Source: Dioscorea cayenensis subsp. rotundata
Taxonomy: Eukaryota; Streptophyta; Magnoliopsida; Dioscoreales; Dioscoreaceae
DNA: 64,000 nucleotides
Reading direction: 5' to 3'
Assembly: GCF_009730915.1 (NCBI RefSeq)
Contig: NW_024087181.1
Coordinates: 1-64,000, forward strand
Shown here: piece after piece, positions 1 through 64,000 of the stretch
Layout of the letters: each line of letters opens with the position of its first letter
Position numbering within the stretch: the first letter of the stretch is position 1
Notes under the pieces: model-generated
Told to the model about the DNA's origin: nothing
The model's input: only the letters and a program-made list of their open reading frames with translations
Databases searched by the model: none
Made by a program: the position numbers and the translations under genes

Positions 1-299
1 TTTTAGATTGTTGGAAATATGAGAATTAAGAGATGCTTGAGTCATGCTTATTAGCACTGTCCCAAAGAAACTATTTCGAGATACTGAAATATTTCCCAAG
101 GATAAAACAAGCCTTCCTCAAGATCTCTATCTCAAGGGATCATAAACAGCAAATTATTTATATAGGACTCACTTAAATTTTTTTTTTTTTAACGTCAAAT
201 TAAAATTATATTATTAAATAAATAAATATAAAATATCATTTGATAATTCAAAATACTTATCCCCAAAAAAATATTATTAAAAAAATACAACAGTTATTG

Positions 300-1390
300 G
301 GGTTATTGCAGAGATTCTGTGAAAAGGAAGTAAATTAAGGGTTGAAGTGGCGAAGTTTAGATGATGTGGCGGGCTTGATGACATGGCATGCCCAATAATG
401 CATTTGGCGTGTCAAACGAACATCTACATGGCTATTACGGTGTTCACATAAGCAATTTCTCACCGAAAACTAATGGGTACCCAATCAGTGAAACGAAATT
501 GATGTCAAATACCCAAAATAATATAAATTAACATTCATTACCAAAATGAGATGTGCCAAAGTACGGTCACCTACCTAGATTATTACTCGTGTTTCATACA
601 TATAAGTTATTCTTCATGGAGGTCACAAGATGAATTTACTTTATTGTATCTCGGGGGTAAAAAGGACGTTCATGTCATCTACTTTGGGTATTGACATGAT
701 GATTATATGCCCAGCCGAGAAGTTATTATAGATAATTTTTTTGTTTATCATTTTTTATATTGATATTATAATAAATAAAAGATTGGAATTATGATTTTGT
801 TTTGATTTTAAATTCCAGATAAAGAAATATTTAAAAAAAAAACACCTAGGATATCTTTATTTCCAATATCAAAATGTCGGTGAATCATATCTAGTAATTA
901 GGATATTGCTCTCTTTACCTAAGTTTCCTCATCTTTAATTTTTTTTTTCTTTCTTTCAATTTAGAGTTAAAAGATTTGTCTTTTTCTTTATTTTTTTAAA
1001 TTTTTGTAGTGTTTATTTTGAATTATTTTTTTTATTATATTGTTTTATGTGGAGATGAAATGAGATATCACTCTACTAATAACATTAAATTGTTGGCAAA
1101 AACCAAAAACCAAAAAACCCAAAAACCATAGTAGATTGGCGTTAGATAAATAAATGCTAGTTTTTTTGGTTTCTTCAAAGTTTATTCTTTTCTTATATAA
1201 CTTGGAGATAGTTTGGTTGTAAGAATAAATGTTGAAGCATCTCAAATTTATTATTTTTTTGCTAAAATTACATTGTTGATAGTTGTTAAGGAGTTCTTAC
1301 TATAATGAGAATTTGAGACTTTTCTCGGTGAACTAAGAAAGTTTGAAACTTTGAAGTAATGGTGAACTACATTAAATTTTGGCATGTTGT
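300..1390. repeat. Long direct repeat, left copy
   Basis: This block is colinear with 62098-63790 in the same orientation. Anchors are the stretch starting GGAAGTAAATTAAG at 327 and its partner at 62114, the shared GATGACATGGCATGCCC, and the shared TTCATGGAGGTCACAAGATG. The right copy holds about 610 extra bases (62662-63270) that are absent here at about 875. I see no coding potential and no recognisable transposase, so the repeat family is unknown. Confidence 0.8.
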
Positions 1391-2148
1391 TAATTTTGTA
1401 AGATATCAAGAGATATTAAGTAGACTTTATATTAGATCATAAAAAAAATTAATTTAATATCATAAGATAAGAGAAAGTTTTGTATTAAATAAATTTTGAC
1501 AGAGTACAAAGAGGAGTATACTGTGCTAAAATAAATATATGCATCATGAATTGCATCTTTGATTCCCAAATCTAGATTGTGAAAAATAATGTGATGCAAA
1601 ATCATACCTATTTTAAACAATGTCATCCGAAGAATTTTAAAAAATCATACTTGGAAAAAAGCACTTGCAATGTATAGCATGAAAATAAGGAAAGTATTGA
1701 CTAATTGTTAGTGACTTAATTGCATCTTGGTCACTCTACTTTCAAAATTTTTAGTAGATTTATGTTTTTTTTTTTTTTCATTTTCTTTCATAAAAAATGA
1801 TTTTGTGCCTACGATCCAAACTTATGATTATTTTATCCCTTTCTCAAATTAATGTGAAATGTAAGCTAAAGCGGATAATGATGTTACATACTACATTGAT
1901 ATTCTAATATCTTATACGTTCTTTAAAAAATAATTATAATAATAATAATAATTATTATTATTATTTTATTTTTTTTATGAAATGGTTATTGTGACAATGG
2001 CCTAACTGTTATTGACTCTCATATAGAAGGCTAAAAGTCCCACACACTCTCATGAAGATGTCAAAATAATGGCCTAACAATATAGCAGCTAATTTCAACC
2101 TTGTTCTTGTCCTCACTAAATTTAAATTCCCCACTAAAATGATAATAA
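1391..2148. other. AT-rich intergenic stretch
   Basis: No gene is seen. The stretch is AT-rich with homopolymer runs and a short AAT/ATT inverted microsatellite at about 1937-1968 that could fold on itself. It separates the left direct repeat from the long-TIR transposon. Confidence 0.6.
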
Positions 2149-2149
2149 T

Positions 2150-3615
2150 TTGGGCTTTTTCTCAAATTGAACCTAACTTTTTTTAATATTGTCAAAATGA
2201 CACTAGGGTCATTTTTAAGGCCATCACATCAATGCCCAGTCAGCACCTATGCGCTAATTGGGTTGCTAACTGGACATTTTTAAATTAAAAAAATCTTTTT
2301 TTTTATATTTTAACCTCTCATCTTTTCTATAATTATTTAAATAACTTATTTGCGGCCTTTTTAACCCCAATTTTTTTTAAAAAAATTGTTATTAAAATAG
2401 AAAATATTATTTGAAATTAGAATTATTATTATTAAAACAGTAATTATTTTAAATTATTTTAATAATATTTTTATTATTATTAGAGTGGTAATTATTGAAG
2501 TGGGAATTATTTTAAAATTATTTTTATTATTATTAGAAAAATATTATTATTATAATGGGAATTATTTTAAATTATTTTAGTGATGAAATCATGTCCAGGT
2601 CATGACTTTGATTTGAGCGCGCTCGGGTGATCAAGTTATTGAGAGGCGGCATTATTGGGGAGGGGGGGTGTTAGTTCGGGCGACGGTGGCATCCTTGGCA
2701 TCACATAAAACCCCACCACATCACTTGGCATCACATAAAACCCTCTCAGATCAAGTTTTGTCGAGCAGACAAAATCGGGTGCCATAGGGACAAGTGCCGC
2801 CACCGCAAGTGTGCACCACTCAGTCCCTTGGCAAGGTCCGAGTGGCTCACCGAGAGCCATATGGAGATTCCATTGCCTTGCACGCCATGTCTCGAACGAT
2901 ATCGTGTGGCCCTCAGTGCATCTAAGCAAAAGAACATCGGCGCGCTGCAGCGGATGACAAAGCACCGTTTGGGCCTACTCTTGTGTCAAAATATTATTAA
3001 AATAATTTTATATAATTATTGTTTTACTTCCTCCGTTCATTTTTACTTGTCACATTTACCTAATTCATATCGATTAAGAAAAGTTGGTTAAAGTTAATTG
3101 GTTACCTAAAATTTATAAAAAATTTCATTACTTTCCAAAACTATTCATATTTAAAACTCCACTAGTGGAGAATATAATTTAATACTTAGTTGATTGTGAT
3201 TTATTGAAAATTGTACAAGTACATTAAATTAAATGATAAATTTGGAAAAACTTATTTAATGCTGCATAAAATTTATCATGTGACAAATAAAAAAGAACAG
3301 AGAAAAGCTCCAAAACGTAACAACTAAAAAAGAACAAAGGGAGTAATAATTAATAATAATAATTCTAATTTCAAATAATGTTTCTTATGCTAATAATAAT
3401 TTTTTTAAAAAAAATTAGGTTAAAAATACTACAAATAAGTTATTTAAATAATTATAAAAGAGATAAAGAGTTAAAATATAAAAAAAATATATATGATTTT
3501 TTAAATTTAAAAATGCCCAATCAGCACTTGGGTACTGACTGAGCATTAATGTGATGGCTCTAGGGTCATTTTGGCAATATTAAAAAAAGTTGGGGCCAAT
3601 TTGGGAAAAAGTCCA
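2150..3615. mobile_element. Non-autonomous DNA transposon with long terminal inverted repeats
   Basis: The two ends are inverted copies of each other over roughly 250 bases. The left arm starts near GGGCTTTTTCTCAAATTG (2152). The right arm, read in reverse complement from about 3612, starts GGACTTTTTCCCAAATTG. The arms stay colinear through the GTCATTTT, TGCCCAGTCAGCAC and TTATTTAAATAACTTATTTG segments. The middle (about 2600-2990) is distinctly GC-richer than its surroundings and may be captured gene sequence; it gives short open frames on both strands, none recognisable. Long TIRs with a captured interior suggest a Mutator-like (Pack-MULE) element, but I could not find a clean 9-bp target duplication. 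The right part from 2903 recurs at 32571-33300, where the left arm is missing. Confidence 0.6.
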
Positions 3616-5120
3616 AACAATTTCCAAGGTTTCAACACATTGGAGAAAGGTTAGCTACCATTGAAAGAAGTTGCAAATTTAATGCTTGAATATTCCTCAT
3701 TTTTGAAAATTTTTCTTAAGTTGTTTACTTTTTCTAGACTTGGGAAATGCCCAAATTTTTTTGAATGTTCCCCATGTTTGAAAATTCCTATAAAAATTAT
3801 TTACTTTCTTTGGGCTTGGAAAATGCCCAATTTTATTACATCTAATAACATCTACTTTAGTTTAAGGAATTGTTGTAGGCAAATGCCAAATTTTATTGCA
3901 CCCAAGAATATCCACCTCAGTTTAAAGAAAAAGTTGTAAATGTGTTGTAATGGGGTTAAAACTCCGAAATTAGAAATGGTTGATTTTTTTTTTTTGAAGA
4001 ATTCTTTTGTAAATAACACTGTTTACATTTGAATTAACCCGATTTTAATTTTAATTTAATTATTTTGATAATATGGACAAATTACGACCAACCATTGCGT
4101 TGGAAGAGAGTTGAACCTTCGGCATTTAACTTTAAAAAAAATGGACTACCACTCTTTTATTATAAGGGTGGTCAATTTTTATCACTCATCTCTAAATATT
4201 ACAAGCCAAAGGGTTCATAACCCAATGGTATTAGTCCCACTATAAAAGGCGGTTGGTGTAGGACATTCATAAAGTCTTGAGTTCAAATATTGCTGGAAAA
4301 AATGGTAACAAATCTCTGGTTGTGGTTGCAGGCCTGTAACTCGCACACCATGGATCACCCGGTGAGGCTGCATGGGCTATATATTCAATTCCAGGCCCAT
4401 GTGTTGCGAATCAAAACATAAAGTTCTTGCGAACTTTTTTTCCCTACTTTCACTCTCTTTCATTCTCATTCTCATAGCAGATCACCAATGTAAGCGGAAA
4501 AATATCAAAGACAAAAAAAGAGAGAGGGCTACATCCAAACCTTTGTTTTATTGTAAACCAATGTAACTCTGTTAGATATTTTTAAAAATTATTTGAGCTA
4601 ATCTATAACTACTATTTTCAAAAATATGGCTTAAGAACTCAAGCCTGTATTAACCTGAACATATGTTTTGGAAAAGGCTGCACATGAATTATAACATAAT
4701 AATACACATTTCATCAAACAATTATTTTTATAACTCATAACAAAAACAAATGATTAATGTTAATATTGGCTTGCATCTTCCAAACAACAACAATGGTACA
4801 ACAAAGTAACAGTTTAAAAACATGCGAAGAAGAATGACAACAAACAATGAGCACCAAACTAATCAGAAAAGAACACAAGTATTTGTCTAAGTAATTCATT
4901 TCAATGTCTACAAAGTTGTTCAGATAAAGGTTTTTAGTGTACATCAGATGTATTTGAAGAGTAAAAACGGGATATTCACTATAATGCACATTATAACAAT
5001 GCCTAGGGAGAAAAAGAAAAGATACTGCTGTACATGTAGCTGAAGAAATGGCTGTCTATGATCCATGTTCAAATTGCAACAGATAAGCAAAACCAAAAAA
5101 ATATACGGCCCCAAGCTCCC
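3616..5120. other. Non-coding stretch downstream of the A1 DEK-like gene
   Basis: No convincing exon was found apart from the SINE-like insertion annotated separately. The sequence is colinear with 33300-34810 in A2 and, more distantly, with 46600-48000 in D. Short open frames here (for example near 3661-3939 and 4372-4566) lack family features and are poorly conserved in D, so they are not called. Confidence 0.5.
4206..4401 (+). mobile_element. SINE-like insertion with an empty site in unit D
   Basis: Unit D (about 47283-47305) reads straight through CTAAATGTTGCAAATCAAAACAT. Units A1 and A2 instead carry about 195 extra bases between AATATTACAAG and GTTGCGAATCAAAACAT, leaving an imperfect duplication of roughly 9 bases (TATTACAA / TGTTGCGAA). 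The insert begins with tRNA-like sequence: a box-A-like segment in GGGTTCATAACCCAATGG and a box-B-like GAGTTCAAATA about 65 bases later. That layout fits a tRNA-derived plant SINE. The 3' end lacks an obvious poly(A), so the class is tentative. The insertion itself is well supported. Confidence 0.5.
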
Positions 5121-5124
5121 GTCA

Positions 5125-5315
5125 CTAAAAGTAACAGTGCATTTGGTGCACGTTAGATATTGTTGCAGTCAGGCTTATAGAAGAAATGTACAAGTTACAA
5201 GCTCTGAGTTTTTGTCCAGGATATTCAGCATCATAATGTATCTTGGTTACTGCCTCTTTGATTGTGTTCACTATCTCATCCTTTCTATCTGACAGATATA
5301 TAACAAAGTGTGCAC
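5125..5315 (-). other. Possible DEK C-terminal (DEK_C-like) exon of unit A1
   Basis: After a good acceptor (AACATGCAG at 5316-5324) the minus strand stays open for 62 codons to a TAG at 5125-5127. The first residues include YLSDRKDEIVNTIKEAV, which resembles the last helix of plant DEK_C domains (typically DLTERKDFIKTTVKE, from memory). It lies downstream of the DEK-like gene in the correct order and orientation. Sequence at 6106-6160 also has a DEK-like basic linker (KSKVFAKKK) ending at a donor GTAAATAG, but it is out of frame and follows an in-frame TGA, so I cannot link it cleanly to the main reading frame. Unit A2 has the same exon (about 34813-35003); D has a decayed version near 48200. 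Confidence 0.35.
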
Positions 5316-6166
5316 CTGCATGTTCAAATTTCAGCTAGTGAATTTCAGTAATGTACCACAATTACATTAATTGAATCAAAGGAATTGAAATCAATCTTGG
5401 TACAATATTGCATTGTAATTATGAGTTTATAGGCCACGTACTCAGTTGTGCAGGAAAACAGACCCCTCAAAAACTTACCTGCACTTAAAACAGTTGATCA
5501 ATTAGTTAGGAAATACAAATTGAAGGGAAGAAGAGAAACCTTTAGTTTGTGTGAAATCTATTTCTATTGCAAACTTGATTTACTGAAGATGCATTTGTTC
5601 AAACACAAGGCATACTAGAAAAACTAAAATGCATTTGTTCACCTGAAGATGCATGGTCAGAGTTTGAGAATACAAGGCATAATAGAAGGAACAAACAGGT
5701 TAATTTTTGTAGTTCAAACACACAAAAATGTCAAAACAAATACAATTCATTTCTAAAGATTTCGATGGTGATTAATCATGAACAATAGCTTGCATAGATA
5801 GTAAATGTTTAACATTCTGCGTGTGTACTGAAATGCCTGAAAGGAGTGATGCCTGATAGTTCTCAACATGAAGGGTTAAACAAGATATTAATATAATGAT
5901 TGTTTCATTCTAAACAATTGAAGGGAAATTATACTTCAAATTGAGATGCTATTACAACCATGAATATAGAATTTCATAAGAATGGGTCAACCATGAACCA
6001 AAATTAAACTTTAGCAAACCTTGATTAGAAGCACTTTTCCCAAAATGAAAGTCACAAGAGAAATTCTTCTACCATATTCTGATCTACAAACAAGAAACTA
6101 TTTACCTTTTTCTTTGCAAAAACCTTAGATTTGGAGCTAGCTCCTTTTTCTCAGTCTGAATTCTTC

Positions 6167-9165
6167 TCAACCATCATCTTCCTCATCTACATTGGATATA
6201 AGAAGGATTATCATCACCATTGCCATCGCCATCACCATCACTATCACTATCACTATCACTATCACTATCACTATCACTATCACTATCACTATCGTTATCA
6301 CTGTCACTATCATTGTCATCAGATGCATCATTTGCCTCAACAGCCACATACTGATCATATTTTCATTATTATTGTCATCATCAACTGCATTATTTATCGC
6401 AGCAGGCTCATTGCCACCAGGTTTATGTATCATCTGAAGAACTGCATTCTCATCCATGCCATTGACAGCAGGGAACTCATTGCCACCAATTTCTTCTATC
6501 ATCTGCAGAATTGGATTCTCATCCATATCATTCACAGCAGGTAACACACTGCCACCAAGTTCATCTTCCATCTCTAGAATTGCATTCTCATTCATGCCAC
6601 TGCCAGCAGGTAAATCAACCATCTCAGTAACACTCCCCTGATCAGAATCATCTGTTGTCTCAGCAGGCACTTCATCGCCACCACTATCATCGGCATTAGA
6701 ACCATTTGATGAACCATTTGGTTCAGCAGGTACACTCTCATTACTGTCGGCAGCATCATCACCTTCACCTAAATCTTTTGTTTCAGATGACACTCTCTCA
6801 TCACCATCACCATCATCACCATCATATGCATCTTTTATCCCAGTTGGCACGCTCTCATCATTGTCGTCATCACTATCATAATCATCATCAGATGAACTTT
6901 TTGACTCCGGTGACTTACTCTTCTCCTCATCATCCTTTTCCTCCTCCTCCCCACCATCATGATCATCAGCATTTTCCTCCTCATTCTCTTCCCACTCATC
7001 ATCATCGTCATCATCATCCTTTTCGTCCCCATCCTCTTCCTCCTCATCATATTCCTCCTCCACCTCATCATCATCATTATCACCAACCTGTTTGACCAAA
7101 ATAATGATATGCTTGTTAAGAAGTTATTTCGGAGACTTTGATGAGCATGCACTCCAATTTCTATATGTTGGCGAAGTCAAGGAAATTTCTGTTTTCAGGA
7201 ATTCAAACTTTTTTAGATAAACAGGCAAATTCATATGAATTTCAGTACCTCATCGCCTTTTGAACATGTTTCACCAGATGATGACTGACCAATGGCTTCT
7301 GTTCTCTTGGGATTTGTTACTTCCTGAAATAAAACTGACTCTAAATTATGCCAGAAGATGATATGTCCAAACTGTGTGTGCAAGTTAATTTCAACAAATA
7401 TAGCAAAGTTATAGTAGGAATAAGACCTCTTCTTCATCAAGTTGAGCGTTCCTAAAATCATGGGGACTTTTTAAAAATGTAATCAACTCTTGTGATATTT
7501 CTTTCTGTAAGTGCGGTGCAAGTCGACTCATAAACCTTCATAGTTCATATTTAGAATGAGGAAAATCTTAAAAGAGAGTTTCTAATTAAGCAACCTTAGT
7601 GTTTTCAGCTGTCACATTTCTTATACCAAGCAAGTTACAAATATCCAACAACTGATATTTTTTATATTTAGCAACTTGTCTCTGCAACTTCTTCTCCTTT
7701 CTTTCCTACAAAGAGAAATTTGATCAGCATGTAAACAAGCTATCAAAAACAAGGCATTAAGCGCTACACAGAGATTCTGAACCACAGATCTTGGTTCACA
7801 TATGAATAAAACCAGAAATGAATTTATTACGCAAAACATCATGCCAAAAAATCAAAACTAGCACCACAAATAGGAAGAAAAATTACCTCCTCCTGAGGAC
7901 CCCATAAAAATCCAGGGAATCGCAGTATATTTCTCTTCAGATCTTTGTTCTGAATAGAAATAATTCCATTGATCAATACAAACTTGAACAAAATTAAGCA
8001 ACAACTATACAAGAAACGCATTCATAAAAGAAACTCTACCTTCACCTTTACCCCATAAAGAATAACATGAAAATATTGAAGATCAGCATCAATGTCTCTC
8101 TTTCTCAAATTTGAAGACACTAACAACAATATGAACAACATCAAGCCATAAAAGTCGAATCATTTTGCAAATATTCAAACTATTATGAATCATACATTCC
8201 ATGAAAACAAAAAAAGAGAGTAACATGAAACAGCATCAGTCTTTCTCTTTTTCATATTTAAAGACACTAAAGAATTCGACATTATGAACAAACATTCAGG
8301 GTATAAAAAATCAAATCATCTTACCAATGTTCAATCTACTAAAAATTATACACTCTGCAAAAAGATAAAAAGAGAGTGACGTGAAAAAGATCGAAGATCA
8401 GCATCAGGCCTTCTCTTTTTCAAATTTCAAGACACTAAATGTTAGAGGACTAGTATATACATACACTATACTTTGTATCTTACTGTTTATACATACTAAC
8501 TACTTCTACTACTCTTGTATTTATACACATTGTATCTATTTATTGGCCTCTTGCCTTAATGAAAGCAAGCCCATTCTTATCAACATCTAACACTAAAGAA
8601 TTAAAAAAATTAAGAACGAACATCAGGGCATAAACAAGCACATCATTTTGCTAATATTCAAACTACCAAGAATCATACACTCCATGAAAAGATGAAAAAA
8701 GAGTAACATGAACAGATCAAAGGTCAGCATCAATCTTTCCTTTTTTGCAAATTTAAAGACACTAAAGAAATCAACAATTAAGAACGAACATCAGGGCATA
8801 AACAATCACATAATTTTGCTAATATTCAAACCACCATGAATCATACAACCAGGAATTAAAAGATAAAAAGAATCCATCAATGTACCATTCTTGATATCCC
8901 GCAGCTTAATTCCGTTGCCCTAAAACCACAAGAAAGATTCCAATTTCAATAGAAAACCATATAACAAGAAACCATAAGCGATTCCGATAGAAAAAAAAAA
9001 ACATCAAGAACCCTAATTTACCTCCGGGATGCGCAAAGACCTCTTCTTTTGTAACTCCGCCGGTCCGTAGAAATGGACGGGTTTTCGATTTCGCTTTGGC
9101 CTACCCAGCGCGAGTGCGTTGTTCTCTTCAAGGTTCTGGTCTCCTTCGCTGGACATCTCCACCAT
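6167..9165 (-). CDS. DEK domain-containing chromatin-associated protein, variant with internal 23-residue repeats (unit A1)
   Basis: Eight exons on the minus strand splice in frame with GT-AG borders: 9022-9165, 8886-8919, 8040-8119, 7887-7949, 7595-7705, 7427-7504, 7249-7323 and 6167-7087, about 501 residues. DEK proteins bind DNA and histones and shape chromatin. Supporting features are a basic start (GRPKRNRKPV, residues 21-30), the DEK/SAP-like core with NGIKLRDIKNV, LQYFHVILYG, NKDLKRNILRFPGFLW (from residue 87) and LLDICNLLGI (about 126), then KEISQELITFLKSPHD. Exon 8 is a long Asp/Glu tract followed by three 23-residue repeats (359-427). The end is odd: a shift near 6345 moves an Asp-Ser run into a hydrophobic Ile-Val frame, so the native C terminus is probably lost. 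Met1 (9165) or Met4 (9156) may start; the Met4 position is also the ATG of unit B. It is the only one of five copies without a stop or frameshift in exons 1-7. Confidence 0.75.
6231..6300. repeat. Hexanucleotide TCACTA microsatellite in DEK exon 8
   Basis: A run of TCACTA units lies in the acidic exon. In A2 the same place (about 35922-35970) has fewer units plus interruptions. In one minus-strand frame it encodes Asp-Ser repeats; in the frame left open after the upstream shift it encodes Ile-Val. The length difference between two nearly identical duplicates shows recent slippage. Confidence 0.85.
6392..6598 (-). repeat. Coding 69-bp minisatellite, three units (A1)
   Basis: Three head-to-tail 69-base units encode 23-residue repeats of the form DMDENAILQMIEELGG followed by NELPAVN, with changes such as GMNENAILEMEDELGG. 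The array is in frame with the DEK-like protein. Unit A2 has the same three copies (36063-36269), D has four (48446-48721), and B and C have about two interrupted by an insertion. Each unit looks like an acidic amphipathic helix closed by Gly-Gly. Confidence 0.85.
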
Positions 9166-11069
9166 CTCGCTCTCCTCCGCTGTCTTGGCCTAAGCCTGCT
9201 GCGATATCGCCGGAGCTCAGTCACTCGCCGGAGAAGAGAGGGTTTTGGGAATGGATCGATTCGAGGAACTAGCGAAGCAATTGATTAAATAGATGGCGGG
9301 TTTTAGTGTTCGTATCTCGAGGTCCATCAAATGATCTGAACCGTTCATAATAAAATTATAATTTCTGTAATAAAATTGTAGTTCCTTCAAACATTGTCTT
9401 CATTATTTTTATTTTTATTTTTGGATTTTTTTTGCTTGAATAGGCCCACAAAAAATGGGTAATTTCGACTGTATAAATCTAAAAAATAATATTTTGTCAA
9501 TATATTCTTATAAATGATTTTTGCCTATTTATCTATTTTGTTATTTTTTTATTATTTTTTGAAAATGTTTTGCAAGGATATAATCTTGATATGATTTTTT
9601 TAATATAAAATTTTATTAGCAATTCCCATTTTAATAAACTGTACAAGCTTTTTTTTTTCTCTCTCTAGAAAAGAGAATTAAAACTTAATGCTAGATAAAT
9701 AAAAATAAAAATTTCAATAATTACAACAAATATATAATTTTCTAAAATTAGGTAATCACTCACTTAAGATAAATCAAAAGTATTTGCGAAAAACTTATTT
9801 ACATATATTACACACCAAGTTAAAATAGAGTAAAATAAAATTAAACAAAACATTATGATGTCTTCCTGAAAAGAATAAATGGAAAGAATGCTCAATGTTC
9901 ATTTTTTTAGGGGTGGCAAAAGCTATATATATGAAAACAATACAAAATTTTGCAAATATTTTCGATGACAATGGTTTACAATAACCTATTTTTTTCTTTT
10001 TAAAAGAAAAATCAATAAAAGCATGGTGCCCTCTATGATACGGGAGCTAAAAAGGGTTAGATAGACTTAGGTAAAGTTCTATATGTGTAGTTAATATAGT
10101 TCTAACACTAGGGTTTTCACAACTGTCCTTGAGATGACTTAATTATTTAATGAAGGCACTGAGAGTATTATAGGAAATGTGTTATAATTTACTATTTCTT
10201 TGGGACAAGTGTCACAAATTTACTAGGAACTACACTAACTACATTGTTAGAACTACACCTAAGTCATCCTCAAAAGGAGTCGATATGATATTGGATTTGT
10301 TGCTATAAACAGTGTATTTTTTTTTTAAATAAAGTTTGGTAGCCAAACTTGTAATCAATTTTGATCGGTCATGGAAACATTTCACAAATATTGCGGACCA
10401 TATAAAGATCCATTCTTTGTCTCTCATCAAACATTGTTCAATTGCCAAACATTGCATTTAAATTTCCAAAATGAATTTTGACTCTCTTAATCAAGTGTTA
10501 TTAAGGATCATTGGATTGTCGACACGTGTGTCAAAGAAAAATAAAGTAAGGATAATAACTAACAAAATTCATGGGAAAATACATATAGTTTGTTATTTCT
10601 CGCTAATGATGATTAGCATGTCCTTATTTCACCTCTAAAGGTAGTAGGCAAAGTATAGAAGCAGGTGAATGCATGTTGAAATACAAAATATCATGAGAGA
10701 AATAGATCATTAGTATTAAGCTTAGGAAAAATAACAATAATTATGATTAAAAAAAATTAACAAAAGAAAAAACGACAAATATAAACTCCTAAATATAATA
10801 GTAACACTAAAGAAATTCAGACACTTCAACCTACATGAATGCAACATTAATTAAAAAGCGCTTGTTATTTGATAACAATAAAGAAAAAAATAAATATTAA
10901 AACAAGCACTAAGAAAGACAAAGTTATTTTACAAATAGATTCCAAAAAATACTTATAATAGGTCAAAAGTATGGAATAAATCAAACGTGTACAACTACGT
11001 GAAGTTGTTGCACTAACAATAAATGAAAGCCAATCAAATGAAGTTACATAGTTGTAATGAGAGAGAATG
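9166..11069. promoter_or_regulatory. Upstream region of the A1 DEK-like gene; left arm of an imperfect palindrome
   Basis: No gene is seen. The sequence holds the 5' flank of the minus-strand DEK gene and continues as AT-rich DNA. It is an inverted counterpart of 11740-13458, the 5' flank of unit B: for example ATGAATGCAACATTAATTA at 10834-10860 pairs with TTAATGTTGCATTCATG at 11739. A1 and B are therefore divergent genes facing each other across an LTR fragment. No specific promoter element is claimed. Confidence 0.5.
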
Positions 11070-11607
11070 TGTGATGCTAAGGACTTTTATTCAGCTTTGT
11101 TTTCTGCTTTCAGAATGTGTAGTAGCGTTTTGAGTTTTTCCTTTGTACCTTTTTTTTTTCTAGTACTGTAGCATAAGTATTACAGCATAACTGCTGTAGT
11201 AAGGGCAGAAAGACACATGGGGTGACACACGGCCGTGTGAAGTAGCACATGCATGTGTGGAAAGGGTACAAGCCCATATGGGTGCTCTTTGTGTCTTTCT
11301 AGTGTTTGGTGTTACTGTAGCATAAATATTGTAGCAACATTACTATAGCACAATACTGTAGTAGCAGAAAGACACACGAGTGTCACATGGCCATGTGAAT
11401 ATTGCAGGCAAGGGTTTGTGTCTTTTACCCATTTTTCTTCCCTTTTAACAACCATTTTCCATTCCCTCATCATTTAATCTTGGATGAGAGTCTCTCCACC
11501 TCCTTTGCTTTGTGGATTGAAGGATTATCCTTCATTTTTCTTCTTGAAATCATCAAGGTATAATTCTTTCTTTCTTTCCTCCATTTGTTCATCCTTGGTA
11601 GAGTAGA
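11070..11607 (+). mobile_element. 5' fragment of a long LTR (A1 copy)
   Basis: It starts TGTGATGCTAAGG right after GAATG and is colinear with the first part of the complete solo LTR at 40564-42777, then breaks off at GTAGAGTAGA. It contains the repeated ACACGGCCGTGTG-type words and the TTCTTGAAATCATCAAGG stretch. It is joined at 11608 to sequence from the upstream flank of unit B, so the recombination that created the A1/B palindrome cut through the LTR. Confidence 0.75.
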
Positions 11608-11739
11608 TCTAGTAAAAATGATTTATAGAAATATATTGACAAAATATTATCTTTAGAGGAATACAGTCAAAATAACTCATTTTTTGGGGGCTAATAAAAA
11701 AAAATCCAAAAATTTAAAAATAAAAAAATGAAGATAATT

Positions 11740-11905
11740 AATGTTGCATTCATGTAAGTTGAAGTGCTTGAATTTTTTTAGTATTACTATGTTGTATTTA
11801 GGTGTTTATATTTGTTGATTTTTTTTTTGTTAAATTTTGAAGTGCTTGAATTTCTTTAGCATTACTATTGTATTTAGGTGTTTATATTTGTTGGTTTTTA
11901 TTTTG
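11740..11905. repeat. Tandem duplication of about 80 bases
   Basis: Two adjacent copies share TGAAGTGCTTGAATTT, then a TTAG(T/C)ATTACTAT segment, TATTTAGGTGTTTATATTTG and a T-rich end leading to TTGTTAAATTTT. Unit C has a single copy at about 28500-28610 (reverse complement), so the doubling is specific to B. Confidence 0.75.
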
Positions 11906-11909
11906 TTAA

Positions 11910-13458
11910 ATTTTTTTTAATCATAATTATTGTTTTTTTGCCCAAGCATAATATTAATGATATATTTCTCTCATTATATTTTGTATTTAAACATGTATTC
12001 ACCTACTTCTATACTTTGACTACTATCTTTAGAGGTGAAATAAGGACTTGCTTATTGGTGCTAACCATCATTAGGGAGAAAATAAGGAACTATATGTATT
12101 TTTTTTTTATGAATTTTGTTAGTTACTGCACTTACTTTATTTTTCTCCAATACACGTGTCGACAATCTAATGATTCTCAATAACACTTGCTCAAAAGAGC
12201 CAAAATTTAATGAAAAAATTCATATGTAATTTTTGACAATTGAACAATGTTTGATGAGGGACAAAGAATGGGTCTTTATATGGTCCACAAGGTTTGAAAT
12301 ATTTTCCATGATCGAACAAAATTGATAACAAGTTTGGCTACAGAGTCTTATTAAAAAAAAAAATCCACCAATTACTTTTGAGGATGACTTGGGTGTAGTT
12401 CTAACAATGTAGTTCATGTAGTTCCTTGAAAATTTGTGACAACTATCCCAAAACAAAACATTTCCTATAATACTTTTATTGCCTTCATTAAATAACTCAT
12501 GTGAAGGGTAGGTGTGAAAAAACTAGTGATGAACTACATTAACTACACATATAGAAATTCACCTAAATCTAGCTAACCCTTTTTAGGTCCTGTATCATAA
12601 AGGGCACCATGCTTTTATTGATTTTCATTTGTTTTTAATAAACATGTCATTGTAAACTAGTATCATTGAAAATATTTACAAATTTTTATGCTTGTTTTGT
12701 ACATATACCTTTGCGACCCTTAAAAATTAATAATAAAATTAAGCATTCTTTCCTCTTATTCTTTTCAGAAGTACATCATAATATTTTGTTTACTTTCATT
12801 TTTTTTTTCTGTTTTAACTTGGCTTATAATATATGTAAATAAAGTTTTAACAAATACTTTTGATATATCTTAAGTGGGTACATAACCCAATTTTAGAGAA
12901 TTATACCTTTGTTATGATTTTTGAAATTTTTATTTTTTTAGTTAGAATTAAGTTAGAATTCTTTTTTCTACAGAGAAAAAAAAAAAATTCTTGTACACAC
13001 TTTATTAAAATGGCTAATTACTAATAAAATTTTATAAAAAAAAATCATATTTACTTTATATCTTTACAAAACATTTACAGAAAAAAATAATTAACAAATA
13101 ACTAGGTAAATAAGTAAAAATGATTTATAGGAATATATTGATAAAATATTATCTTTAGAGGAATACAGTCCAAATAACCCATTTTTAAGGGGCTATTTAA
13201 AAAATAATTTAAAAATCTAAAAATAAAAAAAATGAAGATAACGTTTGACGGTTAAGATCATTTGATGGGCCTCCTCGAGATATGAAAACCGAACCCGCCA
13301 TCTATTTAAACCAATTGATTGCTTCGCTATCTCATTCGCCCTCTTTTCAATCGATCCATTCCCCCAAAACCCTCTTCTCCGGCGAATGAATGATCGGAGC
13401 TCCGGCGATATCTCAGCAAGTGTAGGCCAATACTGCGGAGGAGAGCGAGGTTGTGAAG
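11910..13458. other. Upstream flank of unit B, right arm of the palindrome
   Basis: AT-rich non-coding DNA colinear in reverse complement with 27190-28500 (C), 9300-10840 (A1) and 38830-40360 (A2). It also carries a second copy of the 130-base block found at 11608-11737 (AGTAAAAATGATTTATAG at 13116). No gene is seen. Confidence 0.55.
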
Positions 13459-15358
13459 ATGTCCAACAAAGGAGACCAGAATCTTGAAGATAACGAAGCA
13501 CTCGCGCTGGGTAGGCCAAAGCGAAGGAGAAAACCCGTCGATCGTTATCGAACGGAGGATTTCCGGGAGAAGAAGAAGAAGAAGCTCCTTCACATCCCGG
13601 AGGTAAATTAGGGTTCTTGATTTTTTCTTTTCTGTCTGAATCGCTTATGGTTATCTTGTTATATGGTTCTCTATTGAAATTGGAACCTTTCTTGTGGTTT
13701 TTTAGGGCAAAGGAATTAAGCTGAGGGGCATCAAGAAGGGTACATTGATCTTTGTGGATTAATTCTTTTTATCTTTTAATTCCTGGATGTATGATTCATG
13801 GTGGTTTGAATATTAGCAAAATGATGTGATTTTTTATGCCCTGATGTTCGTTCTTAATTGTTGAATTCTTTAGTGTCTTTAAATTTGAAAAGGAGAAAGA
13901 CTGAAGATGATCTTTGATCTTTTCACGTTACTCTCTTTTAATCGTTTCACAAAGTTGATGATTCTTGGTAGTTTGAATATTAGCAAAAAGATTTGATTTT
14001 TTATGCCCTGATGTTTGTTCATAATGTCGAATTCTTTAGTGTCTTGAAATTTGAAAAAGAGAAAGATTGATGCTATTTCATGTTACTCTCTTTTTATCTT
14101 TTCACAGAATGTATGATTCATAATAGTTTTTATATTTGCAAAATGGTTCTGATTTTTCTTGGCTTGATGTTGTTCATATTGTTGAATTCTTTAGAGTCTT
14201 TAAATTTGAAAAAATGAAAGATTGATGCTGATCTTTGATCTTTTCAAACTATTATTCAAAATGATTCGATTTTTTATGCCTTGATGTTGTTCATATCGTT
14301 GAATTCTTTATAGTGTCTTCAAATTTGAGAAAGAGAGAGATTGATGCTTACTTGAAAACGTTTTAAAAAATGTAATCAACTTTTTTGAGATCTCTTTCAT
14401 GGGATAAAGGCCAAGGTAGAGTTTCTTGTGTGATGAGTTTCTTGTAAAGCTCTCACTTAATTTTGTTCAAGTTTGTATTAATCAATGGAATTATTTCTCT
14501 TTAGGACAAAGATCTAAAGCGAAATATATTGAATTTCTCTGGGTTTTTGTGGAGTCTTCAAGAGATGGTAATTTTCCTTCCTATTTGTGGTGATAATTTC
14601 AATTTTCTGACATGATGTTTAGGGTTGTAAATATATCTCTGATGTTATTCATATGTGAAATAAAGTTCTTTGGTTCAGAATCTCTGTGTAACACTTAATA
14701 GCTTGTTTGAAATGAGAAATGTGAAAGCTGAAAACACCAAGGTTGCGTAATTAGGACTGTGAAGATTAGGCGATGGGTTACCTGTTGTCAATGATATGGA
14801 TGAGAATGCAGTTCTGCAGATGCTAGAAGAACTTGGTGGCAATGAGTTATCTGCTGTCAATGACATGGATGAGAAAATGCAATTCTTCAGATGTTTGAGG
14901 TATTGGCTTATCCTGCACCAAGTAATTGTTGAAGTGCCACAGATGATCTGGGGAATACCAGGTTGGAAGGTGATGCAAATCTTGGAAGGCAAGCTGGAGC
15001 CTCTAAATCTGAGGATTTCACCATTATTTGTTGCCTTGTAAAACTATGAAAACATAGAAATAGTCAAGCTATTTTTGTATAGTAGTATGAGGCAGATTAT
15101 GGCCTTCTTGTCTTTGACTTCTCTATATATATATTGTAATGTTCTCCTGTAAAAGATGTACTGAAAAAATTATTGAATAAATAAAACAAGGGAGGGAGGG
15201 AATTGTGGGAGTCTGGTGTTCTTATGGTGCTTCTCTAAATTTCTTTTTGCAAATATGAAGAACTTGGTGGCAATGAGCCTGCTGAGATAAATAATGCAGC
15301 TATGATGACAACAACAATGAAAATATTGAATGTGGCAATTGAAATAGATTTGACACAA
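13459..15358 (+). pseudogene. DEK-like pseudogene, unit B
   Basis: Exon 1 (13459-13602) is intact: ATG, then LGRPKRRRKPVDRYR and a run of Lys, with donor GAG|GTAAAT. Exon 2 is 13706-13739. Exon 3 (14314-14415) is broken: after REIDAYLKTF comes a stop, because 14353-14400 is an inverted piece of exon 6. Exon 4 (about 14503-14565; DKDLKRNILNFSGFLW) and the end of exon 5 (about 14720-14735) are recognisable, but exons 6-7 and the acidic tract are deleted. The 69-bp repeats resume at 14778. A 2-base insertion (GAGAAAATGC against GAGAATGC in C) shifts the frame, and a foreign segment (about 14892-15257) splits the array before the last repeat. It stands head to head with A1. Confidence 0.8.
14892..15257 (+). 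mobile_element. Foreign segment inserted in the DEK repeat array (B copy)
   Basis: Between two 69-bp repeat units lies about 365 bases that are not DEK sequence and also occur in unit C (about 25529-25850, reverse orientation). It includes GGAATACCAGGTTGGAAGG, a TATATA stretch and TTGAATAAATAAAACAAG, which looks like a plant polyadenylation region. A retroposed mRNA 3' end or a small transposon are both possible. One frame reads SATDDLGNTRLEGDANL and continues to FTIICCL, which I do not recognise. Confidence 0.5.
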
Positions 15359-15359
15359 C

Positions 15360-16635
15360 CCGAAAAAGATACTCTACAAAACTCCATTCCATAAAACAGT
15401 ATTTAACATTCTAGATCTAATGCCCTCCTTTTCATTATAGTTCATAGAGCTCCTTGTTAAATAATCTCCAATGGGGAAACAACGTATCTGATGAAGAGTC
15501 ATATCAATATTAAGTATTTCAGTATTTGTAATGAATGTGGCTTTAGTCACATAAGTGTGTTGGAACGTGTGTCGTTCTCTTTTGTATGCATGGACAAACT
15601 TAAAAGTCCATGAAGACTAAGTTAATGTCTGAATTAGTGAAGTTCACCATTTCAAAACTCTCTTTTTCCACCTCTGCCGAAGAACAAAAACAACTATATG
15701 CAAAAGACTGCGCTGCATTGGAGAGAATTGTGGTTTCCGAAATAAAAGCAGATGAATGCTTGTTTCCTGAACTCTCTGCCTTAGTTACACAGACGGTGGT
15801 GTGGGAGTGACCATCTCTGGAATACCTTGAGCTCAGGTCGTGTACTAAGATTATGCAAACTTCATGCTTGGTCCCTTAACCTTTGAAAGAATTGGGTTGC
15901 TGGTAAATGTAGACAATCTTAATCACAGAGGCAATCCATGAGTGACTAACAGATTCTGGTTGTGTTGCTTATTGGTTGTTTGGTTTGGTTTGGTTGTATA
16001 TTGTTTCAAATTTCTGTTGGTGTTTGGCTGCTGATGGTTAATTTGTTTGTGTTTTGCTGCTTTTGATAAAAAGACAACTGTTATTGCTTCTGTTTGCGTG
16101 GGGATTTGGATTAAACTCTATTGTAATGTGTTGTTTGGAATTTTATAATTGTTTGGGACGAATAAGATGTTGTAATAAAAATAATTTGACTAAAATTGTT
16201 GTGGTATTAATTTAATGAATCTTATGGAATAAATGTATTTAGGTTACACCGTATTGGTTTATACATTATAAACTAAAATGGAAGAAGGTAATTACATGTA
16301 CATACTGAGCCCATTACTTCATTTTGTTTCAACTAACGCAACATGTTCTTTGCCCATTGGTGAAGCGAAGACCATATCTTTGCAGCTGATGGGAACCAAG
16401 CCCTTGCTTGTTTATGTCAAGAAATTACTTGGAAAAATCCATGGAAACTGAACTGATTTCCATCAACAGCAATATCCACTTGCTTGCGTTTCTCGAGTTT
16501 GAAGCATCTTCAAGTTTGTCAGCTGGCCAAATTTGACAAGTTGTTGGGTGATGAGCTATGATAGCATGAACAAATCCCATGTAATGAGCATAGACACAAT
16601 TGTCCAAGCTTGACCAATTCAATACCATCAAGACT
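15360..16635 (+). pseudogene. Scrambled NLR leucine-rich-repeat debris
   Basis: 15690-16260 matches 23980-24530, the LRR relic and trailing sequence downstream of the intact NLR: CTGCATTGGAGAGAATTGT, then ECLFPELSALVTQTVV. 16383-16630 matches the LRR coding part of the intact NLR at about 21991-22270 (CTGATGGGAACCAAGCCC; the protein counterpart is LMGTKPLAVWVKKLL), here with several stops and indels. In the intact gene the second segment lies upstream of the first kind, so their order here is reversed. This is a rearranged, non-functional NLR copy. 15360-15430 also resembles 23668-23740 and 24825-24890. Confidence 0.75.
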
Positions 16636-16675
16636 TCAGAAGGGCAAAAGGAAAAAAAACAAAGCTTTCTAAGTT

Positions 16676-16712
16676 ATATATATTATATATATATATATAT
16701 ATAATATATATT
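16676..16712. repeat. TA dinucleotide microsatellite
   Basis: An interrupted TA run directly follows the NLR debris and can fold back on itself. Confidence 0.8.
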
Positions 16713-17620
16713 ACTCTTTACAAATCATTCAAAGTTTTCCACTCCAATAAATTTCAACTTTTAGTTATTCTTTTTTATTTTTTAATTTATATAATTAAGT
16801 CTTTACAAAAATTGTGGTTTATTTACCTTTGTAAAAAATCTTTAAAAATTTTTATTCTTCCCCTTTAGGCTTCAGCTTTCAATTTTTTTTTTTCTGTTTG
16901 ATTTTAATTTTTATTTTTGAAATTTCGCCTTTTACCCAAAGCCAAACAACAGTACAAAATATTCTTGTGCCTCACAAATGGGGTTAGGATTTACATCTTT
17001 TGAGAATACCCACATTGCCCTCTTGGCAAAAGCCAAGGAACAATACAAAATATCTTTATGCCTCGAGCAAGTATAGGTTGGATTATGCCCTTGTCAACGT
17101 TTGGTGTCTATAATTTTATTATCAAAACTCATATGTTTATAGTACTTATAAGCATTTATACCTACCATAAAATATAACAATTAAATAGCTTTTGATTGGA
17201 GATATGATATTAATTACCTCGAGAATTTGGATCAAACATACCGGATTACCTTGTTTAGTTGTTTAAGGTGGAAATATTACATTTCTAAAATTTAACAACT
17301 TTTGTAATACTAGTAGTTATGTGATTACAAATGCAATAAGTAGTAATCTAATATTCACAGTGGAATATAATTTTTTTTTTCAATTGTACCCTATTTATTT
17401 TACACTTTTGGACTAAAAGGAAATTCATTAAATTTTAAAAAATGAGAAATTTTTATGTTTAATTTCTAATTCAAAATATAATACACCATTATCTTTAATT
17501 TGATTCTAATTAACTTAGTTTTAATTTAAAAGAGGGTAGCTAAGATATAAAAAAAATCATTGAATGAAAGTTTATATATATATATGGGAAATGTTAATCT
17601 AGGTGTGGACCCCGCCCAAA
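16713..17620. other. AT-rich intergenic stretch
   Basis: No gene is seen. A short direct repeat (CCAAACAACAGTACAAAATAT at 16939 and an AAGGAACAATACAAAATAT cousin at 17034) sits near CTTGTGCCTC and TTATGCCTCG. The rest is AT-rich. Confidence 0.5.
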
Positions 17621-17747
17621 GCTTGATTAGAATAATCAAAGCATATGAGTAAGGTTCAAATCAATATGGCTAAAATCTCATTTCTATATGTCGGCAAAGG
17701 AAAGGAAATTTTTGTTATTTTTGGAATTCAAAAGATTTTAGATAAAC
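17621..17747. repeat. Fragment of a DEK-unit intron
   Basis: AAAGCATATGAGTAAGGTTC through TTTTAGATAAAC is colinear with 49768-49872 in the exon 7-8 intron of unit D and continues after the hAT element as ATGCAAATTT. A sixth, tiny relic of the DEK family therefore lies here, between the NLR debris and the intact NLR. Confidence 0.7.
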
Positions 17748-18691
17748 CAATGATTTAAAAACCGGACCGGACCGGCCGGTTGAACCGGTTGAACCGGGAA
17801 CCGGCCGATAAACCAGTCCGATTACTCACATAAAATAGTAAAGAACCGGGCCGGCCGGTTCAACCGGTTCAACCGGTGAACCGGTTGAACCGGACCGGCC
17901 AATTTATTAATTAAATTATTTAATTAGTTTATTTATTTTATAATTAAAAACTTAAATAAAGTTAATAAACTCATTAACTCGGTCCAAATTTCAAAAAGGC
18001 AAAAAAAGTCACAAAATACTTGAAGATATTAATATATTATGATTTATTATCATTAATTTATTATAATTAACTTATAATTTTACGCTAATCAACAATTAAA
18101 TCATTAAAATTAAAGTATTAAAGTATTAAACCAAACATTTCAATGGTTTGGTTTTTATTTTTTAATCATTATTGTTGTTGTATACTTGTATACTTATATT
18201 TTTATTTAATTCTTTATTTTTTTAATATTTGTTGTATAGTTGTATCCTCGTATATTTGTATTTTTAAAAAAATTTTAATTTTTATATAAAGTTAAGACTT
18301 TGTGACCTTATAAAGGTAATTTAAATTTGCAATATGTAATTTTGTATCTTTTTTATTATTTTTTCTTTATTTTTGAAGTTATTTTTACTTATTTATTATT
18401 ATTATTTTAATTTTTAAATATTTATTTATTTGAAAAAATTAAATCCGGTTGAACAATTTTAATAACGTCAAGAGTTATTAATCAAGAGTTATTCACTAAT
18501 ATGAATGGGCATTTTTGTTGATTTTTTTGAATTTTTTTTTATAATTTTATGATTTTTTTGACATTTCTTATTTTAACAAAAATTTAAAAAAATAAAAAAT
18601 GTTGGACCGGCCGGTCGAACCGGTTGGACCGGTTGAACCGCGAACCGGTTGGCCAACCGGTTCACCAACCGGTCCGGTTTTTAAATCCTTG
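17748..18691. mobile_element. Complete non-autonomous hAT transposon (944 bp)
   Basis: The ends are inverted repeats: CAATGATTTAAAAACCGG at the left and CAAGGATTTAAAAACCGG read inward from the right, both continuing into ACCGG-rich subterminal sequence. The element is flanked by identical 8-bp duplications AGATAAAC (17740-17747 and 18692-18699). Unit D at 49867-49874 shows the uninterrupted site, TTTTAGATAAACATGCAAATTC. An 8-bp target duplication and these TIRs define the hAT superfamily. The interior is AT-rich and non-coding. Many repeats of CCGGTTGAACCGG at both ends may be transposase-binding sites. Confidence 0.92.
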
Positions 18692-18699
18692 AGATAAAC

Positions 18700-19796
18700 A
18701 TGCAAATTTTGGGGCCCCGTTTCTTGTCCATACCCTCCTTATCCAGCATCTTTTCAACATGAGAACTTTGGATGGCTATCAACTTTTCCCCACTTCTAGC
18801 TCTCCATGATGCTTTGTTTCCCATTACCACTGGTTCCTTTTCCTTCAAAAAGTAATGAACAACCTTCTTTCTCCTCTTAATCATACTTCTTGTTGTTAAA
18901 TATTGGGCTTGCATCTAGAATGTTGGTTAAGCCTTGGTTTAGCACTCCCCCAAGAGTGAGTTAGTCTCAATTTTAAGCTTGGGGTTAATTGCATGTTCGT
19001 CCCTTGCCATAGTTGGCATCCATAGTAGCTATCTTGTAGTATGACCCACTTGGGACCTTGTATCCTTTAGTATCTTTAGATCAAGAATTTGGGAGGTTGT
19101 TGATTTTATTATTGCTTGATTACAGGATCTCTTCAAAAGTGTTGATTCTAGTGTTTGAAATCGATGTGAAGTGGTTGTTGGGGAGATATCCAAGTAAGTA
19201 ATCCACAAATATTATTTTGACAAGTTTTAATTGCAAAATTTCTAATATTATTTGATTATATATTTAAAATATCCCAAGATTGGGAGCCTACAACTATTTT
19301 GTTTAAAGGATTAGTTGATCATTTTTGGATTTTAAATTTTGGTATGTAACTTTACATTATTTTTCTAGTGACTTTTTGCATATGTATCTTGAATATGTAG
19401 AAAATTCTGAACTTAGCTTTCAAAGATATTTTGTTATGAATATTGTAAGTGATCTACTGATATCTTTTGTATATCATTTCATTTTTTATTCTTGTCCTTA
19501 TTTTTGGGATTCTCTGAAATTATGGTTGTGTTGAGCATCCAATCATCTTTATAAGTGATACGACCAAAGAGATATCTGCCTCTTGTGTTGTCAGCAATTG
19601 AGGCCTTGCTTCTGTGTTTTTCTTTTTTTTTAGTCGATGCTAATATGTATATAGAGTTTATAAACATTTGTACCTATCATAAAGCATAATCCGTAATAGG
19701 TCATATTGAAAATATATATGTTATATAACGAATTATTTTCCAAATCAGAAAAAGTTCAAAAACTTAACATTTATTACTCTTTGTGGTTCCCAGAGA
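18700..19796. other. Upstream region of the intact NLR
   Basis: The first 15 bases finish the DEK-intron relic. A minus-strand frame at 18681-18914 (77 codons, VVHYFLKEKEPVVMGNK) is not recognised. 18990-19210 is related to 44755-44965: both carry GCATAGTTGGCAT-like words, a GATCTCTTC/GACCTTTCC block and AAGTAATCCAC. The NLR start codon follows TGGTTCCCAGAGA, and TTCCCAG could be a 3' splice site for a 5'-UTR intron. I cannot place the promoter. Confidence 0.4.
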
Positions 19797-22700
19797 ATGG
19801 AGTCCTTGATAACAATCACTACTGACATTGTCAAGCATGCATGGTCCCCCATTAGCCGCCACTTGGGTTACCTTATTTGTTACACAAGCAAGATTGAGAA
19901 GTTGGAGAGCATATTTAATAAACTAGATGATCTTCAGAAGGATGTCCAGGAAAGGGTTAACGCAGCGAGGCGTGAAAGACTTGAAGAGGCCACGAGAGAA
20001 GTTCGAACTTGGTTGTGTAATGTGAACAATATGAAAGGAGAGGTACAGAAAATCAAACTTGAAGCTAGTAGTACTCTGACCTCCAATAATTGCTTTCAAC
20101 ACATAAAACTGCGCTATAAACTTGGAAGAGAGGCTGCTCATCATATAAAAAACACTGATGATCTTATAATAGAAGGCAAGTTTGATAGTGTGTCTCACAA
20201 GCGGCCACCCCCAAGCACTACCGATTCACTGTTGTATAATGAAGATTTCGTGATTTTCGATTCAAGGAAGTCACGTGTGAAGAAAATACTTGAAGCTCTG
20301 AAGGATGATGCTGTGCACTCAATTGGGCTTTGGGGCATGGGAGGAGTGGGAAAGACGATGTTAGTTAAAGACGTCGCGAAGCAAGCCAAAGAGCAGAGCT
20401 TGTTTGGTGAGGTGATGATGGTGACTGTATCACAAAACATTGATCTAAAGAGAATTCAAACTGTCATGGCAGAGAGTTTGGGTTTGCATCTCAGCGATGA
20501 AAGTGTAGAAGTAAGAGCTGTCAAGCTTGCAGACAAATTAGAAACGACAGATAACAAAGTATTGGTGATATTAGATGATTTATGGGAGACGTTGGATCTG
20601 TCAATGGTTCGGATTCCACGTTCACTGATGGGTACAACTTGCAAAGTGGTGATCACAACAAGAAACAAAAATGTCTGTGGAGGAATGAAGTGCCGAGAGA
20701 TAATTGAGTTGAAGACATTGTCAGATGAAGAATCTTGGATTCTATTCAAGAATAGAGCAGGGGATGCAGTGGAGTCCCCCACAATAAGGAAATTGGCACA
20801 GAAAGTGGCCAAAGAGTGCGCTGGTCTGCCTCTAGCACTGGTGGTTCTTGGCACAACACTTAAGGATAAGAGCTCCTTGACTTGGGACACAGTGTTGAAT
20901 CAGCTAAAAGGGTCAAAGGAGGTGTATCTCCAAGGTGTGAGTAAACAAGTTTATCAATCCATAAAACTAAGTTTCGATTTCTTAGAGATTGAGGCAGCCA
21001 AGTCTTGCTTCTTGCACTGTTGTGTCTACCCTGAAGATTGGGAAATTCCTAAAGAAGAACTAATGCATATGATGGCCGGAGGGGGCCTCTTAGCTGATGT
21101 TGAAACTCTAAATGAAGCACAGAGCAGAGTGGATCTACTGCTTGACCAGCTAAAAGCTTGTGGTTTGCTTCTTCAAGGTAGGGATGAACGCTATGTAAGA
21201 ATGCATGATGTTGTTAGGGATGTGGCGATACATATCGGTGATGTGGCAGATCATGCTTTCTATACAAGAGCTGGGCAAGGCTTGACAGGGTGGCCAAGAA
21301 CTACTGAAAGTGACATGCGAAATTGCCGACGGCTTTCACTGATGCACAATGATATTGAAGATCTTCCTCCTGATCCAATGCAGTATCCAAAACTTGAAAT
21401 GATGATCCTGAGCTTCAATCGGAGGTTAATAAGCATCCCAGAAATGTTCTTCCTACACATGGGATCCCTGATGATTCTTGACTTAAGTTGTACAGACATT
21501 AAATCACTGCCAAAATCATTCTCTTATCTCACTAATCTCAGAATATTGAACCTGAGTGGTTGTCGTTCTCTGAAAGATATTTCTCACATTAATGGGTTGA
21601 AGATGCTTGAAATACTTATTTTGGTTGGTTGTCCAGTGTCCATTGTTCCAGAAGCTGTAGGATGCGCACAAAGTCTGAGATTTCTTAATTTGAGTTTAGT
21701 GGCTCCAGTTTCATCTTGCCTTGATATTTTTTTTTCCAAGGAATTGCCAAGATTTCACAGGCTAGAACAATTGTTCATGGTCAAGTTTGCAGGTAGCTTT
21801 CAAGAGTTGATAAGCTTGAGGCATCTAACACATCTATTCATCACAAAAGTGGTGGACTTGGATGATTCCTTATCACATGAACTAGTCTTACCAGATTCTT
21901 GGCCTGATCGACTTCTAAAATTTAGTCTTTGTTTTGTCGAAGGTCTGCCAATGAATTTTTTTTTTGGACAAAAATCTAGAGCGCTGAGACTGATGGGAAC
22001 CAAGCCCTTGGCTGTTTGGGTCAAGAAATTACTTGAAAAAACAAGACAGTTGGCATTAGTAGAATTCCAAAAAACTGAATTGATTTCCATCAACAGCGAT
22101 ATCCCGCCGCTTGTGTTCTCAAGTTTGGAGTCTCTTGACATTATGAGCTGGCCAAAGTTGACCAAGTTGTTGGACGATGAGTTATCATTGCAGGAAGAAA
22201 TCCCCCTCAGCCAACTCCAACACATGATCATCAGCAATTGTCCTGGGTTGACCAATTTAATACCATCAAGGTTTTATCAGCGGAGTATGCTGCCAGGGCT
22301 AAGGGATCTCCAATTATCTCTCCTACAGAGTCTACATAATGTATTACAACCATTCCAATGCCTACCAAACTTGACGACCTTGTACATCGATAAATGTGGA
22401 GTGAGATATGTAGTTTCATCTGAGATGGAGACAGTGGCAATATTGGCTGATCCTTTTCCAGCACTAGATAATCTTGAGATCAACAATTGCAAAGAGATGA
22501 TTGAGATGATCTCTCCCCCTGCTTCTTTGCAAGTCCGGTGCTTCTTCCAGAGACTTAGACAACTCCAAATCTATTCATGTCCAAGACTAAAGCATCTTTT
22601 CACCTACGAGCAGGCAATAGGCATGCAACATTTGAAAAAGCTTGATATCAGATATTGTGCTGCGTTAGAGGCTGTGGTGATTTCCACGGAAAATAAAGAG

Positions 22701-23312
22701 GAAGCATCTTCAAGTACACATGTTGCTGATCATGAATCTTATAATAGCCCTTTCCCTAATTTGACAGACCTCAAACTGAATAATTTGCCTCAACTCACTG
22801 CCTTCCATCACCCCACACCACCGCCCGTGGAGTGGTTACACCTTCAAAGCTACTCCATACGCAAATGCCCAAAACTACAGGAGCCTTTGGAAGAACGAGT
22901 TCAATCACTATGGTAAGAGCATCATCATCCCCTCTCATCTCAATCTTTGCTAAAATTCCATCTATTCATCTGATTTCCTCCTGCATTTAGATCGTAATTA
23001 GTTACAAATTTGTGTGACAAATATCCTAGTTTTAACCATTTTCTATCTTGATTTATGAAATCTTGTGTTGCTTTCATTATATTCTAATGTGTATTTTGAT
23101 GTACAATAATTGCTAATGTTGTCTCTTTTTTTTCTAATGTATCTTTCATTTTATACTTTCATATTCAACACTTAATGGGAAGTACATAAGACAATTATTA
23201 ATCATAAAATTTGTATCAAGCAATAATTTGATATTGAATGTCTTCTGGTTCACGTAGGGCTAGGATGAACGAGGGAGAGGATTCAGAGGAAGAGGATTCA
23301 GATGATTTGTAA
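19797..23312 (+). CDS. CC-NB-LRR disease resistance protein (RPS2/RPS5-like CNL)
   Basis: An intracellular immune receptor of about 1056 residues. Exon 1 (19797-22912) encodes nearly everything. An N-terminal coiled-coil region has the W-type motif (VRTWLCNVNNMKGEVQ, about 69-84) of RPS2/RPS5-type CNLs. The NB-ARC domain shows the P-loop GMGGVGKT (180-187), RNBS-A VTVSQ, Walker B KVLVILDDLW (254-263), RNBS-B KVVITTR (283-289), CAGLPLAL (341-348), RNBS-D CFLHCCVYPED (404-414) and MHD (469-471). Irregular LRRs start near 500, with the later repeats in the CPxL style of this class. The open frame appears to end LW-stop at 22916, but that TAA lies inside a perfect donor TG|GTAAGA. Joining to the acceptor CACGTAG at 23257 keeps the frame and adds exon 2 (23258-23312), an acidic tail ending SEEEDSDDL. 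No disabling mutation is seen. Confidence 0.9.
20334..20357 (+). promoter_or_regulatory. Candidate miR482/2118 target site over the P-loop codons
   Basis: The codons for GMGGVGKT read GGCATGGGAGGAGTGGGAAA followed by GACG. The miR482/2118 family of seed plants is known to pair with NLR mRNAs exactly at this P-loop sequence and to trigger phased siRNAs. The site fits the general pattern; no microRNA gene is visible here, so targeting is an inference. Confidence 0.4.
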
Positions 23313-23955
23313 CCTGATTGGTATCTTGAAGGATAAAGGCCACTTATCACTATGAATGGTAAGTAAACAAAGTGTCTCTATTCTATTTAAAAGATAACAG
23401 TGTGTGTTAGATAAGCATAACTCTTTCAAATTCCAATGTTTCTTGAGTTTTGACATTCACAATGACTACTCAATTTTGAGTTGATGCTTATAATCATTTT
23501 GTTGATGTTAGCCACATCTGCAATTGCACATGGATAGTCAGAAATCACTTAGTAACTAAAACATGCAGCTGATTTAGATATCTATTTAAACAAAATTGGC
23601 TTTACCAGCAAAGCAGTTAACAATAGAATTCAGTGGTGATCTTTCTCATCACAAAACAAAAACCAGGAAAAAGATGCTTTACAAAACTCCTTTCCATAAA
23701 ATAGCATTTAGCGTTCTAGATCTAATGCCCTCCTTTTAATAATTAGTGAAAATTTGATCATAAAACTCTTCTTTTTTGCCCTTATTTTGAAGAAGCTCAT
23801 TGTTAAAGAGTGTCCTGAGATGCTGCAATTTTATTCCCATACATTGCTAGAATTGTGGAGGATAACGAGAAACTATCATGTCATCATTATCATCAAATTT
23901 GCAAGGCCTTGTTTCTTTTCCAAAAACTGACATACCTCTTCTTGTTGAAATAAGC
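23313..23955. other. NLR 3' region
   Basis: This is likely 3' UTR and flanking DNA of the intact NLR. From about 23668 it carries a copy of AAAACTCCTTTCCATAAAA and GTTCTAGATCTAATGCCCTCC, which recurs at 15375 and 24835, marking NLR-linked duplication. No separate gene is seen. Confidence 0.5.
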
Positions 23956-24225
23956 AGGTGGAATGCAACAACTCGAACAAATACATATAAAACACTGTGC
24001 TGCATTGGAGAGAATTGTAGTTTATGAAGAAGAAGAAGAAGATGATGAATGCTTGTTTCCTGTACTGAAGAAGCTTTTGTTAATAAGGTTGCCTGAACAT
24101 ACTGCTTTAGTGACACAGACAGTGGCGTTGAGCAGCCGTCTCTGGAATATCTTGATCTCAGGTCATGTGCTAACATTACGCAGACTCTGCTGCTTGGTCC
24201 CTTAACATCTAAAAGAATTGGATTG
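23956..24225 (+). pseudogene. Detached LRR C-terminal relic
   Basis: One frame reads MQQLEQIHIKHCAALERIVV, then an acidic stretch and ECLFPVLKKLLLIRLPEHTA, which is the C-terminal LRR pattern of CNLs and parallels the intact NLR at 22621-22680 (MQHLKKLDIRYCAALEAVVI). It starts after an AG (AAATAAGCAG) but has no upstream NB-ARC. It could be the remains of a neighbouring NLR, or an old terminal exon. A decayed sister copy is at 15690-15860. Confidence 0.65.
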
Positions 24226-24549
24226 CTTGTAAATGGAGGCAGTCTTGATCTTCATGAGTGACTTTATGGTTGTGTTTAGTTTGGTTTGGTTATGTTTATT
24301 TATTGTTTCAAATTTCCACTAGTGTTTGGCTGCAATGGTTAATTTGTTGTGTTTGCTTCTATTTATTTGGGATTTGAATTAAACTTTATTATAATGTATT
24401 GTGTGGAATTTTATGAATTGTTTGGGACTAATAAGATGTTGAAATAAAATGAATTTGACTAAAATTCTGCGGTATTGAGGTTACACTGTATTAGTTTATA
24501 CATTATAAACTAACACTGGAGAAGGTAATTAGATATACAAATTATAACC

Positions 24550-24665
24550 ATAGACAATTGCTACCAAGACTAATGCTTCTAGACTTGGATGGGCCACAGC
24601 AGCTACAGATACTAAAATAAACATTCCTATGCCCACCAAACTTAGAACGGTTGTAATACTCAGCT
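24550..24665 (+). pseudogene. Second LRR fragment
   Basis: The run from TTGCTACCAAGACTAATGC to CTATGCCCACCAAACTTAG is colinear with the intact NLR at about 22285-22375 (CAATGCCTACCAAACTTGAC) but carries stops. It lies after the C-terminal relic although it comes from an earlier part of the gene, the same reversed order as at 15.7-16.6 kb. Confidence 0.55.
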
Positions 24666-24669
24666 AATT

Positions 24670-25400
24670 TAGAAAAAATAAATAAGACATGAGGCTAGTT
24701 TAGATATCTGTTGCAGTACAATAGAAATAAAAGAATCAAACAAAGAACACAATTAATTTTATCTTAAAAACCAGTTATCAATAAGATTCAATAGCAATCT
24801 TTCTCACAAATCAACAACCAGAGAAAAATACTCCACAAAACTCCTTTCCATAAAACACCATTTAGCGTTCTAGATCTAGCGCCCTCTAAATAGAGGACAC
24901 CAGTTCATAGATGACATCGCATTCAGCCCTCGAACACAGCATTGTTTTTTGGGACATGAGTGCAAGAAAACATTGGCATGGTATTCTACGTTCATGTAGA
25001 AGATAATCATCAGATGAGCCAAGAAACACCACTCCCTGTTTTTGCAACATTGCCTTAATGAAAAGAAAGCAAGATATGCATCAATCCCAAATGCCATTCC
25101 GTGCTATACTCATTGAAGGGAAATTATATTTCAAAATCAAGATGTTATTACAACAACCTTGAATATTTAGAATTTCATAAGAATGTGTTAACCTATGAAC
25201 CCCAATGTATGTGATTATTGTCTCGTCTTCATGGAATTTGATTTTTCTTGCTTGATTCATTGGATGAACTATGTGATATTGTGCCTTTGAATTGTTTGGT
25301 TTATCACTCAAGTGAGTTAATTCTATATAAATTTTGATTACTTTGAAGCTCTCTGGTTCAGTTTTGCATATAATGAAACATGTAAATTGTTGCCCTAATG
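24670..25400. other. Stretch without a recognised gene
   Basis: Holds a third copy of the CTCCTTTCCATAAAA/TCTAGATCTAG marker at 24840-24880. A 73-codon minus-strand frame at 24876-25097 matches nothing I know. From about 25100 the sequence resembles the DEK-unit 3' region at 5915-5975 (GAAGGGAAATTATA, TAGAATTTCATAAGAATG), so unit C begins about there. Confidence 0.45.
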
Positions 25401-25459
25401 ACACCATTGTTATGCATAAACTGATTGTCTTTATTATTTATTGTTGTTCAAGTAAAATT

Positions 25460-27014
25460 TTCATTATTGTTGTCATCATCAGCTGCATTATTTATCTCAG
25501 CAGGCTCATTGCCACAAAGTTCTTCATATTTGCAAAAAAGAAATTTAAAGGAAGCACCATAAGAACACCAGACTCCCTCAATTCCCTCCCTCCCTTGTTT
25601 TATTTATTCAATAATTTTTTTTCAGTACATCTTTTACAAGAGAATATTACAATATATATATATATATATATAGAAGTCAAAGACAAGAAGGCTATAATCT
25701 GCCTCATACTACTATCCAAAAACAAGCTTGACTATTTCTATGTTTGCATAGTTTTACAAGGCAACAAATAATGGTGAAATCCTCAGGTTTAGAAGCTCCA
25801 GCTTGCCTTCCAGGATTTGCATCACCTTCCAACCTGGTATTCCCCGGATCATCTGAAGAATTGCATTCTCATCCATGTCATTGACAGCAGGTAACTCATT
25901 GCCACCAAGTTCTTCTAGCATCTGCAGAACTGCATTCTCATCCATATCATTGACAACAGATAACTCACTGTCAACAGGTAAATCAACCATCTGAATAACA
26001 CTCATCTGATCAGAAAATCAAAACTATCACCACAAATAGGAAGAAAAATTACCTCCTCTTGAGGACCCCGTAAAAAACCAGAGAATCACAGTATATTTCT
26101 TTTCAGATCTTTGTTCTGAAGAGAAATAATTCCATTGATCAATACAAACTTGAACAAAATTAAGCAACAATTTTACAGGAAACACAATCATAAAAGAAAC
26201 TCTACCTTCACCTTTACCCCAGAAAGAATAGCATGAAAATTTTTCAGAACAGCATCAATCTCTCTCTTTCTCAAATTTGAAGACACTAAAGAAGTCAACA
26301 ATATGAACAACATCAAGCCAAGAAAAATCAAAACCATTTTGCAAATATTCAAACTATTATGAATCATACATTCCGTAAAAAGATAAAAAGAGAGTAACAT
26401 GAAAAAGCATCAGTCTCTCTTTTTCAAATTTCAAGACACTAAAGAATTCAACATTATGAACAAATTAACATCAGGGCATAAAAAATCAAATCTTTTTGCT
26501 AATATTCAAACTACCAAGAATCATCAACTTTGTGAAATGATTAAAAGAGAGTAACGTGAAAAGATCAAACTTCAATTTTTCTCCTTTTCTAATTTAAAGA
26601 TACTAAAGAATTCAACAATTAAGAACAAACATCAGCGCATAAACAAGCAGATCATTTTGCTAATATTCAAAATACCATGCATGAATCATACATCCACGAA
26701 TTAAAAGATAAAAAGAATTCACAAAGATCAAAGTACCCTTCTTGATGTCCCTCAGCTTAATTCCTTTGCCCTAAAAAACCACAAGAAAGGCTCCAATTTC
26801 AATATTAAAGAACCATATAACAAGAAAACCATTAGCGATTCAGATAGAAAAGAAAACATCAAGAACCCTAATTTACCTCCGGGATGTGAAGGGGCTTCTT
26901 CTTCTCCCGGAAATCCTCCGTTCGATGACAATCGACGGGTTTTCTCCTTCGCTTTGGCCTACCTAGCGCGAGTGCTACGTTATCTTCAAGATTCTGGTCT
27001 CCTTCGTTGGAAAT
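25460..27014 (-). pseudogene. DEK-like pseudogene, unit C
   Basis: Exon 1 (26877-27014) has lost its start: the codon matching the ATG of unit B is ATT (27012-27014). The rest of exon 1 still reads ALGRPKRRRKPVD. Exon 2 is 26737-26770 and exon 3 is 26206-26285 (LRKREIDAVLKNFHAILSG), uninterrupted. Exon 4 (26053-26115) has CGA changed to TGA within NKDLKRNIL. The sequence then jumps from the intron after exon 4 straight into exon 8 near 26013, at CTGATCAGAAAATC, deleting exons 5-7 and the acidic tract. About two 69-bp repeats remain (25850-25960) before the same foreign segment as in unit B (about 25529-25850). Several independent lesions make it non-functional. Confidence 0.8.
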
Positions 27015-27091
27015 CTTCACCACCTCGCTTTCCTCCGCAGTATTAGCCTACACTTAATGAGATATCGCCGGAGCTCCGATCATTCATTCGC

Positions 27092-27120
27092 CGGAGAAGA
27101 GAGAGAGAGAGAGAGAGAGG
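27092..27120. repeat. GA microsatellite in the unit C leader
   Basis: An AG/GA run of about 25 bases lies just upstream of the lost start codon of unit C. The other units have only GAGAAGAGAG here, so it expanded in this copy. Confidence 0.85.
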
Positions 27121-27179
27121 GTTTTGGGGAAAGGATCGATCGATTCAAAAGAGCGTGAATGAGATAGCGAAGCAATCAA

Positions 27180-28848
27180 TTGGTTTAAATAGATTGTGGG
27201 TTTGGGTGTTCATATCTCGAGGAGGCCCATCAAATGATCTTAACCGTCAAATGTTATCTTCATTTTTTTTTAATTTTTAAATTTTTGGATTTTTTTAATA
27301 GCCCCTAAAAAGTAAAAACTGGGTTATACTTATTTGGACTGTATTCCACTAAAGATAGTATTTTGTCAATATACTCTTATAAATCATTTTTACTTATTTA
27401 CCCATTTAGTCATTTGTTTATTATTTTTTTTCTGTAAATGTTTTGTTAAAATATAAAGTAAATATGATTTTTTTTATAAAGTTTTATTTGTAATTAGCCA
27501 TTTTAATAAAGTGTGTACAAGGATTTTTTTTTCTCTGTAGAAAAAAATAAAAATTTCAAAAATCATAACAAAGGTATAATTCTCTAAAATTGGGTTATGC
27601 ACCCACTTAAGATATATCAAAAGTATTTGCTAAAACTTTATTTACATATATTATAAACCAAGTTAAAACAGTAAAAGTAAACAAAATATTATGATGTACT
27701 TCTGAAAAGAATAAGAGGAAAGAATGCTTAATTTTATTGTTTTTTTTAGGAGTTCCAAAGGATATATGTACAAAACAAGTACAAAAATTTGTAAATATAA
27801 TATTTTGTCCATATTTTCCTATAAATCATTTTTACTTATTTACCTATGTAGTTATTTGTTTATTATTTTTTTGTGTAAATGTTTTGTAAGGATATAAAGT
27901 AAATATGATTTTTTTAATAAATTTTTATTAGCAATTCACAGTGTTAATAAGGTGTACAAATTTTCTTTTTCCACTCTAGGGAAAAATAAATTTTCATTTA
28001 ACCTAGTAGTAATTAAAACTTAATTCTAAATAAAAATGTCAATAAATACAACCAGCGTATAATTTTCGAAAAACTTGTTATCAATTTTGTTCCGTTATGG
28101 ACAAGTTTGCAGAACATTGCAGGCCATATAAAGAAGTTTTCAAAACATTGTAAATCATAAAAAGATTGGCTCTTTGTCCTTCATCAAACATTGTTCGGTT
28201 GTAGACAATTGCATATGAGTTTCCAAAATGAATTTTGACTCTCTTAATCAAATGTTATTAAGGATCATTGGATTGTTAACACATGTGTTAGAGAAAAATA
28301 AAGTAAGTATAGTAACTAATAAAATTCATGAAAAAATACATATGGTTCGTTATTTCCCCCCTAATGATGGTTAGCACTAATAAGCAATTCCTTATTAATT
28401 TCACCTTTATAGATAGTAGCCAAAGTATAGAAGTAGGTGAATGCATGTCGAAATACAAAATATCATAAGAGAAATATATCATTAATATTATGCTTGGGCA
28501 AAATAACAACAATTATTATTAAAAAAAAAAATTTGACAAAAGAAAAACCAACAAATATAAACACCTAAATATAATAGTAATACTAAAGAAATTCAGGCAC
28601 TTCAACTTACATGAATGCAACATTAATTATAGAGCGCTTATTATTTGATAACAATAAAAAAAGCAAATATTAAAACAAACAGGAAGAAAGACAAAGTGTA
28701 ATTTACAAGTAGACTCCAAAAAACACTGATAATATGTCAAAAGTATAGAATAAATTAGACATGTGCAAAGATGTGAAGCTCTTGCATTCACAATAAATGA
28801 AAGCCAATCAAATGAAGTTACATTGTTGTCATGAGAGAGAATGGAATT
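27180..28848. other. Upstream flank of unit C
   Basis: AT-rich non-coding DNA colinear with 9300-11065 (A1), 38810-40560 (A2) and, inverted, 11740-13250 (B). A roughly 170-base segment is duplicated in tandem form: the ATCATTTTTACTTATTTACC and GTTTTGT(T/A)A...ATATAAAGTAAATATGA words occur at about 27385-27470 and again at 27825-27910. No gene is seen. Confidence 0.55.
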
Positions 28849-29195
28849 TGGATATTTATATAAATATAGTTGATTTTACTTTGTACAAACATTAGCAGCA
28901 ACAAACAAGACATGAGACATTGAATAATATTATCAAGAGGTGGATTACATCATCAGTAGATAAGAAACTGTTTTGATAATTGATTAACTAATTTGAAATT
29001 AAAGACACAGAAGGCTCAACAACCAGTCTAAGAAACCCACTGATTTCTACAAAGGTAAGTCAAGGTTAGTAAAAAGAAAGCATTTTGATGTTTGTAAGAA
29101 AGTAGATTAACGAATGGGAAATTAGAGACACAAAGGCTTAGCAACCAATCTAAGAAACCCACTGGTATCCACAAAGGTAAGTCAAGGTTCAGGGC
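28848..29195. repeat. Flank shared with A2, with an internal 120-base duplication
   Basis: GAATTTGGATATTTATATAA onward is colinear with 42783-43020, and the junction shows the empty site of the A2 LTR. Within it, TCTAAGAAACCCACTG and CCACAAAGGTAAGTCAAGG words occur at about 29025-29065 and again at 29150-29190. The embedded CTTACCTTTGT looks like a minus-strand splice donor, but no exon is recognised. Confidence 0.65.
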
Positions 29196-29345
29196 CCAAA
29201 TTCTCTAGCTTCTTGACGTCTACAATGTTTTTCAGGGAAAAGATATAAGAGTCTTCATGAAACCATTGCACTACTCCTCCGCCGGCGAGCTTCAGGGCTT
29301 CTTGGAGAATGCATTGAAGCTTAGTTGCATTCACTTAACTTGATT
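29196..29345 (-). other. Possible orphan exon, unrecognised
   Basis: On the minus strand, sequence after AACTAAG stays open as LQCILQEALKLAGGGVVQWF then HEDSYIFSLKNIVDVKKLEN, with a stop six codons later. It has coding-like composition in an AT-rich setting. Upstream, 29420-29560 (minus) also reads plausibly (NNSQLKNFKGPGHPFC). I do not recognise a family. It could be the last exon of an unannotated gene or a captured fragment. Confidence 0.25.
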
Positions 29346-29644
29346 TCACAGACATAATAAAAACTCTTTTTAGATTGTTTTTTGCTTTGATGATTTCTGG
29401 AGTTAGCGACAGTGAAAGTAACGATCTTTTCAGAAGCTTCTATGAATATGGACGAACATTCCCATTGCCGGCAGTCATGGTTGCTGGACTAGGGTCCTGC
29501 TTGCAAAAGGGATGACCTGGACCTTTGAAGTTCTTCAACTGACTATTGTTTGCCACCGGACTTCTTGCTGGATAATAAACAGCGATGTGGACGGCACCCT
29601 TGCATCTACACAAAAGTGTTTAGGTGACGGCACTATGACGTCAT

Positions 29645-29983
29645 GTGTCCATCAAGTGTGCAAACACCAAGGAATTGTTTAATCTAAGACATTCATCTAC
29701 GCGTACCTCCATCAAGTGTGCATTTGGTTCTTTAAAGAACCGCTTCAAGATCCTCGCTTTTAGGCCTTTTTTCCCATTCAAGACACAGGTGGATCTCATA
29801 TTGGCATGTTGTACCTTACCCAACTACATCCTCACCGGCGGTCGGGATGAATTTATTCCTATGGAGGAAGATTGAGTACCAGAATGTGTTTCACAAACTA
29901 CTGCTCAGGACCAAAGAGAAGAAGCACAAGAGTGGGCTGCTCGTCGTGATCAAATTGCAACTAAGATGTGGGCGAACAAGTAG
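29645..29983 (+). pseudogene. PIF/Harbinger transposase, C-terminal remnant
   Basis: The frame reads CANTKELFNLRHSSTRTSIK, then AFGSLKNRFKILAFRPFFPF and LACCTLPNYI, the typical end of plant PIF/Harbinger DDE transposases (usual form NAKELFNLRHSSLRN...LACCTLHNYI). An in-frame TGA follows at 29873-29875 and the same frame continues through QDQREEAQEWAARRDQIA to TAG at 29981-29983. The catalytic N-terminal two thirds are absent: the homology starts abruptly at 29645. The adjacent Myb-like relic completes the usual two-gene content of this superfamily. Confidence 0.8.
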
Positions 29984-30205
29984 TTATATTGACATGTCCG
30001 TATGTTAAATTTTGCATCATTGTTGAATGGCCACTTTTTGATGTATCCTTTTATTTTCCATTATCAAATTGTGTATGATTGAATATCTTGACTATATGCC
30101 TAAATAGAATCCATGCAGCATATATTTTCTTCCATTTGTATGTTTATCATATTATGCATGATTTAAATTATCATAAGCTTTGTCTTATATTATATTATAA
30201 TGTAG

Positions 30206-30595
30206 ATGGAGGAATATAATTCATCTCAAGGCAGCCATACATCATCAATTATGAATACTAATGCAAGAACTGCAGGAAATAAGAGATGGACATCCTCGAA
30301 AAGTCGTTCCTTTATAAGATTTATGGCAAGCCAAGTTGAACAAGGGTTTAAGGTGGACAAAGGCTTCAAACCACAAACAATATAAGCTATTATTCGATCC
30401 TTGAAAGATACATTTGGAGTGACAGTGACAGAGGCCAATATAAGTAATCATCTCATAACGTTAAAGAGAAGATGGATGAGGATAAAAAAATTAAAAGATA
30501 TGAGTGACATAGGTTGGGATGATACCCTCAAAATTATTATCATGGGCATGGCTTGGGTGAATAAATTCTTTAATTCAGATGATCGGATGCTCTAG
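30206..30595 (+). pseudogene. Myb/SANT-like DNA-binding protein of a PIF/Harbinger element, with internal stop
   Basis: From ATG at 30206 the frame shows NKRWTSSKSRSFIRFMASQV, then EQGFKVDKGFK, a TAA after QTI (30386-30388), then continues in the same frame with FGVTVTEANISNHLITLKRR, KKLKDMSDIGWDD and a stop at 30595. The arrangement RWT...VEQ..GF(K/R)VD.GFK...NI.NHL.TLK...LK.LS..GWD is the Myb/SANT-like domain (Myb_DNA-bind_3, L10-interacting MYB type). Such proteins are the second product of PIF/Harbinger transposons, which suits the transposase remnant 220 bases upstream. The internal stop makes it non-functional. Confidence 0.75.
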
Positions 30596-30599
30596 TATG

Positions 30600-32220
30600 C
30601 GAGTATGGTATAAATTTCCATTATTGACATATTTTATATAAATTCTTCAAATGTTGCTTTTTATTTTTATTTTTTAAGGGCTCTGATTTTTTTTCCTCTT
30701 TTATTTGTGTGCAGGATGTGGTCTATGACCAACTGTTTGTGGGGTTATATTTGGAGTTTAATGTGTTTTCTTTGGAGTTGTATTTGGAATGTTATCTTTG
30801 TTAGGAGTTCTATGTGGAATCTTATGTTTTTATTTTCAGTTTTTGTGAATTTTATTGATTGGATTGAGTTTGGTGTCTTTCATATGCAAGTTTTGTAAGA
30901 TGATGTTACTTGGTTTCTTGGAAGTTTGTCATGGTTCAGAAATGATTTTGCACATTTTCTTTTGTTGCATGATTTGTAGAAAGGTGTGGCTTTAGATGGT
31001 AGAGTTTTAATTATTAAATTTATCTCTTGATTCTCAATGGGCAAACAGAGAACATTGTTACAATGCATGTACGGTAGTGATTTTCAAAGTTGAAGCTCAC
31101 CCTTTTGTAATTGTGTCGTGCCAGTGCGTCACTATGAAGTGGTCTATTTGATTCATGAAGATAACATTGAGGAGGTTTCTAGTGTCATTTCAAAAGTTGA
31201 AGGTGCTAGTCATTTTTTCAAACTAACATCTCATTAGAATGCAAGAATGTCTTATTTATGTATTTCTTTGCATATATATATATATATAGTTCATAGAAAA
31301 GAAAGGCAGAATATGGAGGCTGAACAATTGGGGACTTCAGAGATTGGCATACAAGATTAGGAAAGCAAATAAAGCTAATTATGTCTTGAAATGGCTTTGT
31401 AGTTTGCTAACTTCATCTGCATATTGTAATGTAATTTGGAGTGGATATTTAAATGATGATCTTTAAATTTTAATTCCCTGAGAAAATTTTAATTGATTGC
31501 ATATCTCTAGTTTGCTAGTCAATCAGCTCCAAGCATTTATCAGTTGATTTTTTTTTTTAAAATTGCTATATTTGTTATCAAGAGCAACTTTTTACCTCAT
31601 TTTATTCTAAGTAATTATGAATTTGGACTAAATTATAATTTTAATAGAATAATCCATCTTTATTTTATTTTTCTAAATTTTCAAATTTTACAAGGAATAC
31701 TTTATTTGCAAGTTCATGAATAATTTAACATATTAACTTTAATCGTATATTAACAAATAATCTTTGTTCGAAATAACTATAAAAATTTTCGTTTAAAATA
31801 ACTAACCCACTATCTCCAACATTAACTTTATCACAATTAAATATTTTTAATTTTATCATAATTAATATATTTAAATAATTAAAATTCAAAATAAATAACT
31901 AAAATTATTTAAAAAATTTAAAACATATTTGAAAAATTTATATAGTGAGATTTTATCTTTAAAATTTTTTTTTAACAGCCTTATCTATTAATATAATATA
32001 AAATTGATATAATTATTCTATCCATTATTTTAATAAATAACTAATATATTATATTTTAAGTATATAATATCCATCGTTATAATAAATTAAGTATATATTA
32101 ATTATATAATAAATATTAATTATTTATAATATTAGGGTGGGGTAACCGTGCCATGGGTGACCAAGCAAAAATATATCAGACAAAACACATATTTTTCAAA
32201 TCCAAATTCATTAATCCCTC
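30600..32220. other. AT-rich stretch after the Harbinger remnant
   Basis: No gene is supported. 30700-30900 is T-rich with a low-complexity open frame. 31560-32140 is extremely AT-rich, with many TTTAAAATTTAAT-like words. The terminal repeats of the Harbinger element were not identified. Confidence 0.45.
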
Positions 32221-32223
32221 CAA

Positions 32224-32570
32224 CCTAGGGGTGTAAATGATACACCTCTACTCGCAAGCTACTTGGGCTCTACTCGATAAAAACTCAAACTCGGCTCGGT
32301 CACAGTCGAGCTGAGCTCGAGCTCGAGTAGCTCGAGTAGTCGAGCGAGCCGAGTTCGAGTATTGTGATACTTGGCTCGAGTGCTCGCGAGCCTAATCGAG
32401 CATGTATGTATATATATAATATTAGATTTGGGAAAAACTTTCGAGCTCAAGCTCGAGCATAATGTTTATGGTTAGTTTCAACTTTTTCGAGCTTAATCGA
32501 GCGAGCTCAAGTAGCTCGATTTGTGTACCAAGTCGAGCTCGAGCTATAGAATGAATACTCGATCGAGCTG
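32224..32570. mobile_element. CTCGAG-rich palindromic element, truncated on the right
   Basis: The stretch starts TAGGGGTGTAAATGATAC and is packed with GAGCTCGAGCTCGAG-type self-complementary words. This style is common in plant non-autonomous hAT-like elements. It ends where copy A2 of the segmental duplication begins (CGTGTGGCCC at 32571), so it replaces the left half of the long-TIR transposon present in A1. No terminal repeat or target duplication could be matched. Confidence 0.4.
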
Positions 32571-33891
32571 CGTGTGGCCCTCAATGCATCTAAGCAAAAG
32601 AACACCGGCGCGCTGCAGCGAATGACAGAGCACCGTTTGGGCCTACTCTTGTGTCAAAATATTATTAAAATAATTTTATATAATTATTGTTTTACTTCCT
32701 CCGTTCATTTTTACTTGTCACATTTATCTAATTCATACCGATTAAGAAAAAGTTGATTAAAGTTAGTTGGTTACCTAAAATTTATAAAAAATTCCATTAC
32801 TTTCCAAAACTATTCCTATTTAAAACTCCACCAGTGGAGTATATAATTTAATACTTAGTTGATTGTGATTTATTAAAAATTGTACAAGTACATTAAATTA
32901 AAGGATAAATTTGAAAAAAATTATTTAATGCTGCACAAAATTTCTCATGTGACAAATAAAAAAGAACAGAGAAAAGCTCCAAAACGTAACAACTAAAAAA
33001 GAACATAGGGAGTAATAATTAATAATAATAATTCTAATTTCAAATAATGTTCCTTATTTTAATAATTATTTTTTTAAAAAAATTAGGTTAAAAATACTAC
33101 AAATAAGTTATTTAAATAATTATAAAAGAGATAAGGAGTTAAAATATAAAAAAAAAATATGATTTTTTTAATTTAAAAATGCCCAGTCAGCACCTAGGTA
33201 TTGACTGGGCATTAATGTGATGAGTGATGACTCTAGGGTCATTTTGACAATATTAAAAAAAATTGGGGCCAATTTGGGAAAAAACCCAAACAATTTCCAA
33301 GGTTTCAACACATTGGAGAAAGGTTAGCTACCATTGAAAGAAGTTGCAAATTTAATGCTTGAATATTCCTCATTTTTGAAAATTTTTCTTAAGTTGTTTA
33401 CTTTTTTCTAGACTTGGGAAATGCCCAAATTTATTTGAATGTTCCCCATGTTTGAAAATTCCTATAAAAATTATTTACTTTCTCTGGGCTTGGAAAATGC
33501 CCAATTTTATTACATCTAATAACATTGACTTTAGTCTAAGGAATTGTTGTAGGCAAATGCCAAATTTTATTGCACCTAAGAATATCCACCTCAGTTTAAA
33601 GAATTGTTAAAAAGTTGTAAATGTGTTGTAATGGGGTTAAAACTAGGGAAATTAGAAATGGTTGATTTTTTTTTTTTTTTGAAGAATTCTTTTGTAAATA
33701 ACACTGTTTACATGTGAATTAACCTGATTTTAATTTTAATTTAATTATTTTGATAATATAGACAAGTTACGACCAAACATTGTGTTGGAAGAGAGTTGAA
33801 CCTTCGGCATTTAACTTAAGAAAAAAATGGACTACCACTCTTTTATTATTAGGGTGGTCAATTTTTATTACTCATCTCTAAATATTACAAG

Positions 33892-34086
33892 CCAAAGGGT
33901 TCATAACCCAATGGTATTAGCCCCACTATAAAAGGCGGTTGGTGTAGGACATTCATAAAGTCTTGAGTTCAAATATTGCTGGAAGCAATGATAACAAATC
34001 TCTGGTTGTGGTTGCAAGCCTGTAACTCGCACCACGGATCACCCGGTGAGGTTGCATGGGCTATATATTCAATTCCAGGCCCATGT
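33892..34086 (+). mobile_element. SINE-like insertion, A2 copy
   Basis: Same insertion and same site as 4206-4401, so it predates the A1/A2 duplication but postdates the split from unit D, which has the empty site. Confidence 0.5.
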
Positions 34087-36062
34087 GTTACGAATCAAAA
34101 CATAAAGTTCTTGTGAACTTTTTTTCCCTACTTTCACTCTCTTTCATTCTCATTCTCATAGCAGATCACCAATGTAAGTGGAAAAATATCAAAGACAAAA
34201 GAAAAAAAGAAAAAAAAAAGGGCTACATCCAAACCTTTGTTTTATTGTAAACCAATGTAACTCTGTTAGATATTTTAAAATTATTTGAGCTAATCTATAA
34301 CTACTATTTCAAAATATGGCTTAAGAACTCAAGCCTGTATTAACCTGAACATATGTTTTGGAAAAGGCTGCACATGAATTATAACATAATAATACACATT
34401 TCATCAAACAATTATTTTATAACTCATAACAAAACAAATGATTAATGTTAATATTGGCTTGCATCTTCCAAACAACAACAATGGTACAACAAAGTAACAG
34501 TTTAAAAAAACATGCGAAGAAGAATGATAACAAACAATGAGCACCAAACTAATCAGAAAGAACACAAGTATTTGTCTAAGTAATTCATTTCAATGTCTAC
34601 AAAGTTGTTCAGATAAAGGTTTTAGTGTACATCAGATGTATTTGAAGAGTAAAACGGGATATTCACTATAATGCACATTATAACAATGCCTAGGGCAGAA
34701 AAAGAAAAGATACTGCTGTACATGTAGCTGAAGAAATGGCTGTCTATGATCCATGTTCAAATTGCAACAGATAAGCAAAACCAAAAAAATATACGGCCCC
34801 AAGCTCCCGTCACTAAAAGTAACAGTGCATTTGGTGCACGTTAGATATTGTTGCAGTCAGGCTTATAGAAGAAATGTACAAGTTACAAGCTCTGAGTTTT
34901 TGTCCAGGATATTCAGCATCATAATGTATCTTGGTTACTGCCTCTTTGATTGTGTTCACTATCTCATCCTTTCTATCTGACAGATATATAACAAAGTGTG
35001 CACCTGCATGTTCAAATTTCAGCTAGTGAATTTCAGTAATGTACCACAATTACATTAATTGAATCAAAGGAATTGAAATCAATCTTGGTACAATATTGCA
35101 TTGTAATTATGAGTTTATAGGCCACGTACTCAGTTGTGCAGGAAAAAAAAACAGACCCCTCAAAACTTACCTGCAATTTAAACAGTTGATCAATTAGTTA
35201 GGAAATACAAATTGAAGGGAAGAAGAGAAACCTTTAGTTTGTGTGAAATCTATTTCTATTGCAAACTTGATTTACTGAAGATGCATTTGTTCAAACACAA
35301 GGCATACTAGAAAAATTAAAATGCATTTGTTCACCTGAAGATGCATGGTTAGATTTTGAGAATACAAGGCATAATAGAAGGAACAAACAGGTTAATTTTT
35401 GTAGTTCAAACACACAAATGTCAAACAAATACAATTCATTTTTAAAGATTTCTATGGTGATTAATCATGAACAATGGCTTGCATAAATAGTAAATGGTTA
35501 ACATTCTGCATGTGTACTGAAATGGCTGAAAGGAGAGGTGCCTGATAGTTCTCAGCATGAAGGGTTAAACAAGATATTAATATAATGATTGTTTCATTCT
35601 AAACAATTGAAGGGAAATTATACTTCAAATTGAGATGCTATTACAACCATGAATATAGAATTTCATAAGAATGGGTCAACCATGAACCAAAATTAAACTT
35701 TAGCAAACCTTGATTAGAAGCACTTTTCCCAAAATGAAAGTCACAAGAGAAATTCTTCTACCATATTCTGATCTACAAACAAGAAACTATTTACCTTTTT
35801 CTTTGCAAAAACCTTAGATTTGGAGCTAGCTCCTTTTTCTCAGTCTGAATTCTTCTCAACCATCATCTTCCTCATCTACATTGGATATAAGAAGGATTAT
35901 CATCACCATTGCCATCGCCATCACCATCACTATCACTATCGCTATCACTATCACTATCACTATCGTTATCACTGTCACTATCATTGTCATCAGATGCATC
36001 ATTTGCCTCAACAGCCACATACTGATCATATTTTCATTATTATTGTCATCATCAACTGCATT

Positions 36063-36269
36063 ATTTATCGCAGCAGGCTCATTGCCACCAGGTTTATGTA
36101 TCATCTGAAGAACTGCATTCTCATCCATGCCATTGACAGCAGGGAACTCATTGCCACCAATTTCTTCTATCATCTGCAGAATTGGATTCTCATCCATATC
36201 ATTCACAGCAGGTAACACACTGCCACCAAGTTCATCTTCCATCTCTAGAATTGCATTCTCATTCATGCC
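36063..36269 (-). repeat. Coding 69-bp minisatellite, three units (A2)
   Basis: Same three units as in A1, essentially unchanged. Confidence 0.85.
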
Positions 36270-36294
36270 ACTGCCAGCAGGTAAATCAACCATC

Positions 36295-38669
36295 TCAGTA
36301 ACACTCCTGATCAGAATCATCTGTTGTCTCAGCAGGCACTTCATCGCCACCACTATCATCGGCATTAGAACCATTTGATGAACCATTTGGTTCAGCAGGT
36401 ACACTCTCATTACTGTCGGCAGCATCATCACCTTCACCTAAATCTTTTGTTTCAGATGACACTCTCTCATCACCATCACCATCATCACCATCATATGCAT
36501 CTTTTATCCCAGTTGGCACGCTCTCATCATTGTCGTCATCACTATCATAATCATCATCAGATGAACTTTTTGACTCCGGTGACTTACTCTTCTCCTCATC
36601 ATCCTTTTCCTCCTCCCCACCATCATGATCATCAGCATTTTCCTCCTCATTCTCTTCCCACTCATCATCATCGTCATCATCATCCTTTTCGTCCCCATCC
36701 TCTTCCTCCTCATCATATTCCTCCTCCACCTCATCATCATCATCACCAACCTGTTTGACCAAAATAATGATATGCTTGTTAAGAAGTTATTTCGGAGACT
36801 TTGATGAACATGCACTCCAATTTCTATATGTTGGTGAAGTCAAGGAAATTTCTGTTATCAGGAATTCAAACTTTTTTAGATAAACAGGCAAATTCATATG
36901 AATTTCAGTACCTCATCTCCTTTTGAAGATGTTTCACCAGATGATGACTGACCAACCGCTTCTGTTCTCTTGGGATTCGTTACTTCCTGAAATAAAACTG
37001 ACTCTAAATTATGCCAGAAGATGATACGTCTAAACTGTGTGTGCAAGTTAATTTCAACAAGTATAGCAAAGTTATAGTAGGAATAAGACCTCTTCTTCAT
37101 CAAGTTGAGCGTTCCTAAAATCATGGGGACTTTTTAAAAATGTAATCAACTCTTGTGAGATTTCTTTCTGTAAGTGCGGTGCAAGTTGACTCGTAAACCT
37201 TCATAGTTCATATTTAGAATGAGGAAAGTCTTAAAAGAGAGTTTCTAATTAAGCAACCTTAGTGTTTTCAGCTGTCACATTTCTTATACCAAGCAAGTTA
37301 CAAATATCCAACAACTGATATTTTTTATATTTAGCAACTTTTCTCTGCAACTTCTCCTTTCTTTCCTACAAAGAGAAATTTGATCAGCATGTAAACAAGC
37401 TATCAAAAACAAGGCATTAAGCGCTACACAGAGATTCTGAACCACAGATCTTGGTTCACATATGAATAACACCAGAAATGAATTTATTACGCAAAACATC
37501 ATGCCAGAAAATCAAAACTAGCACCACAAATAGGAAGAAAAATTACCTCCTCCTGAGGACCCCATAAAAATCCAGAGAATCGCAGTATATTTCTCTTCAG
37601 ATCTTTGTTCTGAATAGAAATAATTCCATTGATCAATACAAACTTGAACAAAATTAAGCAACAACTATACAAGAAACTCATTCATAAAAGCAACTCTACC
37701 TTCACCTTTACCCCATAAAGAATAACATGAAGATATCGAAGATCATCATCAATGTCTCTCTTTCTCAAATTTGAAGACACTAACAACAATATGAACAACA
37801 TCAAGCCATAAAAGTCGAATCATTTTGCAAATATTCAAACTATTATGAATCATAAATTTCATGAAAAGATAAAAAGAGTAACATGAAACAACATCAGTCT
37901 TTCTCTTTTTCATATTTAAAGACACTAAAGAATTCGACATTATGAACAAACATCAGGGTATAAAAAATCAAATCATCTTACCAATGTTCAATCTACTAAA
38001 AATTATACACTCCGCAAAAAGATAAAAAGAGAGTGACGTGAAAAAGATCAAAGATCAGCATCAGGCCTTCTCTTTTTCAAATTTCAAAACACAAAAGAAT
38101 TAAAAAAAATTAAGAATGAACATCAGGGCATAAACAATCACATCATTTTGCTAATATTCAAACTACCAAGAATCATACACTCCATGAAAAGATAAAAAAA
38201 GAGTAACATGAACAGATCAAAGATCAGCATCAATCTTTCCTTTTTTTCAAATTTAAAGACACTAAAGAAATCAACAATTAAGAACGAACATCAGGGCATA
38301 AACAATCACATAATTTTGCTAATATTCAAACCACCATGAATCATACAACCAGGAATTAAAAGATAAAAAGAATCCACAAGATCAATGTACCCTTCTTGAT
38401 ATCCCGCAGCTTAATTCCGTTGCCCTAAAACCACAAGAAGGATTCCAATTTCAATAGAAAACCATATAACAAGAAACCATAAGCGATTCCGATAGAAAAA
38501 AAAAAACATCAAGAACCCTAATTTACCTCGGGATGCGCAAAGACCTCTTCTTTCGGAACTCCGCCGGTCCGTAGAAATGGACGGGTTTTCGCTTTCGCTT
38601 TGGCCTACCCAGCGCGAGTGCTTTGTTCTCTTCAAGGTTCTGGTCTCCCTCGCTGGACATCTCCACCAT
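36295..38669 (-). pseudogene. DEK-like gene, unit A2, with two frameshifts
   Basis: The exon structure equals A1: 38527-38669, 38391-38424, 37700-37779, 37547-37609, 37258-37365, 37090-37167, 36912-36986 and exon 8 from 36750. Two small deletions separate it from A1. One base is lost at the end of exon 1 (ATTTACCTCGGG here, ATTTACCTCCGGG in A1), leaving 143 instead of 144 coding bases. Two bases are lost in exon 8 near 36308 (ACACTCCTGATC here, ACACTCCCCTGATC in A1), which stops the acidic tract early, after DDSDQ, before the 69-bp repeats. Exon 5 is one codon shorter than in A1. Core motifs (KRKRKPV, NKDLKRNILRFSGFLW) are intact, so inactivation looks recent. If the assembly is wrong at these two places, the gene could be functional. 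Confidence 0.75.
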
Positions 38670-40558
38670 CTCGCTCTCCTCCGCTGTCTTGGCCTAAGCC
38701 TGCTGCGATATCGCCGGAGCTCCGGTCACTCGCCGGAGAAGAGAGGGTTTTGGGAATGGATCGATTCGAGAGGGCGCGAATGAACTAGCAAAGCAATTGG
38801 TTAAATAGATGCCGGGTTTTAGTGTTCATATCTCGAGGCCATCAAATGATCTGAACCGTTCATAATAAAATTATAATTTCTGTAATAAAATTGTAGTTCA
38901 TTCAAACATTGTCTTTATTATTTTTATTTTTATTTTTGGATTTTTTTTTGCTTGAATAGGCCCAAAAAAATGGGTAATTTCGACTGTATAAATCTAAAAA
39001 ATAATATTTTCTCAATATATTCTTATAAATGATTTTTACCAATTTATCTATTTAGTTATTTTTTATTATTTTTTAAAAATGTTTTGCAAGGATATAAACT
39101 TGATATGATTTTTTTAATATAAAATTTTATTAGCAATTCCCATTTTAATAAGCTGTACAAGCTTTTTTTTTCCTATTTTTCTCTCTAGAAAAGAGAATGA
39201 AAACTTAATGCTAGATAAATAAAAATAAAAATAAAAATTTCAATAATTACAACAAATATATAATTTTCTAAAATTAGGTAATCACTCACTTAAGATATGT
39301 CATAAGTATTTGTGAAGAACTTATTTACATATATTACAAACCAAGTTAAAATAGAGTAAAATAAAATTAAACAAAACATTATGATGTATTACCTGGAAAG
39401 AACAAGTATAAAGAATGCTCAATGTTAATTTTTTTTAGGGGGTGGCAAAAACTATATATACGAAAACAATACAAAATTTTGTAAATATTTTTGATGAAAA
39501 TAGTTTACAAAGACATATTTTTTTTTCTTTTAAAAGAAAAATCAATAAAAGCATGGTGCCCTCTATGATACGGGAGCTAAAAAGGGTTGGATAGACTTGG
39601 ATAAAGTTCTATATGTGTAGTTAATATAGTTCAACAATAGGGTTTTCACAACTGTCCTTGGGATGATTTATTTAATGAAGGCACTGAGATTATCATAGGA
39701 AATGTGTTATAATTTACTATTTCTTTGGGACAAGTGTCACAAATTTACTAGGAACTACACTGTTAGAACTACACCTAAGTCTTCCTCAAAAGAAGTCGAT
39801 ATGATATTGGATTTGTTGCTATAAACGGTGGATTTTTTTAAAAATAAAGTTTGGTAGCCAAACTTATAATCAATTTTGTTCGTTCATGGAAAAGTTTCAC
39901 AAATATTGCAGACCATATAAAGATCCATTCTTTGTCTGTCATTAAACATTGTTCAATTGCCGAAAATTACATTTAAATTTCTAAAATGAATTTTGACTTT
40001 CTTAATCAAGTGTTATTAAGAATCATTGGATTGTCGACATGCATGTAAGAGAAAAATAAAGTAAGGATAATAACTAACAAAATTCATGGAAAAATACATA
40101 TAGTTTGTTATATTCTCCCTAATGATGATTAGAATTAATAAGCATGCCCTTATCTCACCTCTAAAGATAGTAGGCAAAGTATAGAAGCAGGTGAATGCAT
40201 GTTGAAATACAAAATATCATGAGAGAAATAGATCATTAATATTAAGCTTAGAAAAAATAACAACAATTGTAATTAAAAAAATTAACAAAAGAAAAACCGA
40301 CAAATATAAACTCCTAAATAAAATAGTAACACTAAAGAAATTCAGGCACTTCAACCTACATGAATGCAACATTAATTAAAAAGCGCATGTTATTTGATAA
40401 CAATAAAGAAAAAAATATTAAAACAAACACCAAGAAAGACAAAGTTATTTTACAAGCAGACTCTAAAAAATAAATCAAATGTGTGCAACGACGTGAAGTT
40501 GTTGCACTCACAATAAATGAAAGTCAATCAAATGAATTTACATAGTTGTAATGAGAGA
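38670..40558. other. Upstream flank of the A2 DEK-like gene
   Basis: Non-coding AT-rich DNA colinear with the A1 flank (9166-11064). No gene is seen. Confidence 0.55.
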
Positions 40559-40563
40559 GAATG

Positions 40564-42777
40564 TGTGATGCTAAGGACTTTTATTCAGCTTGTTTTCTAC
40601 TTTTAGAGTGTGTAGTAGTGTTTTGAGTCTTTCCTTTATACCTTTTTTTTTTCCCTAGCAATGTAGCATAACTGTTATAGCAAGGGAAGAAAGGCACGCA
40701 GGGTGACACATGGCCGTATGAAGTAGCACATGCACGTGTGGAAAGGGTACAAGCCCATATGGGTGCCCTTGTGTCTTTTTGGCATTTGGTGTTACTGTAG
40801 CATATATATTGTGGCAACATTACTATAGCATAGTACTGTAACAGCAGAAAGACACACGGGTGTCACATGCCCGTTTGAATATTGCACACACTCGTGTGGA
40901 TGTTTCACATGCCCATGCAAGGTGTTTTCCAAGCCTTTAAGGCAAGGGTATGATGGTCTTTTACCCATTTTTCTTCCCTTTTAACCACCATTTTCCATTC
41001 CTTCATCATTTCGTCATGGATGAGAGCCTCTCCACCTCCTTTGCTTGTGGATTGAAGGGTTATCCTTCATTTTTCTTCTTGAAATCATCAAGGTATGATT
41101 CTTTCTTTCTTTCCTCCATTTGTTCATCCTTGGTAGAGTAGACTTAGGATTTTGTTAGATATTGATTATTGAGCCTTCATTCTTGCAATATCTTCTTGTT
41201 GATGTGTAGAATGTTGTTGCAATATTATTCCTTTGTTTGCTCCCTAAATTTTGATAAAATCTTGAGATCTTCATGATTGAATTTGTGTGTGTGTGTGGGG
41301 GTGGGGGTGGGGGGTAGCATGATGAACTAACTTCTTTTCTATTGCTTTGTCAGCCTTGAATGGAGATATCTCCCAAGGAAACTCATAGGGATCATATGGA
41401 CTCGAGATTGAGCCTTACCCGAGCTGGGGCCTTGCATTTCATTACAAGGGTTAGGGCATTCATGCACTTCTTTTTATTTTTCAATAGGTCTTTTATTTAG
41501 TTCTGTACATTGTATTGGTGTGGTCTTAGATGTTGAAGTTTCCGCTAAAGGCAAGGAGCCGGCGGAGGGAGTAGCCCCATCACGACCCCCTTCCCCCTGC
41601 GTGCGCGACTTCCTTAGTTTGTGAGTGGTAATTTGGTTAAATGCATAGCTTTATATGAGTGCTTAAGTATTTTATAACATAGTATGGCTTATATTTATAT
41701 ATATTATCTCACTCTTTCTCTCAAAAGTATTAAATGGTTTGCTTATGAAACTTGAAAGTTGTATTATGTTCGTGCATGTGTTATATTCATAAGTGATTAT
41801 ATGTCAATATTCCTTTTGCTATTTATGAGTAAAATGCTTTCAAAATGCGTTTGGTTCGACTAAGACTTGGAAGTGAAAAGTGAAAGTGCATCCTAAAAAT
41901 AACTTCATGTATTTATTGGAATGTGATGGTGATAGCGGGGTCAGCCCACAGACATTAGCCCGAACTTGTGGACAGGGTTCATCATTGCAATGTGGGGATG
42001 TCCATGGTCCAGCCTAGGTAGAGGTGGCGTGGTTATCCCTTGGGGTTTTCCCATGCAAGAGGCATTGTAGAGCTTTTGATTGGTGTGATGTTGAGATATT
42101 CAGGGTCACCGCCCGGGTTGATTAGAGACCAATGCCAAGGGGTTTTCTTATTCTATTTTCAAATCATTCTCGGTCCCAGGACTAGTTAAATGGGAGAGTT
42201 TTTATGGCCAACAAGAAATCTATTTTTTATACTTCTAGCACATATTTATCGATTTACATATGGATGTTTTTGAAATATTTTACTTGATGTTAAGCAAGCT
42301 ACTTTTAAATTGTTTATGGTTGTGAAATGCTTCAAGACTATATTTATCTATGCAGTCACCCTTCACTAAGTAATCTTATTACTCACTCTCTCTCTCTTTT
42401 ATCCTGGCACAAGTCGTGGTGTTGTTGATCGTCATGTTGTGCCAATCTAGTATTGAGTTCAACATCTATTAGCCTAGGTTAACTTGTCTGCATCTTGGCA
42501 TCTTGCGGTTTAGGCCAATTTATTGTTCATGTTGTAGGTTTTATCTTTGGTTGTGCGTACTGGATTTGTGTGTACTATAGTGACATTGGGTATTAGGGGA
42601 GTGTTATATGTATCTAAATTCACTATTGTGAGATTGTAGTATATGGATATGTTTATTTATTTTGGTGTTACCAGATGTCATGACGCCTTGCCTTAACTTG
42701 AGAATGGCGTATGACTCATCTCATCTCAAGTTACTATGGTGGTTGTTATGAGCCTGTCCTGTGGAATGGGCATGAAA
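40564..42777 (+). mobile_element. Solo LTR of about 2.2 kb with 5-bp target duplication
   Basis: The insert starts TGTGATGCTAAGG and ends GGGCATGAAA, a near match to the usual TGTGATGC...GCATCACA ends of plant Ty3/gypsy LTRs with the last CA decayed. GAATG flanks it on both sides (40559-40563 and 42778-42782). Unit C at about 28840-28860 shows the empty site AGAGAATGGAATTTGG. No gag or pol sequence is present, so it is a solo LTR. Internal landmarks include ACACGGGTGTCACATGCCCG-like words and a G-rich run at about 41285-41315. Confidence 0.8.
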
Positions 42778-42782
42778 GAATG

Positions 42783-43060
42783 GGACTTGGATATTTATAT
42801 GAATATAGTTGATTTTACTTTGTTCAAACATTAGCAGCAACAAACCAGATATGAGACATTACATACTATTATCAAGAGGTGGATTACATTATCACTAGAC
42901 AAGAAATTATGCTGATAATAGATCAACTAATGTGAAATCAGAGGCAAAGAAGGCTCAATACCCAGTCTAAGAAACTCAATGAATTCCACAAACGTAAGTC
43001 AAGGTTAGTAAAAAGAAATTATTTTGATGTCAGTAAGAAGCATAAAATCAAATAAAAAGG
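42783..43060. repeat. Flank colinear with 28848-29100
   Basis: Continuation of the A2 unit beyond the LTR: GGATATTTATATGAATATAG, then the AGACATTACATAC and AAGAGGTGGATTACAT words. Its end (43070-43115, GTGGAAAACCCCTCACTTTC) is also found at 59068-59110 beside the CACTA element. Confidence 0.65.
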
Positions 43061-46000
43061 AGCCAAGGTCCATAGTGGAAAACCCCTCACTTTCTATATG
43101 GGTAAGTATGAGCAAATAATGGCCATAAGGCGCTTGATGGAGAAAAGAAATGCAACAAAGATTAGATATACCTCAACCTTGTGCTTGCTCACAGTTGGTA
43201 TGCTACTATGTTTCTTCTTCTCGTCTTTCTCCTCCTCCTCCTCCTCCTCCTTCTCCTTCTCTCTCTTTAAGGGATATGAGGTTCTTTAGCATGTTTTGAA
43301 TCTTTAGTAGAATTAAGGTTTGTTTCTTTTTTTTTTTTAATTGGGATTTGCAGAGATAGAGAAGTTTGATGGATTATCAGTGGGATAAGGAAACAATTGG
43401 TTCTAATGATTCACATTTTGTTTGATTTGTTATGAAAAGGTTTGAATTTTTTGGTGAATTATATACTATTGCTAGAATTTGTCATGGTGAAAGATATTTT
43501 GATATGAAATAGCTAAAATTATTTTTTTTATTTTTTTGCATTTGTTCTCCTATGAGTATGAAATTTTCTTTTTTAATTTTAGAAATTTATTGAACATGTG
43601 ATTAAACTCGGATGTAAAGATGACCATGATCGGAGAAAGGAGACGAAGAGCGAGAGGCATCTTGGTGATGATTAGTATTTTATTTTGAGAAGATGACTAA
43701 GAGAGAGTGTATGTGAAATAGAGTTCGCATCATATGTGACATGGATGCCATGTCATCTAGGGGTGATTTCAGGAAGGTTGTTGGATTTATTTAGCATTAC
43801 TCATATAAAAATGTGATAAAACTAGTGAAAAACATAGCGTTCTTATACAACGCCTTGTCCTTTTTGTGACCTTTTTCAACCTCTTTGTGTTTCCTCTCCC
43901 ACTACCCAATCCCCCAACTAGGTTTAGGTTTTCAAGCTCCTTGTCCACCTCCCCTAAGCTAACTATGCCACCACTCCTACCTTCAGCTTCTGCTAACACC
44001 CTCTCTTGCCTCCTCATCCAGCACCATAACCCATTCCATGCCAAAATACCCATCTTAGTGTCAGCCCCACTTTTTAGGCACATCCTGATTATCTGACTAC
44101 TTTTAGAATATAGAAAGTTTGGATGCTTAATCCATCCTCTCTTTTACACTTTGCCATGCACCCATGAACCATTTTTTTAGTTTGTGTCTTGATCTTGTCT
44201 TTTGGAAACCCCTTCAAAATGAAGCTTGCCATTCTTTTTCCAATCTTACGAGAGAATTCCAAATTCTGAAAGTTTTTCAAAGTTTGGGTTTTAGCTTGGG
44301 AGTTACTCTAATTCCTCCATTTCAGTCCTTTAAATAAGCTCCTTCCTTGCTTAAACCTCTTGCTCTTGTAGTGCTGGTGATGCATCCTTGGATTATGGTT
44401 TCTTTCTATGTTGCCATGCTTAGTCAAAGCTCTAGTGGTTGTTTACTTGATCCATTATTAGTAGTTGATTATTTTCTACTTATGTTAATGCTTTTGTAAT
44501 TTTCTTTAAATAATTGAATGTGAACTTTGTTTGGTAGCTTTGCCATAGTTTTGTTTTGGAAAATTCTTGTTTAGATTACTATTCCTGCAAGCTCTATCAT
44601 ACTTAGCAGCATATTGACAGCATTACTTAACTTGCATTAAGCTCTTCCGATAGCTTCTAGTTGCTCTCATCTTGATGCTTTTCCTCGGCTTATAATTCCT
44701 ATTTATGTTGAAATTCTTGGTCCTACCATAGAAATTCTCCCAAAAGAGAAGTAGACTCTTGATAGCTTTTGTCATAGTTGGCATTCATAGTAAATTATCT
44801 TATAGCTTGATCTACTATGGACCTTGAAGTATTCTTGTTTAGAAAGATCCTAAATTTCACTACTTGTTTATAGGACCTTTCCAAGGGGGTGGGTTCTAGA
44901 GCTCAAATTTGGTGTTTTGAGTTGAGGATTGGTTTATTTTGGGCATAGACACATAAGTAATCCACCTTTGAACTAATGTATTTTAGAATTATAAAATTTT
45001 AGAAAATCTTTATGTAAGTTTCATTTAGGTATTCTAGTTGTTTCTCCACTACCTATTATACTTTCTTAATCATCTAGTGAAACCACATATATATATATAT
45101 ATATATGAAAAAACATCAACTACGGACATTCGTAGAATGTCTGTAGTTGGGCACAGTAAGCACCACAGACTGATTAAAGGGTTGATTAGGTTTAGTTTGG
45201 GTTTTAGTTTTGTTTGTTTGAGTTCCTGTAGATAGAAATAGAGTTTAATGGTTCATATTTGTTTAGATACTATGCTGCAATTGATTGAATGGTTGAGATC
45301 AAAATACTGTGCATCCCATTTTTTACCGTGCTACTGTTCATAAGCATAGTGTACAACCGTTGGATTGAAATCCAATGGCCTGCATCAACGTTCATAGATT
45401 TCTAATCTATGAACGTACTCAGATGGTTGATACTATATCTATACATATATTTATTTGTTTAGTTATGAATTGTTTGAATTGCTGCCATTTGTTGATACCC
45501 ACGTTCTGCCTCTTTTACACTCTAAACCTATTATTCCTTCCTTCCATTGTTTATTTATTATGTTATTTATTCATTGTTTTATTTGCTTAAATATCCATTA
45601 TTTTGCACATTTATTATTTATGTGTTAGCTTTCTATTAAAAAGAGTAGTTAATTATCATTTTAATCAGTTATTTTGAAAATCATTGGTTATTTTTTCTAA
45701 AGTAGGAACATGAGATTTTTTTTTTTGGTGTTTGTATGAAATTGTGCATTTTTGCTTATTTGGAAAATTGGGAAAATTGTGAATATTTCTGTATTTTGCC
45801 TCAAAGATTGCTTGAACATTTTTGTTTCTAAATGAGCTATGCTCAACCTAGTCTATGTGGTTAACATTGACTTTGTCAACAAGAATTCTGGAAAAATGAG
45901 ATTGCAATTTCGTACCAGTTCATTGGTGAAATAATCATGGCCGTTGATATTCAGTTTCAAGTCACCGAGGGTAAATAAATGGTCTCTGTTATTCTGCATT

Positions 46001-46592
46001 GGATCATCAAGGGTAAACAAATGACCTCTGATATCTGTAGTGAATTTGGAGATCTACACTATTATTTGAGTATCTGTTATCTTTTTGTTTTACATTTTTA
46101 GTTTGGATATCCCCCGATTGGGTTAATGTACACTTAACCTGATTATGCTACCTTCTTATCTTTTTTCTTTTTATAATGTTGGCAAACTCTTGTTTTAATC
46201 TTGATTATTCTGTATATTTCAAATTTGAATTTCTGTTTTCAAATTTTGGATTAGTTACTGGGCTAATGAGTTGATGAAGTTGTTTTAAATCCTTTCAGAT
46301 CAAGAGTAGTAGATCTAGGGATTACTTAGTAAGCTATTAGTAGCTGTATTTTTCCTTTGGAGTTGTATCTTGAGTTGTTGTATTTGTTATCTGGACAAGA
46401 AAATCCTGTACTTTGGGCAGTCTTGTATTTTAGTAATCCATGTATTTGAACCTCTATTGTATTATGGTATTTCTGTTAGTTTGTTAATTTTTCCTCTAGT
46501 TTGAGACAAACTCTGAGGCCTTGTAGGTTTACTGGGCTAACATTTTGTGGGCTGCGACCGTTTGTTTGCATGACAGATTCAGGGGGTGTGGC
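43061..46592. other. Stretch without a recognised gene; probable retroelement-derived DNA
   Basis: No protein family is recognised. Open frames at 43098-43289 (+) and 43787-44083 (-) are not called. 44755-44965 resembles the NLR upstream block at 18990-19210. 45117-45416 holds three hairpins (annotated separately). The end, about 46130-46592, has LTR-like character and closes with AGGGGGTGTGGCA right at the point where unit D homology begins (CTTTGTCTAAAG), so an LTR element probably ends at 46592. Confidence 0.4.
45117..45416. repeat. Cluster of three perfect or near-perfect hairpins
   Basis: First: CAACTACGGACATTC / GAATGTCTGTAGTTG with a 3-base loop (45117-45149), one mismatch. Second: CGTTGGATT / AATCCAATGG-type arms around GAA (about 45358-45379). 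Third: ACGTTCATAGATT / AATCTATGAACGT around TCT (45388-45416), perfect over 13 bases. Such structures can mark transposon ends or strong RNA stems. The function is unknown. Confidence 0.6.
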
Positions 46593-46737
46593 ACTTTGTC
46601 TAAAGAGTTGTCGTAGGCCTGCAAAATGCCCAATTTTGTTGCACATAAGATTATCTAGTTTAGTCTAAAGAATTGTTGAAAACTTGTAAAGGTGTAGTAC
46701 TTGAGATTTAAACTCCTGAAATTAGAAATAATTGAGT

Positions 46738-47090
46738 CTTAATGCCGTAGAAAGGGTAGAATTGATGAGGCATGGAACAGAGCCACTACAGATGGCAGTG
46801 TCATAGTACTTTTTTAAAAAACAAGAAAATGCGATTTCCATCGAATAGAATGAGTGTCTGAGAAAATCTAACCCAAGCAGTCTAACCTCCCGGGGACCGA
46901 AAGACGCTAGACGCGGCAAGCAAGATAAAGAAATCAGCTGGACTGCCTTGCCGTGGGATAGTTTTTCCTACTTATCATATAACAATTGTATTGAAAGATA
47001 AATCTAAGTCGCTTTTAAATGCCGCCAAGGAAGAAATCAAGGGGAAGGGGTTGACAGTACTCCTTGCTTGAAAAAGTTGTGCATTACACT
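46738..47090. other. Foreign insertion in unit D, possibly organellar DNA
   Basis: Compared with A1 (around 3990-4010), unit D has about 350 extra bases here. The part 46738-46985 (CCTCCCGGGGACCGAAAGAC, GCCTTGCCGTGGG) is GC-richer than its surroundings and has the look of plant mitochondrial intergenic DNA, so a nuclear-mitochondrial insertion is possible. I cannot confirm this by eye. Confidence 0.3.
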
Positions 47091-47376
47091 TTTTCCTAGA
47101 ATTCCATAAACAACTTTGTTTAATGATGAATTAACTTCATTTATTTATTTATTTGATAAGTTGGACAAACCACAAGCCCGCAACCATTAAGTTAAAATAA
47201 AATTAAACTCTCAATCTTTCACTTAGGAGGGAAATGAACTACCACTCCCCTATAATAAAAGTGGTCAATTTTGGTCACTCTTTCCTAAATGTTGCAAATC
47301 AAAACATATAGTTCTTGCTTGCATTGAGTTTTACTATCTAGTGAAGTTTAATCATTCTATTCTTTTTTTTTTTCTT

Positions 47377-47440
47377 CTTTCACTCTCTTTCTTTTTTGAA
47401 GAAAGAGAGTGAAAGAACTATATATATATATATATATATA
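47377..47440. repeat. 17-bp hairpin followed by a TA microsatellite
   Basis: CTTTCACTCTCTTTCTT (47377-47393) pairs perfectly with AAGAAAGAGAGTGAAAG (47399-47415) across a 5-base loop; a TA run follows. A1 and A2 have only the left arm (for example CTTTCACTCTCTTTC at about 4448), so the inverted copy arose in D. Confidence 0.8.
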
Positions 47441-48445
47441 AGCGCTACACTAAAGCTGGCAACCAAACATAACTCTACATACTATTTGTCAAATGAACTT
47501 ATCTATCATTCCAATATCAAAATATCCCCTAAGAACTCAAGCCTGCAATAACCTAAGCATATGTTTTAGACAAGAAAGCTGGCACACAAATTATAATACA
47601 CTTCATCAGACAACTTTTTTTATAACTCATTACAAAATAAATAACTAGTGTTAACCTTGGCATCCATCTTCCACAGAACAACAATGGTACAACAAACTGA
47701 ACAAAGGTACAACAAATTAACAGTATTCAAATAAAAAATGCACAAGAGAGAAAGCAAACTCTGAGCACCAAACTAATCAGAAAGAATACAAGTATTTGTT
47801 TGAGCAATTCATTTCAACGTCTACAAGAAATAGTTGCTTAGATAAAGGTCTTAGTGTACATCAGATGTACTTGAAGGGTAAAACTGAATAGTCACAATAA
47901 TGCACATTAATATAACAAATCCTAGGGTGCAAAAAAGATGCTAATGTACATGTAACTGAAGAAATGGATATCTATGATCCATTCTCCAATTGTAACAGAT
48001 ATGCAAAACCAAAAAATATACAGCCCCAAGCTCACATCACTAAAAGTAATGGTGCAATTGGTGCACGTTAGATATTGTTGCATTCAGGCCAATATAAGAA
48101 ATGTACAAGTTACAGATTCTGAGTCTTTGTACAGGATATTCAGCATCATAATGTAATTGGTTACTATCTCTTTGATGCTGTTCCCTATCTCATGCTATCT
48201 ATCAGATATACAACAAAGTGTGCACCTGCATGTTAAAATTTCAGAGAGTAAAATTTAGTAATGTAACACAATGATATTAATTGAATCATAGGAATTGAAA
48301 TCAATTTTGGTACAATATTGCAATGTAATTATGAGTTTATAGGCCACATACTCAATTGTGCAGGAAAAAGGAAAAACAACCCTCACAAGTTACCTGCAAT
48401 TTGAGCAGTCAATCAGTTAGTTACAAAACACAAATTAGCAGCATT

Positions 48446-48721
48446 ATTTATCTCAGCAGGCTCATTGCCACCAAGTCCTTCTATCATCTGAAGAATTACA
48501 TTCTCTTCCATGCCATATACAGCAGGTAACTCATTGCCACCAAGTTCTTCTGTCATCTGAAGAATTGCATTCTCATCCATGTCACTGACAGTAGATAACT
48601 CATTGCCACAAATTTCTTCTATCATCTGCAGCACTGCATTCTCATCCATATCATTCACAGCAGTTAACACATTGCCACCAAGTTCATCTATCATCACAAG
48701 AAATGCATTCTCATCCATGTC
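48446..48721 (-). repeat. Coding 69-bp minisatellite, four units (D)
   Basis: Four 23-residue units (DMDENAFLVMIDELGG, DMDENAVLQMIEEICG, DMDENAILQMTEELGG, GMEENVILQMIEGLGG cores). All four remain in one open frame although the gene is broken upstream. One unit more than in A1/A2. Confidence 0.85.
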
Positions 48722-48971
48722 ATTGTCAACAGGTAAATCAACCATCTGAGTAACACTCGCCTGACAAGAATCATCTGTTGTCTCAGCAGGCACTTCATCA
48801 CCACCACTATCATTGGCATTAGAACCATTTGGTTCAGCAGGTACACTCTCATTACTGTTGTCAGCTTCATCACCTTCACCTACATCTTTTGTTTCAGATG
48901 ACTCTCTCAACACCATCACCATCATATTCATCTTTTATCTCAGTTGGCACACACTCATTGTTGTCGTCATC

Positions 48972-49003
<32 letters not shown>

Positions 49004-50691
49004 ATGAATTTTTTGACTTCAGCGACTTGCTCTTTTCCTCCTCATCCTCCTTTTCCTTCTCCACACCATCATAATCATCATCCTATTCCTCATCCTCTTC
49101 CCACTCTTCATCAAAATAATCCTTTTCCTCCTCATCTTCTTCCTCCTTTTCCTCCGCCTCTTCCCCCCCATCCTCATCCTCATCATCAACCTGTTTTGAC
49201 CAAAAATAATGATATGCTTGTTAAGAAGTTATTTTGGAGACTTCAATGAACATTCACTGCAATCTGAGCTTTTTAAAGAACAATAACAAGAACATTTGCA
49301 TAACTGCATGAACAACCAACAATGACCTTTTCAAATATTATCAAAGCATTGGGCACTAGGTAAATAGAGACAAACAAATTTTATATTTCGAATATATTAT
49401 CTATCATTTACTAATGCTTTCTCCAAAAGTTCCACAAAATCAATTAGCACTCAATGTCTGATGTAGCTACAGAACAAGCTAGCCAGAGTGTCAAAAAATT
49501 AAAACAAAAATTTCTCAGCTAGAGCATCATGCATTTTTACATGTGTGATTATCAAATTTTTTTTTTAAAGCATCCAGGTTATCTGTGAACTTGAGCTGGT
49601 GATGGTGTTAACCGATTCATAGTCTGCAATTGAAAGGAAAAAAATAAGCATCTGCACTACCTAAGTGACAACTAGAAATATGTCTTTATAGCATATGCAC
49701 AGCATATCCAGAGCTTCCATCTTATAAAGTGAATAACAGATGGTTTGATTCAAAGGCATCAAAAAGAGCATATGAGTAAAGTTAAAATTAAAATGGCTAA
49801 AATCCCATTTCTATATGTTGGTGAAGCAAAGGAAAATTCTATTTTTGGGAATTCAAAAAATTTTAGATAAACATGCAAATTCGTATGAATTTTCAGTACC
49901 TCATCTCCTTTTGAAGATGTTTCACCAGATGATGGCTGATCAACCGCTTTTCTTCTCTTGGGCTTCTTTACTTAGTGAAAAAAAAAAAAAACCAACTCTA
50001 AATTATGCCAGAAGATGATATATCTAAAATGTGTGTGCAAGTTAATTTCAACAAAGATAGCAATGTTATGGTAGGAGTAAGACCTCTTCTTCATCAAGTT
50101 GAGCGTTCCTAAAAACATGAGGACGTTTTAAAAATGCAATCAACTTTTGTGAGATCTCTTTCTGCAAGTACGGAGCAAGCTGACTCGTGAATATTCATAG
50201 TTCATATTTAAAATGAAAAAAGTCATAAAATAAAGTTTCTAATTAAGCAACATTAGTGTTTCCAGCTTTCACATTTCTCATTTCAAGCAGGCTACAGAAA
50301 TTCAAAAACTGAGATTATTTACGTTTAGCAACTTTTCTATTTAATCTTCTCCTATCTTTTCTACAAAGAGAAATTTGATTCACACAGAGATTCTGAACCC
50401 AACAGAGATTCTGAACCAAAGAGATTTGCTTCACATATGAATAACATCAGAAATAAATTTTCAACCCAAAATATCATGCCAGAAAATCGAAACTATCACC
50501 ACAAATAGGAAGCAAAATTACCTTCTCTTGAAGACCCAACAAAAACCCAGAGAAATCTAATATTTTTCTCTTCAGATCTTTGTCCTGAAGAGAAATGAGT
50601 TCATTGATCAATAAAAACTTGAACAAAATTAACCGACAGCTTTACAAGAAACACAACATATGAGAAACTCTACCTTGGCCTTTATCCCATG

Positions 50692-50730
50692 AAATAGATC
50701 TCACAAGAGTTGATTACATTTTTAAAAAGT
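50692..50730 (+). repeat. Inverted exon-6 fragment inside exon 3 of unit D
   Basis: The + strand reads ATCTCACAAGAGTTGATTAC then ATTTTTAAAAAGT. That is the sense sequence of DEK exon 6 (as in A1, minus strand 7461-7495), yet here the gene runs on the minus strand, so the piece is inverted. Unit B has the same insertion (14353-14400). In D the true exon 6 (about 50118-50163) lies in the normal orientation 530 bases away, so a transcript would contain complementary segments. Confidence 0.75.
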
Positions 50731-51630
50731 CTTGAAGATCAGCATCAGTCTTCCTCTTTTCCAAATTTTAAGACGCTGAAGAATTCAACAATTAAGAACG
50801 AACATCAGGGCATAAAAATCAAATCGTTTTGCCAATATTCAAACTACTAATAATCATACACTCAGCAAAAAGATAAAAAGAGAGTAACATGAAAAGATCA
50901 AAGAACAGCATCAGTCTTTCTCTTATTCAAATTTAAAGACACTAAAGAATTCGACATTATGAACAAACATCAGGGCACAAAAAATCTAATCATTTTGCTA
51001 ATGTTCAAACTACCAAGAATCATACATTCCATGAATAGATAAAGACAGAGTAAAATGAACCCATCGAAGAATAGCATCAGCCTTTCCCTTTTTCAAATTT
51101 AAAGACACTAAAGAATTCAACATTATGAACAAACATCAGGGCATAAAAAATCATATCATTTTGCTAATATTCAAACTACTAAGAATCATACACTTTGCTA
51201 ATGTTCAAACTACCAAGAATCATACACTCCATGAAAAGATAAAAAGATCAAGATCAGCATCAGTCTTTCTCTTTTTCAAGTTAAGAACGAGCATCAGGGC
51301 ATAAACAATCACATCATTTTGCTTAAATTCAAACTACCATGAATCATACATCGAGGAATTAAAAGATAAAAAGAATTAATCCACAAAGATCAATGTACCC
51401 TTCTTGATGTCCCTCAGCTTAATTCCTTTGCCCTAAAAAACCACAAGAAAGGTTCCAATTTCAATAGAGAACCATATAAAAAGAAACCATAAGCGATTTC
51501 GATAGAAAAGAAAACATCAAGAACCCTAATTTACCTCCGGGATGCACAGGGTCCTCTTCTTCCGGAACTCCTCGATCCGGTCTGTAATAATCGACAGGTT
51601 TTGGATTTCTCTTTGGCCTGCACTTGCTGC

Positions 51631-52082
51631 GAGATCGCCGGAGCTCCGATCATTCATTCGCCGGAGAAGAGAGAGGATTTTGGGAAATGGATCGATTCAT
51701 AAGAGTGCGAATGAGATAGCGAAGCTATCAATTGGTTTAAATAGATGGCGGGTTTCAGTATTCATATCTCGAGGAGGCCCATCAAATGATCTGAACCGTC
51801 AAATGTTTTCTTCATTTTTTTTTAATTTTTAAATGGCTAGATTTTTTTTAATAGCCCCCTCAAAAATGGGTAATTTCGACTGTATTCCTCTAGAAATAAT
51901 ATTTACTTAATATATTCTTATAAATCAATTTTACTTATTTATCTCTTTAGTTATTTATTTATTATCTTTTTTAAATGTTTTGTAGGGATATAAAGTAAAT
52001 ATTATTTTTATAATGTTTAATAAGGTGTACAAGTTTTTTTCTATCTGAAAAAAGATGCCTAATAGTAATTAAAAATATCAAA
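51631..52082. other. Upstream flank of unit D
   Basis: Leader-like sequence (CATATCTCGAGGAGGCCCATCAAATGATCT) is shared with the other DEK units, then AT-rich flank colinear with 27240-27540. It ends at the poly(T) of the LINE (52083). Confidence 0.5.
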
Positions 52083-55000
52083 TTTTTTTATTTAAATGTG
52101 GATAAACCACAGATTTATTGAAATAAAACAGAAATATAAGGAAAGAGTCAACCCTCACCAACAGTGAGGGAAAGCAAAGAAACAACATAACACCATAAAA
52201 TAAAAAGGAGAAAATACAGATAAAGGCAAGGCGGGCGGAAAATGCTGTCTGGCATCTCAAGCCTGCAAAGTAAGGAATCTAGGACCCCTACTCCTGTATA
52301 GCGGCGTGGTCATGATCGATCGCCAGCTGGGTTAGGAACTCTAGCGCTGAGAAAGTTGAGAGAGCGCTGATTTTTCTACGAGCGCTTTACTGAGTGAAAG
52401 AGTCTAGCCCTATCGACAGACTCGTTGAGAACCAAGAAAGAAACATATTAACAGTTTTAGAAATAATGTAATAATGAGGTAAAGCATTCATTTGAAAAAT
52501 ACGAGTATTCCGTTCAATCCAAATATTCCACAGAACAGCGCGGGAAATAAGGTCCCAAAGAATTCGGTGCAAAGCAATAAGGGAAGGCAGCCAGGTGGTC
52601 CAAAGTGAGGGAATTGACTGTGGGAGAGGAATGGAATCTAAAGCTTGGTGGAAGAAATCCCTGAGATACGCTTTGGAGAACTCACATGAGAAAAAAGGTG
52701 ATTCGTGTCTTCGATAGCATTGTGACAGGAGAACACAAGTATCTCGAGGTGTAGTGAGATAAACACCCTTTCTTAAAAAGATTTGTTAGTGTAAGGATTT
52801 TGTCCTCTCCAGCGAGCAAGCAAAAATGGGTAATTTTACTAAGGCAACGGATTTTCCAGAAATAAGGGTAATGCGAGCTACGCAATCCACCATCAATAAG
52901 GAATTTGTAAAAAGATTTGATGTGAAGTTCCCACTTTTTTTCCGGGCGCCCAAAAATTAATGTCATCCTCGATATGAGAAACGCTTAGGGATGATTTCGA
53001 TGCATTCACAGATATCGAGAAATGAGGGAAAAAGAGTCTCGGATCAGTAAAGAAAATGGGTAAATTCTCTTAAAGTGATGCAAGGTGAGACGCACTGAGA
53101 AAAGAGGGACGGCCAGAGATCTTTGAGTAGAAGCCCAGCGTGCTAGCGATCGAACTAGAGGAAAAGTGCTGGACCCACTTCTGATGGATTTGTTTAAGCA
53201 GGAGCGGAAAGCAGGTAAAATGGAAGTCACTCCTGCCCAAAAGAAAGATTTGCTTCTAGGTGGAGTGTGAAACAAGAGATTAGTTGGGTCGCTGATAGAA
53301 TAGTTTGACTGGATGATTTTAGCCAAACAGCTGTTTGGGCAACAGGATAATTTCCACCACCACTTCCCAAGCAAGGCTTTATTAAATTCCTTGAGGTTGA
53401 GGATTCCCCAGCCTCCCATGTCACGAGGTCTAGTGATCCTGTTCCAGGCGATCAATCTGATGCCTTTGGGACCCAAGTCCGGGCCTTTCCAAAGAAAGTC
53501 TCTTCGGATTTTATCGATTTCATTGATAACCCAAATGGGAAGTTTGAAGACTGACATCCAGTAAACTGGAACGGTGGAAAGGCAGAGTTGATGAGAGTAA
53601 GACGGCCTCCAAGAGATAAGTAGTTTGTTTTCCAAGGTGTGAGTCTAGAACGGACTATACTAGTGAGCTTAGCTCAGTCTAAACGTCTAGGTCTCCGACC
53701 AGAAAGTGGGATCCCAAGATAAGTGATAGGGAGACAATTTCTAGAGCAGTTTAGGATTCTAGCAGAGGAATGATGTGGTTGGAAGCCGCAGTTTGTAGAG
53801 TACAAACAACTTTTCGAGTAATTAATGGATAAACCAGAGGACCCCTCGAAAAGGTAATGGATTAGTTTGATGATTTGGAGGTCATCCTGTCCTCCAGCAG
53901 AGAAGATAAGAAGGTCATCAGTATATTGAAAATGGCATATGTTATCCATCTGATTTAGAGGGACACCGATAAGAACTTTAGATCTAAGCGCATAAGAAAA
54001 CATAGCACTTAGAGCATCGACAGCAAGGGCGAAGAGCAGAGGGGAAAAGGGATCACCTTGCCTCAATCCCCTTTTGCATCTGACATAACCATAAGTAGAT
54101 CCATTGATGATGAACTGGGTTTTGGCAGTGCTAAGAATAGCATGGACCCAAGAAAGCCATTTGGGTCCAAATCCTCTAGCGGCCAGAACATCGAGAAGAA
54201 AGTTCCAATCTAAGGTGTCAAAGGCTTTAGCAAAGTCAACTTTGAAAACATAACCAAGGGTTTTCCGTTTCTGCATATTGAAAATAACTTCTTGGGCACC
54301 AACAATGTTGTCCGCAATGCACCTTCCTTTGATGAAGCCAGATTGGGAATCATCCACGAGGGCATCGATGACAGTGCTAAGCCGAATGGCAAGGATCTTA
54401 AAGATGATTTTACAAGTAGAGTTAATAAGACTAATCGGTCGGTAGTCCGCAACTTCACCAGGTGAGTTACACTTAGCAATGAGAGCAATATTAATCCAAT
54501 TAATACGCTCAAGGTTTAAAGATCCCTCAAAAAAATCCCCGCAGAGATTGGCTAATGAATCTTGAAGAAAGGGTTCAGTGTTTTGATAGAAGAGAATAGG
54601 AAAGCCATCCGGACCTGGAGCTTTATCAGGGTTGAGACCAAATACAGCTTGTTTAATTTCGTTAAGGGTAAAAGGAATTTCAAGCTGGGAAAGATCGATC
54701 CTTGCTTTATAGTTGAAGAGGAAATGCCAGTCGAACAGGAACCTATTAGGAATGGGGGTTCCAAGAAGAGAGCGATAATAATCAGAAAAGATTCTACCAA
54801 TTTGATCAATTCCATCGATCCATTGGTTATTGTGAAGGATGCGAGAGATATGATTTAAGTTTTTTCTACCATTAGCAACCTGATGGAAAAACTGTGTTGG
54901 AATCTCCTTCTCTGAGCCAGGTGATTCTGGATCGCTGTTTCCAGTAAATTTCTTCCTGCTTAAGAATTGTGAAAAGTTCATTGCGGACATGGAAAAGACG

Positions 55001-55155
55001 CGTGGATTCGTCCTCAGTAAGGGGTCTGCTTTCACCAATAATATCAATAGAATTTAGTTTAGCAAGAAGACTAATTTTAAGAAGTTTAGAGGCACCAAAA
55101 GTATTCTTGGACCAAAGACTAAAAGATAATGCATTACAGTTACGAACAACATAAA
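52083..55155 (-). mobile_element. 5'-truncated L1-type LINE with decayed ORF2
   Basis: The minus strand encodes most of a plant L1 reverse transcriptase. WSKNTFGASKLLK (about 55120) and REGDSNT lie in one frame, then a shift near 54900 leads to FFHQVANGRKNLNHI. Next come PDKAPGPDGFPILFY, ADYRPISLINSTCKIIFKIL, FIKGRCIADNI, VFKVDFAKAFDTLDW, LRQGDPFSPLLFALA, QYTDDLLIF and YLGIPLSG (53674-55047). The active-site box is YTDD rather than the usual YADD/FADD. After RRLD an in-frame TGA is followed by KLTSIVRSRLTPWK. Another shift near 53590 leads to the zf-RVT part (FWKIRCLSKITHFCLLAGED, 52682-52900) and the C-terminal LWDLISRAVLWNIWIERNTR (52510-52565). The endonuclease and ORF1 are missing. The 3' end is a short poly(A) (T run at 52083-52089). 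No target duplication was found. Confidence 0.88.
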
Positions 55156-55222
55156 AAACCACATGTACACAAAAAGAAACCACCAAGTACACACCAAGCA
55201 TAGAACTCATCAAAATTCATAC

Positions 55223-56810
55223 CAGGGAAGAGCAATGGGCAGCTACAACTTTAAGCCGGACAGACTCTTCACTTCCATGAGGTAAGATGATTTTCTAAAT
55301 AAAGTCATGCAGCAAGTAGGTTTGATTATTGAAGTCAGCCACTCATGAGCATATATGGAAAACTTAATGTAGTCACACTAAGACCTTACAATTCCTTCAG
55401 GAGTCTGAGCAATACTATAAATAGCTTCCAAAGATGCTGCTGAAGTTAGTTCTTCGCTGGACCAACAGAAAAGATTTATCAGCAAGAGCGAAAACAAATT
55501 CCATTAATCAAGACTTCCAAGACCCAAACATGATATGATACATGCTACTCACATAAGCCAAGGCAGCCTAGGAGCAGAATACAATTTTAATTTATAATAA
55601 TAATGGGAAGTCAAGTTACCCATTTTCCTTGAAATAATAATGGGAAGTCGAGTTACCCATTTTGTGACCATTTTGGATATATACATGCAATGGAGTCTAG
55701 AAAATAATAATGGGAAGTCAAGTTACCCATTTTCCTTGAAACACACAATTCATGAAAGAACCGAGAAATATGCTGTTAAGAAAAAAGCAAGAGAGTTAGT
55801 CAACTTTAAGTCCATCATTGAGACCATCCAATCTATCTTGATCTGGCAAATGAATCATGGTGCATGATCTCAAAACCTTCTGGTATGATGCTTAGAAAAT
55901 CAGTAAGCATGATGTTTCAAATTAACCATCTTCCCCTGAGTGGAAAATTCATTCTAGCGGTACTCAAAAAGTTAATTTTCTCTTTCCACAGAGTGATTTT
56001 GTATGAGAAACTGTCCAGCCGGTGCACTACCATGACATGACCTTAAATATATATTATGCCTCTTATATATGTCTAACAATTATGACCAATGCCACAAGAT
56101 CACTTAGAAAGCTTTGCAACAGATAACCTATGAACATTTGGTGAACGTAAGAATTGATATAATCGGTAAGGGTCAGAGAACACAATGATATAAATTTTAG
56201 AGCCTAGAAATTAGAGTTGGCAATTTGTAACATGAACTATTTAAATATAGTCAAGTTATCCATGTATATATTCAAAATTAATAGGCAGACTATTGGTCTC
56301 ATACGCACCAGTATACTAGTTGTTTGAAGATCTTGCTTTCACCATTTTCAAGCATTCATGCCATATAATACATTGATTCAGCTAAAAATCATCAACCATC
56401 AGAAGAGAAACATGCATAAATTTTATTAATACCTGGTTGAATCATGGTGAAATATTGATCACAATATCTTAGCAAGATATAGAAATTCTAAAAATTCAAC
56501 TGGATGGACTACATTTTGACAGGCATCAAATTCAAATTAACAAACGAACAAAAGAAAATCAATAATAAGATGCATACAATATAATGAGGGATCAGAGAGG
56601 CGCCAAGTTTTTTCTTGAATAGTCTCTCCAAGCAAGTAACTATAGTAAATGGTTGCCTCTATAACTTTGGTTGAAAAAAAGGAAAACCAAAATAAACAAT
56701 CACTTAAAAGTACAAGCAAGTTCTCCATGATTTCTTTCATTGTAGAACTAGGGTTTTGATTTTACCTGATTGAAATCAATGCCGAGTTGCTGGAGTTCCG
56801 GCTCCGCCAA
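55223..56810 (-). pseudogene. PSMD5-like (26S proteasome non-ATPase subunit 5, ARM-repeat) partial gene
   Basis: Four exon-like pieces on the minus strand match the plant family of the proteasome-assembly chaperone PSMD5/S5b. 56766-56810: 15 codons ending LQQLGIDFNQ with donor GTAAAA. 56578-56639: TCLERLFKKKLGASLIPHYI (family form ACLE+IFKT+YGASLIPHYM). 55390-55456: EELTSAASLEAIYSIAQTPE then GI. 55223-55294: KIILPHGSEESVRLKVVAAH then CSSL. The last two join in phase. The first codon is TTG where ATG is expected (TTGGCGGAGCCG at 56799-56810). The conserved stretch between pieces 1 and 2, the segment after PHYI, and the whole 3' half are missing; the LINE follows directly. It is probably a truncated, non-functional copy of an ancestral gene. 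Confidence 0.65.
55597..55740. repeat. Three direct copies of a 37-base unit
   Basis: AATAATAATGGGAAGTCAAG followed by TTACCCATTTTCCTTGAA occurs at about 55597 and 55704, with a GTCGAG variant at 55635. It lies in a presumed intron of the PSMD5-like relic. Within each unit GGGAAGT and ACCCATT-like words alternate; no known family. Confidence 0.75.
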
Positions 56811-57142
56811 CCCAAGGAGAACACGCGATTCAGCGAAGTGTGGCAATGATGAGTGCACCGTGAGGGAAGCGATGATGGAGAGAAGAAACGGCGCCGGAGT
56901 GCACTACGAATTGGAGAAAGAACACACGAAGATTTGGAGAAATCGGAAGCGGAGAAGAGAAGGGGCTTCTCCTGATTTCTAGGGCTCACAATGAGAGATG
57001 GAGAGAAGAAACGTAGCAAGGAAGGAAAACAGATTAATGGATCCGAATCTGGTTGCTTAACAGATCCGGATCCGTGTGAAGACAAACGGATCGATCCGTT
57101 TGTGATAAATAATTAAATAATAATAATAATATTATTATTACA

Positions 57143-57178
<36 letters not shown>

Positions 57179-57234
57179 TATAATATTTAAAATTTTAAAA
57201 ATCATTCAATCAAAAAATATATAACTTAAATTTT
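56811..57234. other. GC-richer leader region and ATT microsatellite
   Basis: 56811-57090 would be the 5' leader/promoter side of the PSMD5-like relic. It includes CGGATCCGAATCTG and an imperfect palindrome of GGATCCGTTTGT/ACAAACGGATCGATCC character near 57060-57100. 57113-57180 is an AAT/ATT run that changes orientation at about 57133 and can form a hairpin. No intact gene is seen. Confidence 0.45.
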
Positions 57235-59056
57235 TATATTTAAGTTATTGTCATATATATCTTTAAGAAAATTATTGGTCTTGTGTAATTAAAAAAGTCC
57301 CAAATAAATTTTGTCATTTTTATCCTAAAAAATATACTAATAAAAAAAAATTAATAATCTATGACATTAATCATATCTAGAAGGAGTTAATATATATTCA
57401 TAAAAATTATTTAAAAATTATTATTCATTCATGATTGCAATTAAACAAAAAATAATAACCACTTCAATTGATTTGTCAAAATACAAAAAATATAATCAAA
57501 ATTTAAACCTAATTAATCTAATATTTATTACATCCCAATCTTATAAATACGTATCTCCATAATATATTTATAAACGAATATTATACATATGGATAAATTT
57601 ATTATAATCATCTAAAACCAAAAAATTATTTAATAAAATATAACTTTAGAAATGGAAGTTCATTGCCATTTCTAATTTACAAACGGTACCAAAAATCAGT
57701 TGCTAAGTTTTAGAAACCGATATGTAATATGTTACTATTTTACGAACAGATTACCAATCCGTTGGTAATTTACAAACCGACTCTTACTATGTTGCTATTT
57801 TTTAGAAACCGATACATAATCCGTTACTACTTTACAAACAGAAAAGTAATCCATTGCTAATTTTAGAAACCGATGTGTAATCCATTACTATTTTACAAAT
57901 GGATTACAAATCCGTTAGTAATTTACCAATGGATTATAGTATCCGTTTGTAATTGTTATTTTTAAAATTATGTATATTTTATCTTTTTAACATTCATTTT
58001 CTCTTGAAATAATTAATACATTTACAAAATCTAAATATTCTAATTTTGTTTGGAAAACTTATTATAGCTATTTTTATATTTAAGTTATTGTCATATATAT
58101 TTTTTAAGAAAATTATTGGTCTTGAGTAATTAAAAAAGTCGCAAATAATTTTTGTCCTTTGTATCCTAAAAAATATATTCATAAAAAAAAGTTAATAATA
58201 TGTAACATTAATCATATCTAAAAGGACTTAATATATATTCATAAAAATTATTTAAAAATTATTATTCTTTCATGATTACAATTAAAAAAATTATTTATAC
58301 ATATATATGGATAGATTTATTCAAATCATCTAAAACTGAAATTTTATTTTATAACATATAACTTTACAAACGGAAGTACGGGGCCATTGCTAATTTACCA
58401 ACGGATCCAATCTCCGTTGCTAAGTTTTAGAAACGGATCAAAAATCCGTTGGTAATGTACAAACCGAATATTAATCCGTTACTAGATTTTAGAAACCGAT
58501 ATGTAATCCGTTACTATTCTACAAATGGATTAGAAATCCATTGGTACATTACAAACGGAATCCTATTCGGTTGCTAATTTTAGAAACCGATGTCTGTATC
58601 CGTTACTATATTTTAGAAACCGATTTGGATCCATTACTAGTTACAAACAGATTATTAATCCGTTGGTGATATACAAACCGATTTTGAATCCGTTGCTAAT
58701 ATTTAGAAACCGATATGTAATCCGTTACTATTTTACAAACGGATTAAAAATCCGTTGGTATTTTACAAACGGAATTATAGTCGGTTGCTAATTGTAGAAA
58801 CTGATGTCTATATCCGTTACTATTTTATAAACGGACTCCAATTCTGTTGGTAATTTACAAACGAAGATTTTATCCGTTCTAAAATAGAAACGGATTAGCC
58901 ACCGATGACATTTACGTTTTAAAAATTGAAACGGTCCTAAATTTTGTTTGTAACATTGTAACAGACGGTCTAATCCGTTGCTAATCGGTTATAAAATCGC
59001 AACAGAATCTGTCCGTTGCTAAATTACTGTTTCTAATTCAACAATTTCTTGTAGTG
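57235..59056. mobile_element. CACTA (En/Spm) transposon, terminal part with internal tandem duplication
   Basis: The right end reads CAACAATTTCTTGTAGTG (59039-59056), which inverted is CACTACAAGAAATTGTTG, the diagnostic plant CACTA terminus. Inward lie many subterminal words such as ACAAACGGATT and AATCCGTTGGTA in both orientations (57680-57960 and 58370-59020), as expected for transposase-binding repeats. Two blocks of about 840 bases (57235 onward and 58076 onward) are direct copies, both starting TTTAAGTTATTGTCATATAT. The opposite CACTA end was not found in the window, so the element is truncated. TAG (59057-59059) would be the 3-bp target site. Confidence 0.8.
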
Positions 59057-59200
59057 TAGGGTCTAGAGTGGAAAACCTCTCACTTTCTATATGGGTAAAT
59101 ACGAGTAAGTAATGGCGTGATCAATCTAGCCTAGTATTATTGGATAGCTTCTCCCTGCATATTCTATCAAACAATAATGAAATTAATATATTTCCAGACT

Positions 59201-59695
59201 TGCTATTCCAATTTTTTCTACAGTTGTCGAAAGAGGTAACCATGCCCATAGGGCTTTTAAAACAAAGAATTGTTATAGTTACTTCTTGATTGAATGCCTG
59301 GTGTTATTGCAAATATTATTTATTACTAGCTATTTCCATTTTTTATGTACTTAGATCTACAACGTTGTAGTAATGATGTTATGCTTTTGTTCTTAGTTTT
59401 GTAGTTTTAAAACAACCATTTTATTAAAGCATTTCTAGCATATTATTTCTATAGGGCATCTCGTAATTGCCCAAAGAATGATAATTTTATCCTTGTTTTA
59501 CTCTTTGAGATGGTAGTCGATCGAGACTTAGTTTTGATTTTGAATACAATGACAGTCAATATGGAGTTCTGTCTTAAATACAAAATTGCACCTTGAATCC
59601 GGATTATGGAAGAAAATTAAGTTAATTCATCTAGGAGAATAAAATAAAATTATTTAAAAAAGAAAAACATTAATAAACACATATATATAGCCAAA
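59201..59695. repeat. Direct duplication flanking the dsRBD relic, first copy
   Basis: TTGCTATTCCAATTTTTTCT through AACACATATATATAG is colinear with 60550-60945 plus 61228-61330. The second copy has an extra 280 bases (60945-61228). The two copies enclose the AT-rich stretch and the dsRNA-binding relic. Confidence 0.85.
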
Positions 59696-59980
59696 TATTT
59701 TTAAATCAGTTTGTCTTATTCTATTGTATTCTTCTAAAATTAATCTTATATGCAATTAATTATTACCATATATTCCAAATATGAAATTAATTTAAAATTT
59801 GGTTAAAATCAAATAATTTTAATTAAAAAGTATAAACAAACTACTGATGGAATATTTACTTGGAAGTGAAATAAAATTGTAAATTTGAAGAAAATTAAAA
59901 ATAAAAAATAATTTATGTTAACAATTACATTACTAATATATATATATATATATATATTTGTGAATAAATAACTAAAATTA

Positions 59981-60167
59981 TTTGCAGCGATATTTTGAGC
60001 TTCTTTTGCGGTCTTTGAAGCTCCGACGGAAGCAAAGGAGATTCCATTAACAAAGAACGTAGCTTTAAACCAAGGGTTGTGTTTGCGGCTCCGTTGAGTG
60101 TTGTGGCATACTTCGATAAAGGCCAACATCTCTGCTGACAAAGTTCTTGGAGTCGGGTTTTGTACAT
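59981..60167 (-). pseudogene. Double-stranded RNA-binding domain (DRB-type) exon, frameshifted
   Basis: The minus strand starts MYKTRLQELCQQRCWPLSKY then ATT, which is the start of the first dsRBD of plant DRB proteins (usual form MYK.+LQE.CQ.R.W..P.Y). After LNG the frame is lost by one base. The other frame then continues with HNPWFKATFFVNGISF, SKTAKEAQNIAA, completing the domain. A donor GT is missing where the exon should end (GCTGCAAATAATTT). DRB proteins partner Dicer-like enzymes in microRNA and siRNA production, but this single broken exon cannot do so. No further DRB exons are seen. Confidence 0.75.
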
Positions 60168-60549
60168 CGTTGGAAGTCGCCAGTTAGGTGGTGGATAACA
60201 AGAACAATACTAGTGAAAACATGGTGTATGGGTGTGTATATATATTGGCATTGATTTAAATATCAAAATAAAATGAAACAAAATAATAAAAAGAATAGAT
60301 AAATAAAAAATAAAGAGCAAGGGTGGTTGTCACTTGTCAATGTCGCATAGAGAAGGGACGTAGTCGTCGCTCGTTGTTATTGCATCAACAGAAGGCCGGC
60401 TTTTTAAAAACAAATTAAAAGAATGTTTAGTTTGAACCAGTAATGATTGGCAAGGAATAGCCCAATCATAGCATTATTTGTTATTTTTGCTGATTTTGTA
60501 TTCTATAATTGGTTATTTGTGGGAGGATCTTCCAATGCTAATCCAAGCT
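60168..60549. other. Short stretch between the dsRBD relic and the second repeat copy
   Basis: No gene is recognised. AT-rich except for a GC-richer segment at about 60340-60410. The open frame across 60447-60719 runs into the duplicated block and is not supported. Confidence 0.4.
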
Positions 60550-61330
60550 TGCTATTCCAATTTTTTCTGCAGTTGTCGAAAGAGGTGAACCATGCCTATA
60601 GGGCTTTTAAAACAAAAAATTGTTATGGTTACATCTTGATTGAATGCCTGTTGTTATTGCAAATATTATTTATTACTGGCTTTTTCCATTTTTCTGTACT
60701 TAGATCTACGACGTTGTAGTAATGATGTTCTGCTTTTATTCTTAGTTTTGTAGTTTTAAAACAACCATTTTATTAAAGCATTTCTAGCATATTATTTCTA
60801 TAGAGCATCTGGTAATTGCCCATAGAATGATAATTTTATCCTTGTTTTACTCTTTGAGATGGCAGTCAGTTAGCACTTAGTTTTGATTTTGAATACAATG
60901 ACGATACCAAGATGGGGTTCACGATCTTAAATACAAAATTCTTTCATTTTATTACTTCTTCCCCTTGGGGCTACTCTTTTAAAGTCCCTTTGAGATTTGT
61001 AAATGATCAGCTTATTGGGATAAAAAAACCAAGCTCGAACTCCATCCTCTCGATACCACTCGAGGCTCAAAGCAAAAATGAAGGCAATATACATATACTA
61101 CTGCATCCAATCATTCTCAGGGTCCGCTAGGTACTTTGCAAAGAAACTCTTTCCCTATAAAGTATTTCCTTGCAAATTTATTCTCTGTATTTACTTTTCT
61201 TGTAGAGTAACAATCAAAATGATTTGGTATGAACCTTGAACTCGGATTATGGAAGAAAATTAAGTTGATTCATCTAGGAGAATAAAAATAAAATTATTTA
61301 ACAAAGGAAAACATTTATAAGCACAAAATA
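60550..61330. repeat. Direct duplication flanking the dsRBD relic, second copy
   Basis: Partner of 59201-59695. The extra internal segment 60945-61228 (TTCATTTTATTACTTCTTCC through ATTTACTTTTCTTGTAG) has no counterpart in the first copy; it contains ACCAAGCTCGAACTCCATCC and may be a fragment of another gene or element. Confidence 0.8.
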
Positions 61331-61334
61331 TATA

Positions 61335-62097
61335 GACTTGTGAGGTGGGTGAAAAATGATAATCCATATACTCTTTGTATTTATAGAATGAGTCTTTGTA
61401 ATTGGGTTCTAGAAAAAGCTCACGTGCAAATCGACACGACTGATGCCATCTCCGGTCTTGAATCTTTTTATTGGGTGAAAATCCATACTACTGTCGAAAC
61501 GGCATAGCCTATGCAAAAGCGACAAAGCACGCAATTCTAACCCTCAAGATTTTTATCAAGAGGGAGATCCACATAGCCTGTGTGGATCTGAACCTTTAAA
61601 TGTTAGTTGAGCTCAGTTCTGCACAGCCTGTGCAAAATGATACAACCTATGTCATTCCCAGCCGCAAGTCTGAGGTCCGCACAGCCTATGTGAGGCTTCC
61701 TTGCATTGTGTGTTTCCAGGTCATTTGTGTATTTTTTATCCTAAACCTCTTTTTTATAATTTCTTCTCTCTTTTCTTCTCATTTTCTTGGCCATCTCTTG
61801 GAGGAGGAGACAACTTTCGATGATCCTCCACTTCCCTTTGATGGATTGATTCCCCAAACTTCATTCTTTCCATCTCCTTGAGTCAGCAAGGTAAACACTT
61901 CTATCTTTTTGATTTCTCATTGTTTTTCCATTATGTTTGGATGAGAATGTAGGATCTAGGGTTGTTTGCAATGAGCTTGATTTGTTGTTCATGCTTCTTG
62001 TTGTTAGAACTTGAGAGAGGCATATGCATTGCCTTGTATTCCTTCAATCTTGTGGAATCTATGGACCTTCTTCTTCCTTGTTATTGGGCTTACTGCA
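61335..62097 (+). mobile_element. LTR-like sequence with GCCTGTGC repeats
   Basis: Words such as CACAGCCTGTGCAAAATGA, CACATAGCCTGTGTGGATC and CACAGCCTATGTGAGG recur at 61500-61720. A TCTTGGCCATCTCTTGGAGG / CTTGAGTCAGCAAGGTAAAC stretch parallels the transcribed region of the solo LTR at 41030-41100. This composition is typical of plant LTR retrotransposon LTRs. The ends were not resolved and no coding domain is present; it abuts the right direct repeat at 62098. Confidence 0.45.
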
Positions 62098-63790
62098 GTG
62101 ATTCCATGGAAAGGAAGTAAATTAAGGCTGAAGCGGCGAAGTTTGGATGATGTGGTGAGCTTGATGACATGGCATGCCCATAATGCATTTGATGTGTCAA
62201 GCGAACATCCACGTGGCTATTACGATGTCCACATAAGCAATTTCTCACGAAAACCAATGGGTACCCAGCAATGAAAAGAAATTGATGTCCAATACCCAAA
62301 AAGATATAAATTAACATTCGAGTACCCAAAAATGAGATGTGGCCATCGTACTATCACCTACCTAGATTTTTACTCGTGTTTCATACATATAAGTTATTCT
62401 TCATGGAGGTCACAAGATGATTTTACTTTATTATATCTCTGGGGTAAAAAGGACGTTCATGTCGTCTACTTTTGGTTATTGAGATGATGATTATCATATT
62501 CTCAACGAGTAGTTATTATAGATAATTTTTTTTATCATTTTTTATCTTGATATTATAATAAATAAAAGATTTGAATTATGATTTTGTTTTGATTTTAAAT
62601 TCCAGATAAACAAATATTTTTTAAAAAATACCAAGGATATCTTTATTTCCAATATCAAAATGTCAGGAAATCAATTGAATACAAGAAAATCCAAGGAAAA
62701 ATAATCATAGAGAGCCTATGTATGTTGATAGATATTAGGTTTTTTCCACATTTGTTTACAAGAGATATGACCAAATATGTTGAGTTGGTTCCAATTTGAA
62801 AATGACAATTCAATTCATCATTCATCATTTGGTTATGCATTGGTTCAAATTAGTAATAAGGACCCAAAAGCAATGATGTGATGATCATTGTGAGAGCATC
62901 AACTTACAAAATCTTGTAGCAAACTACAAACAACATAAAGGATATTCTTGTAGAAGTTCTTTAAAGAAAAAAAAGAAAAGAAAAAGTAATGGGCAAAGTG
63001 ATATTTAGTGGCCATATCTTTCATTTTGATTTCTGTAAGCACTAAAAGATTAGATTAACAGACAAATTAAAATATAAGTGTTGAAATAACTAATATTGTG
63101 AAATTGAATAAATAACTTGGTTCAACCTATCAGCTTTTATCTTCTAGGTTGAATTAGGCTTGATAATATGTTTGGCTTGTGCCTTAACAATAAGAACCGA
63201 GAAGAAAAGGTTTGTGAACTTGATGAAGTGTGCCATAGACTTCTAGGACTAAGTAGGATTAGGAAAGAGTTTCACTGGTGAATCATATCTAGTAATTAGG
63301 ATATTGCTCTCTTTACCTAAGTTTCCTCATCTTTAATTTTTTTTTTCTTTCTTTCAATTTAGAGTTAAAAGATTTGTCTTCTTCTTTATTTTTTTAAAAA
63401 AATTTTAGTGTTTATTTTGAATTATTTTTGTATTATTTTGTTTTATGTGGAGATGAAATGAGAGTTCACTCTACTAATAACATTAAATTGTTTTATTGGG
63501 AAAAAAGACATAATAGATTGGCTTTAGATAAATAAATGCTAGTTTTTTTTGGTTTCTTCAAAGTTTATTCTTTTCTTATATAACTTGGAGATAGTTTTTT
63601 ACTAGAAAATTGAAGATTTAAAATTTGGTTGTATGAATAAATGTTGAAGTTTCTCAAATTTATTATTTTTTTTTGCTAAAATTACATTGTTGATGGTTGT
63701 TAAGGAGTTCTTACTTCAATGAGAATTTGAGACTTTTCTCGCTGAACTAAGAAAGTTTGAAACTTTGAAGAAATGGTGAACTACATTAAT
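62098..63790. repeat. Long direct repeat, right copy
   Basis: Colinear with 300-1390 up to CTACATTAA at about 63789, apart from the extra segment 62662-63270. After that the two copies diverge. Confidence 0.8.
62662..63270. other. Segment present only in the right direct-repeat copy
   Basis: About 610 bases lie between AAAATGTC and GGTGAATCATATCTAG. The left copy reads AAAATGTCGGTGAATCATAT without them. No terminal repeats or target duplication are visible, so it may be a deletion in the left copy rather than an insertion here. No coding sequence is recognised. Confidence 0.6.
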
Positions 63791-64000
63791 GCTGTGTTTG
63801 ATTGCTCTTTCTTTCCTTGGAAAATTTTTTCACAAACTCTGTCACGTGACCTTATTTTCCCTCATATTAATGGAAAATTTTTCCTGCCTCCACCCTGGGA
63901 AAAGTTTTCCAGGGAAAAATTAAGTGGTTATGTGAAAAAAAAACGTGCGATTGAAATATTTAAAATAACTTTTCATTTAATAATTGAAAAGAAAAATTTG
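63791..64000. other. Window end, no feature
   Basis: Contains GGGAAAAGTTTTCCAGGG, TTTTCCTTGGAAAATT and other short palindromes of TTTTCC/GGAAAA type, resembling the end of a small transposon that runs out of the window. No gene is seen. Confidence 0.3.

Follow-up and report, generated by a model that had tools for sequence, protein, structure and literature searches.

A probably young, nearly neutral coding minisatellite in a family of truncated DEK-like genes of yam

Coding minisatellites whose period is a multiple of three consist of in-frame tandem units that vary in number, and the array described here is of the same kind. To our knowledge, no such minisatellite is known in a DEK gene. 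In the portions of the published accounts used here, the DEK genes of cotton comprise 11 exons, or 12 in one case, and encode proteins of 360-642 aa (PMC9176258), and two accounts of plant DEK proteins make no mention of an array of this type (PMC12712427; PMC9176258). The absence of such an array from canonical plant DEK proteins, which had been asserted in the initial annotation of the window (i.e., positions 1-64000 of contig 786, a 64,595-bp contig in a genome of 584.2 Mb), was borne out at two canonical DEK loci of yam, C15:23.15 Mb and C8:21.96 Mb, whose acidic and linker exons lack the 69-bp array. A stretch of the yam storage protein dioscorin matches the genome at 90-91% identity, in keeping with a Dioscorea plant. 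The DEK-like family of the window has the acidic exon of these two genes and of those of cotton and Arabidopsis, as well as remnants of their basic linker and final DEK_C exon, and its copy A shares with plant DEK proteins the DEK N-terminal domain, recognized by way of human DEK. Unlike the canonical genes, however, copy A has 8 exons, carries the 69-bp array, and has neither linker nor DEK_C in frame. We consider the array to be probably a young, nearly neutral coding minisatellite within a family of truncated DEK paralogues of yam, where "young" and "lineage-specific" would describe the pattern as read from one genome.

TRF detected a 69-bp period (23 aa) in copies A, B, C, and D of the window (Table 1), and translation of the minus strand of copy A in the frame of its acidic exon gave the three units GMNENAILEMEDELGGSVLPAVN, DMDENPILQMIEEIGGNEFPAVN, and GMDENAVLQMIHKPGGNEPAAIN, a single unit reading approximately DMDENAILQMIEELGGNELPAVN. 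The agreement between the TRF period and the in-frame translation indicated that the tandem 69-bp units reported in the acidic exon are real, and TRF returned the unit numbers originally given for the four copies (three, three, four, and about two, interrupted). It had also been pointed out that array length stays a multiple of three. The unit period is indeed 69 bp; however, since that period is itself 3 x 23 by construction, an in-frame array length is no argument for selection. The frame flanking the array is lost in copy B through a 2-bp deletion in the acidic exon, and copies A, B, and G29 (a copy at C10:22234267) have in common a 1-bp deletion just 3' of the array, as compared to five copies (G24-G28) that continue as ENIDQ. 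At two places the array itself is broken: the first unit is one base short at C10:22054018 (read by eye), and a stop lies inside the array at C10:22304990. Exon 8 of copy A also contains older degenerate repeats of ~57-69 bp, which include VPT/VPA/LPA/FPA/EPA motifs spaced 19-39 residues apart as well as 57-nt repeats.

Table 1. Positions, within the 64-kb window, of the arrays, exons, and insertion of the DEK-like copies.
Feature	Position	Strand	Description	Basis
Copy A, exons 1-7	7249..9165	-	9165-9022, 8919-8886, 8119-8040, 7949-7887, 7705-7595, 7504-7427, 7323-7249; 195 open codons, DEK N-terminal domain	
Copy A, exon 8	6167..7087	-	Acidic tract, older degenerate repeats, array, frame-shifted Ile-Val tail; stop at 6167	
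Copy A, probable vestigial last exon	5140..5315	-	3' of the exon 8 stop; homologous to the second half of DEK_C, canonical yam DEK genes	
Copy A, array	6386..6617	-	3 units of 69 bp (23 aa), within exon 8	TRF (6407-6617, 3.1 copies, 79% match, score 268), translation, alignments
Copy B, array	36058..36288	-	3 units, identical to copy A; exon frame broken by the 2-bp deletion 5' of the array	TRF (36078-36288, values same as copy A)
Copy C, array	48441..48724	-	~4 units; upstream stops and frame-breaking indels; exon 1 start missing	TRF (48461-48724, 3.8 copies)
Copy D, array (D-type)	25850..25999	-	~2 units; next unit cut by insertion	TRF (25850-25999, 2.2 copies)
Copy D, ~0.37-kb insertion in last array unit	25470..25846	-	Common to D-type copies on C10 and C6	
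Copy E, array fragment	14793..14876	+	Fifth DEK-like remnant, inverted	
Intron 2 tandem array	8120-8885, 37892-38347, 50735-51194, 26251-26677	-		
Intron 2 tandem array	13787-14229	+		

Copy A is gene-like, with 8 exons, the junctions of which were checked, and a predicted product of 501 aa, of which 195 codons fall in exons 1-7 and 306 in exon 8. Its proposed DEK-type identity was confirmed by phmmer, which aligned residues 46-158 with human DEK (2jx3; E=4.6e-6) and thereby placed the DEK N-terminal pseudo-SAP/SAP domain in the predicted protein; residues 1-441 gave no Pfam match. Since 2jx3 comprises the N-terminal domain only, human DEK is uninformative on the array. The acidic tract is present and is not followed in frame by a basic linker in copy A, where GASSKSKVFAKKK, which resembles the linker, is out of frame; such a sequence follows a stop or is read in a different frame in A, B, and G27. 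Likewise, DEK_C survives as its second half only, in a separate exon behind a stop, and does not form part of the predicted copy A protein. None of 2000 shuffles scored as high as this exon against the canonical last DEK_C exon, and the idea that the last exon is a new domain was ruled out, since it corresponds to the second half of DEK_C. Of 19 genomic DEK_C matches at E<=1, which include other kinds of DEK_C protein, none fell in contig 786 or in the array clusters. At 6167-6394, the deletion that follows the array in A, B, and G29 turns a (GATAGT)n tract from Asp-Ser to Ile-Val, which amounts to 38 residues in A. Intron 2 of the DEK-like copies contains a second tandem array, with a period of ~155-170 bp (TRF; read by eye), whose units resemble exon 3 in decayed form, AG acceptor included.

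To judge from exons 1-7, which we examined in 17 copies or part-copies (some covered in part, low-scoring exon matches being dropped), only A and G29 are whole, i.e., have splice signals, no stop, and no frame-breaking indel. G29 has ~6.4 kb inserted in intron 6; its exon 1 aligns without gaps and is open, and it lacks the first ATG of A, the next in-frame ATG being common to both. G16 resembles G29 in exons 1-6, and its exon 7 was not found within the next 6.6 kb. In copy B, besides the deletion 5' of the array, 1 bp is missing from the end of exon 1. Copies C, G24, G25, G26, G14, and G30 are interrupted by stops in at least two exons or by frame-breaking indels. The stops of G33 and G06 are confined to the exon 3 match, and that match may be a decayed copy of exon 3 from the intron 2 array. 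Exon 7 is missing from G27 and G28, as is part of exon 1, the match to G43 lies mainly in exons 6-7, and D and E are fragments, with exons 5-7 and most of the acidic exon not found in D. Copies A and B have 5.6 kb in common at 96% identity, as a direct duplication (2891-8439 and 32558-38096). Substitutions between them numbered 0 in the acidic part (448 bp), 0 in the array (246 bp), 1 in the next 252 bp, and 0 in the last exon, whereas their introns differ by 1-5% (introns 7 and 8, 1.9%). Since exon 8 is nearly identical while the introns differ to this extent, A and B are not independent, and patchy gene conversion between them is perhaps the cause.

The array was also sought genome-wide by a protein search, in which the best 32 candidates were scored at a threshold of E<=10. 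Results showed that it occurs at no fewer than 24 places (29 match rows), i.e., 5 on C786, 13 on C10, and 6 on C6, and among the matches listed those on C10 span 22.00-22.43 Mb and those on C6 span 3.57-4.13 Mb. Matches to the DEK exons were present in each of these three regions, and the listed array places were confined to them. Copies of the D type have a common internal deletion and the ~0.37-kb insert. The insert was found on C18 and C19 as well, where no array appeared among the matches listed, and it is possibly a mobile element.

Comparison of the arrays of A and G29 revealed 5 synonymous and 11 non-synonymous changes (ratio 0.53, P = 0.33) and no indel in 246 bp, and the overall difference of 5.7% was similar to that of the introns taken together (6.7%; P = 0.68). 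Ratios for A against G27, G24, C, G25, and D were 0.91-2.78, none of them significantly below 1, and as point values the ratios were 0.88-2.78 for A against the 10 copies outside its lineage and, where defined, 0.50-0.77 for pairs among C and G24-G28. Considering these last values and the ratio of 0.53 between A and G29, the array may be under weak constraint or may have been constrained in the past. Between units of the same array (18 unit pairs in five copies: A, G29, C, G25, and G27), dN/dS was 0.84 over whole units and 0.92 over the core, defined as the first 18 codons; selection on a helix core, for which the initial annotation had proposed this comparison as a check, was therefore not supported. 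We also scored the LQMIEELGG core in eight copies (A, G29, C, G24, G25, G27, D, and C6a, with one unit each in D and C6a and without the cut first unit of G27). The score was 6.67/9 in A and G29 as compared to 7.25-8.0 in the six others, against a consensus that was our own choice and leans away from A, since the A lineage contributes least to it. The cores of A read LEMEDELGG, LQMIEEIGG, and LQMIHKPGG, the last with a proline, and G29 differs in LEMKDELGG alone. The initial annotation had pointed to retention of the core even in copy D, whose upstream exons are dead. However, other dead copies retain the core as well, while in A and G29 it is decayed rather than better kept. D-type copies on C6, which are without most of the gene, retain LQMLEELGG, so that its survival in D is explicable by recency, and we rejected the core of copy D as evidence of selection. 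Since the array is without a clear sign of functional retention, it is probably an ordinary expansion of the acidic spacer, and its most likely role would be that of a tolerated, disordered, acidic spacer.

It could be argued instead that each unit, as a short amphipathic helix of acidic character (DENAILQMIEEL), binds a histone, a co-activator, or some other partner, with the array raising affinity, and that the truncated DEK would either form a scaffold bound to DNA or compete with full DEK. Helical moments are consistent with such a helix in the consensus core (0.51, matched or exceeded by 180 of 5000 shuffles) and in unit 2 of copy A (0.43; 230 of 5000), and the strongly acidic surroundings, the intact frames of A and G29 with their indel-free array, and the lower ratios among C and G24-G28 point the same way. 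However, the moments of units 1 and 3 of copy A, 0.22 and 0.34, were reached in 2151 and 801 of 5000 shuffles, unit 3 has a proline in both intact copies, and the between-unit core ratio within A and G29 is 1.19. Searches with the repeat produced no significant match in Pfam (best, FYRC at E=0.074 and Arm_3 at E=0.62) or in the PDB (best, E=0.36 with one sequence and 0.13 with a profile). Considering this evidence together, we regard a binding module as improbable. Weak matches to short families were obtained in PHROGs (best E=0.00079, labelled hydrolase, 4 of 8 members) and, since the repeat is acidic, were taken as chance; the array was accordingly rejected as a member of a known repeat family.

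At the other extreme, the entire family might now be dead, A and G29 included, their open frames being left by an ancestor that worked until recently. In all nine copies followed (L023-L031), the frame of exon 8 ends shortly after the array, although splicing there is still possible, and the last DEK_C exon (pN 0.112 and pS 0.081 between A and G27) changes without constraint. The Ile-Val tail, with 4 synonymous and 14 non-synonymous changes between A and G29, shows no sign of constraint. In addition, the non-synonymous rate in exons 1-7 of this pair is not below that of the introns (4.9% vs. 6.7%, P = 0.20; P = 0.64 without intron 2). On the other hand, exons 1-7 and exon 8 up to the array are free of stops in both copies, and no frame-breaking indel separates them in 1287 coding bp, as compared to 30 in 2083 intron bp. 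Indels were a multiple of three in 3 of 3 cases in the coding part and in 5 of 35 in the introns, and even when the repeat-rich intron 2, which accounts for 21 of those 35, was excluded, 12 frame-breaking indels remained in 1514 bp (chance of none in the coding part, 0.0006). In exons 1-7, dN/dS between A and G29 was 0.32 (17 synonymous and 22 non-synonymous changes; Fisher P = 0.0008), and for all coding sequence up to the end of the array the ratio was 0.40 (P = 0.0004). In exons 1-7 it is the high level of synonymous change (14.4% vs. 6.7% in the introns; P = 0.005) that lowers the ratio and, since the non-synonymous rate is not below that of the introns, the argument for purifying selection on A and G29 draws mainly on the indels. 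The ratios of other pairs in the N-terminal part were mostly 0.5-1.2, with extremes of 0.26 and 3.18, and certain pairs of broken copies gave 0.29-0.42. We conclude that constraint on the reading frames of A and G29 is probable, that these two copies may be alive, and that a wholly dead family is unlikely. We are very doubtful that yam uses a DEK paralogue without linker and DEK_C, in which the acidic tract has become a repeat-bearing tail with an Ile-Val end in the A/G29 lineage. If it did, the protein would join a DEK domain for DNA binding to a new effector end, might compete with normal DEK, and would be encoded among disease-resistance genes.

If the array is a nearly neutral minisatellite, as we prefer to think, a 69-bp stretch of the acidic exon would have been multiplied by slippage or unequal exchange. 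Since 69 is a multiple of three, gain or loss of units would leave the frame intact and hence be tolerated. Segmental duplications, some of which would have carried NBS-LRR genes along, would have taken the family to contig 786, to C10 at 22.0-22.4 Mb, and to C6 at 3.6-4.1 Mb, after which most copies would have broken. A and G29 would still be gene-like, combining a DNA-binding N-terminal domain of DEK type with an extended acidic region, three eroded units, and a new tail, and their predicted product would be without the basic linker and DEK_C. The family illustrates how an in-frame coding minisatellite can seem conserved even though most of its carriers are broken gene copies. Where unit length is divisible by three, little can be concluded about function from an in-frame array or from retention of its core. 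Our searches of the literature on DEK in Dioscorea yielded no description of truncated DEK-like genes clustered near NBS-LRR genes, as they are in this yam, where two copies may still work.

The NBS-LRR gene of the window (19797-22916, plus strand) is a 1039-aa ORF with an NB-ARC match at E=4.4e-45 and RPS2-like LRR matches. Its nearest relative, at 93%, lies on C10, ~5 kb from a D-type copy, and the ORF gave 22 genome match rows including itself, many of them on C15. Within C10:22.00-22.43 Mb the DEK-like copies occur in near-identical pairs, some of them direct and ~0.39 Mb apart and some inverted, which would represent segmental duplication or unmerged haplotypes; contig 786 may be another haplotype of the C10 cluster or a paralogous block. 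Elsewhere in the window, at 57699-58878, TRF reported periods of 30, 61, and 92 bp within one complex tandem array.
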